64,000 nt of DNA from Ornithodoros turicata. Lineage: Eukaryota > Arthropoda > Arachnida > Ixodida > Argasidae. Both the position numbers and the translations under genes were made by a program. Under the pieces are notes generated by a model. It saw only the letters and a program-made list of their open reading frames with translations. It was not told the DNA's origin and did no database searches. The stretch spans positions 65,866,879 to 65,930,878 of the forward strand of contig NC_088201.1 of assembly GCF_037126465.1 (NCBI RefSeq). The letters are read 5' to 3'. Positions within the stretch are counted from its first letter, which is position 1, and the number at the start of each line of letters is the position of its first letter. Shown here piece after piece: positions 1 to 64,000 of the stretch.

Positions 1-147
1 TGACTAGGCAATTTCCGGACTTAAATTTCCCATGACGAAAATTCATAAGTGTTCTTATACGATGGCAAAAACTCTCTGAAGGCGAATACCGTTGACCCCG
101 TAATTTTTCGACGTGTAGATTTTTAAATGCAATTTTTTGACACGTTA
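1..147. repeat. Partial repeat at window edge
   Basis: The first bases (tgactaggcaatttcc) resemble the inner part of the right arm of the next element (around 770-880). The window probably opens inside another degenerate copy of the same palindromic family. No gene is visible. Confidence 0.35.
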
Positions 148-938
148 CGTGATTCACGAACCAGGTTATTTGAGGTTTATAAGAAAACGGTAGAACGGAA
201 AAATATGCGGTCAACGGCTCCGGTGCGGCAATTAAGTTTGCCATCTTGAAAAAATACTTTTGTCGAATTTCAATTGCAATAAATTGAAATTTCTGAATTG
301 AACTCTGAAATTTGCCTAGTCAACATACTGTTTTTTTTTACAGATTCAGGAAGGCCGTGGCGAACTTAGTCTAATACACCGGAAGCGGAAATCTCTAATG
401 CTACAGCAAGTGCGTATTTCACCGGCGCACGAAATCGGCCGCAAAGATGCGATGAAAGGAGGACATGCCCCTGCCCTGTACCAATGGGAATCCATGTAGC
501 CTCAGACTATTATCGCGATGTCTCTTCCTTTCCCTTTCCTCTTGTTTCTTGCAGTGTTCGGTCTATCTTCTGGGCAGGGGCATGTCCTCCTCTCATCGCA
601 TCTTTGCGGCCGATTTCGTGGGGCGTTGAAATACGCGCGTCAGAAAAAGCCGATTTTCACAATTTTTTTGTACTCGTTGTAGATTTCGGCTTTCGGTGTA
701 TTCGACTAAGTTCGCCACGGGCTTCCTGATTCTATAAAAAAGAAAAAAAGAAAACAATATGTTGACTAGGAAAATTTCAGAGTTCAATTAAGAAATTTCA
801 ATTTATTGGAATTCAAATTCGGCAACAGTATTTTTTGAGGATAAACTTAATTACCGCACGGCAGCCGTTGACTGCATATTTTCCGTTCTACCGTGTTGTT
901 ATAAACCCCAATTGACATGGTTCGTGAATCACCCTGTA
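148..938. mobile_element. Palindromic MITE-like element
   Basis: The left arm (about 150-480) and right arm (about 565-935) are inverted copies. For example gattcacgaacc at 151 mirrors ggttcgtgaatc at 919, and the ggcaggggcatgtcctcct block near 560-580 mirrors 462-480. The right end finishes in caccctgta, while the left end is degenerate. ORFs inside are only palindrome shadows. It is non-autonomous and its superfamily is not resolved; the CAGGGTG-type end suggests a TA-inserting family. Confidence 0.6.
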
Positions 939-944
939 TAGTAT

Positions 945-1692
945 ACAGGGTGTCTCAGTTAAATGCCCGGGCTAAATAATTCGGGAACGGGTGCACCAAT
1001 CGAAGAACTTTCTTTTTTACAAGTATCTGTCCGATACCGCCTACAAGCTGCGCACTGTGCGAATGAGTGGGAGGCGCTCATTATTTAAATAAAAATTCAA
1101 ATGAGTTTCGTCAAAAACCATTGTTTCTAAAGCAGGGCGCCTTGGGTATTAAAATTGGTACTACCCCTTTCGGGACCTTTTAGAGAAAAATATGCAACTG
1201 AAGCGGGTCATTTGTTGCAGCAATTAATTGGTTTCGGTTTACATATTTTTGTCGCGGCTGGTAGAGGCGAAGCGCAAAAGGGGCGTTAATTCATTGATGT
1301 AAGGACGTAATTCATTGATCGATAAGCGAGTGCAAAAGCGTAGTTTTGCGCCTCACCACGACAAGCCGCGACAAAAATATGTAAACCGAAACAATTAATT
1401 ACTACAAGAAATGACCCGCTTCGGTTGCAGATTATTCTCAAAGGTGTGCACTGAAGGTCCTAAAAGGGGCAGTACTCATTTTAATACAGACTGCACCCTG
1501 CTTTAGAAATAATGTTTTTTGACGAATGTTTTTTTTAAATAATGAGCGCCTCCCACTCATTTACACGGTGCGCAGCTTGTAGGCGGTATCAGACAGACGC
1601 TTGTAAAAAAGAAAGTTCTTCGGTTGGTGCACCGGTTAGCGAATATATAAAACATGCTTCTACATGTAACCCTGTTTCATGGCTCATCCCTG
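945..1692. mobile_element. Palindromic MITE, CAGGGTGTC ends
   Basis: It starts in ta-cagggtgtctcag and ends in tccctg-ta. Arms 985-1265 and 1345-1640 are inverted copies: gggtgcaccaatcgaagaac mirrors gttcttcggttggtgcacc. The loop near 1270-1340 is about 75 bp. It directly abuts the preceding element. No protein is encoded. A possible relative lies near 37,117 (gagggtgtttcacg ... ctgaataattcgg). Confidence 0.65.
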
Positions 1693-3462
1693 TATGGACA
1701 TTCACTTCTTTTCGGTACACCTCTGAAAATGAACATAAATGCTTACTTACCTTGAGCGTGTCAGGAACGTACTTTACACAACTGGCGCGACCGGCACAAA
1801 TGTAATTGCACCACATTTTTGAAATGTAGTGTGAAGTGTAGTGTATTTTTGTCGATGTTGACTGAGAGATCTCCTGAACGCTAAATTCCGTAAATTCCTT
1901 CAACAATACAACGGTGCATTTGATTGTCCACTCGCAAGCGTAGACAAACAGTTAACCCGCGTCCTGCCCACATGCGGTAGAGATGTACGCAACCGCCTGT
2001 CGCTTGCCGCGCGTTTGCATGCCGCCCCAGCTATACTGCCTCCGCCCGCGACTCTCCACAGCGAGAGCTTCTGATACCGTGTTCGACAAGATGGCGAACG
2101 ACAGCGAAGTCGAGCTATTATTTGTAGTGAACGTTTCCGTTCTTACACATCTGAGCTTTTGCGAAATCAACATCGCAGACGCAAGAAACGCAGGCTTTGG
2201 GTTCACTCGCTGTGGCGATAGAGCATTCTTTTCTTGTGAACAATGTTTAGCTTTCAACTTCCTGACACTAGTCAAAATCTTACTTTACTTACCTGTAGTC
2301 CCAAATTTTACTCCAGTGTCGGCCTAAAAAGCAAACAGCAAGTTTATTTTCATGCAACGCTCTATAATCAGCAATGACATTTTATTTCCTTCATAAATTC
2401 GACGGTTGAAAAACGTGAGCATCACTGCGACATACCTTCCAGTCAACGCCGTCAATGCTCTCCGTGCGGGAGGCCGGAAGAAAACAAGAACGCACGCAAC
2501 TTCCGTTTACTTCATGATTGGCTGAGCATGTGCGGATGCCGCTAAAAATCGTGCACTGCGCGACCCTCAAAAAGCGGAAAGCGGAGGTGGCTTTCCCCGC
2601 CCAGCGGCAAGAGTTTACCGCCGCGCAGATTCTCCGCATGTGGGTACGCGGCCTTACGGTGGTTATCGTCTATCAACTGCTAGGCCAGAGAGAGAGGAGA
2701 CTGTTGACGACGCAGGTAAGAGCGAGAGTAGGAAACACAAGCACAAAAAAACAAAACAAAAAATAAAACAGGAACAACATTTTGGCGCACTCGGCACAAA
2801 TAGGCGGCACATTACTTTCAGTAGACAACTTTCCTCTCATGAAGCGTTCGAGCTTGATTTGTGCCGCGTATTAGGATTAAAATGACACATACAGCCTCGT
2901 ATCGCCTACAAAATGACGGGAAAAACGTACGTACACAGAAAACGTACACACAAAAACGTACACAGTAAGCGTATTGGGATTTAGAGAGTATTTACACCGC
3001 GCGCGCTGTACATGCCTGTTCCACTCCACAGTTCCTCCTCTTTCGAATGCTTCTGGCTTTGTTCGCAGTGCGCAATTTTAACTTGCAAATATTTGTTGCA
3101 ACATGCCTCAGCAACTCTTTCAACCATCTTTGGCGAGTGCATTCCCTGCAACGGATGCTGGAGCACGAGACGAGCGTCGACACAAAGTGCGAACAACGAA
3201 GCATGGAAATTCACGTCGTGCTTCCGATCGCGGCGAACCTATAGGGGAAGGGATGCCGCTCAGAACATCTAAGTCGGGGTAAGTGTCTCCCCTATGATGG
3301 ACGTGCTATTGAATTTCTACTGCAAAAAGTCCAAACAGGCAGTAGACTTTATTTGGACAGAGCTCTTTCTTTTCGTTTTCCTTTCTTTGTCTACTTGGTA
3401 CAGACAGTCAATAGTTTCTCTTGGCCGGCAATAGACACGTTGTCTTTGGAAATGTAATAGAC
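1693..3462. other. Unannotated; no supported gene
   Basis: Several ORFs of 60-115 codons overlap on both strands with none favoured. A short tandem repeat of aacgtacacag-like units lies at about 2,922-2,968. An open stretch beginning MANDSEVELL at 2,091 could be a first exon of something, but no splice partner or homolog is recognisable. Confidence 0.4.
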
Positions 3463-4137
3463 TACAGTCGTGTCTCGATTATCAGGACACCTTAGTAGTC
3501 CATTTTCGTCGAATTTCCAGATAACCGAACCAAGCAAAATTCCGGGGAAACCCAAACATTTTTGGGGACCTCTTTATAGCTCCGTAAAAGGAAACAAGGA
3601 AAAGATCGTTACCTCAAAAATTAATGCGTAGTGGGCTGCTTGAGATAGTAAGCACCCGCCGTGTGACAATTTTGGTAACAGCCACGGCCCCCGCTGCATC
3701 ACCCTGCAGTTAGGTAATGTCACAGAAAGTTGGTCCTGCGCACATGTTTTTGACTTTTTGCAAATGCCTCTGGCATAGGCCAGGAGACGATGTTGTCGGA
3801 CGGCTTAGACATTGACGATCACATGCGGATTTCTTGACCCACGGTGGGTATAGGCAACATCTTCTATCGTCTAGCGTCTTATCGTCTACCATCTCTACCA
3901 TGTGCCCGCACAGACCAAAAGCGAGTGACCTCGGAAGAAACGGGTGTCAGAGTAGAGAATGCCCCGTGAGATGCGACCGTTTTCCGGAATAATGCGAACA
4001 CAGCACATGCCAGGAAGCATGGACAGAGGACCTTGGCGCTTTTCCGGATAAGAGAATTAGAATGACCCAGGTCCTAAAAGATTGTTCCCCGTATTTGCTG
4101 TCCGGATACAGATAACGAATTCCGGATAACCGAGACA
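3463..4137. mobile_element. Possible pogo/Tigger-like MITE remnant
   Basis: The left end ta-cagtcgtgtctcgattatc and the right portion ccggataaccgagac near 4,120-4,135 are imperfect inverted copies of the CAGTCG..CTCGATTAT type of terminus usual in pogo/Tigger elements. The interior repeats the words ccggataa and ccagataacc. No transposase is left. The right boundary is uncertain because a hairpin repeat follows directly. Confidence 0.4.
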
Positions 4138-4142
4138 AAATC

Positions 4143-4563
4143 CAATGTTCACAAGGTGCTACATTTTTTTTTTTTTTTGTCTGTGTGAAACAACACTTCC
4201 CGACAGCCCCCCACAAGCAGGCGATATAGAGTAGTAGCCAAACTATAAATGGCAGATGACATGAAAGACAAATTAGTCGCATAGGGCCAAATGGTAATGT
4301 CATATCTTGCTTATCCGGAGCTCAGATATCCGGAAAACTCGTTACCGGACTCCATTACCGGAAACGAACTTGGTAGCAAGTTCGTTCCCGGTAATGTAGT
4401 CCGGATAACGAGTTTTGACCCTATTCATTGGCTCATTTGGCCCTCTGCGATTAATTTGTCTTTAATTTGCTACTACGCTATATCACCTGCTTGTGGGGGG
4501 CTGTCGGGAAGTGTTGTTTCACACAGACAAAAAAGAAAAAAAATTGTAGCGCCTTGTGAACAT
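4143..4563. repeat. Long hairpin (foldback) repeat
   Basis: atgttcacaaggtgctac at 4,143 mirrors gtagcgccttgtgaacat at 4,546. The arms contain the mirrored cttcccgacagcc and acctgcttgtgggg blocks. The centre acttggtagcaagt lies inside a second, tighter inverted repeat (4,340-4,410). The left arm is longer by a poly-T run. Confidence 0.65.
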
Positions 4564-5600
4564 CTTTTGACAGTCATTGGCATTTCGTGTGGTTACTCCC
4601 CCTGCACCCACCCTCCGTTCCAGTTCAAAAGAAAATCTATTGAATCTTTTGTTCCTTCAAAGAAATGTATAGGGTACACATTTTCGATTGCTGGAGCAAA
4701 TTATTGACAGATGTTGAAAAGTGCCCACTGCGTACCTCTTCGAGTTCTATTGAGTTCCTGTTGTGTTCCTGTATTGATGTTTCTTTCTTTTTTTACCTGT
4801 GTTGAGAAGCAATACATGGCCGTCATTGGCACACGTACCACGAGAAAACATATACCATATATTACTTGTCGTGCGAGCTGCCGCAAATTCGAGTGTCCTG
4901 CTTGTCTCTGTGTCAGAATGTAGGGTGAGGTGCCCCATCTTAATTCGATTACACACACATCCAACACTGAAATGAGGAATTGCTTGGAGTCCATTGAAAT
5001 CAAACTTGTGCAGTTCTTTAGCAATCAGCTAATTTCAATTTTTGTGTCCAGCCCCAAAATCAGGGGTGTCAAGAAGACTGCGCAAAGGCAATGTCGAACA
5101 TGGCCCTTGCATTTCAATTTCAGAAGTCTTACTCGAACGAATCGTGATCAGCTGTCTCCAATTGCCCCGAAAGGGCTACATATTCCAAAAGCCGCTGATA
5201 ACTTACTATCTCAAAACCGTACCACATGTACCGCATCATAGAACCCGATATGATAAAAAAATTCCAGATCTACATACTTAAATGGCGATCGAAATATCCT
5301 TGGCAGTGACTGATTCAATATAGGCTTTGGAGCAAAAGCTTTCTTGCAGAGTGGTCCTGAAGGAGGTAATTCATGTCTGGGAACGATGTGCCGAGTAACA
5401 GATACACAGTAAGCTTGTTCTGGATAAGCCACTGCAGGTGATACATGACGGAACTGATGTTATCTAATCTCCCGGGTCAGCTGTTGTGCCTTGCGCATAT
5501 ACTGTCTGAATACAACGGGAAGGTGAATTTCTCACCACTATGGTCCTCTAATCTTCGCTTTGTGCGCTCTATAGGGTGTACACTCTCCCATGCCCACCAG
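4564..5600. other. Upstream flank of the host gene; no feature recognised
   Basis: Only short ORFs are present. A possible splice acceptor (cccatgcccaccag) ends at 5,600. The sequence upstream of the first recognised coding exon may hold a promoter or a 5' UTR exon, but no core promoter motif can be defended. Confidence 0.3.
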
Positions 5601-5878
5601 AAATGCAACGAACATCTCGTGACCACCCTTTGTCCCGCTCGCTCGGAACGGCCACAGGCTTCCTAGACGACTATCACAGGCACAGGATGCGGCATGAGAT
5701 GCAACATACTATGGATGATATGTACACTGAGCGACGCCGTGAGCAAAGCCAGGCACAGCTTTTGGCACGACCCGCCGGGTCCCGCGTTTCTGTTCCCTCT
5801 GACCTTGGACAAGAGGAGCCGTGTGGAAGGTTTTATAAACCGAATCCTGTGTTGTCACACGAAATCATGTTGCTTCAG
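5601..5878 (+). CDS. Exon 1 (coding from 5,603)
   Basis: It begins after cccatgcccaccag with aaATG and ends ...CTTCAG|gtacga. It encodes 92 residues starting MQRTSRDHP, with an Arg/Met/His-rich helix (HRHRMRHEMQHTMDDMY) and a stretch ending LSHEIMLLQ. The reading frame is open back to 5,552, so a longer or upstream 5' exon cannot be excluded. Confidence 0.68.
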
Positions 5879-8800
5879 GTACGATTCTCCTTCTCATTGT
5901 CTAGCTATTGCCCGCGGTCCTTATTTTTGAAGCTATAAGTAAGACACTTCTTGACTCCGTGAGGAGAAATTTCACTGACACATTACGGACGTTTGACATT
6001 TTCTCTTAGCGAGCATACCACCACAGACACCGAGCACCCTGCTGCCATTCTCCTTAAAGATACCCATCAATCAAAATAGTAGTAGTAGCTGAGGCAATGA
6101 AACATACGACGAATGTAGCACTGCCATTCATTAAAATGTTGCCTTTGATAAACCTGTCTGTGGTGTGAGGTCAGGTTAGATCCATCAACACTCATTTTCC
6201 CGTTAGAAACTCGCAGAAATGTCCTATACCTCAGAGAACATAGAGTATCTGACTCGCAAACTCCGTTCACCATGGCTTACCTGAGAAAAAGCTTGATCTT
6301 GGGATGGGATGATGGGTAGCTGAGCAAAGGACTGAACACTCATGCGCGGATAAACCACGTGCAGTACTTGAATCTATGGTGGAATTCGAGAGTGCATACG
6401 CCGGTTCTGCCCTCTTTTTTCAAATAATTGTTTGTGTGAATGCATTTAAGAGCTAAATGACTGCTGGTGGGCATGGTAGCACTGTAGTCTTTTCTCCAGC
6501 CGTCCCTACGAGGAACTCGTGTCAACCTATTATGTAATCCTATCGTATATATATATATATATATATGTATATATCACATACGATTATTAACAGTGTGCCC
6601 TGGCCGTACGCTGTTCTCTTCTCTTACCAACAAACAGGAGCGTGTGCGTCGGCAGACCCGTGAAGGGCAGGTCCACGATGAAGAGCAAATGCGGCAACAG
6701 ATGCATTTTCAACGTCTTCAGCAGCAACCAGAGATTCAACATCAACAGCAGCTCCAACAGCAACAGATACAGCAGCAGCTTATGCAACAGCAACAAGAAA
6801 TGCAAAAGCAGCGAATGCGTTTGCAACAAGCGGAGCGCCAATACGCACAGCACCCGGCGACCCAACGCAGCGAAAGAGATCAAGTTGACCGGACACAGGC
6901 AGGTGACAACAAAGGTGCGCCACAACGGAAACGAATACATCGACGACGGGACAGACAGAACTTCAAGGCGGATCAGTGTGCTGCTGCTCCTGTAGCTGCT
7001 GCTAATGAAGTAGCACGGCCCAGAGATCCGAATCAGGTTAGTACACAGAAGAGCGCGTACCTGAGGGAGCTCAGGTAGAATTTACGATCTAATAATCCTT
7101 GGCGAACCTCACCACTGCTTGGATATAGGCAGGTTTTATTAAGAGCTGTAAGTTAATGTGCGTATCTTACTAACCTAATAAGTCCCCAGTTACGAAAGCA
7201 ACGCGAAATATGCGATTGACACACCGAACTATTGGAAGGGGGGAGTCAAGGTAGCTTGCCGTTGTTGGCCGCACTCAAGTGGGCATCGTCACAACTATAA
7301 AAAAAAAAAAAAAAAGACCTTGTCGAGTTACTCTCAAACCACCAATCTCTGTGCGCTCCTTAGTTTCGTTCCCAGCGACACTGTTAAAACAGAACTTCAC
7401 CACATAGCACGTTCCTAGCCAACCATCATACCGAATGATATCATTCTGTGTCATGATTGGTTCAAAACAGGGGGGAGGCGCCTATCTGGGACAAGATAAT
7501 CTGTCCCAGATAGGCGCCTCCTCCCATTTTCAACAAATCAATGCACAGAATGATATCATTCGGTGTGATGGTTGGCTAGGAGCGTGCAATGTGGTGAAGT
7601 TCTGTTTTAACAGTGGACGACACAACAGGAGTGAACAGCCAAAATTCTTTCCTATTGGGATGAATGCTGGTGGCCGCTGTCTGGCGATAACATCACATTC
7701 CATATAACCAATCATCCGGTACACATCTGAATAGCGTATCAACGTTCGAAAGATCGAGGAAAAAGATGCTTGCTTCCGCGTGCGATATGCACAGTTCACG
7801 GGAGGAGTGCTGGCAGAGGCGATCAGAGCGTCGAACCGAAGCGTTTGTCGGTTTGTTTCGGGTTCGGGTTCGGCCATAAAGGTTCGGTTCCGGTTCAGAG
7901 GCTGTAAACCGGTTCGGAACCGGTACGAGATTTTAATATGCTACAAAATTATAGCTAGCCACTAAAAAGGATGCATGCTCTATGCTTTTATGCATTTATT
8001 GCTGTTTTTCGACCAACAGGGCTCCCTTTCATCCCTTCTCCGAGCAACATGCCACCAATCTAGGCATGAAGACCGCTCGAATCCCCACGTCACCCCCAGC
8101 CCGCACCCCCAGGAAACGATTTAAATATAAAAAAAACACACACATAAAAGAAACGATATGCCTGGATTATAGCGGTGACACGTCATTTGGAAGTGGAACG
8201 TATTTTTTGTGTAACATCTTCATATGGCAAATGAACTAGTCACTATTGCTCAAATGAACTTCTAACGTCCCATCGAAGCCTACCTGGGCGTGACTAGGTT
8301 GATGCACTAACATATACAGGGTGTCTTTTTTTTCTTCGGTACAGATTTTTCATAAAAAACTAAGGGCCATAGACATCCTGTCTCCACTTCTATAATCTCT
8401 GGGCCGGCGGACGTTCTTGGCCATCTGTTGCTCAACCGTTGAATGACTAATTACCTAAAAATCGTTAGTTAACTTTTGAATTATAAAAGCTACAAAGTTG
8501 TCCCAATGAGAACATCTGTTCCTTTCGGTCACCTGATATCGTAGCCGTTTCCAGAACAAAAATCCGTTCGGAAATTCGTGAAGGAACACAATTTTTTCTT
8601 TATTTTGTTCATTGCGCATCTTCGGAGACCCGCCTTTCCGTCACCCCGAATGTGAGATGGTGAAAGAGCACACTGTCGCCCCTTGCGCCCTGGGAAAAGA
8701 TTAAAAGAAAACAGAAAATGCAACAGGGCAGTTCCGATAGCGTCACCCTATACGTGTTTTTGTTTTGTTTCCGCAAGTCAAAGCTCATCTTCAACGCATG

Positions 8801-11800
8801 AGGCGGCACTGCTCTTTCACCCTCTCACATTGGGGGCGAAGGAAAGACGAGTCTCCGAAGATGCGGAACGAATGAAATAAAGAAATGGTGTTCCTTCACG
8901 ATTTTTTTTTTTTTTGACGATCTACCGAACGGATTTTTGTTCTGAAAACGGCAACGATGTCAGGTGAACGAAAGGAACAGATGTTCTCATTGGGGCAACT
9001 TCGTATCTTTTATAATTAAAGAGTCAATTAACGATTTTTAGGTAATTAGGGATTCGACGGTTGAGCAACAGATGGCCAAGAACATCCGCAGACCCAGAGA
9101 TGACAGAAGTGAAAACAGGGTGTCTATAGCCCTTAGTTTTTTTATGAAAAATCTGTACCGAAGAAAAAAGACACCCTGTATGAAGTTGGAGGGACTTCAC
9201 TCACCGAAACTTGCATTCACCTCCGTGTGCTTTCTTTCGCCTTCTTTGCGTCTGCGTTCTGACAGACTGGCGCATCTTCGGTCAGCGTCTACACCTCTAA
9301 AATCGAAAATATAGAAGTATGCCACACTCTAATTCGGAGAGAGAGTGTGGGCGTACGTCCTTTTGTGTCAATTTGGATACATGAAAACTGACACAAAAAG
9401 GTGTACGCCCTCCTCTCTTATCCTCAGAAGGGATAACCCTATCATTCGTGGCAATGGTTGGCGCACAGAGTGCACGCCGTAGCCGCCGCTGTCTGCGCCG
9501 GGGCACTTCCAAGTTGCAAATGAAACTACTGAACTGCTGTGACAGGCGAGTCGCGGCACACTTGCAGCAGCAGTGCAGTGCAGCCTTATTGAACATAGTG
9601 GTTCTTTGGCTACGTGTTTAATGTTCCACATGACGTTGTTACAATGCACTGCTGCTGCAAACTTTCGAAGGTAGGAACGACAAAACACGTTTTTTGTATA
9701 AGCGGCGGCGAGAGGACAACTTCCATCACCCTTGGCCTTGTATGTCCCGCCCAACCGCATGGTCGGCCAGATCTAGAGTATTATGTCACATAAAACCACC
9801 ACCATGTCGCCACCAGACGATGGGAAGGATAACAGGCGGCACACACTAACTCGAACCGATCCAGTATCCCTAACCGGTAACCGAAGCTTTTAAATCGGTT
9901 CGGTTCCGGTTCAGCTCTAAGATGGCGCTAGTAATTACGGTTCAGTTCCAGCTAAAAATAACGGTTAATTCCGGTATTTGGTTTCATTTCCAGTTCGGTT
10001 CGACGCTCTGTATGCGATATCTTTTCTACACTGATTCCCGAGCGGGAGAAAATGAACGGGCACGAAATGAACACGAAAGAACACGAAAATGAACGAAAAC
10101 CACACGGCAAACGGCAGTCTACACGTGCACATTTCCTGTGACTACCACGGGGTGGCAGCAGTAATGGCGGCGCCCATTCCTGTATAGAACAGACAGACAG
10201 ACGATGATCCGATGGGAAACTGCTTCGCACGCCCCGTCTTAGTAGGCCGTAGGCCAAGGAGTGGCGGTGGCGGAAATCGAACCCACACCCATCTATACGC
10301 ATTTGTCTGTCGTGTTCGTCTTAATTGGTCTCTCAGCCTCTGCAATTTACGTTGCTTTCCCTCTCTATCAAACCTTCAGTTAGCACTGTAGTGAATGGTA
10401 TAAGTTCTATATGATATCCAGCATCACGATTAAATTTTTCTCTTTTGCCCGGTTAGATGCAAGCAGGACAAGAACGGCAGCCCGCTGCCGTGCCTGCGCA
10501 TTATTCTTACCCTCAAGTGCTTCAAGGCTATGACACCAGCGGCTATCCTTGCTACATCATTCCAGAGCAGGACGGTCACCACTTGAAGGTGAGCGATGAT
10601 TGAGCAAGTCATTGTCACGTGTATAATGAGGCGTGGTGTAAAACACCTCGCACACTCCAGAAATTGCAGGCTGGACATATCCTCCGTCCCCGAGGTTCTA
10701 GCACCGAAATATGCGCGATAACTCAGCCTAATGCGCATTTGTGTCAGGAAACGTGCCAAGTGCAGAGGCACATTCTTTGACGTTGCTTGCCAAACCCTTT
10801 TCATATTGGATATCGAGCTCCCTAGCTCCCCCGCCGCCAGCTTTTTTCGTCAACTTCACCTATATTGCACCTCGTTCGGGCTATACAGTTGTGACACTGA
10901 CCAACAGCCTGAGGACAACGAGGGCCAAGCCAGTCACCACCATCAGCACTGTGGAATCACCACCACCTGAACCAGTGACGTTCGGTTACTAAAGTCATCT
11001 ATGTGCTTATACTGTTTAGCTATAACCTTGTCTTGGCTTGGGCCGGCCTCAGGATACACACTTATCTCGCACATCGTTTACGTCGAGAGGTCTCAGTTTG
11101 GTTCATACGCGGCACATGGCGAGAATAAATTGGGAGGAAAACCCCATCCAGACAACGTTTCGCTAACTGTGTGCTGCATGCCATCTCCGGATCAGATTAC
11201 CTGTCACTGTGAAATGTGGAGCTTTCGTGTAGGGTTGTAATGAATGGCTCCGGAATACTGCTGGGATACTTTGTGGGTAAACTTGAGCTGACCCAGTGCT
11301 TGTTACCATAGTTTGTAATTTCTATAACGTGTAAAAATTCTAGAGCCAAAAAGAAAGACGTAGGCCCTGTAGATGGACGCCTCTGCGACGCTCGTATCTT
11401 GCGACACGCGGTGAAGGGCATGAATGGGCACGACCGTTCCCACTGATACGGGGCCGTGCTGAAAGTGCGATCGACAACTTCTAGATAACAGAAGCCTCAA
11501 CACACTTTCAATAACGTCACGCCATACATTTTTAGTGAGCAAGCAGCAAGCTTTTCTCCTCTTTGCTCTTTCGGTGACATCACATCTATCTATGGCCAAC
11601 AGCCACAGTAGGGCCATGTGCGTGACGTCAATTGAAAGAATGCAAAGGCCTTCTCTGTTATCTAGAAGGTGTTGGTTCGACCCACTTCCAGATATACGAA
11701 AGCGGACTCGTCAAGGTATACACAAAGAGCGAGACAAAGAAGATAAATTGTGGGTTTCTAATGGCGAATTCGCTTAATTGGTCAAAATGTGGCAAAACGG

Positions 11801-14800
11801 CCGAGCGCTCGGAAATTGCTGCCTTTTGCCGGCGCTGGGTCACGTGACAATTGCTACCCCCATAAGTGCCAGGAATCTAGCGTTTTTAGTCGCTTAGATC
11901 AGGCAAAGGTCATCGCGGTCGCTCACCTTCGGGTTTCGTCGTCTGCTAACCCACGTGAACTTCGACGCGCAGGCCAGTGCGGGCCCTCGCACAGATGCAG
12001 TGCGGTTGTGACGACACCGGATATAGTGGGGCAACCCGATGGCCGATCGTATCGAGTCCGGGCGAAAAAAGCTAGGTGGCAGAATCCGGACGCTCGGAAA
12101 GAGCCACGTGAACAAGCGAGATTGCTTGGCTTTGACCAAGCGAGTATGACTGCTCGTGATCTGCCAAAAGTTGCCACGTAATGGCTCCACGAATCCGCCA
12201 TAACGCCAGGCATTCATTTTTGTTCGGCCTATCAGCAGAACCATGTCTTCTACAAGCGTGAAATTTATAGAGGTTGAACTTGAACATGAAAGTTGTCATG
12301 AAGTTCCTGTTCAGGGAGAAGAAATGTCCAAGGGAAACCTATGAGTACATGATTCAAACATGAAGTGACGCGTGCCCATCATACCCAACAGTGAAGTGGT
12401 GTTCCAACTTTCAGCGTTGGGATTTTGACACCAAAGAGACCTCCAACAGTGTCCAACACCCGAAATTGTTGATTGTGTCCACGACTTCATTTTGGCAGAT
12501 TGTGGAATCTCGTATAAAACAGGCATATCTACACTCTTAAAAGTGAACTTCACCACATAGCACGCTCCTCGCCAACCATCATCCCGAATGACAACGTTCT
12601 TGCCCTAGATTTGTTGAAAACGGGAGGCGTAGCCAATTTTGTGCCATTATGCACGGCACAGAACAGGCTCCGCCTCCCGTTTTCAACAAATCGGGAGCGA
12701 GAACGTTGTCATTCGGGATGATGGTTGGCTAGGAGCGTGCTATGTGGTGAAGTTCATTTCTTAGAGTGTAGAGAACGCATGGGTGAGAACGCCCCGAGTT
12801 GGGTATGCGAAAGCTGTCAACCAAGTGGGTGCTGCCGAAATGTTTGAATGCCGAGGAGAAAAAACGCCGAATGGATGCTTCCGAGTTGATTTCGCAGCAT
12901 TTTCAGCGTTCTGGTGACGGTACGCGCTACTAGCCACTTGTTACAGGTATTATAACGCGCTTTGTTACAGCTGATGAAACGTATGGTTGCATCATTATCA
13001 TCCTGAGACAAAACAATTCCATGGAATGGCGGGATTCAGGTTCTCCGAGGCCAACGATGCCAAGGCCGAGTGACCTCCGTGGTACACAGCGGTTTGCGTT
13101 GGCCACGATTTTCTGGGACAAGGAAGGCGTTTTTATGAGTTTTAGTACATGGTACGCTATCGCATTTGCGTACGGAAGGGATAGCGTTTGTGGTTCTGCG
13201 CACTGTGCGAAGCTCCAGAAGAGTGCAACAGTAAATGCAGCATACTGCTGTAGCTTGTTCTGCTGGTTAAAGGAGGCTTTGAAATTAAAAAAAAGGCACA
13301 GGAAGCTATAGGAAAGGAGTTCCCTTTTGCAGGACGATGCACAGACTCATAAAGCAGGAAAGACAATGCAGGCTCCGAAGGACTTGCGATTTGAATACAT
13401 TGAACATTCGCTGTATTCGCCGTATCTTGTCCCATCCGACAATTTTGTTTCCAAACCTGAAAAAACGTTCTCGGAGGACTCGGATGTGTTAAGAGAATAG
13501 CCGAAGTATACCTTGGAGAGCAGACCTTGGATTTCTATTTTCAAGGGTTAAACAAGCTTCAGGAACGACGTGCTATGTGCGTGTGGAATGACTAGGTCGC
13601 GTTCTTCCTTGTCGGGCACAGAACTTGAGCACCCCCTCGTATTAGTCATAAAGCAATTTCTCATATTAATGTACAACGTATGATATGCTCCAAAGACAAA
13701 GAGTCACTCGTTCACCCACGAACCCTATTGTATTCCCCCTATTTGTACCTATCTATCCATCCATCATAGTCCGCTAAGCGAATTGTCATATTAACGAGAA
13801 GGGATTTACATGGGCAAAGAATGGAGCGAAATCATGAAGCGAGGGTGTCAACGAGTGTCTTATCGACGAGGTTCTGCTGTATATGGCGAATTGCACAAGG
13901 CTCTGCGAAGAGGCAATGCGCGTTATATTCTGGTGCGCATCCAAGTTTCTCCCGGAAGAATGGTTCCGTAGCAGAATACACACAGCCTTTAGCCTCCTCC
14001 ATGGCCCAATGCAATATTCTCTTTGGTGCTACACTTCCGAATGCTGTAATAAGCAACGTACTAGGTAGGGTCTCCTGTTCAAGACGAATTCCTCGAGAAT
14101 TTCAGCTCGAGGTTTTGCAAGAAATTTCTGTGTCAATCCACACCATGATGCAAGTCTTGAGGACACATAACGGGAAAGATGCGACATCAAGACGTGTGCG
14201 GCATGCCAACTAGATACAGATAGGCACGGTATAGGTAACGCCACAGAATTTTGGAACAACGTGGTATCATTGGCAGGAAACCAGCGAGCATTAGTCACAT
14301 TGGTTCGCGCAGAATAAACTGATCGACCACAAGTATACGGCCCTTACACAGTTAGTTATGATCCGTTCCTGGAAGTTCCATGGAGTGTCATATTTCCATG
14401 ACAGGTCCTAACCTTGTCAGTGATGGGGTCACCTCTCGTCCCTCGTGGAAGTACAGGAATGACCAGCATTGTTGATTTTCCTGAATGTGTACCGTTGTTC
14501 CAGGGAGAACATCCTGTGATGTGCCATAACCCCCCGCAAGAAGCGTGGGGGCCGGTGAACAGAGCCCCTCCACCTAGCCCAGATGCAGCACAACACGTAG
14601 CCATGATGTACCAGGCAGGAGACGTTCCACCACAGGTGACGAAACAATACCAGGCGTCGGAGACTTTTACCGAGCGCGAACCGGAGGGGTCCGACTCGTT
14701 GGTTCTCAGCCAGAGAACCGCCCATGATCGCGACAGTTTCATGACAGCACCCGAAGGATCATTCACAAAGGTATGAGATCTTGGGCTTTCTTAGCGATCC

Positions 14801-17800
14801 CAGAAACTATAGCCCACTCCAGTTATTTTAACTGTTACATGAATTCTATTAAAAATGATGACACACACCACACTGATATCAGGATGCGGAAGCGGCACAC
14901 GGCCACACATGTTCAGTCATCAGCCATGGCGTCGCCAGGTGACTGTTGTTCAAAGATCACGGAAATTAGAGCACGTGGACGATTAGCTTGGGAAACATCA
15001 AGCGGTTTCAGAGCTACCACGAGAGACTACGTAGATCACCATCAATTTGACTATTTTTGTTGAAGTGATTGTACTCGAGCGCACTTGTAATGGCAGGAAA
15101 TTACCATGCTGTTTGCGTAAGTGCTGGCGTTGCGCTTGAGAGGTGTTCTTCAGCACTTTCCAAAGGTTACTACAAAGAGGGATTTAATGTGGAAGTATCC
15201 GTACCCGAAGTACAGATAAACATATACCCTCTATTTATGCACCTTCGATTTATGAATTCCCTGGCTTCATGAGCGACTATCTGGCTTGCGTCATTGAGTT
15301 CGGTATCCTGTCCACTTGATGATTGCAGCTCAACGTAACCATCTGACATTTCCAGATCATGAACTCCGGTGACAATAGAGCAACCATTTCTAAGGCGGTT
15401 GCGTCAATAGGTCAAAGTAGTCTCACTCAGTTGACATGAGTGTGGAACCAAGGAACACAGAAAGGGCAACTTTCCCAGTCTGTGTCACGGAAATCCTACC
15501 AGGCTCGGATACGAAGAATAACTACCATACAAGATAGGGATAGTAGGGAGCCCCCGCTGCTTCTTTACAGGAAAACTTGTACACATAACACCTGATAACA
15601 TATTAGATATACAGGGCGTATTGATAAAGTTATGACCAGCGGCATGGCCGAGTGGGCTAAGGCGTCCGCTCGTTGGTGGTAACCAAGGTCGTGCTGTAGA
15701 CTGGGAGGTGGTGGGTTCGAATCCTACCACCGGCTGTGCTGTCAGAGGTTTTCCCTGGGTTTTCCGAAGACTTTCCAGACGAATGTCGGCACAGTTCCCC
15801 TTGAAGTCGGCCCGGGACGCATACTAATCCCCCTGTCTCCCACTCCTTCCTGCTGTCCTCTCTCCGTCTGTCCACGTCTGTACGCCGCTCATAGCCACCG
15901 TTGCTTCGCGGCGCTAACACGCAATCAAAAAAGAAAAAAAAATTATGAGAGCAGCATATATGTCGTTTTCGTAGTGGAGGCGGACAATCTCTCAGAGAGC
16001 ATGTAACTACAAGATGACTAATTCACCATCGGGCAAAAGCGAGATAGTAGAATAGGACACAATCGTTGTTATATCTTAAAAATCCTGAAAGGAGTGCGTA
16101 GCGCTGAAATATGCATCGCTGAATTTCGCTATACAAATGCGCCAAAACCAAAAGAGCGCGCCTCAGGAGTGCATCACCTTCGCCGACGGTGTTTTATCTG
16201 GGCCGGAAGGCGGTTGATCGGGCCAGCAGATCAGCACCAACTCCAATCATATCCATCGCTCCAAAGCACGTGGTCCTTTGTCGTGAAACGAGAGCTGTGC
16301 TTACTGTACTCCCAGCCGTCGCAGTTTCAGCTTTGGCATATTTCAACGCACGAGTGCGTTTCAGGGTTATTTAAAAACGGGCTGGCTTTCAACGAGGATG
16401 GTCTCCCATTCCGCATTCTCGTTTTCGCCCGAAACCCCCTGATTAAATTTTAAATACTTAGTGATATTGTATGTTACATAGTCTCCTGGAGAGGATGTTC
16501 GCATGGCCGTAAAACTCAACCACAAAAACCATCTATATTGCTGTCATAGCATTTGTATTAAAAAGTCTCCATATCTTAAAAAAAAAAAACGCCTTGTATT
16601 TTTGTTTCCATATTTTAAGGTGTTTGCGTGAGGTGGTAGACACATCGTTGACAGCACTGTATAAAATATTCCTCTTGACTTTACAGGCATTGACCACTGA
16701 AGAGTACGGGAGTAGCATGATCTATATGGAATGTCCACGTATGGAAAATGAGGAGTCTGGCAGCAGAACGAGTTCGACCGGTAGCACGCAGTCCACAAGA
16801 GGGTGAGTGATTTACTTTACGTGTTCTTGAATATGTTACAGCAAACGCAAACTAGCCGTGCAAAATCATCAGTCTCATATCAACACATGCCACGATGAAC
16901 GTTGTTTTCAACGCCTGCCAGACGAGGTTGCCTGTCACGCCTCTCCGTATAGCCCACGCGTTTTCCTTTATGGATCTTATCCGCCAGCTTGCCTACGTCT
17001 AGGTCATCTTATCTCTCTGTGTGGCTCTCCTCTTCATTACGCTTATTACGTCGACACGGACACGTACATTTTGTAAGCTTTTCTTTTTCACTGACCCCTG
17101 TCGGCTCCTGTTGTGTTGAAGAAGACGCAGACTCCAGGGCTGCCACGGTGAATGCCTTTATTGGCTGGCTGTGCATACTTTTATACCGGTACACATGGTT
17201 GTCCGACACTAAGAGTAAATTGTCCACATCACAACATAACATTCTCCTTCCCTTAACTCTAAATTCCTTTCACCACATTTTCCTCCCCTTAAAAGAAAAC
17301 ACAGTCGATATACACTACTTAGAACGTAGTCTTTTCTGCACGCTGGTCGACGTCGTGTTCTTCTCGAATACCTTGGTCGAGGTTCAGTTGTTGACTGCGC
17401 ACTGCTATCCCGTACGGTTGACTCCGTTGCCGTGTCTGCTAGTATACATGCGGCTCGCCCAGGAGAATTGTGTCCTGTGATGCCAAGTCCTGGGTTGCTT
17501 TTCTGCTGTGTTCCCCATGGCTTGCTGAAAACTGCTGCGAAGTGGTCTGGACAGACGTTGCCACTGTTGTCCGTGGATAATGCCGTCCTGGTTATGCTCC
17601 AGGGTCTCCAGCGCTACTTTTACGAGTTTTGAAGAATACCATGCTGGTTCATCTTCTACACTCTAAGAAATGAACTTCACCACATAGCTCCTAGCCAACC
17701 ATCATCCCGCGAATGACAACGTTCTCGCCCCTGATTTGTTGAAAACGAGAGGCGGAGCCTATTCTGTGCCATCCATAATGGTAACAAAATAGGCTCCGCC

Positions 17801-20446
17801 TCCCGTTTTCAGCAAATCTAGGGCGAGAACGTTGTCATTCGGGATGATGGTTGGCGAGGAGCGTGCTATGTGGTGAAGTTCATTTATAAGTGTAGAAGGA
17901 GCGTAGCTGCTTAACACGCATCTGCTTGTCAGTTATCCTCTGTCGCAATGTAGCCATTTCTGCTTCAGGTTCTCAGAATAATGTCGTTGTCGGAAGTCCC
18001 ACGATGGCGAACCTTGTTGTCGGTTTACGACCATGTTGGAGCACAGCTGGTGCAGTGCGCGTTGTTGCTTTCAGAGTACACCTACACTCTTAAAAATGAA
18101 CTTCATAGCATAGCACGCTCCTAGCCAATCATGATCTCGAATGATATCGTTATCTGCCCTGATTCGTTGAAAACGGGAGGCGTACGCCTTTTTGTGACTT
18201 ATGCTGTTCATAATTGTCACAAAAAACGTGTCCTTCACGTTTCTCTTTCGCTGACCTTGATCGGCCGAGAGAGAAGGAACCGAAACATCTTCACCTCCTT
18301 CCCGATACTTCAAACTGGCGCTAACCTCACTGCGATTTTCTGAAGTAGTCTATTGACAGTTCTCTCGTCCTGTGTGCAGACTTTTAAATAAGGAACAATA
18401 AGGAACTCGTGAGGACTCTCTTTCCTCTATCTTTCGCGACTTGCAGCAGCATCTGCACCGTGTGCCTGTGCCGCGGTCCGCCTCACAATGTCACCACTCG
18501 GCCTCTTTTGCAGTAACATGGACATAACAGCAGCCTCCCGAGCAGCAGCTGCGGAGGACATCGCTGTGGGAAACTTGCATGCAATGGCCACTGAAAGGGC
18601 TGACGCGCCCGGTCCCATTTTAATGATGTTGCCTCCCATATCGGAGGCACGAGGAACGCCTTTGTGCCGACCTCCTGACAGCAGAAACGCTGCAATCGCC
18701 GCCAGCCGAGACAGCATGGGTGAGTTTTCCCTATTCGTTAGGCAAGTGCAGTGACGCAAAGCGGTCTACAGAAGCATACTGTAAGTGATGCGTAGAAGGT
18801 AATGACGCTGTAGTGCGTTCATCAGTGCAACCTAACTGAAATCTAAAATTAATCTTGCGGGCAGAGTGGGCCAAGAAATGGGGAATTAGCTTGGCAGGGT
18901 GCACAATCGGTGCTTATCGGTTGCATGGAAGTTATAGCGGCAGGGACCAGGTAAATCAGGTGCGACTCGCGAGCCCAGCCACAGGATGCCCGCAGGCACC
19001 GCTACAGTCTTGCAGGGAACTTTCGGGAAACGGTCGGTCGATCGGTGCGTGGTCGAGCGTCAAGGAACCGATCGGATACAACCGTTACGATGCATGTGGC
19101 GCAATCTCTCGTCAAGGATAGAAGAAAAAATTTTCTGCGGCACCGTAAGGATTCTTTCAGAGAAAAATAAGAAACGTATTCCCGTATGTGTGTTCGACCG
19201 ATAGGACGAAGTACAATTTACCAAAAACGTTTCACCATGCAGTATCCTCACATGAAATAGCGAATGACATTCAAAATGTCGGCAGAGATCTTTCGGATAT
19301 TTTCTACGGCGTGTTTCTGGCCTCTAGTCCGAATGACGAAGAACCAGACATGTTTATACACCCGGAAGTTTATACCGTTTCCGGAAAACTCTGTGCTCAC
19401 GTCCTCTCCTGCAACGTTATATCTATGACCTCAACCAGAGTCGTCGCAACCTCAACCTTCAGAAGGTCTTTATTGTATACATAGATGGGCGTACAAGAAA
19501 TCTGTGTGCAAGTAAAATAAATAGTTTACATGTTCTGCATCGTCCTAGCATTCTGTAAGCTCCTACACGCGTAATTGAATTAACAACAGAGAAATGGACC
19601 TCGGAAGACCGACAGTGAGGCGTAAATACTGACAGAAGACTTGTAGAGAAAAAGTGACTCAAAACAAAGCTCGAGATACAGTAGCAGAATTTATGTTGCA
19701 GTTTCATGCGGTGTTCCGTCTTGTCTCTTGTCTGAAGGAAAAAAACAAAACAAAAATACGCCCGCCTTTTATGAAACTGCCACAGAAATGCTAAAGCCGA
19801 ATAATTGCTGTCAGTTGGGATATGATACAGATAACGATCAATTTGCGTTCTCCTACGCTGGTGGTGCTCAGCACTGTTGCTGTAGCAATCCAAAGCATAT
19901 CAATAAATCAATCTTCGATCTTCAATTATGATTGAAACCAATGGCCATTGAACATGCGCGTGCCGCCACAGGTTGCCTGACAGGTTGACGCATTATACGC
20001 TAGCTGACGCTACCCGCATGTCCAATGGCCATTGAAATGTATAGCATTGGTCAAGCCACATTGCTTTTTTGCCCTAATTTCCGACACCTTGAGTTTCGAT
20101 CATCATTGACTTCTGCCCGTGTGACTGGGGTATTATCGTGGGGAGGAGATACGCGCAGGTATCGCTTAGCACACAGTGACCTGAGTGCTCAGAGTTTGCA
20201 ATGAACTACGATTTCCTAGTTTGCAGAGGAGTGGTAAGCATCTACTGTTTATTTTCTCATTTTCTCATCTTGACAGGCAAGCGTAGTAAGACATCTATCT
20301 CGAGTCTGACCGCACCGCTGTTGCCCTCCGCCGCCCGGCGCAGCGGCTTGAGAATGTCGGAGCGCACCTGCATAATCATGAATTTGATCCTCGTGAGCGC
20401 CCTCGTAGGCACTGTGGGTGCATTCATCATCCGCCACTACTACTAA
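5603..20446 (+). CDS. Seven-exon gene: Q-rich protein with C-terminal membrane anchor
   Basis: Coding exons 5,603-5,878, 6,638-7,036, 10,457-10,588, 14,405-14,770, 16,687-16,802, 18,514-18,719 and 20,277-20,446 sum to 1,665 nt, or 555 codons including the TAA stop. Every intron begins GT and ends AG. Phases are 0,0,0,0 then 2 and 1, and each join keeps the frame. The protein opens with a charged helix-like region, then a glutamine-rich coiled-coil-like segment (exon 2). Low-complexity P/S/T-rich exons follow. It ends in about 20 hydrophobic residues after basic residues (LILVSALVGTVGAFII, then RHYY), which is a tail-anchor topology. No signal peptide is seen. I do not recognise the family and infer no function beyond anchoring in a membrane facing the cytosol. 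An AGTAAA hexamer at 20,535 is a possible polyadenylation signal. The start ATG could be preceded by an unseen exon. Confidence 0.72.
6545..6572. repeat. (TA)n microsatellite in intron 1
   Basis: A run of ta dinucleotides interrupted by a single g. The rest of intron 1 (5,879-6,637) shows nothing else recognisable. Confidence 0.8.
6638..7036 (+). CDS. Exon 2, glutamine-rich
   Basis: The acceptor is ctcttaccaacaaacag|GAG and the donor AATCAG|gttagt. It encodes 133 codons in phase 0. The centre is Q-rich with M/R/E spacing (QQLMQQQQEMQKQRMRLQQ), compatible with a coiled coil or polyQ-type helix. A basic stretch follows (QRKRIHRRRDRQNFK). The long leucine-rich ORF on the opposite strand is only its shadow. 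Confidence 0.8.
7379..7615. mobile_element. CACTCT-family foldback MITE, copy 1 (intron 2)
   Basis: The ends cactgttaaaacagaactt and aagttctgttttaacagtg are inverted. The arms contain the family signatures cttcaccacatagcacg, ctagccaaccatc and caacaaatc. The core pairs ggcgcctatctggga with tcccagataggcgcc. It is the whole element, about 237 bp, without a gene. Confidence 0.8.
8316..9180. mobile_element. Near-perfect palindromic MITE, CAGGGTGTC ends
   Basis: tacagggtgtc at 8,316 and gacaccctgta ending at 9,180 are the ends, flanked by TA. The arms mirror along almost their whole length: ttcttcggtacagattttt against aaaaatctgtaccgaagaa, gaacatctgttcctttcg against cgaaaggaacagatgttc. The loop is near 8,700-8,800. 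Non-autonomous, Tc1/mariner-type target site inferred from TA. Confidence 0.75.
9330..9465. mobile_element. Degenerate CACTCT-family MITE fragment
   Basis: The pair gggcgtacgtccttttgtgtca / tgacacaaaaaggtgtacgccc, followed by gggataaccctatcattcg and aatggttggc, matches the core and right arm of the MITE copies near 18,180 and 20,850. Both termini are lost. Confidence 0.4.
10457..10588 (+). CDS. Exon 3
   Basis: The acceptor is cttttgcccggttag|ATG and the donor CACTTGAAG|gtgagc. It has 44 codons, phase 0, beginning MQAGQERQ and ending DGHHLK. Proline, tyrosine and glutamine are common, suggesting a disordered segment. Confidence 0.75.
10589..12259. other. Intron 3, first part; no feature recognised
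   Basis: Several overlapping ORFs on both strands (largest 11,789-12,181, + strand, 130 codons) have no recognisable homology and no splice context in phase with the gene. Treated as intronic repeat-derived DNA. Confidence 0.35.
12260..13640 (+). pseudogene. Degenerate mariner transposase (copy 1)
   Basis: Fragments in three frames align in order with mariner transposase. The N-terminal helix-turn-helix region (MKFLFREKKCPRETYEYM, DACPSYPTVK) lies at 12,298-12,530. KLSTKWVLPKCLNAEEKKRR is at about 12,810-12,865. The first catalytic Asp context (TADETYG) is near 12,970, followed by NSMEWRDSGSPRP. LLQDDAQTHKA is near 13,330, and IEHSLYSPYLVPSDN near 13,400-13,440. In the normal YSPDLAPSD motif the first D has become Y while the catalytic D of PSD remains. 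Frameshifts, stops, an insertion near 13,145-13,210 and a MITE at 12,532-12,768 break the gene. It lies in intron 3 of the host gene. It belongs to a different mariner lineage from the copies at 31.5 and 61.3 kb. Confidence 0.78.
12532..12768. mobile_element. CACTCT-family foldback MITE, copy 2, inside mariner
   Basis: ta-cactcttaaaagtgaacttc at the left and gaagttcatttcttagagtg-ta at the right give a TA target duplication. The insertion splits the degenerate mariner transposase. The core pairs ggaggcgtagcc with the reverse of ggctccgcctcccg. 237 bp, no gene. Confidence 0.85.
13641..14404. other. Intron 3, last part; nothing recognised
   Basis: A short (atcc)n-like run at about 13,748-13,768. 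The ORF at 13,821-14,213 is unsupported. Confidence 0.35.
14405..14770 (+). CDS. Exon 4
   Basis: The acceptor is tatttccatgacag|GTC and the donor TTCACAAAG|gtatga. It has 122 codons, phase 0 at both ends, rich in P, E, S and T (for example NRAPPPSPDAAQHVAMMYQ), which is typical of a disordered linker. No domain is recognised. Confidence 0.75.
14771..15629. other. Intron 4, first part; nothing recognised
   Basis: Only short ORFs and no repeat match to other parts of the window that I could see. Confidence 0.35.
15636..15942 (+). mobile_element. Ruka-like tRNA-derived SINE
   Basis: The tRNA-like head has box A (tggccgagtgggc, 15,645) and box B (ggttcgaatcc, 15,713), followed by a tRNA-unrelated body and an A-rich tail ending at 15,942. 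Direct repeats ttatga at 15,630-15,635 and 15,943-15,948 are the target duplication. The head looks like a Leu/Ser-type tRNA. The whole resembles the Ruka family described from ixodid ticks. It lies in intron 4 of the host gene, sense orientation. A second partial copy is at 20,940-21,087. Confidence 0.82.
15949..16686. other. Intron 4, last part; nothing recognised
   Basis: An ORF of 119 codons (16,094-16,453) has no homology or splice context that I recognise. Confidence 0.3.
16687..16802 (+). CDS. Exon 5
   Basis: The acceptor is cctcttgactttacag|GCA and the donor ACAAGAGG|gtgagt. It is 116 nt, leaving two bases of a split codon. It encodes a Ser/Thr-rich acidic stretch (ENEESGSRTSSTGSTQSTR). 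Confidence 0.75.
17109..17241 (-). mobile_element. LTR of a Gypsy-type retrotransposon
   Basis: Read on the minus strand it starts TGTTATGTTGTGATG and ends CAACACAACA. Inside are a TATAAAAG box and an AATAAAG polyadenylation signal. It is directly preceded by a polypurine tract (AAGGGAAGGAGAA), so this is the 3' LTR. About 133 bp, which is short. It lies in intron 5, antisense to the host gene. No second LTR is visible. Confidence 0.65.
17242..17640 (-). pseudogene. 3' end of Gypsy-type pol region, broken
   Basis: Minus-strand sequence upstream of the LTR reads like the tail of a Ty3/Gypsy polyprotein with stops, for example a phrase of the R-PQRYG type near 17,405, followed by non-coding sequence and the polypurine tract. 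The rest of the retrotransposon is absent; a MITE abuts at 17,659. Recognition rests on the position before the LTR and weak motif memory. Confidence 0.45.
17659..17892. mobile_element. CACTCT-family foldback MITE, copy 3 (intron 5)
   Basis: Ends ta-cactctaagaaatgaac and gttcatttataagtg-ta. Arms carry cttcaccacatag, agccaaccatcatcccg and the mirror cgggatgatggttggc. The flanks tcttc/gaag extend the palindrome slightly. No gene. Confidence 0.85.
18085..18234. mobile_element. CACTCT-family MITE, copy 4, right arm lost
   Basis: The left arm is intact (cactcttaaaaatgaacttc ... ttcgttgaaaacgggagg), then the core ttttgtgacttatgctgttc and tcacaaaaaacg, and the match stops. The core word atgctgttcataattgtcac is shared with the copy at 20,766 and marks a subfamily. 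Confidence 0.7.
18514..18719 (+). CDS. Exon 6
   Basis: The acceptor is gcctcttttgcag|TAAC and the donor GACAGCATGG|gtgagt. The first base completes the codon split by the previous intron. 206 nt, alanine-rich (AASRAAAAEDIAVG). An ATG 26 nt upstream in the same frame is not needed. Confidence 0.72.
18720..20276. other. Intron 6; no certain feature
   Basis: An open frame at 19,188-19,484 (+) reads protein-like but has no identified homolog. A short inverted repeat (caatggccattgaacatgcg / cgcatgtccaatggccattg) lies at 19,939-20,036. Confidence 0.35.
20277..20446 (+). CDS. Exon 7 with tail anchor and stop
   Basis: The acceptor is tctcatcttgacag|GCAAGC, joined in phase to the single base left by exon 6. 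It encodes a Ser/Arg-rich run, then MSERTC, about 20 hydrophobic residues and RHYY-stop. Basic residues before and a short polar tail after the segment fit a C-terminally anchored membrane protein. Confidence 0.78.
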
Positions 20447-20765
20447 CAAGCAATGGAAGCAGCTGCTCAGCAACAATTCTGTGGATCATTTCATTCTTCT
20501 GTAACGCCACGCCCAGGTTGAAAAATTATGCTGGAGTAAAAGTATATTTTTGAAGCTCGTGTTCAGTCTGGTACATTCGTTGCGGTGCCGGGACGTAGGA
20601 CAGAAGCCTATTGTGCAAACCCATCCGTAATCATTTCGTTCTCGGCAGCTGCGGATTGTGCAACATATAGCATGTGCACGAACAATGGACCTTTTTCACA
20701 TGTGTAGTATCCTAGCGGCTCTCCAGCGAACCACGCTCGGAGCGCGTCAAAAATCCACGTGGCTA

Positions 20766-20916
20766 CACTCTTAAACACTGACACTTATGCTGTTCATAAT
20801 TGTCACAGAAAAGGCGTCCGCCTCCGGTTTTCAACAAATGAGGGCAGATAACGATATCATTCGCGATGATGGTTGGCTAGGAGCGTGCTATGCGGTGAAG
20901 TTCATTTTTAAGAGTG
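20766..20916. mobile_element. CACTCT-family MITE, copy 5, left arm deleted
   Basis: ta-cactcttaaa starts and ttaagagtg-ta ends, but most of the left arm is missing. The core atgctgttcataattgtcac is followed by an intact right arm (gcgatgatggttggctagg). An internal-deletion derivative. Confidence 0.8.
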
Positions 20917-20939
20917 TAGCTGTGAGCGGGTTACAGGCG

Positions 20940-21087
20940 TGGACACTCGCGAACTTCGATCAGGGGGAACTGTGCTGACATCCGTCTCGAAAGTCCCCTG
21001 GAAAACCTGAGATAGCACAGTGTGTGGTAGGATTTGAATACACCACCTACCAGTCCGTAGCACGATCTTTGTGCTACCACGAACTAG
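20940..21087 (-). mobile_element. Partial Ruka-like SINE
   Basis: The reverse complement follows the copy at 15,636 from the middle of the tRNA head (ggtggtgtattcaaatccta) through ctgtgct..aggttttcc to gcacagttccccctga. Box A and the tail are missing. Confidence 0.65.
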
Positions 21088-21092
21088 TCCTG

Positions 21093-21582
21093 CACTCTAA
21101 GGAGTACTCCTTTTGGGGACTAAATGCATTGCCACAAAAAATAGTCCCTTTCGGGAGTAAATGCACGGGAGTAAATTAATGTCACAGAGCGGAGACTGCA
21201 TTTTACGCTCTCTTCTAAGACTCCGTGGTACATAATTTGTGTGCATGCACGAAAATACTTTGAATCAAACCGTCAACAGTGATATGTCGAGTGATATATA
21301 AAATCTTGCGACATACATAGGGCACAATTTGCGAAGAAAGAAGCGCTAACTGTTCCTTACTTTGTGGGGGTGGAAAATTGCTAAGTTGGTTGAGTCGAAT
21401 TGACCAAGAGCACATATTTACATAGACTGTTGCATTCGGAAGACCATTTGTGAAGTTCAGTGACGATTTGCAGTCCTGGGGAGTAAATGTCGGGGTTAGG
21501 GGACCAAAATAGGGAGTAATTGCAGTCTAGGGGACTAGAAGCTGCAATTACTTTCCATTTTACTCCTTTTTTTCTTAGAGTG
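21093..21582. mobile_element. MITE with CACTCTAAG ends
   Basis: cactctaaggagtactcctt at the left and ttactcctttttttcttagagtg at the right are inverted. Both sides repeat gggagtaaat and gggga-cta words. About 490 bp, non-coding. The terminus is close to the CACTCTTAAAA family, but the body differs. Confidence 0.6.
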
Positions 21583-22474
21583 TGGGAAGTACTGAGTAAC
21601 GGGTCCTGCGGCTTATACGTGTGAAATTACACGAACAAAGTGACATAGAAAGTTACAGCTACAAGTAACATACAATACAGTACAGTACTTACAGATACTT
21701 CCCAGAACTGCAAAACATGCCCAAGAAACGCATAATTTAATTTTGGCGGAAATCGTCGACACTTTTCACTGGTTCCACACTGGATCCTGTGAGATCTATA
21801 TACAGGAAATTATGCGTGAAAAGGTTTTTGTTTCCCCAGGTAAAGGTTTTGTTTCCATACAGGTTTTTGTTCCCCCGGCGTTTGAAATCTTGCACGTTGC
21901 ACTCAATGGGACAGATGTCAGGGGTAGTCATGGGGCATGGGACAGTCAGTAAAGCTATCCGCTTTAAGTAATTTTCCACTGCAGTTTAACAGTCTGGAAT
22001 GCGTATATGAAAGTAACGCATGTAGGAAAGCCGACTCTGCGTTTGAGCACGTGTAAATGGGAGGAGGAATCAAACTCGAAAGGGAGGGGAATTATCGGAG
22101 TTCAGCACGCATTCTCCTCTGATAACCAGCTCCGCAAGACGGGTTTGATAAAAACATCTACAAAATAAAGGTATGCTTTCAAGGCCAAAGAGACATTTCC
22201 TGTGTCTTTGAAGGGGCCGTTTTCAGAGTATGTTTGAACTTTAAGTGCGCGTCGCGTTCTACCGGCCACATGTGGCCGTTAGGCAAAGTCAAGAGGTACG
22301 TAATGGCGAGGTTTGTGCAATTTGTGGTAGAACGTAAAGCAGTTGGCAAGAGTCAGCGAAGTGTCGGTAGCGGGACTCCAACCCACACCTCTGATTTTCA
22401 GTCAGATGTGCTTAGTGAATGTCTGTGCGTGCCTTCTGAACAAGGCCCTGGAAGGTGTAATGGTGTAAATGGTA
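21583..22474. other. No gene recognised
   Basis: A small tandem set of gtttttgtttcccc-like words occurs at 21,823-21,880. Otherwise featureless to my eye. Confidence 0.3.
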
Positions 22475-23214
22475 GTACAGCTCGAAGCACAGTTAACTTG
22501 GACGCGCCTTCGACCTGCGGAGCGGGAAGAGAGCCACCCTAGCGGCGCTTACGAGAAATAAAGGGAAACAGTGTTTCGACTGTACCAGTTATGCTGCGGG
22601 GGTGTCCGCCTTGCCATGAGCTGTTGACTCTGCATACCGTTACCGTCCGCTGTTATCATTGCGGCGATTATGTTTAATAATAATTTTAATAATTGGGTGT
22701 TTACGTCGCGAGACAACTGAGATCATGAGCGACGCCACAGCGGTCGGTCTGTGGATTGCTTTTGCCCACCTGAGGTTCTTTAACGTGCGATGAAAGCTCA
22801 TCACACGGCACCCCGTATTTAACGTCCCTCGCGGAAGACAGCGTGTCTAAGCAACTTGTACCCTGCCACCAAGTTGCTGGCGTCCTCGGCCGGGTTCGAA
22901 CCCGCGATCTCGGGATCAGAAGGCGAACACGCTACTGACTGAGCCACCGAGGCCGGTGGCGATTATGTGGAGGCGTATGCTGGCCGATATCGCAAGAATA
23001 CAATGGTATAATGCAATGCTAATAAGTCAACAGCTCATGGCAAGGCGGACACCCCCGCAGCACAAGTGGGACAGTCTAAACACTCTTTCCCTTCATTTCA
23101 TCTAAGTGACGCTAGGGTGGCTCTCTTCCGGCTCCGCAGGTCGGACGCGCGTTCAAGTTCGCGCGGAGTCGGAGTTCAAGTCAGACGCGCGTTCAACTGT
23201 GCTTCGAGCTGTAC
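22475..23214. repeat. Foldback element with SINE in its loop
   Basis: The left arm (gtacagctcgaagcacagtt, 22,475) mirrors the right end (aactgtgcttcgagctgtac, ending 23,214). Further pairs are gcgggggtgtccgccttgcc / ggcaaggcggacacccccgc and agagagccaccctagcg / cgctagggtggctctct. The loop is filled by a SINE. Confidence 0.7.
22673..22957 (-). mobile_element. tRNA-derived SINE with 10-bp target duplication
   Basis: On the minus strand it has box A ggtggctcagtcagtagcg and box B gggttcgaaccc. A body of about 200 bp follows, then a tail of aattattaaaattatta. The direct repeats ggcgattatg at 22,663-22,672 and 22,958-22,967 are a perfect target duplication, so this is a clean insertion into the loop of the foldback. 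Confidence 0.85.
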
Positions 23215-23843
23215 ACCTGATCGGAAATATGGGTATAGAGGTATGGGTTTGAGAACCGTTACCGGCACTTTGCCGACTCTTTGCTAATTGCCTTACTTTC
23301 TATCTTGACCTGCTTATGTGTTGACGAGGCCTGTGTTTGTGTAGTCTTAATTCTTCTCTAGCCTCATCCATCTGCGTTACTATCGTGTAATTTGTGGTTC
23401 GCGCCTATTTTGATGAAAACATTTCGGAGTTCGGATTCATTTTCTTCATTCGCAGGCGGGACTTCTCTTGGCCTCAATGTAATACCTTCATCTTCGTCGC
23501 GCTGTTGGCGGACACTTTTATCTTCTTTTGTATTGTGCGGTGACTGCAATTCTTATTGCGGTGCATGCAGTCTATTATAGGTCATCCAAATAAATAATGT
23601 GCCTGTTATTTTGCCTGTTGTGTTGCTGTTTAGCTCGGCATAACACCCTTATTGAAGGGTGTTGTCTTGTCTGGGGGCGTAGACATACACCAAAAAGGGA
23701 GTCAGGGTACCGCTGGATTACACCTAAAGAGATGAGAGAACTGATGTTCTGAGGCTGGAACAACATAGAAGGAACAAATACATACAAAGCCTCAAATTGC
23801 CTAAGAAATTAACGATGAAAGATAAAAGTCACTGAAAAGGTTA

Positions 23844-23914
23844 GCCAGCTGTAGGACTCGAACCCACATCTTCCGGATTACCGGTCCAGGGCTCTACCAA
23901 TTGAGCTAAGTTAA
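23844..23914 (-). tRNA. tRNA-like unit, likely pseudo (anticodon GGT)
   Basis: On the minus strand the D arm (tagctcaattggtagagc), anticodon arm (ctgga ccggtaa tccgg) and T arm (gtggg ttcgagt cctac) can be drawn. The loop has C instead of T at position 33. The same unit with other anticodon letters recurs at 27,893 and 28,213. It is therefore best read as the promoter head of a repeat rather than a functional tRNA gene. Confidence 0.4.
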
Positions 23915-24247
23915 CACACCTTCTCAGCCACTTTCAGGGTGCGTCATCTGAAGGGACAAAGCAGTCACTCTCTCTCACTCATCCTCCTTTCACTCTTACA
24001 TTTTTGCTCACTCATACACACGTTCATACGACAGGGATCATTTACAATTTCATACGACAGGGATCTCATTTTCAGCATTTGCCGCTTGCGTCGATCCCTG
24101 TCGTATGAATGTGTGTATGAGTGAGCAAATAGCGAGCGAGTCCTACAGCTGGCTAACCTTTTCAGTGACTTTCATCTTTCACCTAAAGAGATGTTCAGAT
24201 TACACCCTTTCTGAGGGGTGTAGTTTTGCCAGAGGATGTATACATAT

Positions 24248-24546
24248 TGCCACGAATCATCTTCGAGGACCTTCCAGGGCAGGCACGAAACGGTACATCT
24301 CATCCCGGTGCATGCTGAAGAAGAAGAAAGAAGCTTCCAGACACATCGCCTGCTGCACGTGCTGTTTCTAGACTTTTCGGCGCGACGCTTAAATGCTTGT
24401 GCGCTCCAGGCTGGAGCATTCATTCATTCATTCTTTGGACTCAGTTGTGTTCAGAGAGCTATCACTCTTGTGTTTTGCTACCAAGTAGTGTAATAAACCG
24501 TTTGATGTTTATTCGACGACTCGCCGGCCCATTTCGCTTCGTGACA
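24248..24546. mobile_element. Solo LTR
   Basis: TGCCACGAATC ... CGTGACA, 299 bp, flanked by atat on both sides (24,244-24,247 and 24,547-24,550). An AATAAA signal lies near 24,491. Removing it restores gtatacatatacaccc, which matches the repeat copy at 23,680. The internal part was probably lost by LTR-LTR recombination. Gypsy-like by ends and duplication length. Confidence 0.75.
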
Positions 24547-24737
24547 ATATATACACCCAAAAGGGAGTCAGTTAGGGTACCGTCGAATTACACACACAAA
24601 AAAAGGAGTTATATTTTTTATAATGAAGGTGCAAATAGTGCAATCCATATTTTGTGTTAGGTGGTAAGATGACAGCGAACTGGTCGATTATTAATTAGGT
24701 CATACACCGACATATCCGAAAAAAAGTTCTCTATGTA

Positions 24738-25018
24738 CTGTTGGGGACAAAAATCTCCAGCGCGTGGACGAACAGTCCCCTATAGGTGACGTCGCGCACG
24801 AAGGAACTGTGGCATTACAGTCTCCGAGGTAAGGCCGCGCAGCGCCACCTGTCGGGAGAGAGTACCATTTGCATTCTCAGCGTCGTCTGCTAGGGAGAGC
24901 AGCTAGCGCGGCCTGCCCTCGGGGAAGGTATTGGTATAGTTCCTTCGTGCGCGACATCGCCGATAGGGGATCGCTTCGCCACGGGCTGGAGATTTTAGAC
25001 AACCGTGTCCCCAACAGT
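24738..25018. mobile_element. Short MITE with CTGTTGGGGAC ends
   Basis: ta-ctgttggggac..aaaatctccagc at the left and gctggagatttt..gtccccaacag-ta at the right. Inner mirrored words: ccccta..gtgacgtcgcgcacgaaggaac / gttccttcgtgcgcgac..taggggat. 281 bp, TA target. Confidence 0.75.
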
Positions 25019-25090
25019 ACGATGTAGAATTATATGAAGTAATATTTCTTCCCCGGACAGATCTCGTGGTTAGTGCAGTTCAAGTGTTAA

Positions 25091-26070
25091 AGGGACGGTC
25101 TCGTACCCCCTGCCCCTCTCATAAAGTGTACCATTCGATTGCCCTTTGTTGAAAATTGAATACTCCGAATTTACCCGACAAAACACGTCACGGTTATTAA
25201 ATAACCGAATTAAATTGATAAAGATTGCAGAGCATGCCGCGATCTGTGTTGGCAACAGTAAGAACGGCCACGTCGCCCTGCGGGAAAGTCCGTGATAGGA
25301 TGCAGAAATCGTCTTCTTTTGCGCGCGCTAGTGCACCGGCGTCAGCAGACGACTTTCAGAAGTTACTGGGGACCGCGGCAACTCTCATACATTTTCCTTC
25401 GGTTCTCAGGCGAAAAACGCACATTCTAATAAGTGGCCCACATGGTGATTTAGAACTACGCTAACAGAGACAAGGTAGAAGTCGCAGGACAACCTCACCC
25501 ACAATCACAAATCTGAATTCGCCGGCCATCGGCGCGCGCGGTCGCATAACAGCTCCGACCAAAAATATATTACGCGCGCTTCCATTACGCTCCCCGTCGC
25601 ACACTGATCATGTTTTGAAATGAAGTGTCGCTGACGATGTACACGGGTAAGGAGTGCGTGTTTATTTAAAAACCGCATTAAATACTCCCGGAAAGAAAAC
25701 ACGTGACTTAGCTTCCACGTATTCGATTATGCGCTACATTATCGGAGACCCCACAGTCAATGCACGGACTACACTCTCCACTCGCGGAGATATATGCATG
25801 AGTGTCCCCATTTCGAGAACAAAGGGGATGACTCAACCCAAGGTGCTCCTGGTGCTTCTGCAAGTTACAATTACCATGACAACGACGACGTACCCGCAGG
25901 CCGACGTCATGTGTGACGTTGCATGAGAGAAGCGCAGGTTTCGTCGTCTGCTATTACGGCACGTTTCGACAAATTCCTCGAAAACGACTTGGTTATTCCG
26001 AATGAAACTTTGACGGTTGTATGTGTACGGTACTCGTGAAGATAGTTTGGCTCAGTACGAGACCGTCCCT
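25091..26070. mobile_element. TTAA-flanked non-autonomous element
   Basis: ttaa-agggacggtctcgtac and gtacgagaccgtccct-ttaa are perfect inverted termini of about 16 bp with TTAA duplications at 25,087-25,090 and 26,071-26,074. A TTAA target is typical of the piggyBac superfamily. No transposase is visible in the 980 bp. Confidence 0.7.
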
Positions 26071-26074
26071 TTAA

Positions 26075-27706
26075 GCTGTTTTCTATGTCGTAAGCTTGAT
26101 GCGTGTCGTTACCTTGTAAGCCTTAAAATCAAACCGAAATGTTGCCAGAGGCGTAGCGATGCGAAATGGGGCAACGTAACGTAACGGGACCGTTCGACAG
26201 CAGTTCTGAGAATCTTTCGACTTTGATGAGTAGTATGAAACATATGCGGGGGGTTCACAATGGCGTACAGCTCACTTTTGACGGGCAGACACGACAAAAA
26301 AATGGAGGACAAAAACGATATTGCTAGGTTCACCCATGGGTGATCGCGATGTTTTGAGATATCCACAAAAAAGTGCTTGGGCATAATTTAGCCTCTTCTT
26401 GCATCATCGATTGACATTGTGACCAGTTATCTTTTTTATAGTTCTTTTTCCTTTCTCCTCTGCTTTACTGGACTCACATTGTACGGAGAGCTTTGAAAAA
26501 TAGGATAATAATTCTCAAGCTAAAGGTAATTTTTTTTGTACTCTTATTGATGATCTAGGTATCGACAAAAGTGTTGTTAGCAACAGTTCCTTATTTGAAT
26601 ATTTGGTTGTCGATTGCAACACTTGACCGCTAGATGAGGTGGGCGCGTAACCGTGACCGTGACGTTGGCGCGAAGACCTTTTTTTTTTTTTTGCCGTTGG
26701 ATTACGTGCAGTGCGGGTGACCATCGTCCGTGCATCATTGCAGGCCCGCCATATTGCAGGTAAACAACTGTATGGTTTTTGTTTTTCAGTTTATTAACGC
26801 CTTTGTTGCATGTCCTTAGTTGGAATTGCCTGATGTTGCTTGCATTATTGTTTGATAAGATTCTGAAACTGAATTAAACTGAGTTTTTGAGTTTTATATT
26901 ACGAATGCTTTGTTGAGATGAATCTCTGGAGTCAGCTCCGGTAATGCAACGACTGCTTCGACCAGCCGTTCCATTACTGGAAACGAAATTGAGGAAAGAT
27001 GGTATTACAAACGGGTAACGGAAACGAAAATATTGCAATAATACAAATGGATACTGAAACGAAAACACACCCGTTCCTTTTTACTGCTTGTGGCTGGGAC
27101 TATATCTGTTGACGCTTGAAATTTTCGGGACTGGAACACATTGACAACGCAGAACAGAAACGAGAATCTCCAGGGAGGGAATTTTAGTATAGTCACCGTG
27201 TGTGTTCGTCTCTGTACTTTGTCGTCTGCGCCTCCCAAATTCTAGAATTCAATGCGTGACTCATGCGTATTCAAGAAAACCTGCCTGTTTGTAAACTGCA
27301 GCTCCATTGCAGATATCGAATTTGTTTCGTTGTTCGCGTTACATTATTTCAAAGCCACTTGTGTTCATCGCGTCAGTCAGTGATGCGAGTATTTCGCGGG
27401 CTTTCTCGTGCGCGGTAGATGAGGCTTCGGGATTTGGTGGTTGTGATTTCGTTGGTCTTTTTTTACTGTTTCATTGCAATGTGCTAGCGGTTTACTGTAA
27501 TTTAGCATTCCTATTTTCATTTTGATTTTTCTTCGACTATAGCTGTTCCTATTTCTTTGTTAATTTAAAGCGGGATTTATAGACAAGATGATAGCGTTGT
27601 GAAGCGTCCCTGAATTCTACAGATAAGCGACGAATTTCATTCATTAACATTGTCAGCGCCCTTTTCCTTCAACCGGTATGCGCAACTTTGTTGTTCTCCT
27701 TTCTGT
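26075..27706. other. No gene recognised
   Basis: Contains degenerate ggaaacg/aacggaaac runs at about 26,970-27,065. ORFs are short and unsupported. Confidence 0.3.
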
Positions 27707-27892
27707 CTAACTCATCACTTACATCGAAGTCCATGCTTCGGGTTTCTCGTGGCCTTGAGTCATAGTACACACCAAAGTGGAAGATCCAACGAACCGAACC
27801 TGAATTGTTAACAGAAGAGCCTCTGGGCTGCATATAGTGCATGTTGGCTTTCTATATTTTAGCCTCGTTTTCACATCCATTCGGAAGTACTC

Positions 27893-28317
27893 AATTGGTA
27901 GAGCCCTGGACGGGCAATCCAGAAGATGTGGGTTCGAGCCCTACAGCTGGCTGACCTTTTCAGTGACTTTCATCTTTCATCGTTAATTTCTTAGGCAAAT
28001 TGAGGCTTTGTATGTATTTGTCCCTTCTATGTTGTTCCAGCCTCAGAACATCAGTTCTTTCATGTTCATCAGTGCCGCCTGCGTTGATCCCGTCGTATGA
28101 ATGTGTGTGTGAGTGAGCAAAAATGTAAGAGCGAAAGGAGGATGAGTGAGAGAGAGTAGCTAGTTTGTCCCTTCAGATGGGGGGACGCACCCTGGAAGTC
28201 GCTGAGAAGGCGTGTTAGCTTAGCTCAATTGGTAGAGCCCTGGACCTGCAATCCAGAAGATGTGGGTTCGAGTCCTACAGCTGGCTGACCTTCAGTGACT
28301 TTCATCTTTCATCGTTT
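27893..28317 (+). mobile_element. Insertion with two tRNA-like heads in tandem
   Basis: It opens inside a tRNA-like head (tcaattggtagagccctgga), continues through ggcaaattgaggctttgtat and the gtgtgtgtgagtgagcaaaa block, and then has a complete second head at 28,213. It splits repeat R1 exactly where copy b reads gggagtaccaagatg. A SINE-like dimer, 5'-truncated. Confidence 0.6.
28213..28286 (+). tRNA. Complete tRNA-like cloverleaf, likely pseudo (anticodon TGC)
   Basis: The acceptor stem gttagct/agctggc pairs with two G-T pairs. D arm gctc..gagc, anticodon arm ctgga cctgcaa tccag and T arm gtggg ttcgagt cctac all form. The anticodon would read Ala codons, but loop position 33 is C. It is part of a repeat, so function as a tRNA is doubtful. 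It could still act as a pol III promoter. Confidence 0.45.
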
Positions 28318-29169
28318 ACTAAGATGTACCATGTTTCCTTTGCGTCTTTTTCAGAACTCTAGCAAGATGAGCCTCGACACTGCAACTTGCAGAAGACGTC
28401 AATGCTTTTATATAGCTTTAATACGTATATGTTGGAAGCGCATTTACATGGGAAGAAGTCTGATGTTATGCGTCCGTGGTGCTGCGCTATGCTGCGTGCG
28501 TCTACGACATCGAGCTACGCATAAAAATTGGGTAAGTGGTTTACAGATTCGTTCTAAGTCTGACTTGGTCCCCAGTAATGGGTGAGCCTCATACAATAGC
28601 GGGTTGAGTCGGTTAACACTATAGTAGACGCACAAAAGTGGCCCTTGCCGGCTATCGTGGTAACCTTGGTCTTGTTGTGCTTTCTGTGCTGCGAGGAGCT
28701 GTCGCTACCTTACGAACGCTTTTGCCGAACGATATTGCTGTGCATTGCGCTTCCCGTATGGGATCCTGACATCCTACTTTACATCTGGAATGGTTAGGCA
28801 GCCCTTGTCGAATGGTGTTGAACCGATAAGATGACGTACCCGATGATGACACTGGGCCAGGTGGCGCGAGTGAGCAGCAACGTCAGCGCCCCAAATTATG
28901 CAACACGAGGTAGTTTAGCAGACGACGCGGCACTTTCAAATACACGGTCTCGAGTTATTCGGACTTCTGAAGAAGCACCGCTTTTTTGTGTATTTCTACA
29001 TGTTTTGTAGCTTTCATTGGTACCATACCGTTTGAAACACCACGCAAAACCCGCTAATGAAACGACCGACTGTTGGGATCTGTGGCCGTTTAGGCCTGAA
29101 ATGGCGCTGTGCAAACTTCACTGCAACAGCCCTATAGAATGAAAGCTTCTGCCGCGGCCTCAGGAAGCT

Positions 29170-29480
29170 TTCCCCGTGTTTGTATGGATTTTTTTGTCTG
29201 TGCGTTATTTGTAGCAGAAGGATGTCCGTTTTCGTCTCTTCTATTTATTTATAGTTTTGTTTTATATGCGATCCTGATACCTGCTTTACATCCAGGGTGG
29301 TTAGGTAGCCCTTGTCGAATCTTGTTGAACATCCCACTCCCCCTGCCGGCACAATCTGCGGAATGTTCCAACAGAAGGTGTGGGATGCCGTTTCCTGTAG
29401 ATTTAAGCCTTGCTTTGTCCTTCTGTAAAGTTATCTGTGAGAAGTTGTGTGTTATCCTTGTCCTGTTGAGTCTTTCGTCC
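29170..29480. repeat. Dispersed repeat R2, copy 1
   Basis: gtttgtatggatttttttgtctg (29,180) recurs at 32,838. ctgctttacatccagggtgg, cttgtcgaatctt and ccctgccggcacaatctgcgga (29,282-29,362) recur at 34,266-34,345. A weaker piece lies at 28,745-28,820. No gene. Confidence 0.55.
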
Positions 29481-29639
29481 CCTTCCGCGCTGTCACAGTG
29501 CGTCCTGTATGCTTGTTGGTCCACCACTCCAGGGTGTTTTCAGAGCGAGGTTCGTTCATCCAGAGCGATGACAAATATTATAATCTCCACCATTTCCAGA
29601 CTTGTAGCTCATAAGATGCTTCATGATTTGTCATAGACC

Positions 29640-30639
29640 ATCCCCATGGGTGCTTACTGGTCCTTTTCAGACAGTGGACTTGTCTTTTCTCTTCTTTTTT
29701 GTTTTTGTTTACAAGGCGCCAATATGCTACCGCACATTCGGGCCCCAGCTTTTATGGCGGTCATTGGGCTTTTCCAGTAATTGGTCAAGCCATTCCACAA
29801 AGCAGGGCACTCTCTAATTGGTCATCACATCGGTACCGCAGATCAGGTGGTTCGGCATTAATTGGTTCGAACCGGTTTACGTGTGCTATGCTAATCAGTG
29901 TACTACACGTCAGAGGTAACATCAGGTTCCGGCGATCGCTTGCTCCTCCTTCCTTCCTTGTACACCCTCGCCTTACACTTCATAGCTACAAATAACCATG
30001 CATTTCACAGCAGATCATCCTTTACTGTACCGAGAAGTGCTGGGAAATAGCGTACAGCATACCACTGAACCCCAGTGCAAAAAGCTATCGACAATTTCTA
30101 AAGAAAAAAAGAGAGGTCGCGTCTCTTGGTTCGGCTGCCAGCGTCTAGCTGGTGCCAGAGATCGACGCTTTGCACCATGATCTGGACCACACGCCAACTT
30201 AGCGACGCGTTCCCGTGGTCGCTGGTTGTCCGCGTTGCTTGTAGATGTCACTGTGAACTATTAAAATTTAGAGATTGATATTAAACGGTAGGTTAGAGGT
30301 AGGTAAGGTAAAATTGACGTCGCCTACACACTGCGACGCTGAATGAAAGGAAGCAGTCGAGGCATCAATGCAAAGTGTAGCCGTCGTGTAGCCACATCTT
30401 TCTTTTCTTTTTCTTTCTTTCTTTTACACCTCGATTCACAAAAATGTACAGAGATGTCGTGAACCTTTTGGAGGTGAGGTAGTAGGACGTGCATGGACTC
30501 ACCACTTCTTGGTTTATCACTTTGTGATATCCGGTCTATGAATTCGGCAAGATTCCGAGCGATGCAGGGAGCTGGTGGGCGGCAGTCGAGTGGGAAGGTA
30601 TAGGCGTTTTTACCGTCAGCCAAGCCGGTCACCGCATCA
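29640..30639. other. No gene recognised
   Basis: CT-rich simple sequence at about 30,400-30,425. Other ORFs are unsupported. Confidence 0.3.
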
Positions 30640-30790
30640 TATTTTTTCGGTTCAGTTCCGGTTCGTTCAAGGGGAGAGAAAAATGTTTACGGTTCAGTTC
30701 GGGTACGGTTCGACAAAAAAAATAACGTTTTTTTGCGGTTTTTTAGTTACGGTTCAGTTCCGGTTTCGATCGCTGCTTTTTCGTCCTCCT
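30640..30790. repeat. Degenerate ggttcagttccggttc array
   Basis: Words such as tacggttcagttccgg recur four times among short spacers, as near 7,880 and 9,920. Confidence 0.5.
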
Positions 30791-30793
30791 CTC

Positions 30794-31200
30794 TAACTCA
30801 TGATTTACATGGGAGTCCATGTTTCGGGTTTGTCGTGGCGTTGTGTTATACCACACAAAAAAGTAGATCCAAGGAACCGGAAAGGGGTTGTTAACAACAA
30901 ACCTCAGGGCTATATAGCGCATGTTGGTTTTCTTTATTTTAGCGTCATTTTCACGTTTATTCGGGAGTACCAAGATGTAACATGTTTGCTTTGTGTCCTT
31001 TTCAGCGCTCGGGGCAAGATGGGCCTCGACATTACAACTCGCAGAAGACGTCACGGCTTTTATATGATGCAAGTGTACTTAAGACATGGGAAGGAGTCTG
31101 GTGGTGTGTGTCCATGGTGACGCGTTATGCTGCGCGCCTCTACGCCATCCAGCTACGCATGAAAGTTCGGGTACGTGGTTACAAATTCTTGCTCTGTCCA
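30794..31200 (+). repeat. Dispersed repeat R1, copy b
   Basis: The uninterrupted version of the repeat at 27,707. It contains a word like agcgcatgttggttttctttattttag that may have been an intron end, then aagatgggcctcgacattac. No intact frame. Confidence 0.55.
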
Positions 31201-31492
31201 ACATTCCTAAGAATTAAGGACAAAACGTAAAGCGTGCTGCACAGAGTACACCCGTGTGCTGGATGAAACGTACCCGTACACGGCCTGTAGGCACCAGGTA
31301 TTTTGAACGCTTTTTCTTGAATACCTTAATTGCACTTGCATAAATTGCAATGCACTTTGGGTGTCTCGATTATGTTATAAAACGACTATATTCATGCTGT
31401 TTTAAGTCTGCAAATAATTTCCTTGGTTCCACGGACGTACACGTGAAATGTAAGGGCTCAATGGGAAAATGGGTGGAAACGTTTTCTACCTA

Positions 31493-32401
31493 CGAGGGGT
31501 GTTCAAGTCAAACCGGGACATTCTGTCTCCTGAGTGTACAAATGGCTCGCGCTACTTCTCACACGGGCAGGCCTCGGCGTTCACCACGTGGTGGTCCAAA
31601 GTTTGTGCAAAACAGAAGACACGTGCTGGACAAGATGGCCGACAACGAGGTGAGCACGCACATCGAACAGCGAATTGTCATGAAGTCTCTCGGGAATGAA
31701 GGCGTAAAGTCATCTGAAATTCACAGAAGACTTCAGGCTCAGTATGGCAACGGTACACTTTGCCGCAGCAAAGCGTTTGAGTGGTGCAAACGGTTCCGAG
31801 ACGGCCGTACATCAGTGCAGGACGATCCCGGCCGGGGCGGCTCAGAGCCCAGTGTCAGAGTTCCTGAGAACATCCAACTTGTGGAGAGGCCTGATCCTCA
31901 AGGACCGACGGATAACATGTCTCGAACTGGCTCGAAAGACGGACCTTTCTGTGGGAACGTTGAACACTATTATTCATGAACACCTCCAGTTTCGGAAAGC
32001 CGGGCCTCATCACCAAAGGAGTCCTCCTCCTACAGGACAATACACGCCCGCATATCGCACATCTCACGACACGCACCTTACAGGAACTTGGCTGGGAGTT
32101 GCTGCCACATCCCCGTTACAGTCCAGACCTCGCCCCCAGACATTTCCATCTCTTCGGTCCACTGAAGGCGTTCCTTGGGGGCCGCCACTTCAGCTGCGAC
32201 GACGAGGTCAAGAATGCGGTCCAATCATGACTGCTACGCGCCGGTAAGGATTTCTACGCTGCTAGCATCCAAGCCCTCGTGAAACGCTGGGACAAGTGCA
32301 TTAGTGCAGCTGGAGATTACGTTGAAACTAATTTCTCGCCTCAAAGTTCATTTTACTTTTGCGAAAAATGAAAAGTCCCGGTTTGACTTGAACGCCCCTC
32401 G
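31493..32401 (+). mobile_element. Mariner element, copy 2, internally deleted
   Basis: Terminal inverted repeats cgaggggtgttcaagtcaaa (31,493) and its mirror ending cgcccctcg (32,401), each flanked by TA. About 909 bp, so shorter than a full mariner of about 1.3 kb. A paralogous repeat at 32,561 shows the empty site (tctacc-ta-gaaac), which fixes the ends. The transposase inside is broken. Confidence 0.88.
31542..32330 (+). pseudogene. Mariner transposase pseudogene (copy 2)
   Basis: MARATSHTGRPRR... opens the N-terminal part; the mariner DNA-binding region follows (HIEQRIVMKSL, SKAFEWCKRFRDGRTS). A frameshift leads to LARKTDLSVGTLNTIIHEHL. An internal deletion then joins to GLITKGVLLLQDNTRPHIA and YSPDLAPRHFHLFGPLKAF. 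The first catalytic Asp block is deleted, and the third catalytic Asp (normally APSD) is His. The tail ends AAGDYVE-like near 32,322. It cannot be active. Confidence 0.85.
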
Positions 32402-32560
32402 TAGAAATACTTTGGTAGAATGATGCAACTATACCTTTCGTATTTATATCCCAAAACACATTTTGATAACCAGAAGCGTTTACGAGCGGCATGAAAGTGG
32501 CTGGCCTTGCCCACGACAAGTAAAAATTTTGGTTAACGCGCCAGCGCAAGGAACCGACAG

Positions 32561-32640
32561 TTTTCTACCTAGAAACGAATACTTTGGTGGAATTATGCAA
32601 CTATGCCTCTAGTATTGAAATCCTCAAGACCATTTTGTGG
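32561..32640. repeat. Paralogous copy of the mariner target (empty site)
   Basis: gttttctacctagaaacg..atactttggtggaattatgcaact matches the flanks of the mariner (31,481-31,492 joined to 32,402-32,440) without the insertion. Confidence 0.7.
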
Positions 32641-32835
32641 TAGCCATGCCTCACCATTCGTGTGTGAACCATGACAATGCGAACGTGAACCAGATAGAGA
32701 AAAACGACTGTTTTGGTCCGCTGAAGGCTATACACCTTCTTTCTTTTGAGCTGCAACAAAACAGGGGAGTTGCCCTAGGACGCTTTTACTTTTGGCATTG
32801 GATTAGCCGACGGGGCTGCTACTAGGAAACCCCGG

Positions 32836-32935
32836 ATTTGTATGGATACTTTTTTGTCTGCGGGTTATTTGTAGAAAGAATGCATATCCCGTATAGTCTC
32901 TTCTATTTATATGTATAGTTTTGTTTAAATGCTGG
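32836..32935. repeat. Dispersed repeat R2, partial copy 2
   Basis: gtttgtatggatacttttttg and gggttatttgtag..tctcttctatttat match 29,180-29,260. Confidence 0.5.
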
Positions 32936-33181
32936 TTTATAGTCCGACGTAGTCTTCGCCGATCGCCACCCGCGTTCCGCGCCGACAGCTCGCGTTCGCT
33001 ACGCCACGCTTCCTCATCCTTCCGGGTTCATAGTCTGACGCGATTCGGGGCAGCCCAACGAAAACACTTCAGGAGATTTTCGCATTTCGTAGTGAGAAAG
33101 TAGTGACTACTTCTGGCAACTGTACCCGCGCGTTGGAATCCGACTAAAGACGATTCGTGTTCCCATCGTATGTTTGTACTA

Positions 33182-33581
33182 CACTGTAACCGTTTTCACA
33201 CCTCCAAATGTGTAATAATGTGCATGACGCATGCCCTTTTCGGTATATATAATTTTGGTAACATCATAATAGAGTATGGTTTAGCACTAATTTTCTTTAC
33301 TCGCGTGTTGTCTGTCCTCCAAAAATTCAGTCTTTCAGTCTCAACATTGTGTAACAGTATTTTAGACACTTGCACGCGCTCGATTATAGGTAGCGATGCG
33401 TATATGCATTAGCACGTATCTACGATATCCAAGACATAATGAAAGCAAGATTTGCACTGACACCTGATCCTTAGTAATGCGTTCTGAATTTTATAAGATA
33501 TCATCCTGGAGGTACAATGTTAGGCAATCAGGTTTAATGTGCATGGCGCACACCTTGAAAGGTGTGAAAAAGTTTACAGTG
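33182..33581. mobile_element. MITE with CACTGTAA ends
   Basis: ta-cactgtaaccgttttcacacct at the left and aggtgtgaaaaagtttacagtg-ta at the right. gtgcatgacgc / gcatggcgc-type words are mirrored further in. 400 bp, TA target, no gene. Confidence 0.7.
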
Positions 33582-34235
33582 TACTGTAATAAGGTTGGTA
33601 TCCCCAAAAATGGACATTGAAGAAAGTCGCACGTCTTCCCAGGTGTTCTCCTTCTTTTGCTTGTCTGTATAATCCACCCGTCGTGTATTATATAGGCACG
33701 GATGTTCCTTAGCAGCTTCGATCAGAAGCTCAATGGGTGACGCCATGTTTGGAAATTCGAGTCCACCGGAGGCCACGCAGTCCACAGATGGCCACCGCCA
33801 GATGTAGAGCATTGCTCTATTCCCCCAACGGCTGCTAACGTAACGCGCGTTGCCGCCGTGCAGCGCTTCGCACAAAGTGTCGTCGAACTATATGAACTCA
33901 CCGACGGTGGTTCGCGATGCACGGCCGTGCGCTGCGCGTCGTTACGCCCCGCTCCGCTGGACTCTAAGGGCCAGTTCACGCTTAGCGACGCCCGACGCGA
34001 CGTCGTGAACGGGCAGTGGAAGCAGGGCTGCATTTCCGCCGCCCCGTCAGAGCGCACGATTTTCATGTTCCCACCACAGTGGCATTCCGTCGTCCAAAGC
34101 AGACGTGGCCTTTCTGTGCCACCTTATTGGTCGCCAGCTATCCTTCTCGGCAGCTGTCGCCGACGTCGTGAAAGAGATCGGCATGACATATTTTTTTACT
34201 CGACGTCTCCCCCAAGTGAGGACTAACTAACCCTA
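33582..34235. other. No gene recognised; GC-rich
   Basis: Higher GC and overlapping ORFs on both strands (33,722-34,226). Phrases such as cagttcacgcttagcgacgc look repeat-like, but I cannot assign a family. Confidence 0.3.
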
Positions 34236-34440
34236 ATCCAGCCTTTATATGCGATTCTCATGCCTGCTTTACATCCAGGGTGGTCGGGTAGCCGGGTAGC
34301 CCTTGTCGAATCTTCCCACTCCCCCTGCCGGCACAATCTGCGGAGTGTTCCAGCAGCAGGAGTGGGATGCTGTTTCCTTTAGATTTAAGCGTTGCTTTGT
34401 CCTGGAGCAAAGGTATCTGCGAGAAGTTGTGCTGTGCTTA
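34236..34440. repeat. Dispersed repeat R2, copy 3
   Basis: tatatgcgattctcatgcctg and ccctgccggcacaatctgcgg match 29,262-29,480. Confidence 0.55.
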
Positions 34441-36564
34441 AAAATCCGACATCACTATTTAGCACACAAATTCACGAAATTTCGATGCATGAAGGAATGA
34501 AACACAAGGAGCGGCTCTTCCCTCTAGACTAGCGTAGCCAACCTCCAGCTGTCGCTCGACTCAAAATCGCCATTACGCCCTGTCCACCACGTGATCCTCT
34601 CAGTTTCGGGTTTGCAAGGCACTGTTTCTCGCGCTGCTCTCTGTGTGATTTTGCTTTTCGGAACTCATTTATTGTGACATTTCGGTGAAAATGTGAGCAG
34701 CATCGTAGAAACGACGTATGGTAATGTGTTCCTGTCCAAGCTGCGGCTGTCGTTGAACGGAAAACAGCTCTGTCACGGGAACACATTTCATTCTTAAGTA
34801 CACGATCAGTTGTTTTAGTCGCCTGTGTTCGAGTCATTTTTGAATCATTCGTTTGGGACCTGGCAGTGTGCCGCAGATTATTTTTCATATCCTCTGTTGT
34901 TGTACAAATCTGATTAATGGTGTTCTGGGTACAGCATTCTCTACCACTTAATCAGGGAACGTACATACGTTGGAAGTAACTGTTGCCGCACGTGATGTTT
35001 CCGGTCCCGCGTACTCCTCCCCGTCCTGCACACTGTGATTGATCTTCTAATAGAAGAGTAAAAATCCGAACATAGGCGGATAGTTTTCAATCTGCCGGAG
35101 GGGGCCGGGGCACAACGTCCCCTCCCCTTTCATGCACAGAGGTCGGGCAGGGTGTCCGGAATTCCGTGTTGCGACGTTGTGAGGCAAATTTTTACAGGAT
35201 TTTGCATGATCACTCGCATGAAACACACGATTCTTAGGATATCCCTCGAAACTTTCATCGTGAGTGTCAGCTGGGTAGACTTCCCGGATGGGACCTGGCC
35301 CCCCCCTGGAAAAGTTCCGGGGGGCTTAGCCCCCCCTCCTCCCGCAGTCCGCGCCTATGCATTCGAACATACAGAAATAAAAGTGCAACCACGCGTTCAA
35401 CATAACACTGCCATCTGAATTGTGACACAACTACAGCCAGTCTGCTTTATTGGCGCCGTGATGTCTGGAGTGTCACGTGAGCGGTCATGTGGTAGAATGG
35501 AGCATCCCAGAATGCAATGCGCAGGCGGCTACGCTTGTTCCGATGGAAGACTGTCGGAGGGGCCGCTCCTGTGTTTCCTTCCTCCATGTTTCGATGTCTG
35601 TCCAAGTTATTTTAGGGAACGAAAGCTACATTTTAGCTGACGACGGACATTTCAGTGCTGGACAATTCAGTGCTGGACATTGCGGTGCTGGACATTGCGG
35701 TGTACGGACATTTCGGCGTACGGACATTTGGGCAATTTTTCGGTGCCGTGATCCACGAGCACAGATTTATGAGATATTAATCTAAGATATTACGCTAACG
35801 ACATGTTTGTGTGTGAGTCTACACACTTCACTCTGTAAGCTAGAAACCAACACGGCCGAAAACTCGGACAACCGAAAGGCACCAAGAAATGAAAAGTGTA
35901 TTCAAACTGCTACATAAGGTAGTTCCATAACATTGAACTCAGGACAGGTATTGGGAATTAATGTGCTAAATGCCTTTTATGCCTTTGCGATAACTTTTTA
36001 TGCCCTTGTCAAGCGGTTTGTATGCCGCTTTTTGGCACAATTCCCCTGTGTACTGGGGTTGATTTTAGACTGTGGATACAGAAGTAGCTTATTTTCGGAA
36101 AGCTTTCCATATCATCCTTGGCTGCTTTCGTGTGTGTCGACCCAAAGCCTTTATCCCCCTTCCCCCTACCCGCCTAACTTTGTACGGCTTGGTAAACGAG
36201 GACAACCAGCTAAGACAAAAAGGAAGGTCCCGGTCACTGGGGATTCTCTACTGACTTCATTTTTCTGTGCTGGTGTGATGTGAAAGAAAAAGAATGGAAA
36301 ACAGGGGAGAGAGGAGTCTCTAAAATATATTACTGAAGTTGCGAGTGCTGTGGTATCTGCTAACAGGCGACCTTGCGAGGAAATCGCGTAGGTCGTGTCA
36401 GAAATTATTTGTATGATGTCAAATACCGCACAGGGACACATAAAATATACGCTTTCGTTGCAGTACCTACCCAATTAGCGTAGGGCTCCGGTTATAAGCA
36501 GACAATCAGCGGTAGAGGGCGTGGCTTGACGTCTAGAAATGGCCAAGAAACTGCGGAGAGGTTT
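34441..36564. other. No gene recognised; one minisatellite
   Basis: Apart from the tandem repeat at 35,642-35,735, I see only unsupported short ORFs and a C-rich patch near 35,298-35,345. Confidence 0.3.
35642..35735. repeat. Tandem repeat of ggacatttcggtg-like units
   Basis: About six imperfect units of 15-17 bp: ggacatttcagtgct, ggacaattcagtgct, ggacattgcggtgct, ggacattgcggtgta, ggacatttcggcgta, ggacatttgggc. Confidence 0.85.
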
Positions 36565-36890
36565 AACATGTGTTTCCTTTGTGGCTCTGGCAAGAGGAGC
36601 CTCGGCACTACAACTTCCAGGAGACATCTTTGCTCCTCTTTAATATGTATGCGGTGGAAGTGCACCTAGCATATGTGAATACATCTCGTGTCGTGTGTGT
36701 GTGTGGTGCTGTGTTGTGCAGCATGTGTCTACGTCGTCGATTTCCACAAGAAGTTCGGGTAAGTGGTCTATGAATTCTTCCCTCGAACTTTGGTCCGCGG
36801 TACTGGGACAGCCTTAAGCAACAGTGGGTTGCGTCTATGATCAACACTGGTATACGCAGAAGAGTCGCCCCAACTGACATGGTGGTAAGC
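36565..36890 (+). repeat. Dispersed repeat R1, copy c (partial)
   Basis: aacatgtgtttcctttgtg, gagcctcggcactacaactt and gttcgggtaagtgg match copies a and b. The 3' flank (gtgggttg..aacactggtatacgc) also matches copy a at 28,600. Confidence 0.5.
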
Positions 36891-37116
36891 AGGAAGACAA
36901 AACAGGGAGCAGGAAGAAAAACACACAACGATTGCTAACTCCCCGCCTATCCCAACTTTCCTTGTTAGTGGCCCTTACTGGAAGTTAAACTTTGGCTGAT
37001 GATGCTTACTGCGAAGCGAGTAGCTGAAGGTGCCTTAAAAATGCAAGAGTATCTAGACGCGTTTCCCAACTACGACGGCTGCTGTTATATATAATCGAAC
37101 TGCCTTGTAATCCTGA

Positions 37117-38021
37117 GGGTGTTTCACGAAATTCCTGGACTGAATAATTCGGAAACAGTTGACATTGTCGGGATATTTTCTTTTCGGGTAGCAACCATGA
37201 GGCGCCAGCCACAAACTGACCGCTCAGTTGTTCATTTGCATACGCTTATCAATCGAGATCCGAACTTTTAAATTTTACTTACGCCCTCTGAAATTTATTT
37301 GACCGATCGGGGCGTTCATCGGAACATATTCCAGGAGGAAAAAAAAAAGAAAAACCGTCGACACTTCGTGATGGTTTTGGTTTACATATTTCTTGCGCGG
37401 AGCAGTGCAGTAATGCACTCTAGCGCTCAATTTTGTGGTCATCCGCCTGGATTGGAGGCGGGGGTACCGCAAGATTAGGAAGAGCAACGAGCACATATTG
37501 CCTCTTGTTCTCTATCTGATTAGCATCCAGGATGGATGTGGTGACATTTGGTGTGCCAGACGGTGCTGTTTTATCGAGAAAATGACAAGCCCTTATAGAC
37601 CAATCGCGATAATAGAGCACTGTCTGACCCACCCACTGTCCCGATCGCAATCATCATTGCATGTCGACTAGAGAACGAGATGCAATATCGCACTCTCGCT
37701 CGGCAGCTGTTCCTTATCTTGCGGCACCCCCGCCACCAACCCAGGCAGATAAATACAGATACACACGAAATTGAGGAACGAATAATGGTGGCGAAACAGC
37801 GCATTGGAGAACTGCTCCGCGCAAGATATATGTAAACAGAAACCAACTAATAACTATAAAATATCACTAAGTGTCGATGCATTTTCTTTTTTAATATGTT
37901 TCGCTGAAGATCCCGATCGGTGAAACAAAGCTTCGGAAGGCATCCTATGTAAAAGGAGGAGAATGTTGCGAACCGACATGAGTTTCCCGATAAAGTAAGC
38001 AGTTTCTGAATTTTTCAGCCG
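37117..38021. repeat. Foldback repeat, arms 37,370-37,530 / 37,670-37,848
   Basis: tttacatatttcttgcgcggagcag mirrors ctgctccgcgcaagatatatgtaaa. ggcgggggtaccgcaagat mirrors atcttgcggcacccccgcc. The word gagggtgtttcacg near 37,117 suggests a relative of the palindromic MITE at 945-1,692. Confidence 0.55.
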
Positions 38022-38259
38022 CACTCTTAAAAATGAGCTTCCCCACATAGCACGATCCTAGCCAACCATCATCCCGAATGACAACGTTCTCGCCCCTCAT
38101 TTGTTGAAAACAGGAGGTGGAGCCTATTTTGTGCCCATTATGCCCGGCACAGAATAGGCTCCGCCCCCTGTTTTCAACAAATCGGGGGCGAGAACGTTGA
38201 CATTCGGGATGATGGTTGGCTAGGATCGTGCTATGTGGGGAAGCTCATTTTTAAGAGTG
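38022..38259. mobile_element. CACTCT-family foldback MITE, copy 6
   Basis: cactcttaaaaatgagcttc and gaagctcatttttaagagtg are perfect inverted ends. The arms are nearly identical mirrors, with centre gcccattatgcccggcac. The flanks are cg/cg rather than TA, so the target site is altered. The closest to a perfect hairpin of all copies. Confidence 0.87.
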
Positions 38260-40790
38260 CGGGGGATTTTCGTGAACTGACACGAGGTACTGCACTACGC
38301 GTCTACAGAATGATATAGGCTATGGCGTGATTATTCTTTCCCACTGATTGGTGACGCTTTTTTTTTTTTATATGATCATTTCTTCGCGAGTCACGTTTTG
38401 CCAAGCCGCTTCTAGACCAGATGACGGGTTTTGATAGACAGAAAAGCGAGGATTGTGGGGCTAGTTATTCATGATTGAGAAAAACGCGCAATCACGACGA
38501 AGACAGCAAGAGAAACAAGAGGCGCTGACTTTCAACCAGACTTGCACGTAACGTGTTACAAGTAATTGCGTTAGTCTTAACTAGTTATTGTCTGAGTAAT
38601 TTTACGAGTAATCCATTAATTTTTCATCCAGCAATTTTTCGAGTAATACGATTACAATTTTCCAGTAATCATTTGCAGACTTCAAATCCGAAATCAATGC
38701 CAAATTCAATTTGCAGTAAGCAATTCCGTTTGAAGTAGAGACTGTCTCATAATACCAATGTGGCGCAACAAATTGCATGTGCCTTTGGTGGTCTATTCTA
38801 CTATAGTAAGCGAACCTTTTGAAATAGCGTTCTGAAATTTCATCGTCTCTCCTTGTATCTCTCCCTAGCTCAGTGTGCTATGCCAAGTTACAGTTGGCCA
38901 TGCTAGGGAACTCTAGTGATTCATGTGAAAGTTCCAAGTGACATACTAATCGCCCCTCTCTCAGGAATTCTGCTGTTGACGCGTCGAAGGGCCAACCTGT
39001 TGACAGGCAATATAGTATTCGTACAGACGGCTGTAATATAATTTTCTTTGTTTACCGATCTAGCCCTTCAATGAAAAATATTTACGAAAGAATCCTCGTC
39101 CGCAGCCGTGTTGCTTGGAGCAGCGTACCAATACGCTCTTTCTGTGAGCTATCCGGCTGCTAATCCGCCTGGTGCACTCACGGGGGCGGTGAAAGATAAA
39201 GAGCAGACACAAGAGAGGCTTCGGTATGCCTTATATATCCTCCCCTACCCCACGAGTATACAGCGTTCGCGGTACATTTGTCATCCCGATAAAGGCACAG
39301 TATCTCACCCACTCGACGACAGCACTGCGAGCGCTGTGTACCAATCGTGTAGAGGAGGACATGAAATACTGAAGTGTGTCTTTCGCTGTTCCTTACCTTC
39401 CGTCACCCCCGTGTGTGAACCAAGCTAATTGACAGCCCGATAGTCAAGCGAATGAGCGCATTAGTACGCTGCTCCCCGCGAGAAATATGTTAACTCAATA
39501 ATTTTATTAACCATCAAAAAATCACAAGTTCTTCTGGAATATTTTTCGCTGAGGGGGCACGATGTGTAAAACAGAGGTTCCGAAAGCGTTCGAAGTAATA
39601 TCAAATATTGAATGAAGGCAATTGAAGAAAAGACCAGTGGGATCCGCTACGTCCACTACAACGTAAAATTTGAAAGTGAGGAGTTTCATATAGTTAACGA
39701 GCGCATGGGTAATGAGCGGCTCACTGCTCAGTTCTTTTGACCGATGTCTCAGCGATGCTCACTGGAAGGCTTTTCAACAGCGCCATCTGTGTACAAATTA
39801 TTCTGAAGGGGGCCTTCGTGAAATACTCTGTGTAACGTGCCTCAGAGAGGCTGCATCCGCTGATAGTATCTGCGAAGCTCGATTTTCCCACCCACCAAAC
39901 CGATGCCCTCGAGAATTATTCGAGAAGTGCCCACTTCGGGCATAACTGGCTTTAGCGTCTCAGATATTTGGAGCATCTACGACGCATTAGGGAAGCAGTA
40001 TCGTGCAGCGCTTCGGGGTTTGAGAACATGCATGAGGCAATGTGTTGTCCTGAAGGATATCCGGGTAAACCATTGATAAGCCTATAAGGCAGTATGGAAG
40101 ATAGCCGAAAGCCGTAGCGAGAAAGGGCATGCAAAATATTAGTAAAGCTTTTTATAATTAAAGCAACCATAATGAGGAAGAGCATTCGTTTGCATCTGGA
40201 GCGTCTGTCCAGTATTGGGGACCACTGTGTCAAAAAAAGAAAAGAAAAAAACGAGACCGGCTATCGGATGGTAATCATGTACGAGGTGAATGGCATTATT
40301 GCTTTTCCAAGTGTATATTCATCAGGTAGAAGAAAACTTGTTTCCTGCGAAACACTGTTCCTCAGAAAACTATCATGTTATGCACACGTTGCATGCAAGT
40401 ACATGACACATACACGCACAATCTACAAGCAACCTTTTGGTGATGCACCTTCAGTGACGCACTGGCGCGAGCTGACATGAAGACTACAAATGATGCACCT
40501 GAAGACGAATTTCCTGGGCCGCCTTAAGTAGCCGCTCCAGAGCGCAGGGAGCGCGCTCCATTTTACTACACGGTGTCACTCCTTTTCCGGAGCGCGGATC
40601 TTTTGATGAACTCTTACGCTCCAGCTGGCAGGTCGGAGTGCGTAAGCGATGCTCTGGCTCCTTGCCGAATGGAGGAAGGGGAGGGCACAAAATCAATGAG
40701 CCACCTTGGAACCTTCGCCGGTGCGCGTACCAGCTCATAACTCAGAAAGCACAACCACACGCGTTTGGAAGATGTCACGCGTACAGCACT
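38260..40790. other. No gene recognised
   Basis: AT-rich gagtaat words cluster at 38,590-38,670. ORFs at 39,108 and 40,172 lack support. Confidence 0.35.
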
Positions 40791-40842
40791 ACCATTACTG
40801 CAGGAAAATGCAAACATGCAATTGAAAATGTGAGTACACCTA

Positions 40843-41138
40843 GTCTCAACGAAACCAAGTGGAACACACCTCATCTGGAGCAACGAGCCTTGGAAGGTCA
40901 TCAGTTTTATATCAAGACCTCCATGCAAGAACAAGGTGGGGTTCACCTACTTTATGTGAAGTACTTTGTTATATCAGCTACTTCCTACCTGGTCCCAACG
41001 AAATCAAGTGGGACACACCTCATCTGGTGCAACGAGCCTTCCCAAGGTCATCAGTTTTATATCAAGGCCTACATGTAAAAACAAGGTGGAGGTCACCAAC
41101 TTTATGTGAAGTACTTTGTTACATCATGGAAAGCTACT
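40843..41138. repeat. 149-bp tandem duplication in left outer arm
   Basis: gtctcaacgaaaccaagtgg (40,843) and gtcccaacgaaatcaagtgg (40,992) begin two near-identical units, each with caaggtgg..ttcacc/gtcacc and ctttatgtgaagtactttgt. The right arm shows only one diverged unit. Confidence 0.8.
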
Positions 41139-41386
41139 TCTTCCACGTGTCGAAATAAGTTGGTGGTAGCCGATATTATGTGAATGGTGTGCTTTCGCTT
41201 TTTATAATTCAGCTGGTATTGGGTGTTGTAAATCTTGTTCCACGTTTGCATCCCCATTTTCATCGATGATATAAATTTATGTGCGAACCCTAAGAGTTTT
41301 CCTGAGGCGGAGTATGTCACAGCGTATGCCCTGCACTCATTGGCTGCTGCTTGGAGATCACCTTTTGAAGTAGGGGTACATAACTG

Positions 41387-41630
41387 CTCCCGTGGTGTAG
41401 TGGCTACGATGATCGTATTAAACGCTGAGACTGGGAGGTGGTCGGGTTCAAATCCGGGTCGACCGGTTGAGAGCTTCCCCGCCAAAATATTAGCTTAGCA
41501 GTTCAATCACCGTGTTTATTAGGTTAACCATTAGTTCTCCTCCCTCTCCCGTCCCCAGTTACGCGCTTCGACAAATAAGTCACCCCTTAAAGTGAGGGTC
41601 TGGATCCGCCCCTGTTTGTGATGCGTATCT
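41387..41630 (+). mobile_element. tRNA-headed SINE-like unit, left arm
   Basis: Box-A-like ccgtggtgtagtggctacg and box B gggttcaaatcc (41,444), then a body with taggttaaccattagttctc and gtgagggtctggat. The same unit lies in reverse at 62,160-62,370 in the mirror position of the right arm. Confidence 0.6.
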
Positions 41631-42009
41631 CGTGCGAAAAGAGAAGACTGCCGAAATGCTGGTGCTGCCATCTACTGGAGAGACGAAAATATATGAGCAA
41701 TCACGCAAGACACTCTCGAAGGAGACAAGAACATGCCCTAGCCACTGTAGAAGAGTCTGGTGACGTATGCGTAGTAGAGAGGGGGATAAAATATTCGGGG
41801 AAGGTGCGATCAGACTGATTGCAGGTGACGGCTCGGTGCATGCACGGGAGGGGAAAGAAGCAAGGGTGAAAGACGGTGGTACAGGATTAGGGGTGTGCAG
41901 CCCGTCTTGCTCTGTGAATTGGGTAGTCGTGGAGAACTACCCACCACATAAAACACACGAGCATCCCTCAGCTGCCTTCATAGAGACTCTCTCTATACCA
42001 TGCTAACTG
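41631..42009. other. Left arm, mirrored non-coding stretch
   Basis: gaattgggtagtcgtggag..acccaccaca (41,917) mirrors tgtggtgggt..ctccacgattacccaattc (61,060). No gene. Confidence 0.6.
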
Positions 42010-42420
42010 CCAGGTTCATTGGCGAAGTTTCTTCGCTTATGCGTCGTAGAATTGGACTGCAAAGACGCTCACGACCTCATCGTGCTGATATAAGTGGTAC
42101 CGGGATCCTCTAACGGCGCAATCAAGACGTTCCTTCTATCCAAACTCTTCAATGACTCTGTAATCATGAACTTCGTAGGAAACTCGAAGGGACACAACAT
42201 GCCTATAACTGTCATGAGGGACTTCACTACCGAGTTAAACAAGCCCCAGAACAACTGGTTCGCGGACATCATGAAGGTCGTCTACGATTTGCATCTATCC
42301 CGTGATGACATTATCCCCACAACCCGTACAGGAAGTAGATGGTGTCTTTATGAGTGGCATAGACGAGCTAGTGGTAGTGGTACATCAGCTGCTTCAATCT
42401 CCACAGGCTTCTGTCTTCTG
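42010..42420 (+). pseudogene. Helitron EEP endonuclease tail A, left arm
   Basis: Fragments in one main frame read VELDCKDAHDLIVLI, a stop, then NSKGHNMPITVM, DFTTELNKPQNNWFADIMK and IDELVVV. This is the end of an endonuclease/exonuclease/phosphatase (EEP) domain as fused to Helitron helicases in arthropods. The usual GDFN motif reads RDFT here. The final SYHR motif is lost. It lies upstream of the DUF6570 block, so it belongs to a separate, head-to-tail Helitron copy. The better copy is at 60,626-61,000. Confidence 0.65.
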
Positions 42421-43523
42421 GCTTCTTCAGGCTTCTGTCGAACGCTGGAGAATGCTCGCGACAAGCATTTCATTGACCATCTGCACAGCGATTTCTGCCG
42501 ATTTTTACGCAAGATGTTACTTGTAGCGAAGGGGGGAGTTTGCGATTGGACTCGAGGCATAGTCTTATGTGTGAGATTCCGCAACGATCACACGTCTCCG
42601 ACCTCCCCACCACCACAATAGCCACCCGTTGGAACGAGGGCTACAGTCGGCGCAATCGCGTCTGCGGCGACTTGTAAATACTCCATAGATTCTTGCATAC
42701 ACTGACTCAATACGCTCAAACTTGTTGCGTTATAACCACATTGTGGGAAGGTTTCCCGCGCCACATGCTACGCGTACCGTCCGTAGAGAGCATGTTTTCA
42801 GTGCTCACGTTTTCCACCTTCCCGGAAACAGACACGACAAATCATTTTCCCAGTACACAAGACTTTTGGACGCGGATACGTCCTTCGGCCGAACGACACG
42901 AAAACTGTCACCTTCGTCAATGTCAATCAAACCAAGGAGTCAGAACCCTCCCCCTCCCATCGTGGCAGTGACATCGATGAGAAAGGTCCAAAGGGGACGA
43001 AGAGGAACACTGAGTGGCAAGGCCGGTGGGCAGGAGCTCACGAGAAAGGGCCTCTTCGCCTTGACCCCGTAACCTGCGGTACCTGGAAGGTTGGAAGTGG
43101 TAACGAAATCATCCTCGACCTCGAAGTTGATATCTAAAGGGTGATTAACTTTGTCGCCCTGCTAAGCGCAGCTGTCGCGTTTGCGTTGCCAAAAGTGCAC
43201 AGAGCTATGCAGGCTACAATTTGAGGCAACCTGTGGTAAAGTGCGGGACTCATTTGTGGATGTGGTGCATAAGTTTGGGGCTAATAAAAGGCATCGTGCC
43301 TTGAGAGAATGGTTTCAGGTATGACCGATGTGGAACGCTGCCGGCTGCATTGTGTGAGGAAGACACCCGAAGGAGCCCAGGAGAAGGACGCCCAGCAATG
43401 AACAGGGCTGCTGACTCCGTCCACATCGTAGTCGACGCGTCCACAAAGGAGTGAACGCGTGGTTGCCATGCAACTAGAGGCTCAATTGCTGTACGTTCCG
43501 CATCTGACGACCGTTGGCAAGCT
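42421..43523 (+). other. Left arm: Helitron 3' region and start of next copy
   Basis: 42,470-42,840 mirrors 60,120-60,520 closely (cacagcgatttctgc, acttgtaaata, gattcttgcata), and 42,830-42,970 mirrors 59,690-59,850 (caaaccaagga). At 43,240-43,320 a short frame (HKFGANKRHRALREW) fits the region before DUF6570. Confidence 0.5.
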
Positions 43524-44160
43524 GTGCACGTAGTATACCTCGAGAGGACTATCACACAAAGCAAGTTCGGGCACGCTTGTAGCGCATGTGACCGCATCTG
43601 GTTCCAATTCGACTTAAAGACAGTGAGCAGCAGGCAGAGAGACGTATTGTGGGTGGCGTTGCCCGACAGCGGCGACGACGTGACTGGCATCAGTGTGTGT
43701 GCGACCTCTAGGAAGCCACTGGACGCTGGCAAGATACTCACCATGTCCGTGACAAATGGGTTCAAGTACCCATCTAAGCCGGATCATCTGCGCTGTTGGA
43801 TCAGATCGCTGAACGACTCATATCCGCGGCTACCATTCATGCAAATACAGAGGCTGACATACTAGGGCAACTATGAGATCTTGGGGCAAGTCATCAATGT
43901 GCCCGTCGATGTGAACAACATAGTGATGGAGTTTCTCCACAGACTTGAAACCGATTACGCCTCCAGGGTTAATATCAAGAATATTCTTAAACACAATGGT
44001 CCACGTATTTGAGTGTCTTCAGGAACAAGGCCGTTATCAAGCAGCAGATACTTCATGAATCCACCTCTCCATCACCAGTACGGTATAGATGTGGACTTCG
44101 CGGCATTGGGCGATGTTAATGAGACGGCTAGTTGGAGTGCAGCGCTTCCTATAACAAGGT
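43524..44160 (+). pseudogene. Helitron N-terminal block (DUF6570), left arm
   Basis: Phrases in order: GHACSACDRIWFQFDLK, VCATSRKPLDAGK, NGFKYPSKPDHL, RLPFMQIQRLTY, a stop, NYEILGQVINVPVDVNN, VNIKNI, then PLHHQYGIDVDFAALGD and NETASW. These are characteristic of the DUF6570 region at the N-terminus of Helitron Rep/helicase proteins, known especially from ticks. At least one stop and one frameshift are present. It runs straight into helicase C-terminal sequence without the Rep (HUH) and front-helicase parts, which shows an internal deletion shared with the right arm. Confidence 0.75.
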
Positions 44161-44458
44161 AGGCTACGGATAGCTTCACTCAGGAAGAGACGAATGCGAT
44201 CGAGTTGCGCTTCTGCACTTCTCAGTAGTGCGACGAGAACCTTCCCAACCCGGTGCGTCTCCTTCAGAGAAACCACTGCGTAGACGCCTACAACTTGCAG
44301 GCTATCAGCGCAAACCTGGAAAGTGCGGCCGCGGATCTGGTCACTGGCTACAGGCACGATGCTCAGTCGGCGAAGTCTCGGCGTAAACTGCACGGGATGA
44401 GTGCGCTATAGAGGGGCGGGTTGCCTTATCTTGTGAAGCCACCCACCGCATATCCGCG
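44161..44458 (+). pseudogene. Helitron helicase C-terminus, first part, left arm
   Basis: LRFCTSQ, VRLLQRNHCVDAYNLQAIS, DLVTGYRHDAQSAK and RGGLPYLVKPPTAYP belong to the Pif1-like helicase C-terminal half of Helitrons. It continues after the 9.4-kb insertion at 53,898. Stops present. Confidence 0.68.
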
Positions 44459-44514
44459 CGTACAAGTAGTACTATTAGGTGTCGTATTGTCGTGGATGAG
44501 AATGCTAGGCGCGT

Positions 44515-44700
44515 TTATTGACTCCTGGGCCGACTTCACTCGCGAATTTTTTCCCGTGCGCCTACCGGCGGGCGGACGTCTGCGCGTGCGCTTATCGTCG
44601 CGCATTGTTCAGCCTGGGCCGACTTCTTTTTCTCCGATTTTTTTTCTCCTGGGTCGATTTCACTCGCAATTTTTTTTTCCGTTACAAGAGGTGTGCGGTG
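44515..44700. repeat. Subterminal cctgggccgacttc repeats, left end
   Basis: Three copies: cctgggccgacttcactcgc (44,525), cctgggccgacttctttttc (44,616) and cctgggtcgatttcactcgc (44,649). The right end has four in mirror orientation (53,610-53,845). Confidence 0.8.
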
Positions 44701-44839
44701 GGCTGTTTACATGCAAGTATAGACATGCAAAGGGTAGCCATACACAAAAGTACAAGGGAAAATATATTTATTAAAGTCAGTAGTGCTGGGAATTATGTTG
44801 TGACTCTGTGTGGAGGGGAAAAACCCAGCCAAAAAACCT

Positions 44840-46620
44840 GAAGCAGAAGAAACACAACACGATACACGTAACAAAGATTATACTTACTGTATGATGCAAT
44901 AGCATTGAAGAGCACAGAAAGAATCAAACACAATATTTTTTATTAATGGTAATCATACACACAAGTTTTCAATGAAGTAAAATGGAGTAGCACATTTAAC
45001 CAAAAAAGATATTTTAATCAATACGACTACAATCAAAATTACAAGTTTTATTATAAAAAGTCTAACATTCCTGTACGTGAGCACCATCACTGCAACAATG
45101 GAGTTTTAATTTCAATTAATTGTAATTTCAGTTACAAGTTCTGGCAGATATAAGTAATTTCAAGCACAATAGGGAAGCTAAGTTTATTATGTCTTATTCC
45201 AACACGACACAAATATAATTCTTATTCAGTTTCTTATGAAGTGAATAGCGCAGACATAAGGAAATAATTCGCATCAGCACAACACAATCAATAGCTAGCA
45301 CTAAGAGAGAACCAAACCGACGTACCCTCCAACATGTATGAAAAATAATAGCGAAACATTGCTCTATCAAAACGAGAAACGGACGTGACTTTTAATCAAA
45401 AAGACATTCTTAATCAATATGATAACAATCAAAATTTCAAGTTTAATTATAAAAGTCTGAGACGTGACCACCATCATTGCAATAGCATGATTTTAATTTT
45501 AGTTAGAAGTGCCGATAGATGTATGTAATTAATTGTGAACATCAGAGACCCTGGAAGACCACTGGACACGAACGACACGACAACAACGACACGAACACAA
45601 GAGGAAATAACAAACAAATAACAAAGGAAACTGCATTTAATCAAAGAAGATATTCTTAATCAATATGATTACAATAAAAATTATAACAATTTTACAATTC
45701 TTACAATTTTTATTATAAAAAGTCTGAGTCGCAATCACTATTATTGCAACACTAAGAATTTCCTCATTACCATGTTTCTTTTTAAGTGTTTTAAGTAATT
45801 TCAAGCACAATAGGGAATCATAAGTTGCATATGTTTTGTTCCAACATGGTATAGCTTTTCAATTTTTCAATTTCTTATTAAGTGAATAGCATAGCCGTAA
45901 GGAAATAATGAGAAACAACATGATCAACAGCTAGCATTATTAGAGAGCCAAACCTGCGCATCATCCAACACATAAACAACAGGTACAGGCAGGAAAATAA
46001 TAGCGAAACAATCTATGAAAACGAGAAACATTACAAATTTAATACTGTGACTACCACAGGCTTAGCACTGAAGAACAGAGGAACACTCCAACGCGTAAAC
46101 AGAGGATAATAATCTATCATTTTAACTATCATAAAATCATCCTCGTGACTTAAATCTAATCAACAACAACACTATACAATTTTCATTCCAACAGACACTA
46201 CAAACCTTACTTTGTTTTATAAATCCCACACGGTAAATAGGTATGTTAAAAATGAACATCACCACATAGCACGCTCCTAGCCAACAACCATCTCGAATCA
46301 TATCGTTATCTGCCCTGATTTGTCTAAGACGGGACGCGTACCCCTGTTTCGTGACAGTTATGAACATTTCGAGCGCAATAGGGAATCTAAGTTTCTTATG
46401 TTTTGTTCCATCATTACACAACTTTTAATTAATCAATTTTTATTAAGTGAATAGCATAAACGTAAAGAAATAAGGAGAAACAACACGATCAACAGGTAGC
46501 ATTAATGGAGATCCAAACCTGCACATCATCCAACACGTAAACAACAGATACCTGCAGGAATATAATGACGAAACAATCTATCAAAACGAGAAACATTACA
46601 AATTTAATACTGTGACTAGC
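44840..46620. repeat. Higher-order repeats of about 0.6 kb inside the left inner arm
   Basis: The phrase aagtgaatagc..taa..gaaataa recurs at 45,238, 45,880 and 46,445, each followed by tagca..a..gagaaccaaac-like and aacgagaaac words. The phrase aatcaatatgat..aacaat/aat..aaaagtctga recurs at 45,010, 45,410 and 45,655. The mirror set is in 51,600-53,300. Confidence 0.65.
46245..46365 (-). mobile_element. Half of a CACTCT-family MITE, left inner arm
   Basis: gttaaaaatgaacatcacca..agcacgctcctagcc continuing to gtgacagttatgaaca. One arm of the MITE only, without its CACTCT tip. Its mirror is at 51,910-52,032. Confidence 0.75.
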
Positions 46621-46774
46621 ACAAACTTAACGCTGAAGAACAGAGGGACACTCTAAGCGGCGCATTCTCCAACACGTAAACAACAGAGGAAAATAATCTA
46701 TCATTGAACCATCATAATATCATCTTCGTGACTTAATCTAATCGAACACTATACAATTTTCATTCTAACAAACG

Positions 46775-47026
46775 CTACAAACTTACATTGATGGAGGCAT
46801 CCAACACACAGAAGATAGGCATGTACAATGAGAGAGGATCTCGGTTTTCACTCTTTTCCTCACAACCGGGAGACTTTAACTCTCTGTCTATACGACCAAA
46901 GCGAACCAACTGCGCATGCTTTATCACACCAAAGGCTGTGGGGTAAATCACTATTCCTTCTTTCAGCAAACGGGAGGCTCTCAAGGTCAGGTAAGAGGTA
47001 CAAAGGCGATATATTTTATTGTACAA
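46775..47026 (-). CDS. Small conserved ORF, left inner arm (hypothetical)
   Basis: 83 codons on the minus strand. The inner part (YLTLRASRLLKEGIVIYP, IKHAQLVRFGRIDRELK, EEKSENRDPL) is shared with the mirror ORF at 51,232-51,510, with several conservative changes and no stops in either. No domain recognised. It could be a real small exon or chance preservation within a palindrome. Confidence 0.35.
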   Translation of the reverse strand: MYNKIYRLCTSYLTLRASRLLKEGIVIYPTAFGVIKHAQLVRFGRIDRELKSPGCEEKSENRDPLSLYMPIFCVLDASINVSL

Positions 47027-47590
47027 TTATCGCAAATAGATGTTGGTATTATTCGCCGGGATCACTATCTTTTCACATTCTTTCATTGAAAGCGAAGTCT
47101 TTCTTCAAAGTGGATGACAAGTCGGCTAAGTTTGTACAGAGGCGTTATTTTTATTGGACATGTAGAGAAAGTTCAAATTATTCAATGATAGATCAAAAAC
47201 GAGAAACAAATTTAATTACATCAATTTTTTTGTAATAACTTGCAACTGAAAGTTCTAGAGGAACCACACAGGAACATCATATGTGAAACACAATTATGAG
47301 ACATTCCCAAGTCAGATTATTTTTCTAATGTCAATCGAGTGAACATTTGAAACAAATACAAGACAATAATTATTTCAGGCAGTAACTTTCTAAGCGAGCG
47401 AGAAATATTTAAAAGTTTCCTACAAAGGAAATCAACAGACGCAACTAATACATCATGCATACATAATTCCCAACTCATAGAATGTCAATCGAGTGAATAC
47501 CTGAAGCAAAGCCAAAACAATAATTAATTCAGACAAATCATTTCTAAGTAAGCAGCGTGAATACACCACAGAAGCTCTACAAAACATGAA

Positions 47591-47720
47591 TGAATAAACA
47601 GGATCAACATGGTGGATTCAAGCGATAAAGTGAGTGATGAAACAAAAATGATGAAACAAAAATGAACAATGAATAAACAGGATCAACATGGTGGATTCAA
47701 GCGATAAAGTGAGTGATGAA
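47591..47720. repeat. Tandem duplication in left inner arm only
   Basis: gaataaacaggatcaacatg..gtgagtgatgaaa occurs at 47,591 and 47,669. The right arm has a single version near 50,630-50,685. Confidence 0.8.
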
Positions 47721-48069
47721 AGCCCACGACCCCAACACTAGCATCAAATTAGGGAAGGGAGGTTTTTAGCGCGGTCTTGTACATACGTTTTTTCTTACAC
47801 ATCACATCTTTTTGTAAATCAATTTCCATAATTATCACGCCAACACGAGCGGGATATTAATAACATTTAAACCAGATAGCATAATAAATTTTTAAACAAT
47901 AAAATGAGCATAGATACGCTTTTATTTAAATGTAGAGGCACACTTGATAACAGAACAGACAATTTCTCTACATTGAAGCGATGGACAGATTTTGTACTCG
48001 GTACCATAAATCATAGGAAGATGTGATAAAAACTGATTCGAAAAAGAAGAACCGCGAAACGATTCTATT

Positions 48070-48798
48070 ATCACTGCATTTCAATACGTCCTAGACATGG
48101 TCGTATTCGGAGATATGATACAAACTACAGAATTGAAGTTGCAAGAATTTGTATGCAGAATCTACAATAACTATAAAATGATTTGCACGTCAACACGGAA
48201 GGGCCACTGGGATTGATGGTGGAGTTTTTGAGGTTTGCTAACAAAGAATTGAAGTACACTAGACCAGATGTAATTGTAATCATTGCAATGGGCATTCCAT
48301 TCATCAAGAAAGCAGTGAGATGAAATTATCATATACAAGCGGTCTATATCGAACGATTCATTACGGATTTGTTGAAATTACACCTAACTATTGACATGGA
48401 AAGTACATAAAAAATCTTATCACGTGATATGTTCCACTACCACGGCTACGCAATTATTTTCTTCTAGCAGTTCTTGCAACGATATCGAATGAGCAGCACT
48501 TCAATATTGTTGTACAAGGTCTGATGTATCATCACTTATTGGAGCTCAATGACTACAACAACGGCGGTGGACCACTGGACGATTTTCACCTAATACTCTC
48601 CTGTACGCCATTCAAGAATCTTCATACAAAAAAAAAGAAAACATCAATAAGAGATTGCGCAAGTTTGTGGCAACTAAGTGCAAGTTACTGAAGCGATACA
48701 AATACGGCGACAACGTATCGATTGCATTAATCAACGCTGGACCTAAGCGACCCATAATTACTTTATTATATGATGCATTCTCAATTCATGAATCATGA
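48070..48798 (+). pseudogene. Unknown ORF of inner element, left copy, broken
   Basis: Reads VEFLRFANKELKYTRPDVIV, IERFITDLLKLHLTI, then FNIVVQGLMYHHLLELNDYN and YKYGDNVSIALINAG, with at least three stops or frameshifts. It ends in a TGA near 48,798, facing the loop. The mirror copy at 49,588-50,312 is less damaged. Function unknown; the sequence looks helical and cytosolic, with no membrane span. Confidence 0.5.
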
Positions 48799-48955
48799 CA
48801 AGAAACCAAAACTTCAAGTTTGGAATAGAACAATTGCACTTTATTGAAATAAACAAGTGTATAACTGAAATAATAAATGTAATTTCTTTGTCATCTCCAT
48901 AATGAATTCTATGCATCGCAACGAAAATAGATTGATTGCGATTGTATTTAGTATG

Positions 48956-49427
48956 TTCAGATTGACAACAATGTTTGCTAAGGAAACGAATATTCCACAC
49001 TATGTGCTGAATCAGAGCTGACCACCAAATAGGTTTTACCCGACTACAATCTGTACAATTACAATCTGTACATTCTTAGGATAGACTTGCGGAGAAGAAT
49101 CGGTCATTGAAATTTAGAGGCATGATACAACAATCTTTGTTTACAAAAGAGGATCACTAATCTTTTGCGAAGACTTATCATATTTCGTGAATTAAATTGT
49201 ACAGCGTGTGTATATTTCTCAAACAGTTGGACTAGCTCTCTTATTCATGAGCAGACGACAAATCTATAATTGAAAGCATGTCTATAACATCTTTTGACAT
49301 AATACGTTGAAAGGAGTCTATTATCAAATGCCGCGATGCAAGTGGAGTATTTTACAAACGTGACTTGCAGGCGGAGTCTACATTTCTAATCACGTAATCC
49401 GGCACGGCACACAAACGCATATGAGAT
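48956..49427. other. Loop of the inner palindrome
   Basis: The only unpaired part of the inner element. It contains the short direct repeat acaatctgtac (twice near 49,049-49,070) and no ORF of note. Confidence 0.55.
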
Positions 49428-49587
49428 AAACGCAATCAATCTATTTTCGTTGCGATGCATAGAATTCATTATAGAGATGACAAAGAAATTACATTTAATA
49501 TTTCAGTTTGTTTATTACACTTGTTTATTACGATAAAGTGCAATTGTTCCATTCCATTATTCCAAACTCTGAAGTTTTCGTTTGTTG

Positions 49588-50312
49588 TCATGATTGATTA
49601 ATTGAGAATGCATCATATAATAAAGTTATTATGGGTCGCTTGAGCCCAGCGTTGATTAATGCAATCGATAGGTTGTCGCCGTATTTGTATCGCTTCAGTA
49701 ACTTGGACTTAGTTGCCACAAACTTGCGCAATCTCTTGAATGGCGTACAAGAGAGTATTAGTAGAAAATCGTCCAATGGTCCACCGCAGTTGTTGTAGTC
49801 ATTGAGCTTCAATAAGTGATGATACATCAGACCTTGTACAACTATATTGAATTTCTGCTCATTCGACATCGTTGCAAGAACTGGTAGAAGAAAATAATTG
49901 CGTAGCCGTGGTAATGGAACATATCATGTGATAAGATTTTTTATGGTGGTGGTGTTTATAGTCAGGTGTAATTTCAACAAATCCGTAATGAATCGTTCGA
50001 TATAGACCACTTGTATATGATAATTTGATCTCACTGCTTTCTTGATGAATGCAATGCCCATTGCAATGATTACAATTACATCTGGTCTAGTGTACTTCAA
50101 TTCTTCCTTAGCAAACCTCAAAAACTCAGTAGCCCTTCTGATGTTGACATGCAAATATTTTTTATAGTTTTTGTAGATTCTGCATACAAATTCTTGCACC
50201 TTCAATAGTATAGTTTGTATCATATCTCCGAATACGACAATGTCTAGGACGTATTGAAAGGCAGTGATAATGGAATCGTTTGGCGGCTCTTCTTCTTCGA
50301 AGCAGTTTTTTA
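49588..50312 (-). pseudogene. Unknown ORF of inner element, right copy
   Basis: Two minus-strand frames in series. 50,312-49,924 carries DSIITAFQYVLDIVVFGD, RFAKEELKYTRPDVIVIIAM and ERFITDLLKLHLTI. After one stop and a short gap, 49,869-49,588 carries FNIVVQGLMYHHLL, PLDDFLLILSCTPF and KLLKRYKYGDN, ending SINQS-stop. Together they make about 240 codons. The left arm keeps a short Lys-rich stretch that this copy lacks. Conserved hydrophobic/charged spacing suggests a folded helical protein once under selection. I do not recognise the family. It points toward the loop end of the arm. Confidence 0.5.
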
Positions 50313-51231
50313 TCGCATCTTTCTATGACTTATGGTAACGAGTACAAAATATGTCCATCTCTTCAATGTGGAGCAATTGTCTGTTCTGTTATCAAGTGTG
50401 CCTCGACACTTAATTAAAAGCGTATCTATGCTCACTTAAAAAAAATTATTAAGCTATCTGGTTTAGAATGTTATTAATATCCCGCTCGTGTTGGCGTGAG
50501 AATTATGGAAATTGATTTACAAAAAGATATGATGTGTAAGAAAAAACGTGTGCTCTCAATGATTCTATGTACAAGACCGCGCTAGAAACCTCCCTTCCCT
50601 AATTTGATGCTGGTGTGGGGTCGTCGGCTTTCATCACTCACTTTATCGCTTGAATTCACTAGTTTCCAGGATCAAGTTTCTGTGCAGATTCTGTGGTGTA
50701 TTCACGCTGCTTGCTTACAAATAATTTGTCTGAATTAATTATTGTTTTGACTTGTATTCACTCGATTGATATTCTATGAGTTGGAAATTCTGTATGCATG
50801 TATACATTAGTTGTGTCTGTTGATTTCCTTTGTAGGAAACTTTTAAATATTTTTCGCTTGCTTAGAAAGTTACTGCCTGAAATAATTATTGTCTTGTATT
50901 TGTTTCAAATGTTCAATCGATTGACATTAGCAAAAATAAGCTCTGAGTTGGGAATGCTTCATATTTCTGAGTTATGTTTCACATGTGATGTTTCTGTGTG
51001 GTTGATCTATATAGAACTTTATGTTGCATGATATTACAAAAAACTGATGTAGTTAAATTTGTTTCTCGTTTTTGATTGAGCATTGTTTCTATCATTGAAT
51101 AATTTGGACTTTCTCTACATGTTCAATAAAAAATATCACCTCTGTACAAACTTAGCCGACTTGTCATCCACTTTTAAGAAAGACTTCCGTTCGAATGAAA
51201 TAATGTGAAAAGATAGTGATCCCCGCGAATA

Positions 51232-51510
51232 ATGCCAACATCTACTGGCGATAATTGTACAATAAAATATATCGCTTTTGTACTATCTTATCTTACCTTG
51301 AGAGCGTCCTGTTTGCTGAAAGAAGGAATAGTGCTTTACCCCACAACCTTTGGAGTGATAAAGCATGCGCAGTTGGTTCGCTTTGGTCGTATAGATAGAG
51401 AGATAAAGTGTCCCGACTTTAAGGAAAAGAGTGAAAACCGAGATCCTCTCCCATTGTACATGCTTATTTTACTGTGTGTTGAATGCCTCCATCAATGTAA
51501 GGTTTGTTAG
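51232..51510 (+). CDS. Small conserved ORF, right inner arm (hypothetical)
   Basis: 92 codons on the plus strand. Mirror of 46,775-47,026, with matching LTLRASCLLKEGIVLYP and KHAQLVRFGRIDREIK. The opposite strand of the same DNA contains stops in this arm, so this strand is the better candidate. Confidence 0.35.
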   Translation: MPTSTGDNCTIKYIAFVLSYLTLRASCLLKEGIVLYPTTFGVIKHAQLVRFGRIDREIKCPDFKEKSENRDPLPLYMLILLCVECLHQCKVC

Positions 51511-51909
51511 AATGAAAATTGTATAGTGTTCGATTAAATTAAGTCACGAAGATGATTTTATGATGGTTCAATGATAGATTATTTTCCTATTTTGTTTAAG
51601 CTTTGGAGAATGTGCCGCTTAGAGTGTTCCTCTGTTGTTCAGCGTTAACTCTGTGCCAGTCACAGTATTAAATTTGTAATGTTTCTCGTTTTGATAGATT
51701 GTTTCGCTATTATATTCCTGCAAGTATCTGTTGTTTACATGTTGGATGATGTGCAGGTTTGGCTTTCTATTAATGCTAGCTGTTGATAATGTTGTTTCTG
51801 ATTATTCCCTTACGTCTATACTATTCACTTAATAAGAAATTGATTAATTAAAAGTTGTGTAATGTTGGAACAAAACATATGAAACTTAGATTCCCTATTG
51901 CGCTCGAAA

Positions 51910-52032
51910 TGTTCATAACTGTCACAAAACAAGCGTACACCTCCCGTCTTCAACAAATCAGGGCAGGTAACAATATCATTCGAGATGGTTGTTGGCTAGG
52001 AGCGTGCTATGCGGTGAAGTTCATTTTTAACA
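51910..52032 (+). mobile_element. Half of a CACTCT-family MITE, right inner arm
   Basis: tgttcataactgtcac..ggttgttggctaggagcgtg..aagttcatttttaa. Only the right half of the MITE. Its presence in both arms dates it before the inner palindrome formed. Confidence 0.75.
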
Positions 52033-53579
52033 CATCTATTTTCTGTGTGGGATTCATAAAACAAAGTCATGTTTGTAGTGTCTGTTAGAATGAAAATTGG
52101 ATAGTGTTCGATTAGATTAAGTCACGAGGATGATTTCATGATAGTTAAAATGGTAGATTATTCTCCTTTGTTGTCTACGTGTTGGAGAGCGTGCCGCTTA
52201 GTGTTCCTCTGTTCTTTAGCGCTAAGCCTGTGCTCGTCACAGTATTAAATTTTTATTGTTTCTCGTTTTGATTGATTGTTTCGCTATTATTTTCCTGCCT
52301 GTATCTGTTGTTTACATGTTGATGATGCGCAGGTTTGGCTTTCTGTTAATGCTAGCTGTTGATCCTGTTGTTTCTCATTATTTCCTTACATCTATGCTAT
52401 TCACTTCGCAAGAAATTGAATAATTAAAAGCTGTGCCATGTTGGAACAAAACATATGCAACTTATGATTCCCTATTGTGCTTGAAATTGCTTAAAACACT
52501 TAATAAGAAACATGATAATGAGAAAATTATTAGTGCTGCAATAATAGTGATCGCGACTCAGACTTGTTATAATAAAACTTTATTGAAAATATATTTATTA
52601 AATACATTTTTATTGTAATCGTATTGATTAAGAATGTCGTCTTTGATTAAATGTTGTGTCCTTTGTTATAGATTTTATTTCCTCTTGTGTTCGTGTCGTT
52701 CTTGTCGTCGTGTCGTTCGTGTCTCATGGTCTTTCAGGGTCTCTGTTGTTCACAATTAATTACATACATCTATCGGCACTTGTAACTGAAATTAAAATCA
52801 CGCTATTGCAATGACGGTGGTCACGTCTCAGACTTTTATAATAAAAGTTGAAATTTTGATTGTTATCATATTGATTAAGAATGTCTTTTTGATTAAAAGT
52901 CACGTCCGCTTCTCGTTTTGAAAGAGCAATGTTTCGCTATTATTTTCCCTACATGTTGGAGGGTACGTCGGTTTGGTTCTCTATTAGTGCTAGCCATTGA
53001 TTGTGTTGTGTTGAGTCGAATTATTTCCTTATGTCTGTGCTATTCACTTTATAAGAAACTGATTAATTAAATTTGTGTCATGTTGGACACAATAAACTTA
53101 GCTTCCCTATTGTGCTCGAAATTACTTCAATCTGTCAGAGCTTGTAATTGAAATTAAAACTCCATTGTTGCAATGATGGTGCTCACGTATAGGAATGTTA
53201 GACTTTTTATAATAAAACTTGTAATTTTGATTGTAGTCGTATTGATTAATATCATCTTTGATTAAATGTGCTACTCCATTTTAATTCTGATTCATTGAAA
53301 ACTTGTGTGTATGATTACCATTAATGAAAACTATTGTTTGATTCTTTCTGTGTGACACCTCTTCAATGCTGTTGCATCATACCTGTAATAAGTAAGTATA
53401 ATCTTTCTTACATGTATCGTGTTGTCTCTTCTGCTTCAGGTTCGTTGGCTGGGTTGTTCTCCACACAGAGTCACAACATAATTCCCGGCACTATTGACTT
53501 TAATAAATATATTTTCCCTTGTACTTTTGTGTATGGCTACCCTTTGCATGTCTATACTTGCATGTAAACCGCACACCGC

Positions 53580-53850
53580 ACACCTCTCGTAACGGAAAAA
53601 CATTTGAGTGAAGTCGACCCAGGAGAAAAAATGACGAAAGAAGTCGGCCCAGGCTGAGCTTTGTGCGACGATAAGCGCACGTGCAGCCCTCCGCCCGCCA
53701 GTAAGCGCACTGGCACACACCCTCCGCACACGCGCCACCACCCGCGAAGTCGGCCCAGGGGTGTTTTGTAGATGAAGATTCAGAACATATGTTTTGTTCT
53801 TATTAGGTCGGCCCGCGCGAAGTCGGCCCAGGGGTCAATACACTCGCCTA
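53580..53850. repeat. Subterminal gaagtcggcccagg repeats, right end
   Basis: gaagtcgacccagga (53,612), gaagtcggcccaggc (53,639), gaagtcggcccaggg (53,747) and gaagtcggcccaggg (53,820). An extra stretch of about 110 bp here is absent at the left end. Confidence 0.8.
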
Positions 53851-53897
53851 GCATTCTCATCCCCGACAATACGACACATAATAGTACTACTCGTGCA

Positions 53898-54420
53898 TGA
53901 TCAAGTTCAACACATATGTCGAGGATGGAGTGGTCAACGGAGCCATTGGCGCATTCAAACACATCGAAACCGTGGCGATACAGACGAAGATAACGGCTTT
54001 TGTGGCTCGCCCTGTCCGTCAAAGCGCGAGTGCTTGTGCTCTCCACTGCTTTTTATCCAGCTTGGGCTCCCATAGCCAGCCGGACTTGACAACCTACCGC
54101 TATGTTGTAAGTGCAGACGGATACTGTTTTCCCTGGTGCCCATTGTGCCATGACGATACACAAGCCACAGTGTGGCACTTCCGCTGAGATCTTGTTTGAA
54201 TATCACAAGTCTCACCAGAATCAACTCGTGAACATTTTACTGAGCAGAGTGACATCCATATGCGTGTTTTATCTCACGAACGAGAAGGGCGACTTCAGAT
54301 TCCATCACAGGCTCGGCAGTACGACTCCCAACGTGAAAGATGTCCGCGTTAAGTCCTGCTGCTTACTGAATCACAAGCTGCATACGCTCATCAGTACACT
54401 CGGGTCGTTTTGTGACGTCT
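53898..54420 (+). pseudogene. Helitron helicase C-terminus, second part, left arm
   Basis: It continues the helicase after the insertion: VEDGVVNGAIGAFKHIETV, then CHDDTQATV / TIHKPQ and KSHQNQLVNILLSRVTSIC, which is the conserved last helicase motif (usually QLVYVALSRVTS). Then LTNEKGDFRFHHRLGSTTP. Frameshifts are present but the last 150 codons are open. Confidence 0.75.
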
Positions 54421-55239
54421 CTCTGGTCCATGAAACCATTATGGCTATCATGATCACCAGCATGAATGTACAGGGTCTACTAACAAACAGCAGAGACACC
54501 TTCACGAATGTGATACTGCGAAAGTCAGTCTGCCTAACGTGCAACGCGACTTGAATGTCATACGACTACCCCCATTGAGCTTGATGGAATCTAGTTCCAG
54601 ATGTAGAGAAACACATCCGCTAAGAAGCCGTCTACCTCCTCCGGATGTGCGCGGACAGCTGCGGTGTTGCAGTGTACTAGAGTTTCGAGAGGGCCACCGA
54701 ACGGGCGCCCATCGCTCACACACTCAACCGAATGGAGCTACATAAGCTTCGCTGAGGTTTCCATCAGACTGTTTAAGTTTCTCATAGCCTGTGTCTACAC
54801 CCATCCCGGTGTGTCCATGGTTATTATCAAAACCTTTCTCTTCCCATCATTCAGCAGGCACTGCCCGTCCGTATGTAAGCTGATACCGAACCAACACCAC
54901 GATGCCCATCATGCTCAGCGGTAACTTCAACGTGGACGTATCTAAGAGTACATCGCTGTTGGAGTAATATCAACAGAAAATGGTTTGAGAAATGTAGAGA
55001 CGCCGACTAAGTTTGAAAATATTCGAATAGATTTGACTTTTGTGAGTACTTTGAATGTGAGTAGCATACCTTTCGCAAGTTACTTCAGTTACCATCGTAC
55101 AGTCTTGCACAAGCTAGTGTTTAACAGTCAAGTGAGTGTAGTGCACTTCGTTCATAGATGCGATTCTAATTGTGATCTGTTAGCCGTTACCTGTTCTGTT
55201 GTCTTGATCCCAATAATAGCTTCTAAAACATCGTCATAA
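54421..55239 (+). pseudogene. Helitron EEP endonuclease B, left arm
   Basis: It follows the helicase directly: HETIMAIMITSMNVQGLLT (EEP start), LPPPDVRGQL, CVYTHPGVSMVIIKTF, the catalytic GDFN motif as SGNFNVDVSK (54,915), IRIDLTFVSTLNV and the terminal SYHR motif (FASYFSYHRTV, 55,070-55,100). Stops and frameshifts in the middle. The Asp of GDFN is Asn, so it would be inactive even if translated. Confidence 0.72.
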
Positions 55240-55399
55240 CATATCAGTCAAATAAATCCACACTTGCAATCTGATGCCTGTAATTTCACTGTCGCATGCG
55301 AGACGTATTCACAGAATACCCTGGCCGGTGGTAGCCCGACTACCATATACCCGGAATGTTTATACGCAAGAAATTTTTGGAATACGCAAGTTTTGTAAG

Positions 55400-55860
55400 G
55401 GAACCTGCGATAGGATTGGAGGAATATTTTTAGCGAGGGCCCGCGTAGGAGTCACAGTAGTTCACCACCAACCTAAAAGCAAACACACATATCGCCCTGA
55501 ACCGAGCCTCTCCAGAAAACTCATCTGCATACCATACGCTGTACAGTAAACTCCTAGCCTTCGGGACGCGCCCTGCCCGCGACGCTGCCCCTCCCCCTCC
55601 CCACTTCCCTCCGGACGCGACGCGCTCCGCCCTGACGCGATGCTCGCAACGTGACCGCATCCGTGACGCCCGCGACGCGACGTCCGCGACGCGCTCGCGT
55701 TCCTCGAGCTGGGAATTTCCCGTACAGCGTGAAGAATGCGGATACGTTCCCGACTGGCTGCTGTTGGGCGCTATGTATTTGTCTCCTTTCTGAAGTTGGG
55801 GTGAATGACCTGAACTGTAACTACTATGCTCGCGCATGTTCCTTTAGGAAAAAGTACCCT
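55400..55860. other. Loop of the outer palindrome, GC-rich
   Basis: About 0.46 kb of sequence without a clear mirror. 55,556-55,700 is very GC-rich with repeated cgcgacg/gacgcg words. ORFs here are compositional. Confidence 0.5.
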
Positions 55861-56064
55861 ATTTGGGGTGCGGTTGGCATCCTGGCGTGCGAAATATTTT
55901 ACAGGGAACTTCGGGGTACGCAGTAGTCGTGCTACTATCGCTAGGAGTTTTGGTGAATGCGTCTCCATGCGACAGTGAAACTACAGACATAAGTTTGCAA
56001 GTGTGGATTCATTTCACAGATACGTTATGAATAGTCTCTTAAAACATAAACCTATAATGAAGAT

Positions 56065-56239
56065 AGAATAGTTAGGAAGCAAGCGAGCTTGTGATACAGA
56101 TCCATACTGAAGAACCCCGAGACGAGGGACACGGAAAAAAGGGGTTTCGTGTGTCTGTCCCCTTTTTTTCCGTATCCCTCGTGTCGGGGTTCTTCAATAT
56201 GGACCTGTATCACAAGCTCGCTTGCTTCCTAACCATTCT
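56065..56239. mobile_element. Near-perfect hairpin MITE in right outer arm
   Basis: agaatagttaggaagcaagc (56,065) mirrors gcttgcttcctaaccattct (ending 56,239). The arms gtgatacagatccata / tatggacctgtatcac and aagaaccccgagacgaggga / tccctcgtgtcggggttctt pair almost completely, with a tip near 56,148. Absent from the left arm, so it inserted after the duplication. Confidence 0.85.
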
Positions 56240-57060
56240 AACTGACAACGGAACACATAACAGTTAACAGATCAGTTACAATCACATCTGTGAGCGAGGT
56301 CACTAGACTCACCTCGCTCTTCAACACTAGCTTGTCTAAGATTGGACGATGATAACTGAAGTATCTTACGCAAGGCATGCTACTTACATTCAAAGACCTC
56401 ATGTCAAATCTAGTCGAGTATTTTCAGGCGTAGTCGGCGGGGACTCCACGTATCTCAAACCGAACTCCCAGTTGATATACTCCAACAGCGGTGTACTGTA
56501 TAGGATACATCGACGTTTATGTCACTGCTGAGCATGATGGGCATCGTAGTGTTAGGAGTTGCCTTCGGCATCAGCTTCTGTACGGACTGGCAGTACCTAC
56601 AAAATGATTAAAAGAGAAAGTTTCGATAATAACCATGGATACACCGGGATGGGTGTAGAGAGAGGCTATAAGAAACCTCTCATAAACCTTAGCTGAGCTT
56701 ATGTCGCCTATGTCGCTTAGCTCCATCCAGTTGAGTGTGTGAGCGGATTCGGTGACCTTCTTGTCGCTCTTCTAGATCGCAACATCGCCAGCTCTTCGCG
56801 CACGTCCGGGGGAGGTAGACGGCCTGTTAGTGGATGTATTGTTTCTCGACACGTGCAACTCGAGCCTATTAAGCTCAATAGGGTAGCCGTTGGACATCCA
56901 AGTCTCGTTGCAAGTTAGGTAGACTCACTTTCGGAGTATCCCATCCGTGCAGGCGTGTGCTGTGTGCTGCTAGACTCTGCACAGTCATGCTGGTGACTTT
57001 GATAGCCCTCATGGTTTCATCTACTACTGCAACGTCTCAGAACGGCTCCACTGTGCGGGT
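56240..57060 (-). pseudogene. Helitron EEP endonuclease B, right arm
   Basis: Minus-strand mirror of 54,421-55,239: DETMRAIKVTSMTVQSLAAH, RPSTSPGRARR-type linker, SLYTHPGVSMVIIETFSF, MLSSDINVDVS in place of GDFN, and a damaged C-terminus near 56,330. More broken than the left copy. Confidence 0.65.
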
Positions 57061-57069
57061 GAGTGTGGA

Positions 57070-57925
57070 AAGCTTTTGATTCAGTGAATGGCAGTACTCA
57101 GCGGACCTCTTTCACTTTGAGAGCCGTACCGCTGAGCCCGTGGTGGAATTTGAAGTTGGTCTTCTCGTTGGTGACATACAACCCGCAGATATGGATGTCA
57201 CTCCGCTCAGGACAATGTACACGAGTTGATGCTGCTGAGACTTGTAGTATTCAAACACGACCTCGGCGAAAGTGCCACCCTGCAGCTCATGGCATCGTCA
57301 TGGCACAAGTGGGTACCAGGGGAAACTGCATCTGTCTGCACTTGACATTACCGCATAGTGGTGTTGACAAGTTAGTCTGACTATGGGAGTCGAAGTTGGA
57401 TCCAACCCACCAGCAGTGAAGAGCACGAGCTGCCGAGCCTTCACTTTGCCGTTCGCATACATAGTGGCATCTGCGAAGGCGAGCTACACATGTACGAAGC
57501 CATTATTTTCGTCTGTATCTTCGCCTAATGGGGCCGTTTTGATGTGCTTGAGAGTGCCGATAACTCTATCGACCACTCCATGCTCGACATCTATGTTGAC
57601 AGTGATCATGTATGGAAATCCGGTGGCTAGCTTCACAAGTTAAGGCAGCACGCCGCTCTTTAGCACATTCATCCTGTGTAGTTTACGCCACACGTAGCCG
57701 ACTGAGCATCGCGCCTTTAGCCGGTGACCAGATCCACAGTCACACTTTCCCGCAGTTTGCTGATAGCCTGCAAGTTGTAGTTGTCTACGCTGTGGTTTGT
57801 GTGTACGAGACGCAGGGACATTGGGTACGTTCTCCTGGCACCACTGGTAGCGGATGCGTGACATGATCGCGTTCGTCTATTCCTGACGCAAGCGGTGCCC
57901 GTTGCCTATCTTGTCATCATCTGTG
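57070..57925 (-). pseudogene. Helitron helicase C-terminus, right arm (uninterrupted)
   Basis: Minus strand: VRLVHTNHSVDNYNLQAIS, VTVDLVTG, PYMITVNIDVEHGVVDRVIG, KVKARQLVLFTAGG, VFEYYKSQQHQLVYIVLSGV, LYVTNEKTNFKFHHGLSG. It shows what the left helicase looked like before the 9.4-kb insertion (insertion point in the PYMITVN-encoding stretch). Confidence 0.75.
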
Positions 57926-57934
57926 CTGTACTCC

Positions 57935-58505
57935 AACCAGCTGTCTCCCTATTGTTGCCCAATTGCATAAAGTCCACATTTGCACCATACTGGTGATACA
58001 GAGGTTGATCCATCAAGTATCTGAGTCACTCGTTTATAGCGACCTTCCTCACGAAGCCACTCAGATACGTGGACCCTTCTATATCAGATTCTTCTTGATC
58101 ATAACGTTGAAGGTGTAATCGTCCTCAAGCCTGCAGGGCAACTGCATGACCACGTTGCTCACACCGACGGGCGCATTGATGACTTGCCCCACGATCACAT
58201 AGTTGCCCTACTGCCTTAGCCTTCACATTTGCGTGACTGGAAGTCCCGGAGGTGTGAATCGTTGCGCAATGGGATCAGACGGTGACAGTTTATCCTGCTT
58301 AGGTGGGTACTGGAAGCGTGCCCGAACTTGTCCTAGGTCCTCTCCAAGTATATATCAGCAGTTTGCCAACAGTCATTAGGTGCGGTACGTACAGCGATGC
58401 TTTCCAGAGCCTTCAATTGTATGACAACTGTGCATTTATTCCTTTGTGACGCATCGACTACGATGTGGACGGAGTCAACAGTGCTGTTTGTTCTTTGCTG
58501 GGCTT
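57935..58505 (-). pseudogene. Helitron N-terminal block (DUF6570), right arm
   Basis: Minus strand: FGHASST, HLRDFQSRKC, GNYVIVGQVINAPVGVSN, RLEDDYTFNVMIKKNL and YLMDQPLYHQYGANVDF. It lacks the CxxC-containing part present in the left arm (deletion) and carries stops. Like the left copy it joins directly to the helicase C-terminus. Confidence 0.68.
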
Positions 58506-59171
58506 CTTTGATTTGATTTGATTTTGATTTTATTGGGTCATTTCTTCAAGTTAAAAGGTCACAACAACTGAGTGGTCCCTTAGCAGAAGCTAGTGATGGG
58601 TCCACTAAAGATGTTCATCAATGACATTGGCAACAGTGACAGCAAAAAAGAAAAAGAAAAAAAGAAATGTCTAGAAAAATCACTGTAAAGTACAGCACAT
58701 AACCACAAAGTACAGCATATAACCACAAAGTACATTCACTGTAAAATACAGCGACTATTGGTTGTAATCGGCATATTACGGGTATATTGTTCGCCCCGCA
58801 TTTGCCATAGGTGGGACCATTGTATCTCTGAAGGCACGATGTCTTTTATTGGCCACAAACTTCGGCATTTCGAGCTGATGCACTGAATACATCTACAGAT
58901 GAGCCCTGCAGTTTACTACAGATCACCTCAAATTGTAGCCTGTATTGTTGTGTACTTTTGACAATGCAAACAAGACAGCTGCGCTTAGCACGACGACAAA
59001 TTGAATCACACTTTGACACCAGCTTCGACGTCGAGGCCCACTTCGTTACCGCTTTCAAGCTTCTAGATACCACAGATTACGGGGTCAAGGTGAACTCAGG
59101 GGCTCTTTTTCTTGTGAGCTCCTGCCCCACCGGTCTTGCCGCTTCGTTTTCCTCTTCGTTCGCTTTGGGCC
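58506..59171. other. Right-arm-specific sequence; possible captured exon
   Basis: No mirror in the left arm. It contains tandem acagca(c/t)ataaccacaaagt units at 58,690-58,735. A clean plus-strand frame at 58,958-59,176 (QTRQLRLARRQIESHFD..FVTAFKLLD) is followed by AAG|gtgaac at 59,091. The frame might be an exon fragment carried by the element, but no homolog is recognised. Confidence 0.35.
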
Positions 59172-59674
59172 TTTAGCGGTAACCGCATACGACGATTTCT
59201 CGACGGAAAAACGGCGGGACGAACCGCATGGACAGATTTCCACTGCGGCGGACGGTGGCGCCCTAGCGGGCGTTTCGTTACTCCGTGTTAAATTTTGACT
59301 TAAGCAAGTCATAGTGGTACACAGAAGAAGTTCTTGCGGTCAAAGCATATTCGCGAAGCAAGCGCTACAAAAGCGCCCTCAGACAGCAGCGGGCGGGCGG
59401 GCGACAGCATGCTTCCCAGTTCCCAGGTTAGACATACGGGCATCCGAAATGCCCGCCACTGGCCCGCCACGTCCGCTCGTGGAACGATTGCGCGTGTAGC
59501 GGTCCTATTGGCTGCCGTCGAGCGGCCGCTTCCGCTCTTCGCCGAATTTTTCTGTCCACCGCTGTCGTCGAGAAATCGGTGAAGTTCCCATTGCTCGCGT
59601 CGGCTCACCGGAAAAACGGTGACGGTGGCCGGTTTTCCGTCGAGAATTCGTCGTATGCGGTTACCGCTTTTCTG
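59172..59674. mobile_element. MITE in right outer arm
   Basis: tagcggtaaccgcatacgac (59,173) mirrors gtcgtatgcggttaccgc (59,651), followed inward by gatttctcgacggaaaa / ttttccgtcgagaattc. About 500 bp. Absent from the left arm. Confidence 0.7.
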
Positions 59675-60625
59675 GTCGTTGTCATTGCCACGAGATTCGA
59701 GGCCCAGTTGGGTGACCCGGTCCTTGGTTTGATAAACTGTTTGAGTGACGAAAGTAACAGTTTTTGTGTCGCTGCTTTCGAGGATGCCACCCTATATTGC
59801 CGATTAGTCGTATTCACGTCAAAAAGTATTGTGTGCTGGGGATGTGATTTCTCGTGTCTCTTGTTGGGCTTGCTTCGAAAATGATATCAGTGATGTTGCT
59901 GTTTAAGTATGCGTTTTGATTAGTTTGGATGCCACTATATTTTAGTGATTTATCAGGGGGTTGCACTAGCACCAATCCTCGGAATGTGTTTCTCTTGTGA
60001 GTAGTATAATTCGCCTGGGTAATTTCCTTGTTTACACCAGGGGCTACCACTTATAGTACTTAATGGAGTTCCTTCCCAAGGGCGCGCTGTAAATTCATTG
60101 TGTGGTGGTGGATTGGATCACTGCGTAATCCTGCTTTTCGATTTCCTCGAAGGTGGGAAAATGTGTGCGCTGAAATGTTGCTCTCTACAGACTGTTCGTA
60201 TGGCATGTAGCGTGGGAAATCTTTGCACAATGTGATTACAAAACAAGAAGTTTGAATGTTGAGTCAGCATATGCAAGAATCCATGGGATTATTTACAAGT
60301 CACTGCAGGCATGATTGCGTTGACTGTAGTCCTCATTCGAACGGATGGCTGTTGCGAATGTGTCATCCCCTAACTCAAGTGGCGGTGGGCACGTTGACGA
60401 CTTCTCATTGTTAGGGTATCTCGCACATCCTATCTCACTATTCCTCTAGTCCGATCGCATATTCCCCTTTCGAAACAACTCAGTTCTTGTGTAAAAATTA
60501 TAGCAGAAATCGCTGTGCAGACTGTCATTGAAATGCGGTAGCATTTATAAGCTCATTGCGGGCATTCTTCAATGAATGACAGTAGGTACTGTGGAGACTG
60601 GAGTACCGGTCGTACATGACGACCA
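59675..60625 (-). other. Right arm: mirrored Helitron 3' region
   Basis: Matches 42,421-42,970 in reverse with insertions and deletions. No open frame. Confidence 0.5.
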
Positions 60626-61000
60626 CTAGCTCGGCTCACGCCCTGAGCCCGGCTCGGCCCTGATAAAGACATTATCTATAACGCTTTCCATATGTGTTGT
60701 GAGAATTTCATTGTCACTGGATAGATGCCACTCGTAGGCCTCCTTCATGAAGCCCGCGAACCAGTTGTTATGGGGCTTGTTTATGTCCGTAGTGAAGTCC
60801 ATCATGACAGTCATAGGCATGTTGTGTCCCTTCGAGTTTTCTACGAAGGTTGTGCTTGCAGAGTAATTGAAGAGTTTACCTAGATGGAACCTCTTGGTCG
60901 TGCCTTTAGAGGATCCCAGTGTCATGTATACCAGCACGATGAGGGCGTGGGCATCGTTGCACTCGACTTCAGTGACGCATAGGTGGAGTAACTTTGCCAA
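60626..61000 (-). pseudogene. Helitron EEP endonuclease tail A, right arm
   Basis: One open frame of 124 codons: EVECNDAHALIVLVYMTLG, NSKGHNMPMTVMMDFTTD, INKPHNNWFAGFMKE and IDNVFIR. Same family as 42,010-42,420. GDFN reads MDFT, so the catalytic Asn is Thr as in the left copy, a shared derived change. It encodes only the C-terminal half of an EEP domain, so it is a fragment. Confidence 0.68.
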
Positions 61001-61225
61001 TCAACCTGGTGGTTACTACGGTAAAGAGAGCGTCTCAATGAAGGTTACCCGTGTGTTTTGTGTGGTGGGTAATTCTCCACGATTACCCAATTCCCCGAGC
61101 AAGAGGGATTGCACACCCCTTCCTGTCCTGTTCTACCATTTTTCGCCACACTCTAAAACCCTTGCCTTTTCCCCCTCCCCTGGGTGCACTAAGTCTCCAC
61201 CCCCGATCAGTCTGACCGCACCTTC

Positions 61226-62125
61226 TCCAAACATACAACGGATGTTCAAGTCAAAGCGGCACTCAAAATGAACTTACAGGCGAGAAATTAGTTTTATTTT
61301 TCAACGTTATCTCCAGCTGCACTAATCCCCTTGTCCCAGCGTTTCACGAGGGCTTGTATGCCAGCAGCGTAGAAATCCTTACCGGCGCGTATAGCACCCA
61401 TGATCGGACCGCATTCTTGACTTCGTCGTCGCAGCTGCAGTGGCGGCCTCCAAAGAACGCCTTCAGTGGCCCGAACAGATGGAAATCGCTGGGGGCGAGG
61501 TCTGGACTGTAAGGGGGATGTGACAGCAACTCCCAGCCAAGTTCCTGTAAGGTGCGTGTCGTGAGATGCGCGGTATGCGGGCGTGCATTGTCCTGTAGGA
61601 GGAGCACTCCTTTGGTGATGAGGCCCGGGCGCTTTTGCTTCAGCGCCTTATGCACATCCCCGAGAACCTGGCAGTAATATGCACTATTGATCGCACTATA
61701 TGCCCTATTGATATCGAGACATGTTATCCGTCGGTCGTGGATGTTCTTAGGAACTCTGACACTGGGCTCTGAGCCTGGCCGGCCGGGATTGTCCTGCACT
61801 GATGTACGGCCGTCTCGGAACCGTTTGCACCACTGAAACGCTTTGCTGCGGCTAAGTGTGTCGTGGCCATACTTAGCATGAAGTCTTCTGTGAATTTCAG
61901 ATGTCTTTACGCCTTCATTCACGAGAAACTTCATGACAATTCGCTGTTCAATGTGCGCGTTCACCTCGTTGTCGGCCATCTTGTCCAGCCGGTGCCTTCT
62001 GTTTTGCACAAACTTTGGACCACCACGTGGTGAACGCGGAGGCCTATCGCGTGTGAAAATGATGAAAAAGAAGTAGCGCGAGCCATTTGTACACTCAGGA
62101 TACAGAAAGTCCCGGTTTTTTGTCA
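61226..62125 (-). mobile_element. Mariner element, copy 3, internally deleted
   Basis: The plus-strand left end caacggatgttcaagtcaaa is a degenerate version of the terminus seen at 31,493. The other terminus is cut short after the reverse of aaaccgggact near 62,120. Present only in the right outer arm, between the mirrored segments. Confidence 0.75.
61344..62090 (-). pseudogene. Mariner transposase pseudogene (copy 3)
   Basis: A single open frame (up to 260 codons, reaching 62,126) contains HIEQRIVMKFLVNEGVKT, SKAFQWCKRFRDGRTSVQ, NIHDRRITCLD, then a deletion join to SAINSAYYCQVLGDV, LLLQDNARPHTAHLTTRT and YSPDLAPSDFHLFGPLKAFF. The second and third catalytic Asp (QDN, PSD, 34 residues apart) are kept. 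The TGDET block with the first Asp is deleted. The frame is open but cannot catalyse. The C-terminal GDYVE tail is frameshifted. Confidence 0.85.
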
Positions 62126-62159
62126 TTTCTGTTTCTGTCTTTTGTTCTCTCTTCCGATC

Positions 62160-62370
62160 GGAGATGCATCACAACCAGGTTTATCCGGACCCTCACTATG
62201 GGAGGGGCCATTTTCTTTGTAGAAACACTGACTGGATACGACAGAGGGAGGAAAACTAATGGTTAACCTAATGTTTGAGGGTCGATCACCCCAACCACCC
62301 AACCGGATTCGAACCTGGGTCACCTCCCAATCTTGGCGTTAAATGCCATTATCGTAGCCACGGAGAGCGG
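62160..62370 (-). mobile_element. tRNA-headed SINE-like unit, right arm
   Basis: Minus strand: ccgtggctacgataatgg head, box B ggttcgaatcc (62,305-62,315), body taggttaaccattagttttc and gtgagggtccggat. Mirror of 41,387-41,630. Confidence 0.6.
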
Positions 62371-62836
62371 GTACGGTTTTGTAGCCACACTTGAACACGT
62401 GATCTCCAAGCAGCAGTCAATAAGCGCAGGGCCTATGCTGCGATATAGCTCACCTCGAGAAAACTCTGAGCATTTTGTTTTCTCATACATGCTATCAGAT
62501 TACATAAGATTTACATAATTGAGGGGAGCAGGGGATGTAAACATCGAACGAGATTAAAATGACGCAAACCAGAAGCTCTATAAAAAGCGAAAGCACGCGT
62601 TTCAACATATGGGCTACCTCCAACTTGTTTGTCCATGTAGAAGAAGTAATTGTTCATGAAGTAAAGAAGCGACTCTTACATTAAAGTGGGTGATCTCCAG
62701 TTTATTTGGGCATGCAGAATTTGAAATGACTCTACAAGGCGCACTGCTCCGGATGAAATGTGCTCCATGGTGATGATTTCGATCGAATTAGGTGTATTCA
62801 CATTCCTATGTTTTTGCATTGTTCTGCAGTAATGAT

Positions 62837-63600
62837 AGGGTTTCCAAACCCTGTCTTCTCTGAGATGAAATGCATGTGGGTGTGTGAGCCTGAGTGAACC
62901 TGAGTGGCGGAGGTGTGTAGGGAAGCAGCTGAAGATCGGCCAGGTGCATACTGCGGGAAAATTAGAGTCGAGTTTGTCAGCTGGCTTGTGCGCCGGAAAT
63001 TCGACTTCGGGGTGCCGTGTTTGCTTTGTAGGCACGTTTGTGCATGTTAGCCCCAGAAAGTTGCTTGATAGAAGTGCCACGGTTCAGTGGAGTGTGATAT
63101 GTGTGCGCAGAGAGCGTAGGCGCCAGAAATACGCAAGCACAGCTTTCGTGTACACAGAAAATTCGTTGAAAATGGTGTGTAATCCTCAGGCACGTCTGTA
63201 GACTTTAGCATGTGCTGAAACTGGAAGATACTGTGGGTACCATAAAATCATTTATGAACTTAATCGGTGCAGTCAACCACGATGCGATGCGGATGTTGTG
63301 TGAGCGCTAGGATATGCATGTGTATAGCTCACAAGTCACAACAGTGCAGGAAATTCGCGTTCAGGTGCCTCATCTTTAATCTGCGGGCATAACAGCATGG
63401 ACTCGTGCGTCGCGGAAGGTGCACGGAAGGTGTTGTATGTAGCATGTGGAAATTCAACTTTTCTTAGGAAGAGTGTTTTGTGGAAAACAAGCTTTGCTTT
63501 TCCAGAAGATTATAAAATTAGAAAGGTACGATAGTCATTCACCTCGAAGAGAGACATCGAATATGCATGCATAGAGGTGTCGTGAGGCGGGTGAAATATA
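62837..63600. other. No gene recognised
   Basis: The right flank of the outer palindrome. An ORF of 105 codons (62,884-63,201) is unsupported. Confidence 0.3.
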
Positions 63601-63740
63601 CTGTAAACGTATTTAATTTTGCGCGTATTTAATTTCGGGATAAACGTCAAGCTGCGTTCGCGAGTACAATTTTTGGCGATTCTTTAGCGGTCGCGAAATT
63701 CGCGAAAATTGATACGTCGCGAATAAAAATAAGTTTACAG
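63601..63740. mobile_element. 140-bp MITE with CTGTAAAC ends
   Basis: ta-ctgtaaacgtatttaatttt and aaaataagtttacag-ta are inverted; cgcgaa words fill the core. TA target duplication. Confidence 0.7.
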
Positions 63741-63920
63741 TAGCTGAACATGTGGCCGGTAGAAGTGTACTGAGAGTGCCACAGAGCAGTGGGATGTACG
63801 TTGTGAAATCATGAATGATCTCGCACTGTGTGCAATACATAAAGGGGCACTAACCAACTCGACGAACATTCTCCAATTATTATGCTCGATAAGAGAACGT
63901 GGCCACTATATCCAAATACA

Positions 63921-64000
63921 GTCAAACCTCGATTTGTGAACAGCAAATATTTCCCACAAAATGTTCAGAAAACGAGGGAATTCATAAATTGCGGGTTTAA
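63921..64000 (+). mobile_element. pogo/Tigger-like terminus cut by window end
   Basis: cagtcaaacctcgatttgtg followed by gaaaacgaggg..attcataaattgcgg is the usual start of pogo-type MITEs. The rest lies outside. Confidence 0.4.

What the first reader, a model, noticed from the sequence alone, without database searches (positions are those of the whole stretch)
44465..53891. 9.4-kb palindromic mobile element with Polinton-like ends but no Polinton genes
Seen: agtagt..actact ends, a 6-bp flanking duplication (cgtaca/cgtgca), 4.5-kb inverted arms, a 470-bp loop and AT-rich content distinct from the flanks. Known: Maverick/Polinton elements have AG..CT termini with short repeats and 6-bp duplications, but also carry polymerase B, integrase and capsid genes. 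Inference: this is either a foldback derivative mobilised by a Polinton integrase or an undescribed class whose arms hold one unknown gene each.
Basis: partly seen in the sequence, partly recalled or inferred. Interest (0 to 1): 0.88.

Follow-up and report, generated by a model that had tools for sequence, protein, structure and literature searches.

The report
Palindromic satellite family of Maverick elements
A 9.4-kb mirror-image piece of mobile DNA is one worn copy of a large family that has the ends and a gene of Maverick (Polinton) virus-like elements; no replication or coat gene was found in it, so it probably spreads by borrowing a Maverick's machinery.

Summary
Observation confirmed. 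The 9,427-bp element (44465-53891) has (AGT)2//(ACT)2 ends, a 6-bp duplication (CGTACA/CGTGCA), 4.5-kb arms 91.9% alike and a 490-bp loop. A paralogous, unoccupied insertion site with one such 6-mer (CATACA) lies in the window. (AGT)2//(ACT)2 is the commonest end motif printed for vertebrate Mavericks.

It belongs to a family. In the window's 1.07-Gb genome the 111-aa piece of its arm gene has 150 scored matches (3,691 candidates), most of them open 133-aa frames. Among these, all 22 neighbouring pairs within 15 kb are convergent, as in the window. Five of six copies with both ends read have 6-bp duplications (at least 5/6).

Best reading: a non-autonomous, satellite-like palindromic Maverick family with a conserved gene (dN/dS about 0.38), replicated and integrated in trans. 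Helper, replication and arm copying are inferred; ends of PolB-bearing copies were not read.

The parts
44459..44464 (.). left target-site duplication CGTACA
53892..53897 (.). right target-site duplication CGTGCA (5 of 6)
44465..44470 (+). terminal (AGT)2
   Evidence: motif in PMC8097293
53886..53891 (+). terminal (ACT)2
44465..48940 (+). left arm
49431..53891 (-). right arm, inverted copy of the left, 91.9% identical
48941..49430 (.). 490-bp loop; parts of it lie in both arms in copies L058, L060, L061 and L062
44526..44661 (+). three subterminal TGGGCCGACTTC-type sites, up to 2 mismatches (44526, 44615, 44650)
53610..53830 (-). four subterminal TGGGCCGACTTC-type sites, up to 2 mismatches (53610, 53640, 53746, 53819)
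49588..50322 (-). right-arm copy of the arm gene: 132-aa and 111-aa open stretches in one frame separated by one stop; the 111-aa stretch is homologous to the Maverick-type 142-aa gene
48011..48796 (+). left-arm copy of the arm gene, broken by several lesions; converges on the right-arm copy
45772..46790 (+). tandem repeat of about 570 bp in the left arm (two copies), older than the palindrome
51491..52515 (-). the same tandem repeat in the right arm
46244..46366 (+). half of a dispersed palindromic MITE-like repeat, left arm
51910..52032 (-). the same half repeat, right arm
57581..57645 (-). unoccupied paralogous insertion site

Best explanation
A worn member of a large palindromic, non-autonomous (satellite-like) Maverick/Polinton family. 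Shown: Maverick-type (AGT)2//(ACT)2 ends; 6-bp duplication and an unoccupied paralogous site; many related copies in the genome with convergent gene pairs; an arm gene homologous to one that lies beside PolB there; PolB genes with long open frames in the same genome. Inferred: a Maverick's protein-primed PolB starts on the repeated AGT ends, its integrase inserts the palindrome with a 6-bp staggered cut, and arm-to-arm copying (snap-back or conversion in a replicating molecule) made the arms alike in 3 of the 4 copies tested. The founder probably arose by inverted duplication of a Maverick end segment that already carried the 570-bp tandem repeat and half of a MITE. The gene is under purifying selection, so it probably does something for the satellite or its helper; what it does is unknown.
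For: Ends and duplication; unoccupied site. End motif and 6-bp duplications printed for Mavericks. Terminal 28-mer with up to 3 mismatches: 12 genome matches, 0 in the reversed control, four end pairs. Duplications of at least 5/6 in 5 of 6 copies with both ends read: window CGTACA/CGTGCA, C38 TCCGGA/TCCGGA, C64 AACGTG/AACGTC, C4 GCTAAC/GCTAAC, C1:131308091-131323189 CTGCTT/CTGCTT. Inverted arms in 5 of 5 further copies fetched. 22 of 22 neighbouring gene pairs within 15 kb, among 150 listed matches, are convergent. Arms of one copy are sisters in 3 of 4 copies. Gene homology E 2.6e-26 (right arm) and 2.3e-19 (left arm); best match of any tested frame to the rest of the window E 0.006. Of the 79 best matches of the 142-aa gene, 26 have a scored PolB within 5 kb, all 26 divergent. 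An integrase and an A32-like ATPase lie beside PolB in L065. Gene dN/dS about 0.38. Tandem repeat predates the palindrome, 31 sites to 2 and 1.
Against: Copy C1:67276599-67286081 has AGTAGT at both ends but flanks agreeing at only 3 of 6. In the window copy the left arm groups with another locus (0.90) rather than with the right arm. The L063/L064 elements, whose gene matches strongly, were recognised by PolB alone; integrase and ATPase were seen only in L065, whose own gene match is weak (E 2e-4 in a five-sequence comparison). Three of five fetched copies (C4, C2, C1:67) were chosen because ends or pairs were already known; L061 and L062, chosen without that, have inverted arms over only 0.8-0.9 kb. 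Termini of the C2 copy (L059) were not found. 106 of the 150 listed gene matches have no listed neighbour within 15 kb (capped list). 53 of the 79 best 142-aa matches have no scored PolB within 5 kb, and only 1 of 150 palindrome-type genes has one within 15 kb, but just 91 of 1,253 PolB candidates were scored. Five of 19 loci gave no open frame of the gene.
Confidence: 0.76

Rival explanations
1. An ordinary Maverick inserted here and became a palindrome in place, by conversion or inverted duplication between its ends with loss of the middle.
For: The C38 element has the same ends, a short inverted repeat (90 bp) and the inner arm block once in the four pieces sampled, so non-palindromic relatives with these ends may exist.
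Against: Convergent order in 22 of 22 neighbouring gene pairs and inverted arms in 5 of 5 fetched copies make the palindrome a family trait; the left arm's closest relative is another locus.
Confidence: 0.07
2. A foldback or other cut-and-paste transposon (FB/Galileo, MULE, hAT, Dada) with its own transposase family.
For: Long inverted arms with internal tandem repeats resemble foldback elements (recalled).
Against: (AGT)2//(ACT)2 ends with 6-bp duplications and a gene shared with PolB-bearing elements; no transposase domain in 85 open stretches of the window copy.
Confidence: 0.06
3. Not a satellite but an autonomous palindromic element whose 133-aa gene drives its own replication or integration, and which shares that gene with Mavericks by exchange.
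For: The gene is open in most listed copies and under purifying selection.
Against: The related 142-aa gene is repeatedly placed beside PolB; no polymerase or integrase was seen in the window copy. The gene has no recognised domain, so an activity of its own cannot be excluded.
Confidence: 0.09

Closest known systems
Maverick/Polinton (adintovirus-like) elements
   Same: (AGT)2//(ACT)2 ends, 6-bp duplications, and a gene homologous to one that lies divergent from PolB in this genome
   Different: Near-complete palindrome with 4.5-kb arms (TIRs of intact vertebrate Mavericks are 46-1,447 bp), and no PolB, integrase, ATPase or capsid gene detected in the window copy
Symmetric, inverted-duplication defective genomes of adenoviruses (recalled; two searches listed no paper on them)
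   Same: Palindromes made of one end of a linear protein-primed genome, replicated in trans
   Different: Here a chromosomal family that keeps a conserved gene and is integrated with duplications
Foldback elements (FB, Galileo; recalled)
   Same: Long inverted arms with internal tandem repeats around a small loop
   Different: Ends, 6-bp duplications and gene are Maverick-type

Membership tests
Maverick/Polinton | AG..CT ends with short tandem repeats, (AGT)2//(ACT)2 | tested here: met
   11 of 12 ends of the six copies read begin AGTAGT; the right end of C38 reads AGTACT; motif from PMC8097293
Maverick/Polinton | 6-bp target-site duplication | tested here: met
   at least 5/6 in 5 of 6 copies with both ends read; one has 3/6
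Maverick/Polinton | protein-primed DNA polymerase B | tested here: not met
   none in 85 open stretches of the window copy; 91 scored PolB matches elsewhere in the genome
Maverick/Polinton | retrovirus-like integrase | tested here: not met
   none in the window copy; present beside PolB in L065
Maverick/Polinton | packaging ATPase, protease and capsid genes | tested here: not met
   none in the window copy by Pfam
non-autonomous Maverick derivative | sequence shared with autonomous copies | tested here: met
   arm gene against L063/L064 by protein (E 2.6e-26); those elements recognised by PolB alone
non-autonomous Maverick derivative | same ends as a helper in the genome | not tested
Foldback/Galileo or other cut-and-paste superfamily | own transposase and a duplication length other than 6 | tested here: not met

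The most novel reading that the evidence does not exclude
A palindromic satellite of Mavericks: a symmetric, hairpin-prone genome with a convergent pair of one Maverick-type gene, which hijacks the helper's polymerase and integrase, has spread to hundreds or thousands of copies, and re-makes its two arms alike in most rounds of movement by copying one arm from the other.
Probability: 0.35. Interest if true: 0.85.

Novelty: new variant of a known kind. Interest (0 to 1): 0.72.

Why it matters
No palindromic Maverick satellite is evident in the titles and abstract starts listed by the open-library searches made. If right, Mavericks have satellites of their own that keep one gene. The two arms could be compared copy by copy, much as LTR pairs are, to test how these elements replicate. 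The conserved 133/142-aa gene becomes a specific candidate for a role in Maverick replication or in satellite-helper interaction.

Tried and rejected
CBP80 (nuclear cap-binding protein) similarity of the 132-aa piece: E about 0.9 over 32 residues, dropped as chance. Pfam, PHROGs and PDB on arm pieces: nothing convincing. Protein searches in 5.8 billion sequences: none of 9, 1 and 0 candidates scored E <= 1. Viral contigs and prokaryote genomes: no match. AlphaFold of the two pieces apart: mean pLDDT 52 and 48, all helical, not used. dN/dS between the two window arms alone (0.5 at best, 13 windows) was too weak to use. Dating the insertion from arm divergence: rejected, because the window's left arm groups with another locus. 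The 66- and 75-kb intervals with the same ends are not taken as giant viruses: the C38 pieces hold BEL/Pao and Gypsy-type genes. My early idea of a one-off defective genome fell. The 75-bp identical run between arms is chance (437 of 1,000 shuffles).
Full report
WHAT IS THERE. The element spans 44465-53891 (9,427 bp), begins AGTAGTACTATT, ends AATAGTACTACT and lies between CGTACA and CGTGCA. Its arms (44465-48940 and 49431-53891) are 91.9% identical over 4,264 ungapped positions, with 51 gap events and a uniform mismatch density. The loop is 490 bp. Divergence and independent indels speak against an assembly artefact. GC is 35.9% against 47.2% outside. A motif, CTGGGCCGACTTC with up to one mismatch, occurs 6 times in the two outer 300-bp ends, 0 times in the rest of the element and once in the rest of the window; sequences resampled from the ends average 0.0005. 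With two mismatches allowed in the 12-mer there are 6 further matches elsewhere in the window, and many genome matches to the left 201 bp cover only this inner part, so the motif region is not private to these ends.

INSERTION. Both flanks recur, inverted, within the window (43761-44455 ~ 58315-57614; 53896-55203 ~ 57610-56244; 73-75%). The flanks with one 6-mer align to 57581-57645, where the paralog has CATACA, with one 4-bp gap just left of the 6-mer. The element therefore most likely entered as one unit with a 6-bp duplication. The flanks belong to an older, larger palindrome (about 40251-63583, centre near 55632, arms 63-75% alike where they align). In one search the element's only matches outside itself in the window were to the MITE-like repeat.

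ENDS. PMC8097293 (passages; section 7 read) gives 5'-(AGT)2//(ACT)2-3' as the commonest end motif of vertebrate Mavericks, with 6-bp duplications, and TIRs of 46-1,447 bp in intact elements. PMC10675110 (passages) reports 453 integrations with homology to Adintoviridae in ixodid tick genomes; I could not confirm that the host here is a tick.

GENOME. The genome search answered. The window lies at C1:65866879-65930878 of a 1.07-Gb assembly. The left 201 bp has 52 matches (40 of 1,056 candidates scored). The terminal 28-mer with up to 3 mismatches has 12 matches, reversed control 0, including four end pairs: window, C38 (66,144 bp), C64 (75,388 bp) and C1:131308091-131323189 (15,099 bp). The C38 pieces contain BEL/Pao and Gypsy-type genes, so part of its length is probably nested insertions; I did not resolve its plan. 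Six copies had both ends read; 11 of their 12 ends begin AGTAGT, the right end of C38 AGTACT. Duplications: C38 6/6, C64 5/6, C4:64803384-64810877 6/6, C1:131308091 6/6, window 5/6, and C1:67276599-67286081 only 3/6. Thus 5 of 6; two random 6-mers agree at 5 or more positions with probability 0.005.

PALINDROMES ARE THE FAMILY TRAIT. The inner-gene DNA has 43 matches from 40 of 2,504 candidates scored. Five copies were fetched as 10-kb stretches: three because ends or pairs were already visible (C4, C2, C1:67), two without that (C6, C1:131). All 5 hold inverted arms: L059 3.35 kb at 96.8%, L060 up to 95.8%, L058 90-94% in its longer blocks (73-79% near the ends), L061 0.8 kb at 91%, L062 0.9 kb at 82%. 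Parts of the window's loop lie in both arms in L058, L060, L061 and L062, so turn-around points differ between copies. By protein, the 111-aa piece has 150 scored matches of 3,691 candidates, most of them listed as 133-aa frames without a stop. Among these 150, neighbours within 15 kb form 22 pairs, all 22 convergent as in the window and none in another order; the other 106 matches have no listed neighbour. Among 23 arm segments, the two arms of a copy are sisters in 3 of 4 copies (supports 0.96-0.98; for C4:21983734/21992453 I assume that two segments 8.7 kb apart are one copy). In the window copy the left arm groups with a locus about 205 kb away (0.90), with the right arm next, so this palindrome probably predates its insertion and its arm divergence is not an insertion date.

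THE ARM GENE IS A MAVERICK-TYPE GENE. No Pfam family of the Maverick core appears in 85 open stretches of 45 aa or more of the window copy (9 families at E <= 0.1, best 0.022, none of them core). The right-arm frame 50322-49588 (132 + 111 aa around one stop) is longer than any one-stop frame in 2,000 resampled sequences. The genome holds 91 scored matches to DNA_pol_B_2 (of 1,253 candidates), many in frames of more than 1,100 aa. Beside the open frame leading into PolB in L063 and L064 lies a 142-aa gene homologous to the 111-aa piece: 45% over 100 aa, E 2.6e-26 on the right arm and 2.3e-19 on the left; the best match of any frame tested to the rest of the window is E 0.006. Of its 79 best matches (of 150 listed), 26 have a scored PolB within 5 kb and all 26 are divergent from it; seen from PolB, 27 of 91 have it within 5 kb, 26 divergent and one not. 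Of 150 palindrome-type genes 1 has a scored PolB within 15 kb. The 132-aa piece weakly resembles the end of a 223-aa open frame next to the integrase in L065 (22% over 113 aa, E 2e-4 in a five-sequence comparison). L065 holds an integrase and an A32-like ATPase upstream of a PolB frame, all within 8 kb. L063 and L064 were recognised by PolB alone, so calling them Mavericks rests on PolB and context. In 16 open frames of the gene, from 14 of 19 palindrome-family loci scanned, differences by codon position are 0.086/0.079/0.150 and dN/dS is about 0.38 (pairs are not independent).

HISTORY. The 570-bp tandem repeat predates the palindrome (31 informative sites to 2 and 1); the half MITE is found in both arms.

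MECHANISM. Most likely a satellite-like Maverick derivative: PolB starts on the AGT repeats, the integrase inserts with a 6-bp stagger, and arms are often copied from one another. Only anatomy, duplications, copy structure, gene homology and selection are shown; the rest is inference. The gene's function is unknown.

NOVELTY. Ten searches of the open library were made (two listed nothing). In the titles and abstract starts listed I saw no palindromic Maverick satellite; beyond those I read passages of PMC2836005, PMC6431247, PMC1864894 and PMC10675110 and one section of PMC8097293. Most subscription papers are not held. I file it as a new variant of a known kind.

Noticed in passing
window 40251-63583, centre near 55632: A larger, older palindrome (arms 63-75% alike where aligned) hosts the element in its left arm; no termini found, and in 57 open stretches of 75 aa or more only a mariner transposase and one weak DUF hit.
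   Followed up: partly
window 7378-7615, 12528-12772, 17655-17896, 38016-38259 (whole); 18078-18219, 20779-20923 (half): A dispersed palindromic MITE-like repeat of about 240 bp; one half of it sits in each arm of the element.
   Followed up: partly
window 31510-32354 and 61265-62118: Two mariner (Mos1-like) transposon copies, 82.5% alike in inverted orientation.
   Followed up: no
window 23843-23915 and 28214-28286: Two tRNA matches inside repeated stretches about 90% alike, possibly tRNA-derived SINEs.
   Followed up: no
G000 C38:970468-1036611 and C64:1174540-1249927: Intervals of 66 and 75 kb bounded by the same ends and 6-bp duplications; the C38 one contains BEL/Pao and Gypsy-type genes. 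The inside of the C64 one was not read.
   Followed up: partly
L065:4531-6099: Open frame leading into a Maverick PolB carries an Endonuclease_7-like domain (Pfam E 2.3e-7).
   Followed up: no
G000: Many scored PolB matches lie in frames of 1,161-1,281 aa with equal scores, suggesting recent Maverick amplification in this genome.
   Followed up: no
window 47589-47721: A 79-bp tandem duplication with an identical 54-bp core in the left arm, probably younger than the arms' divergence.
   Followed up: no
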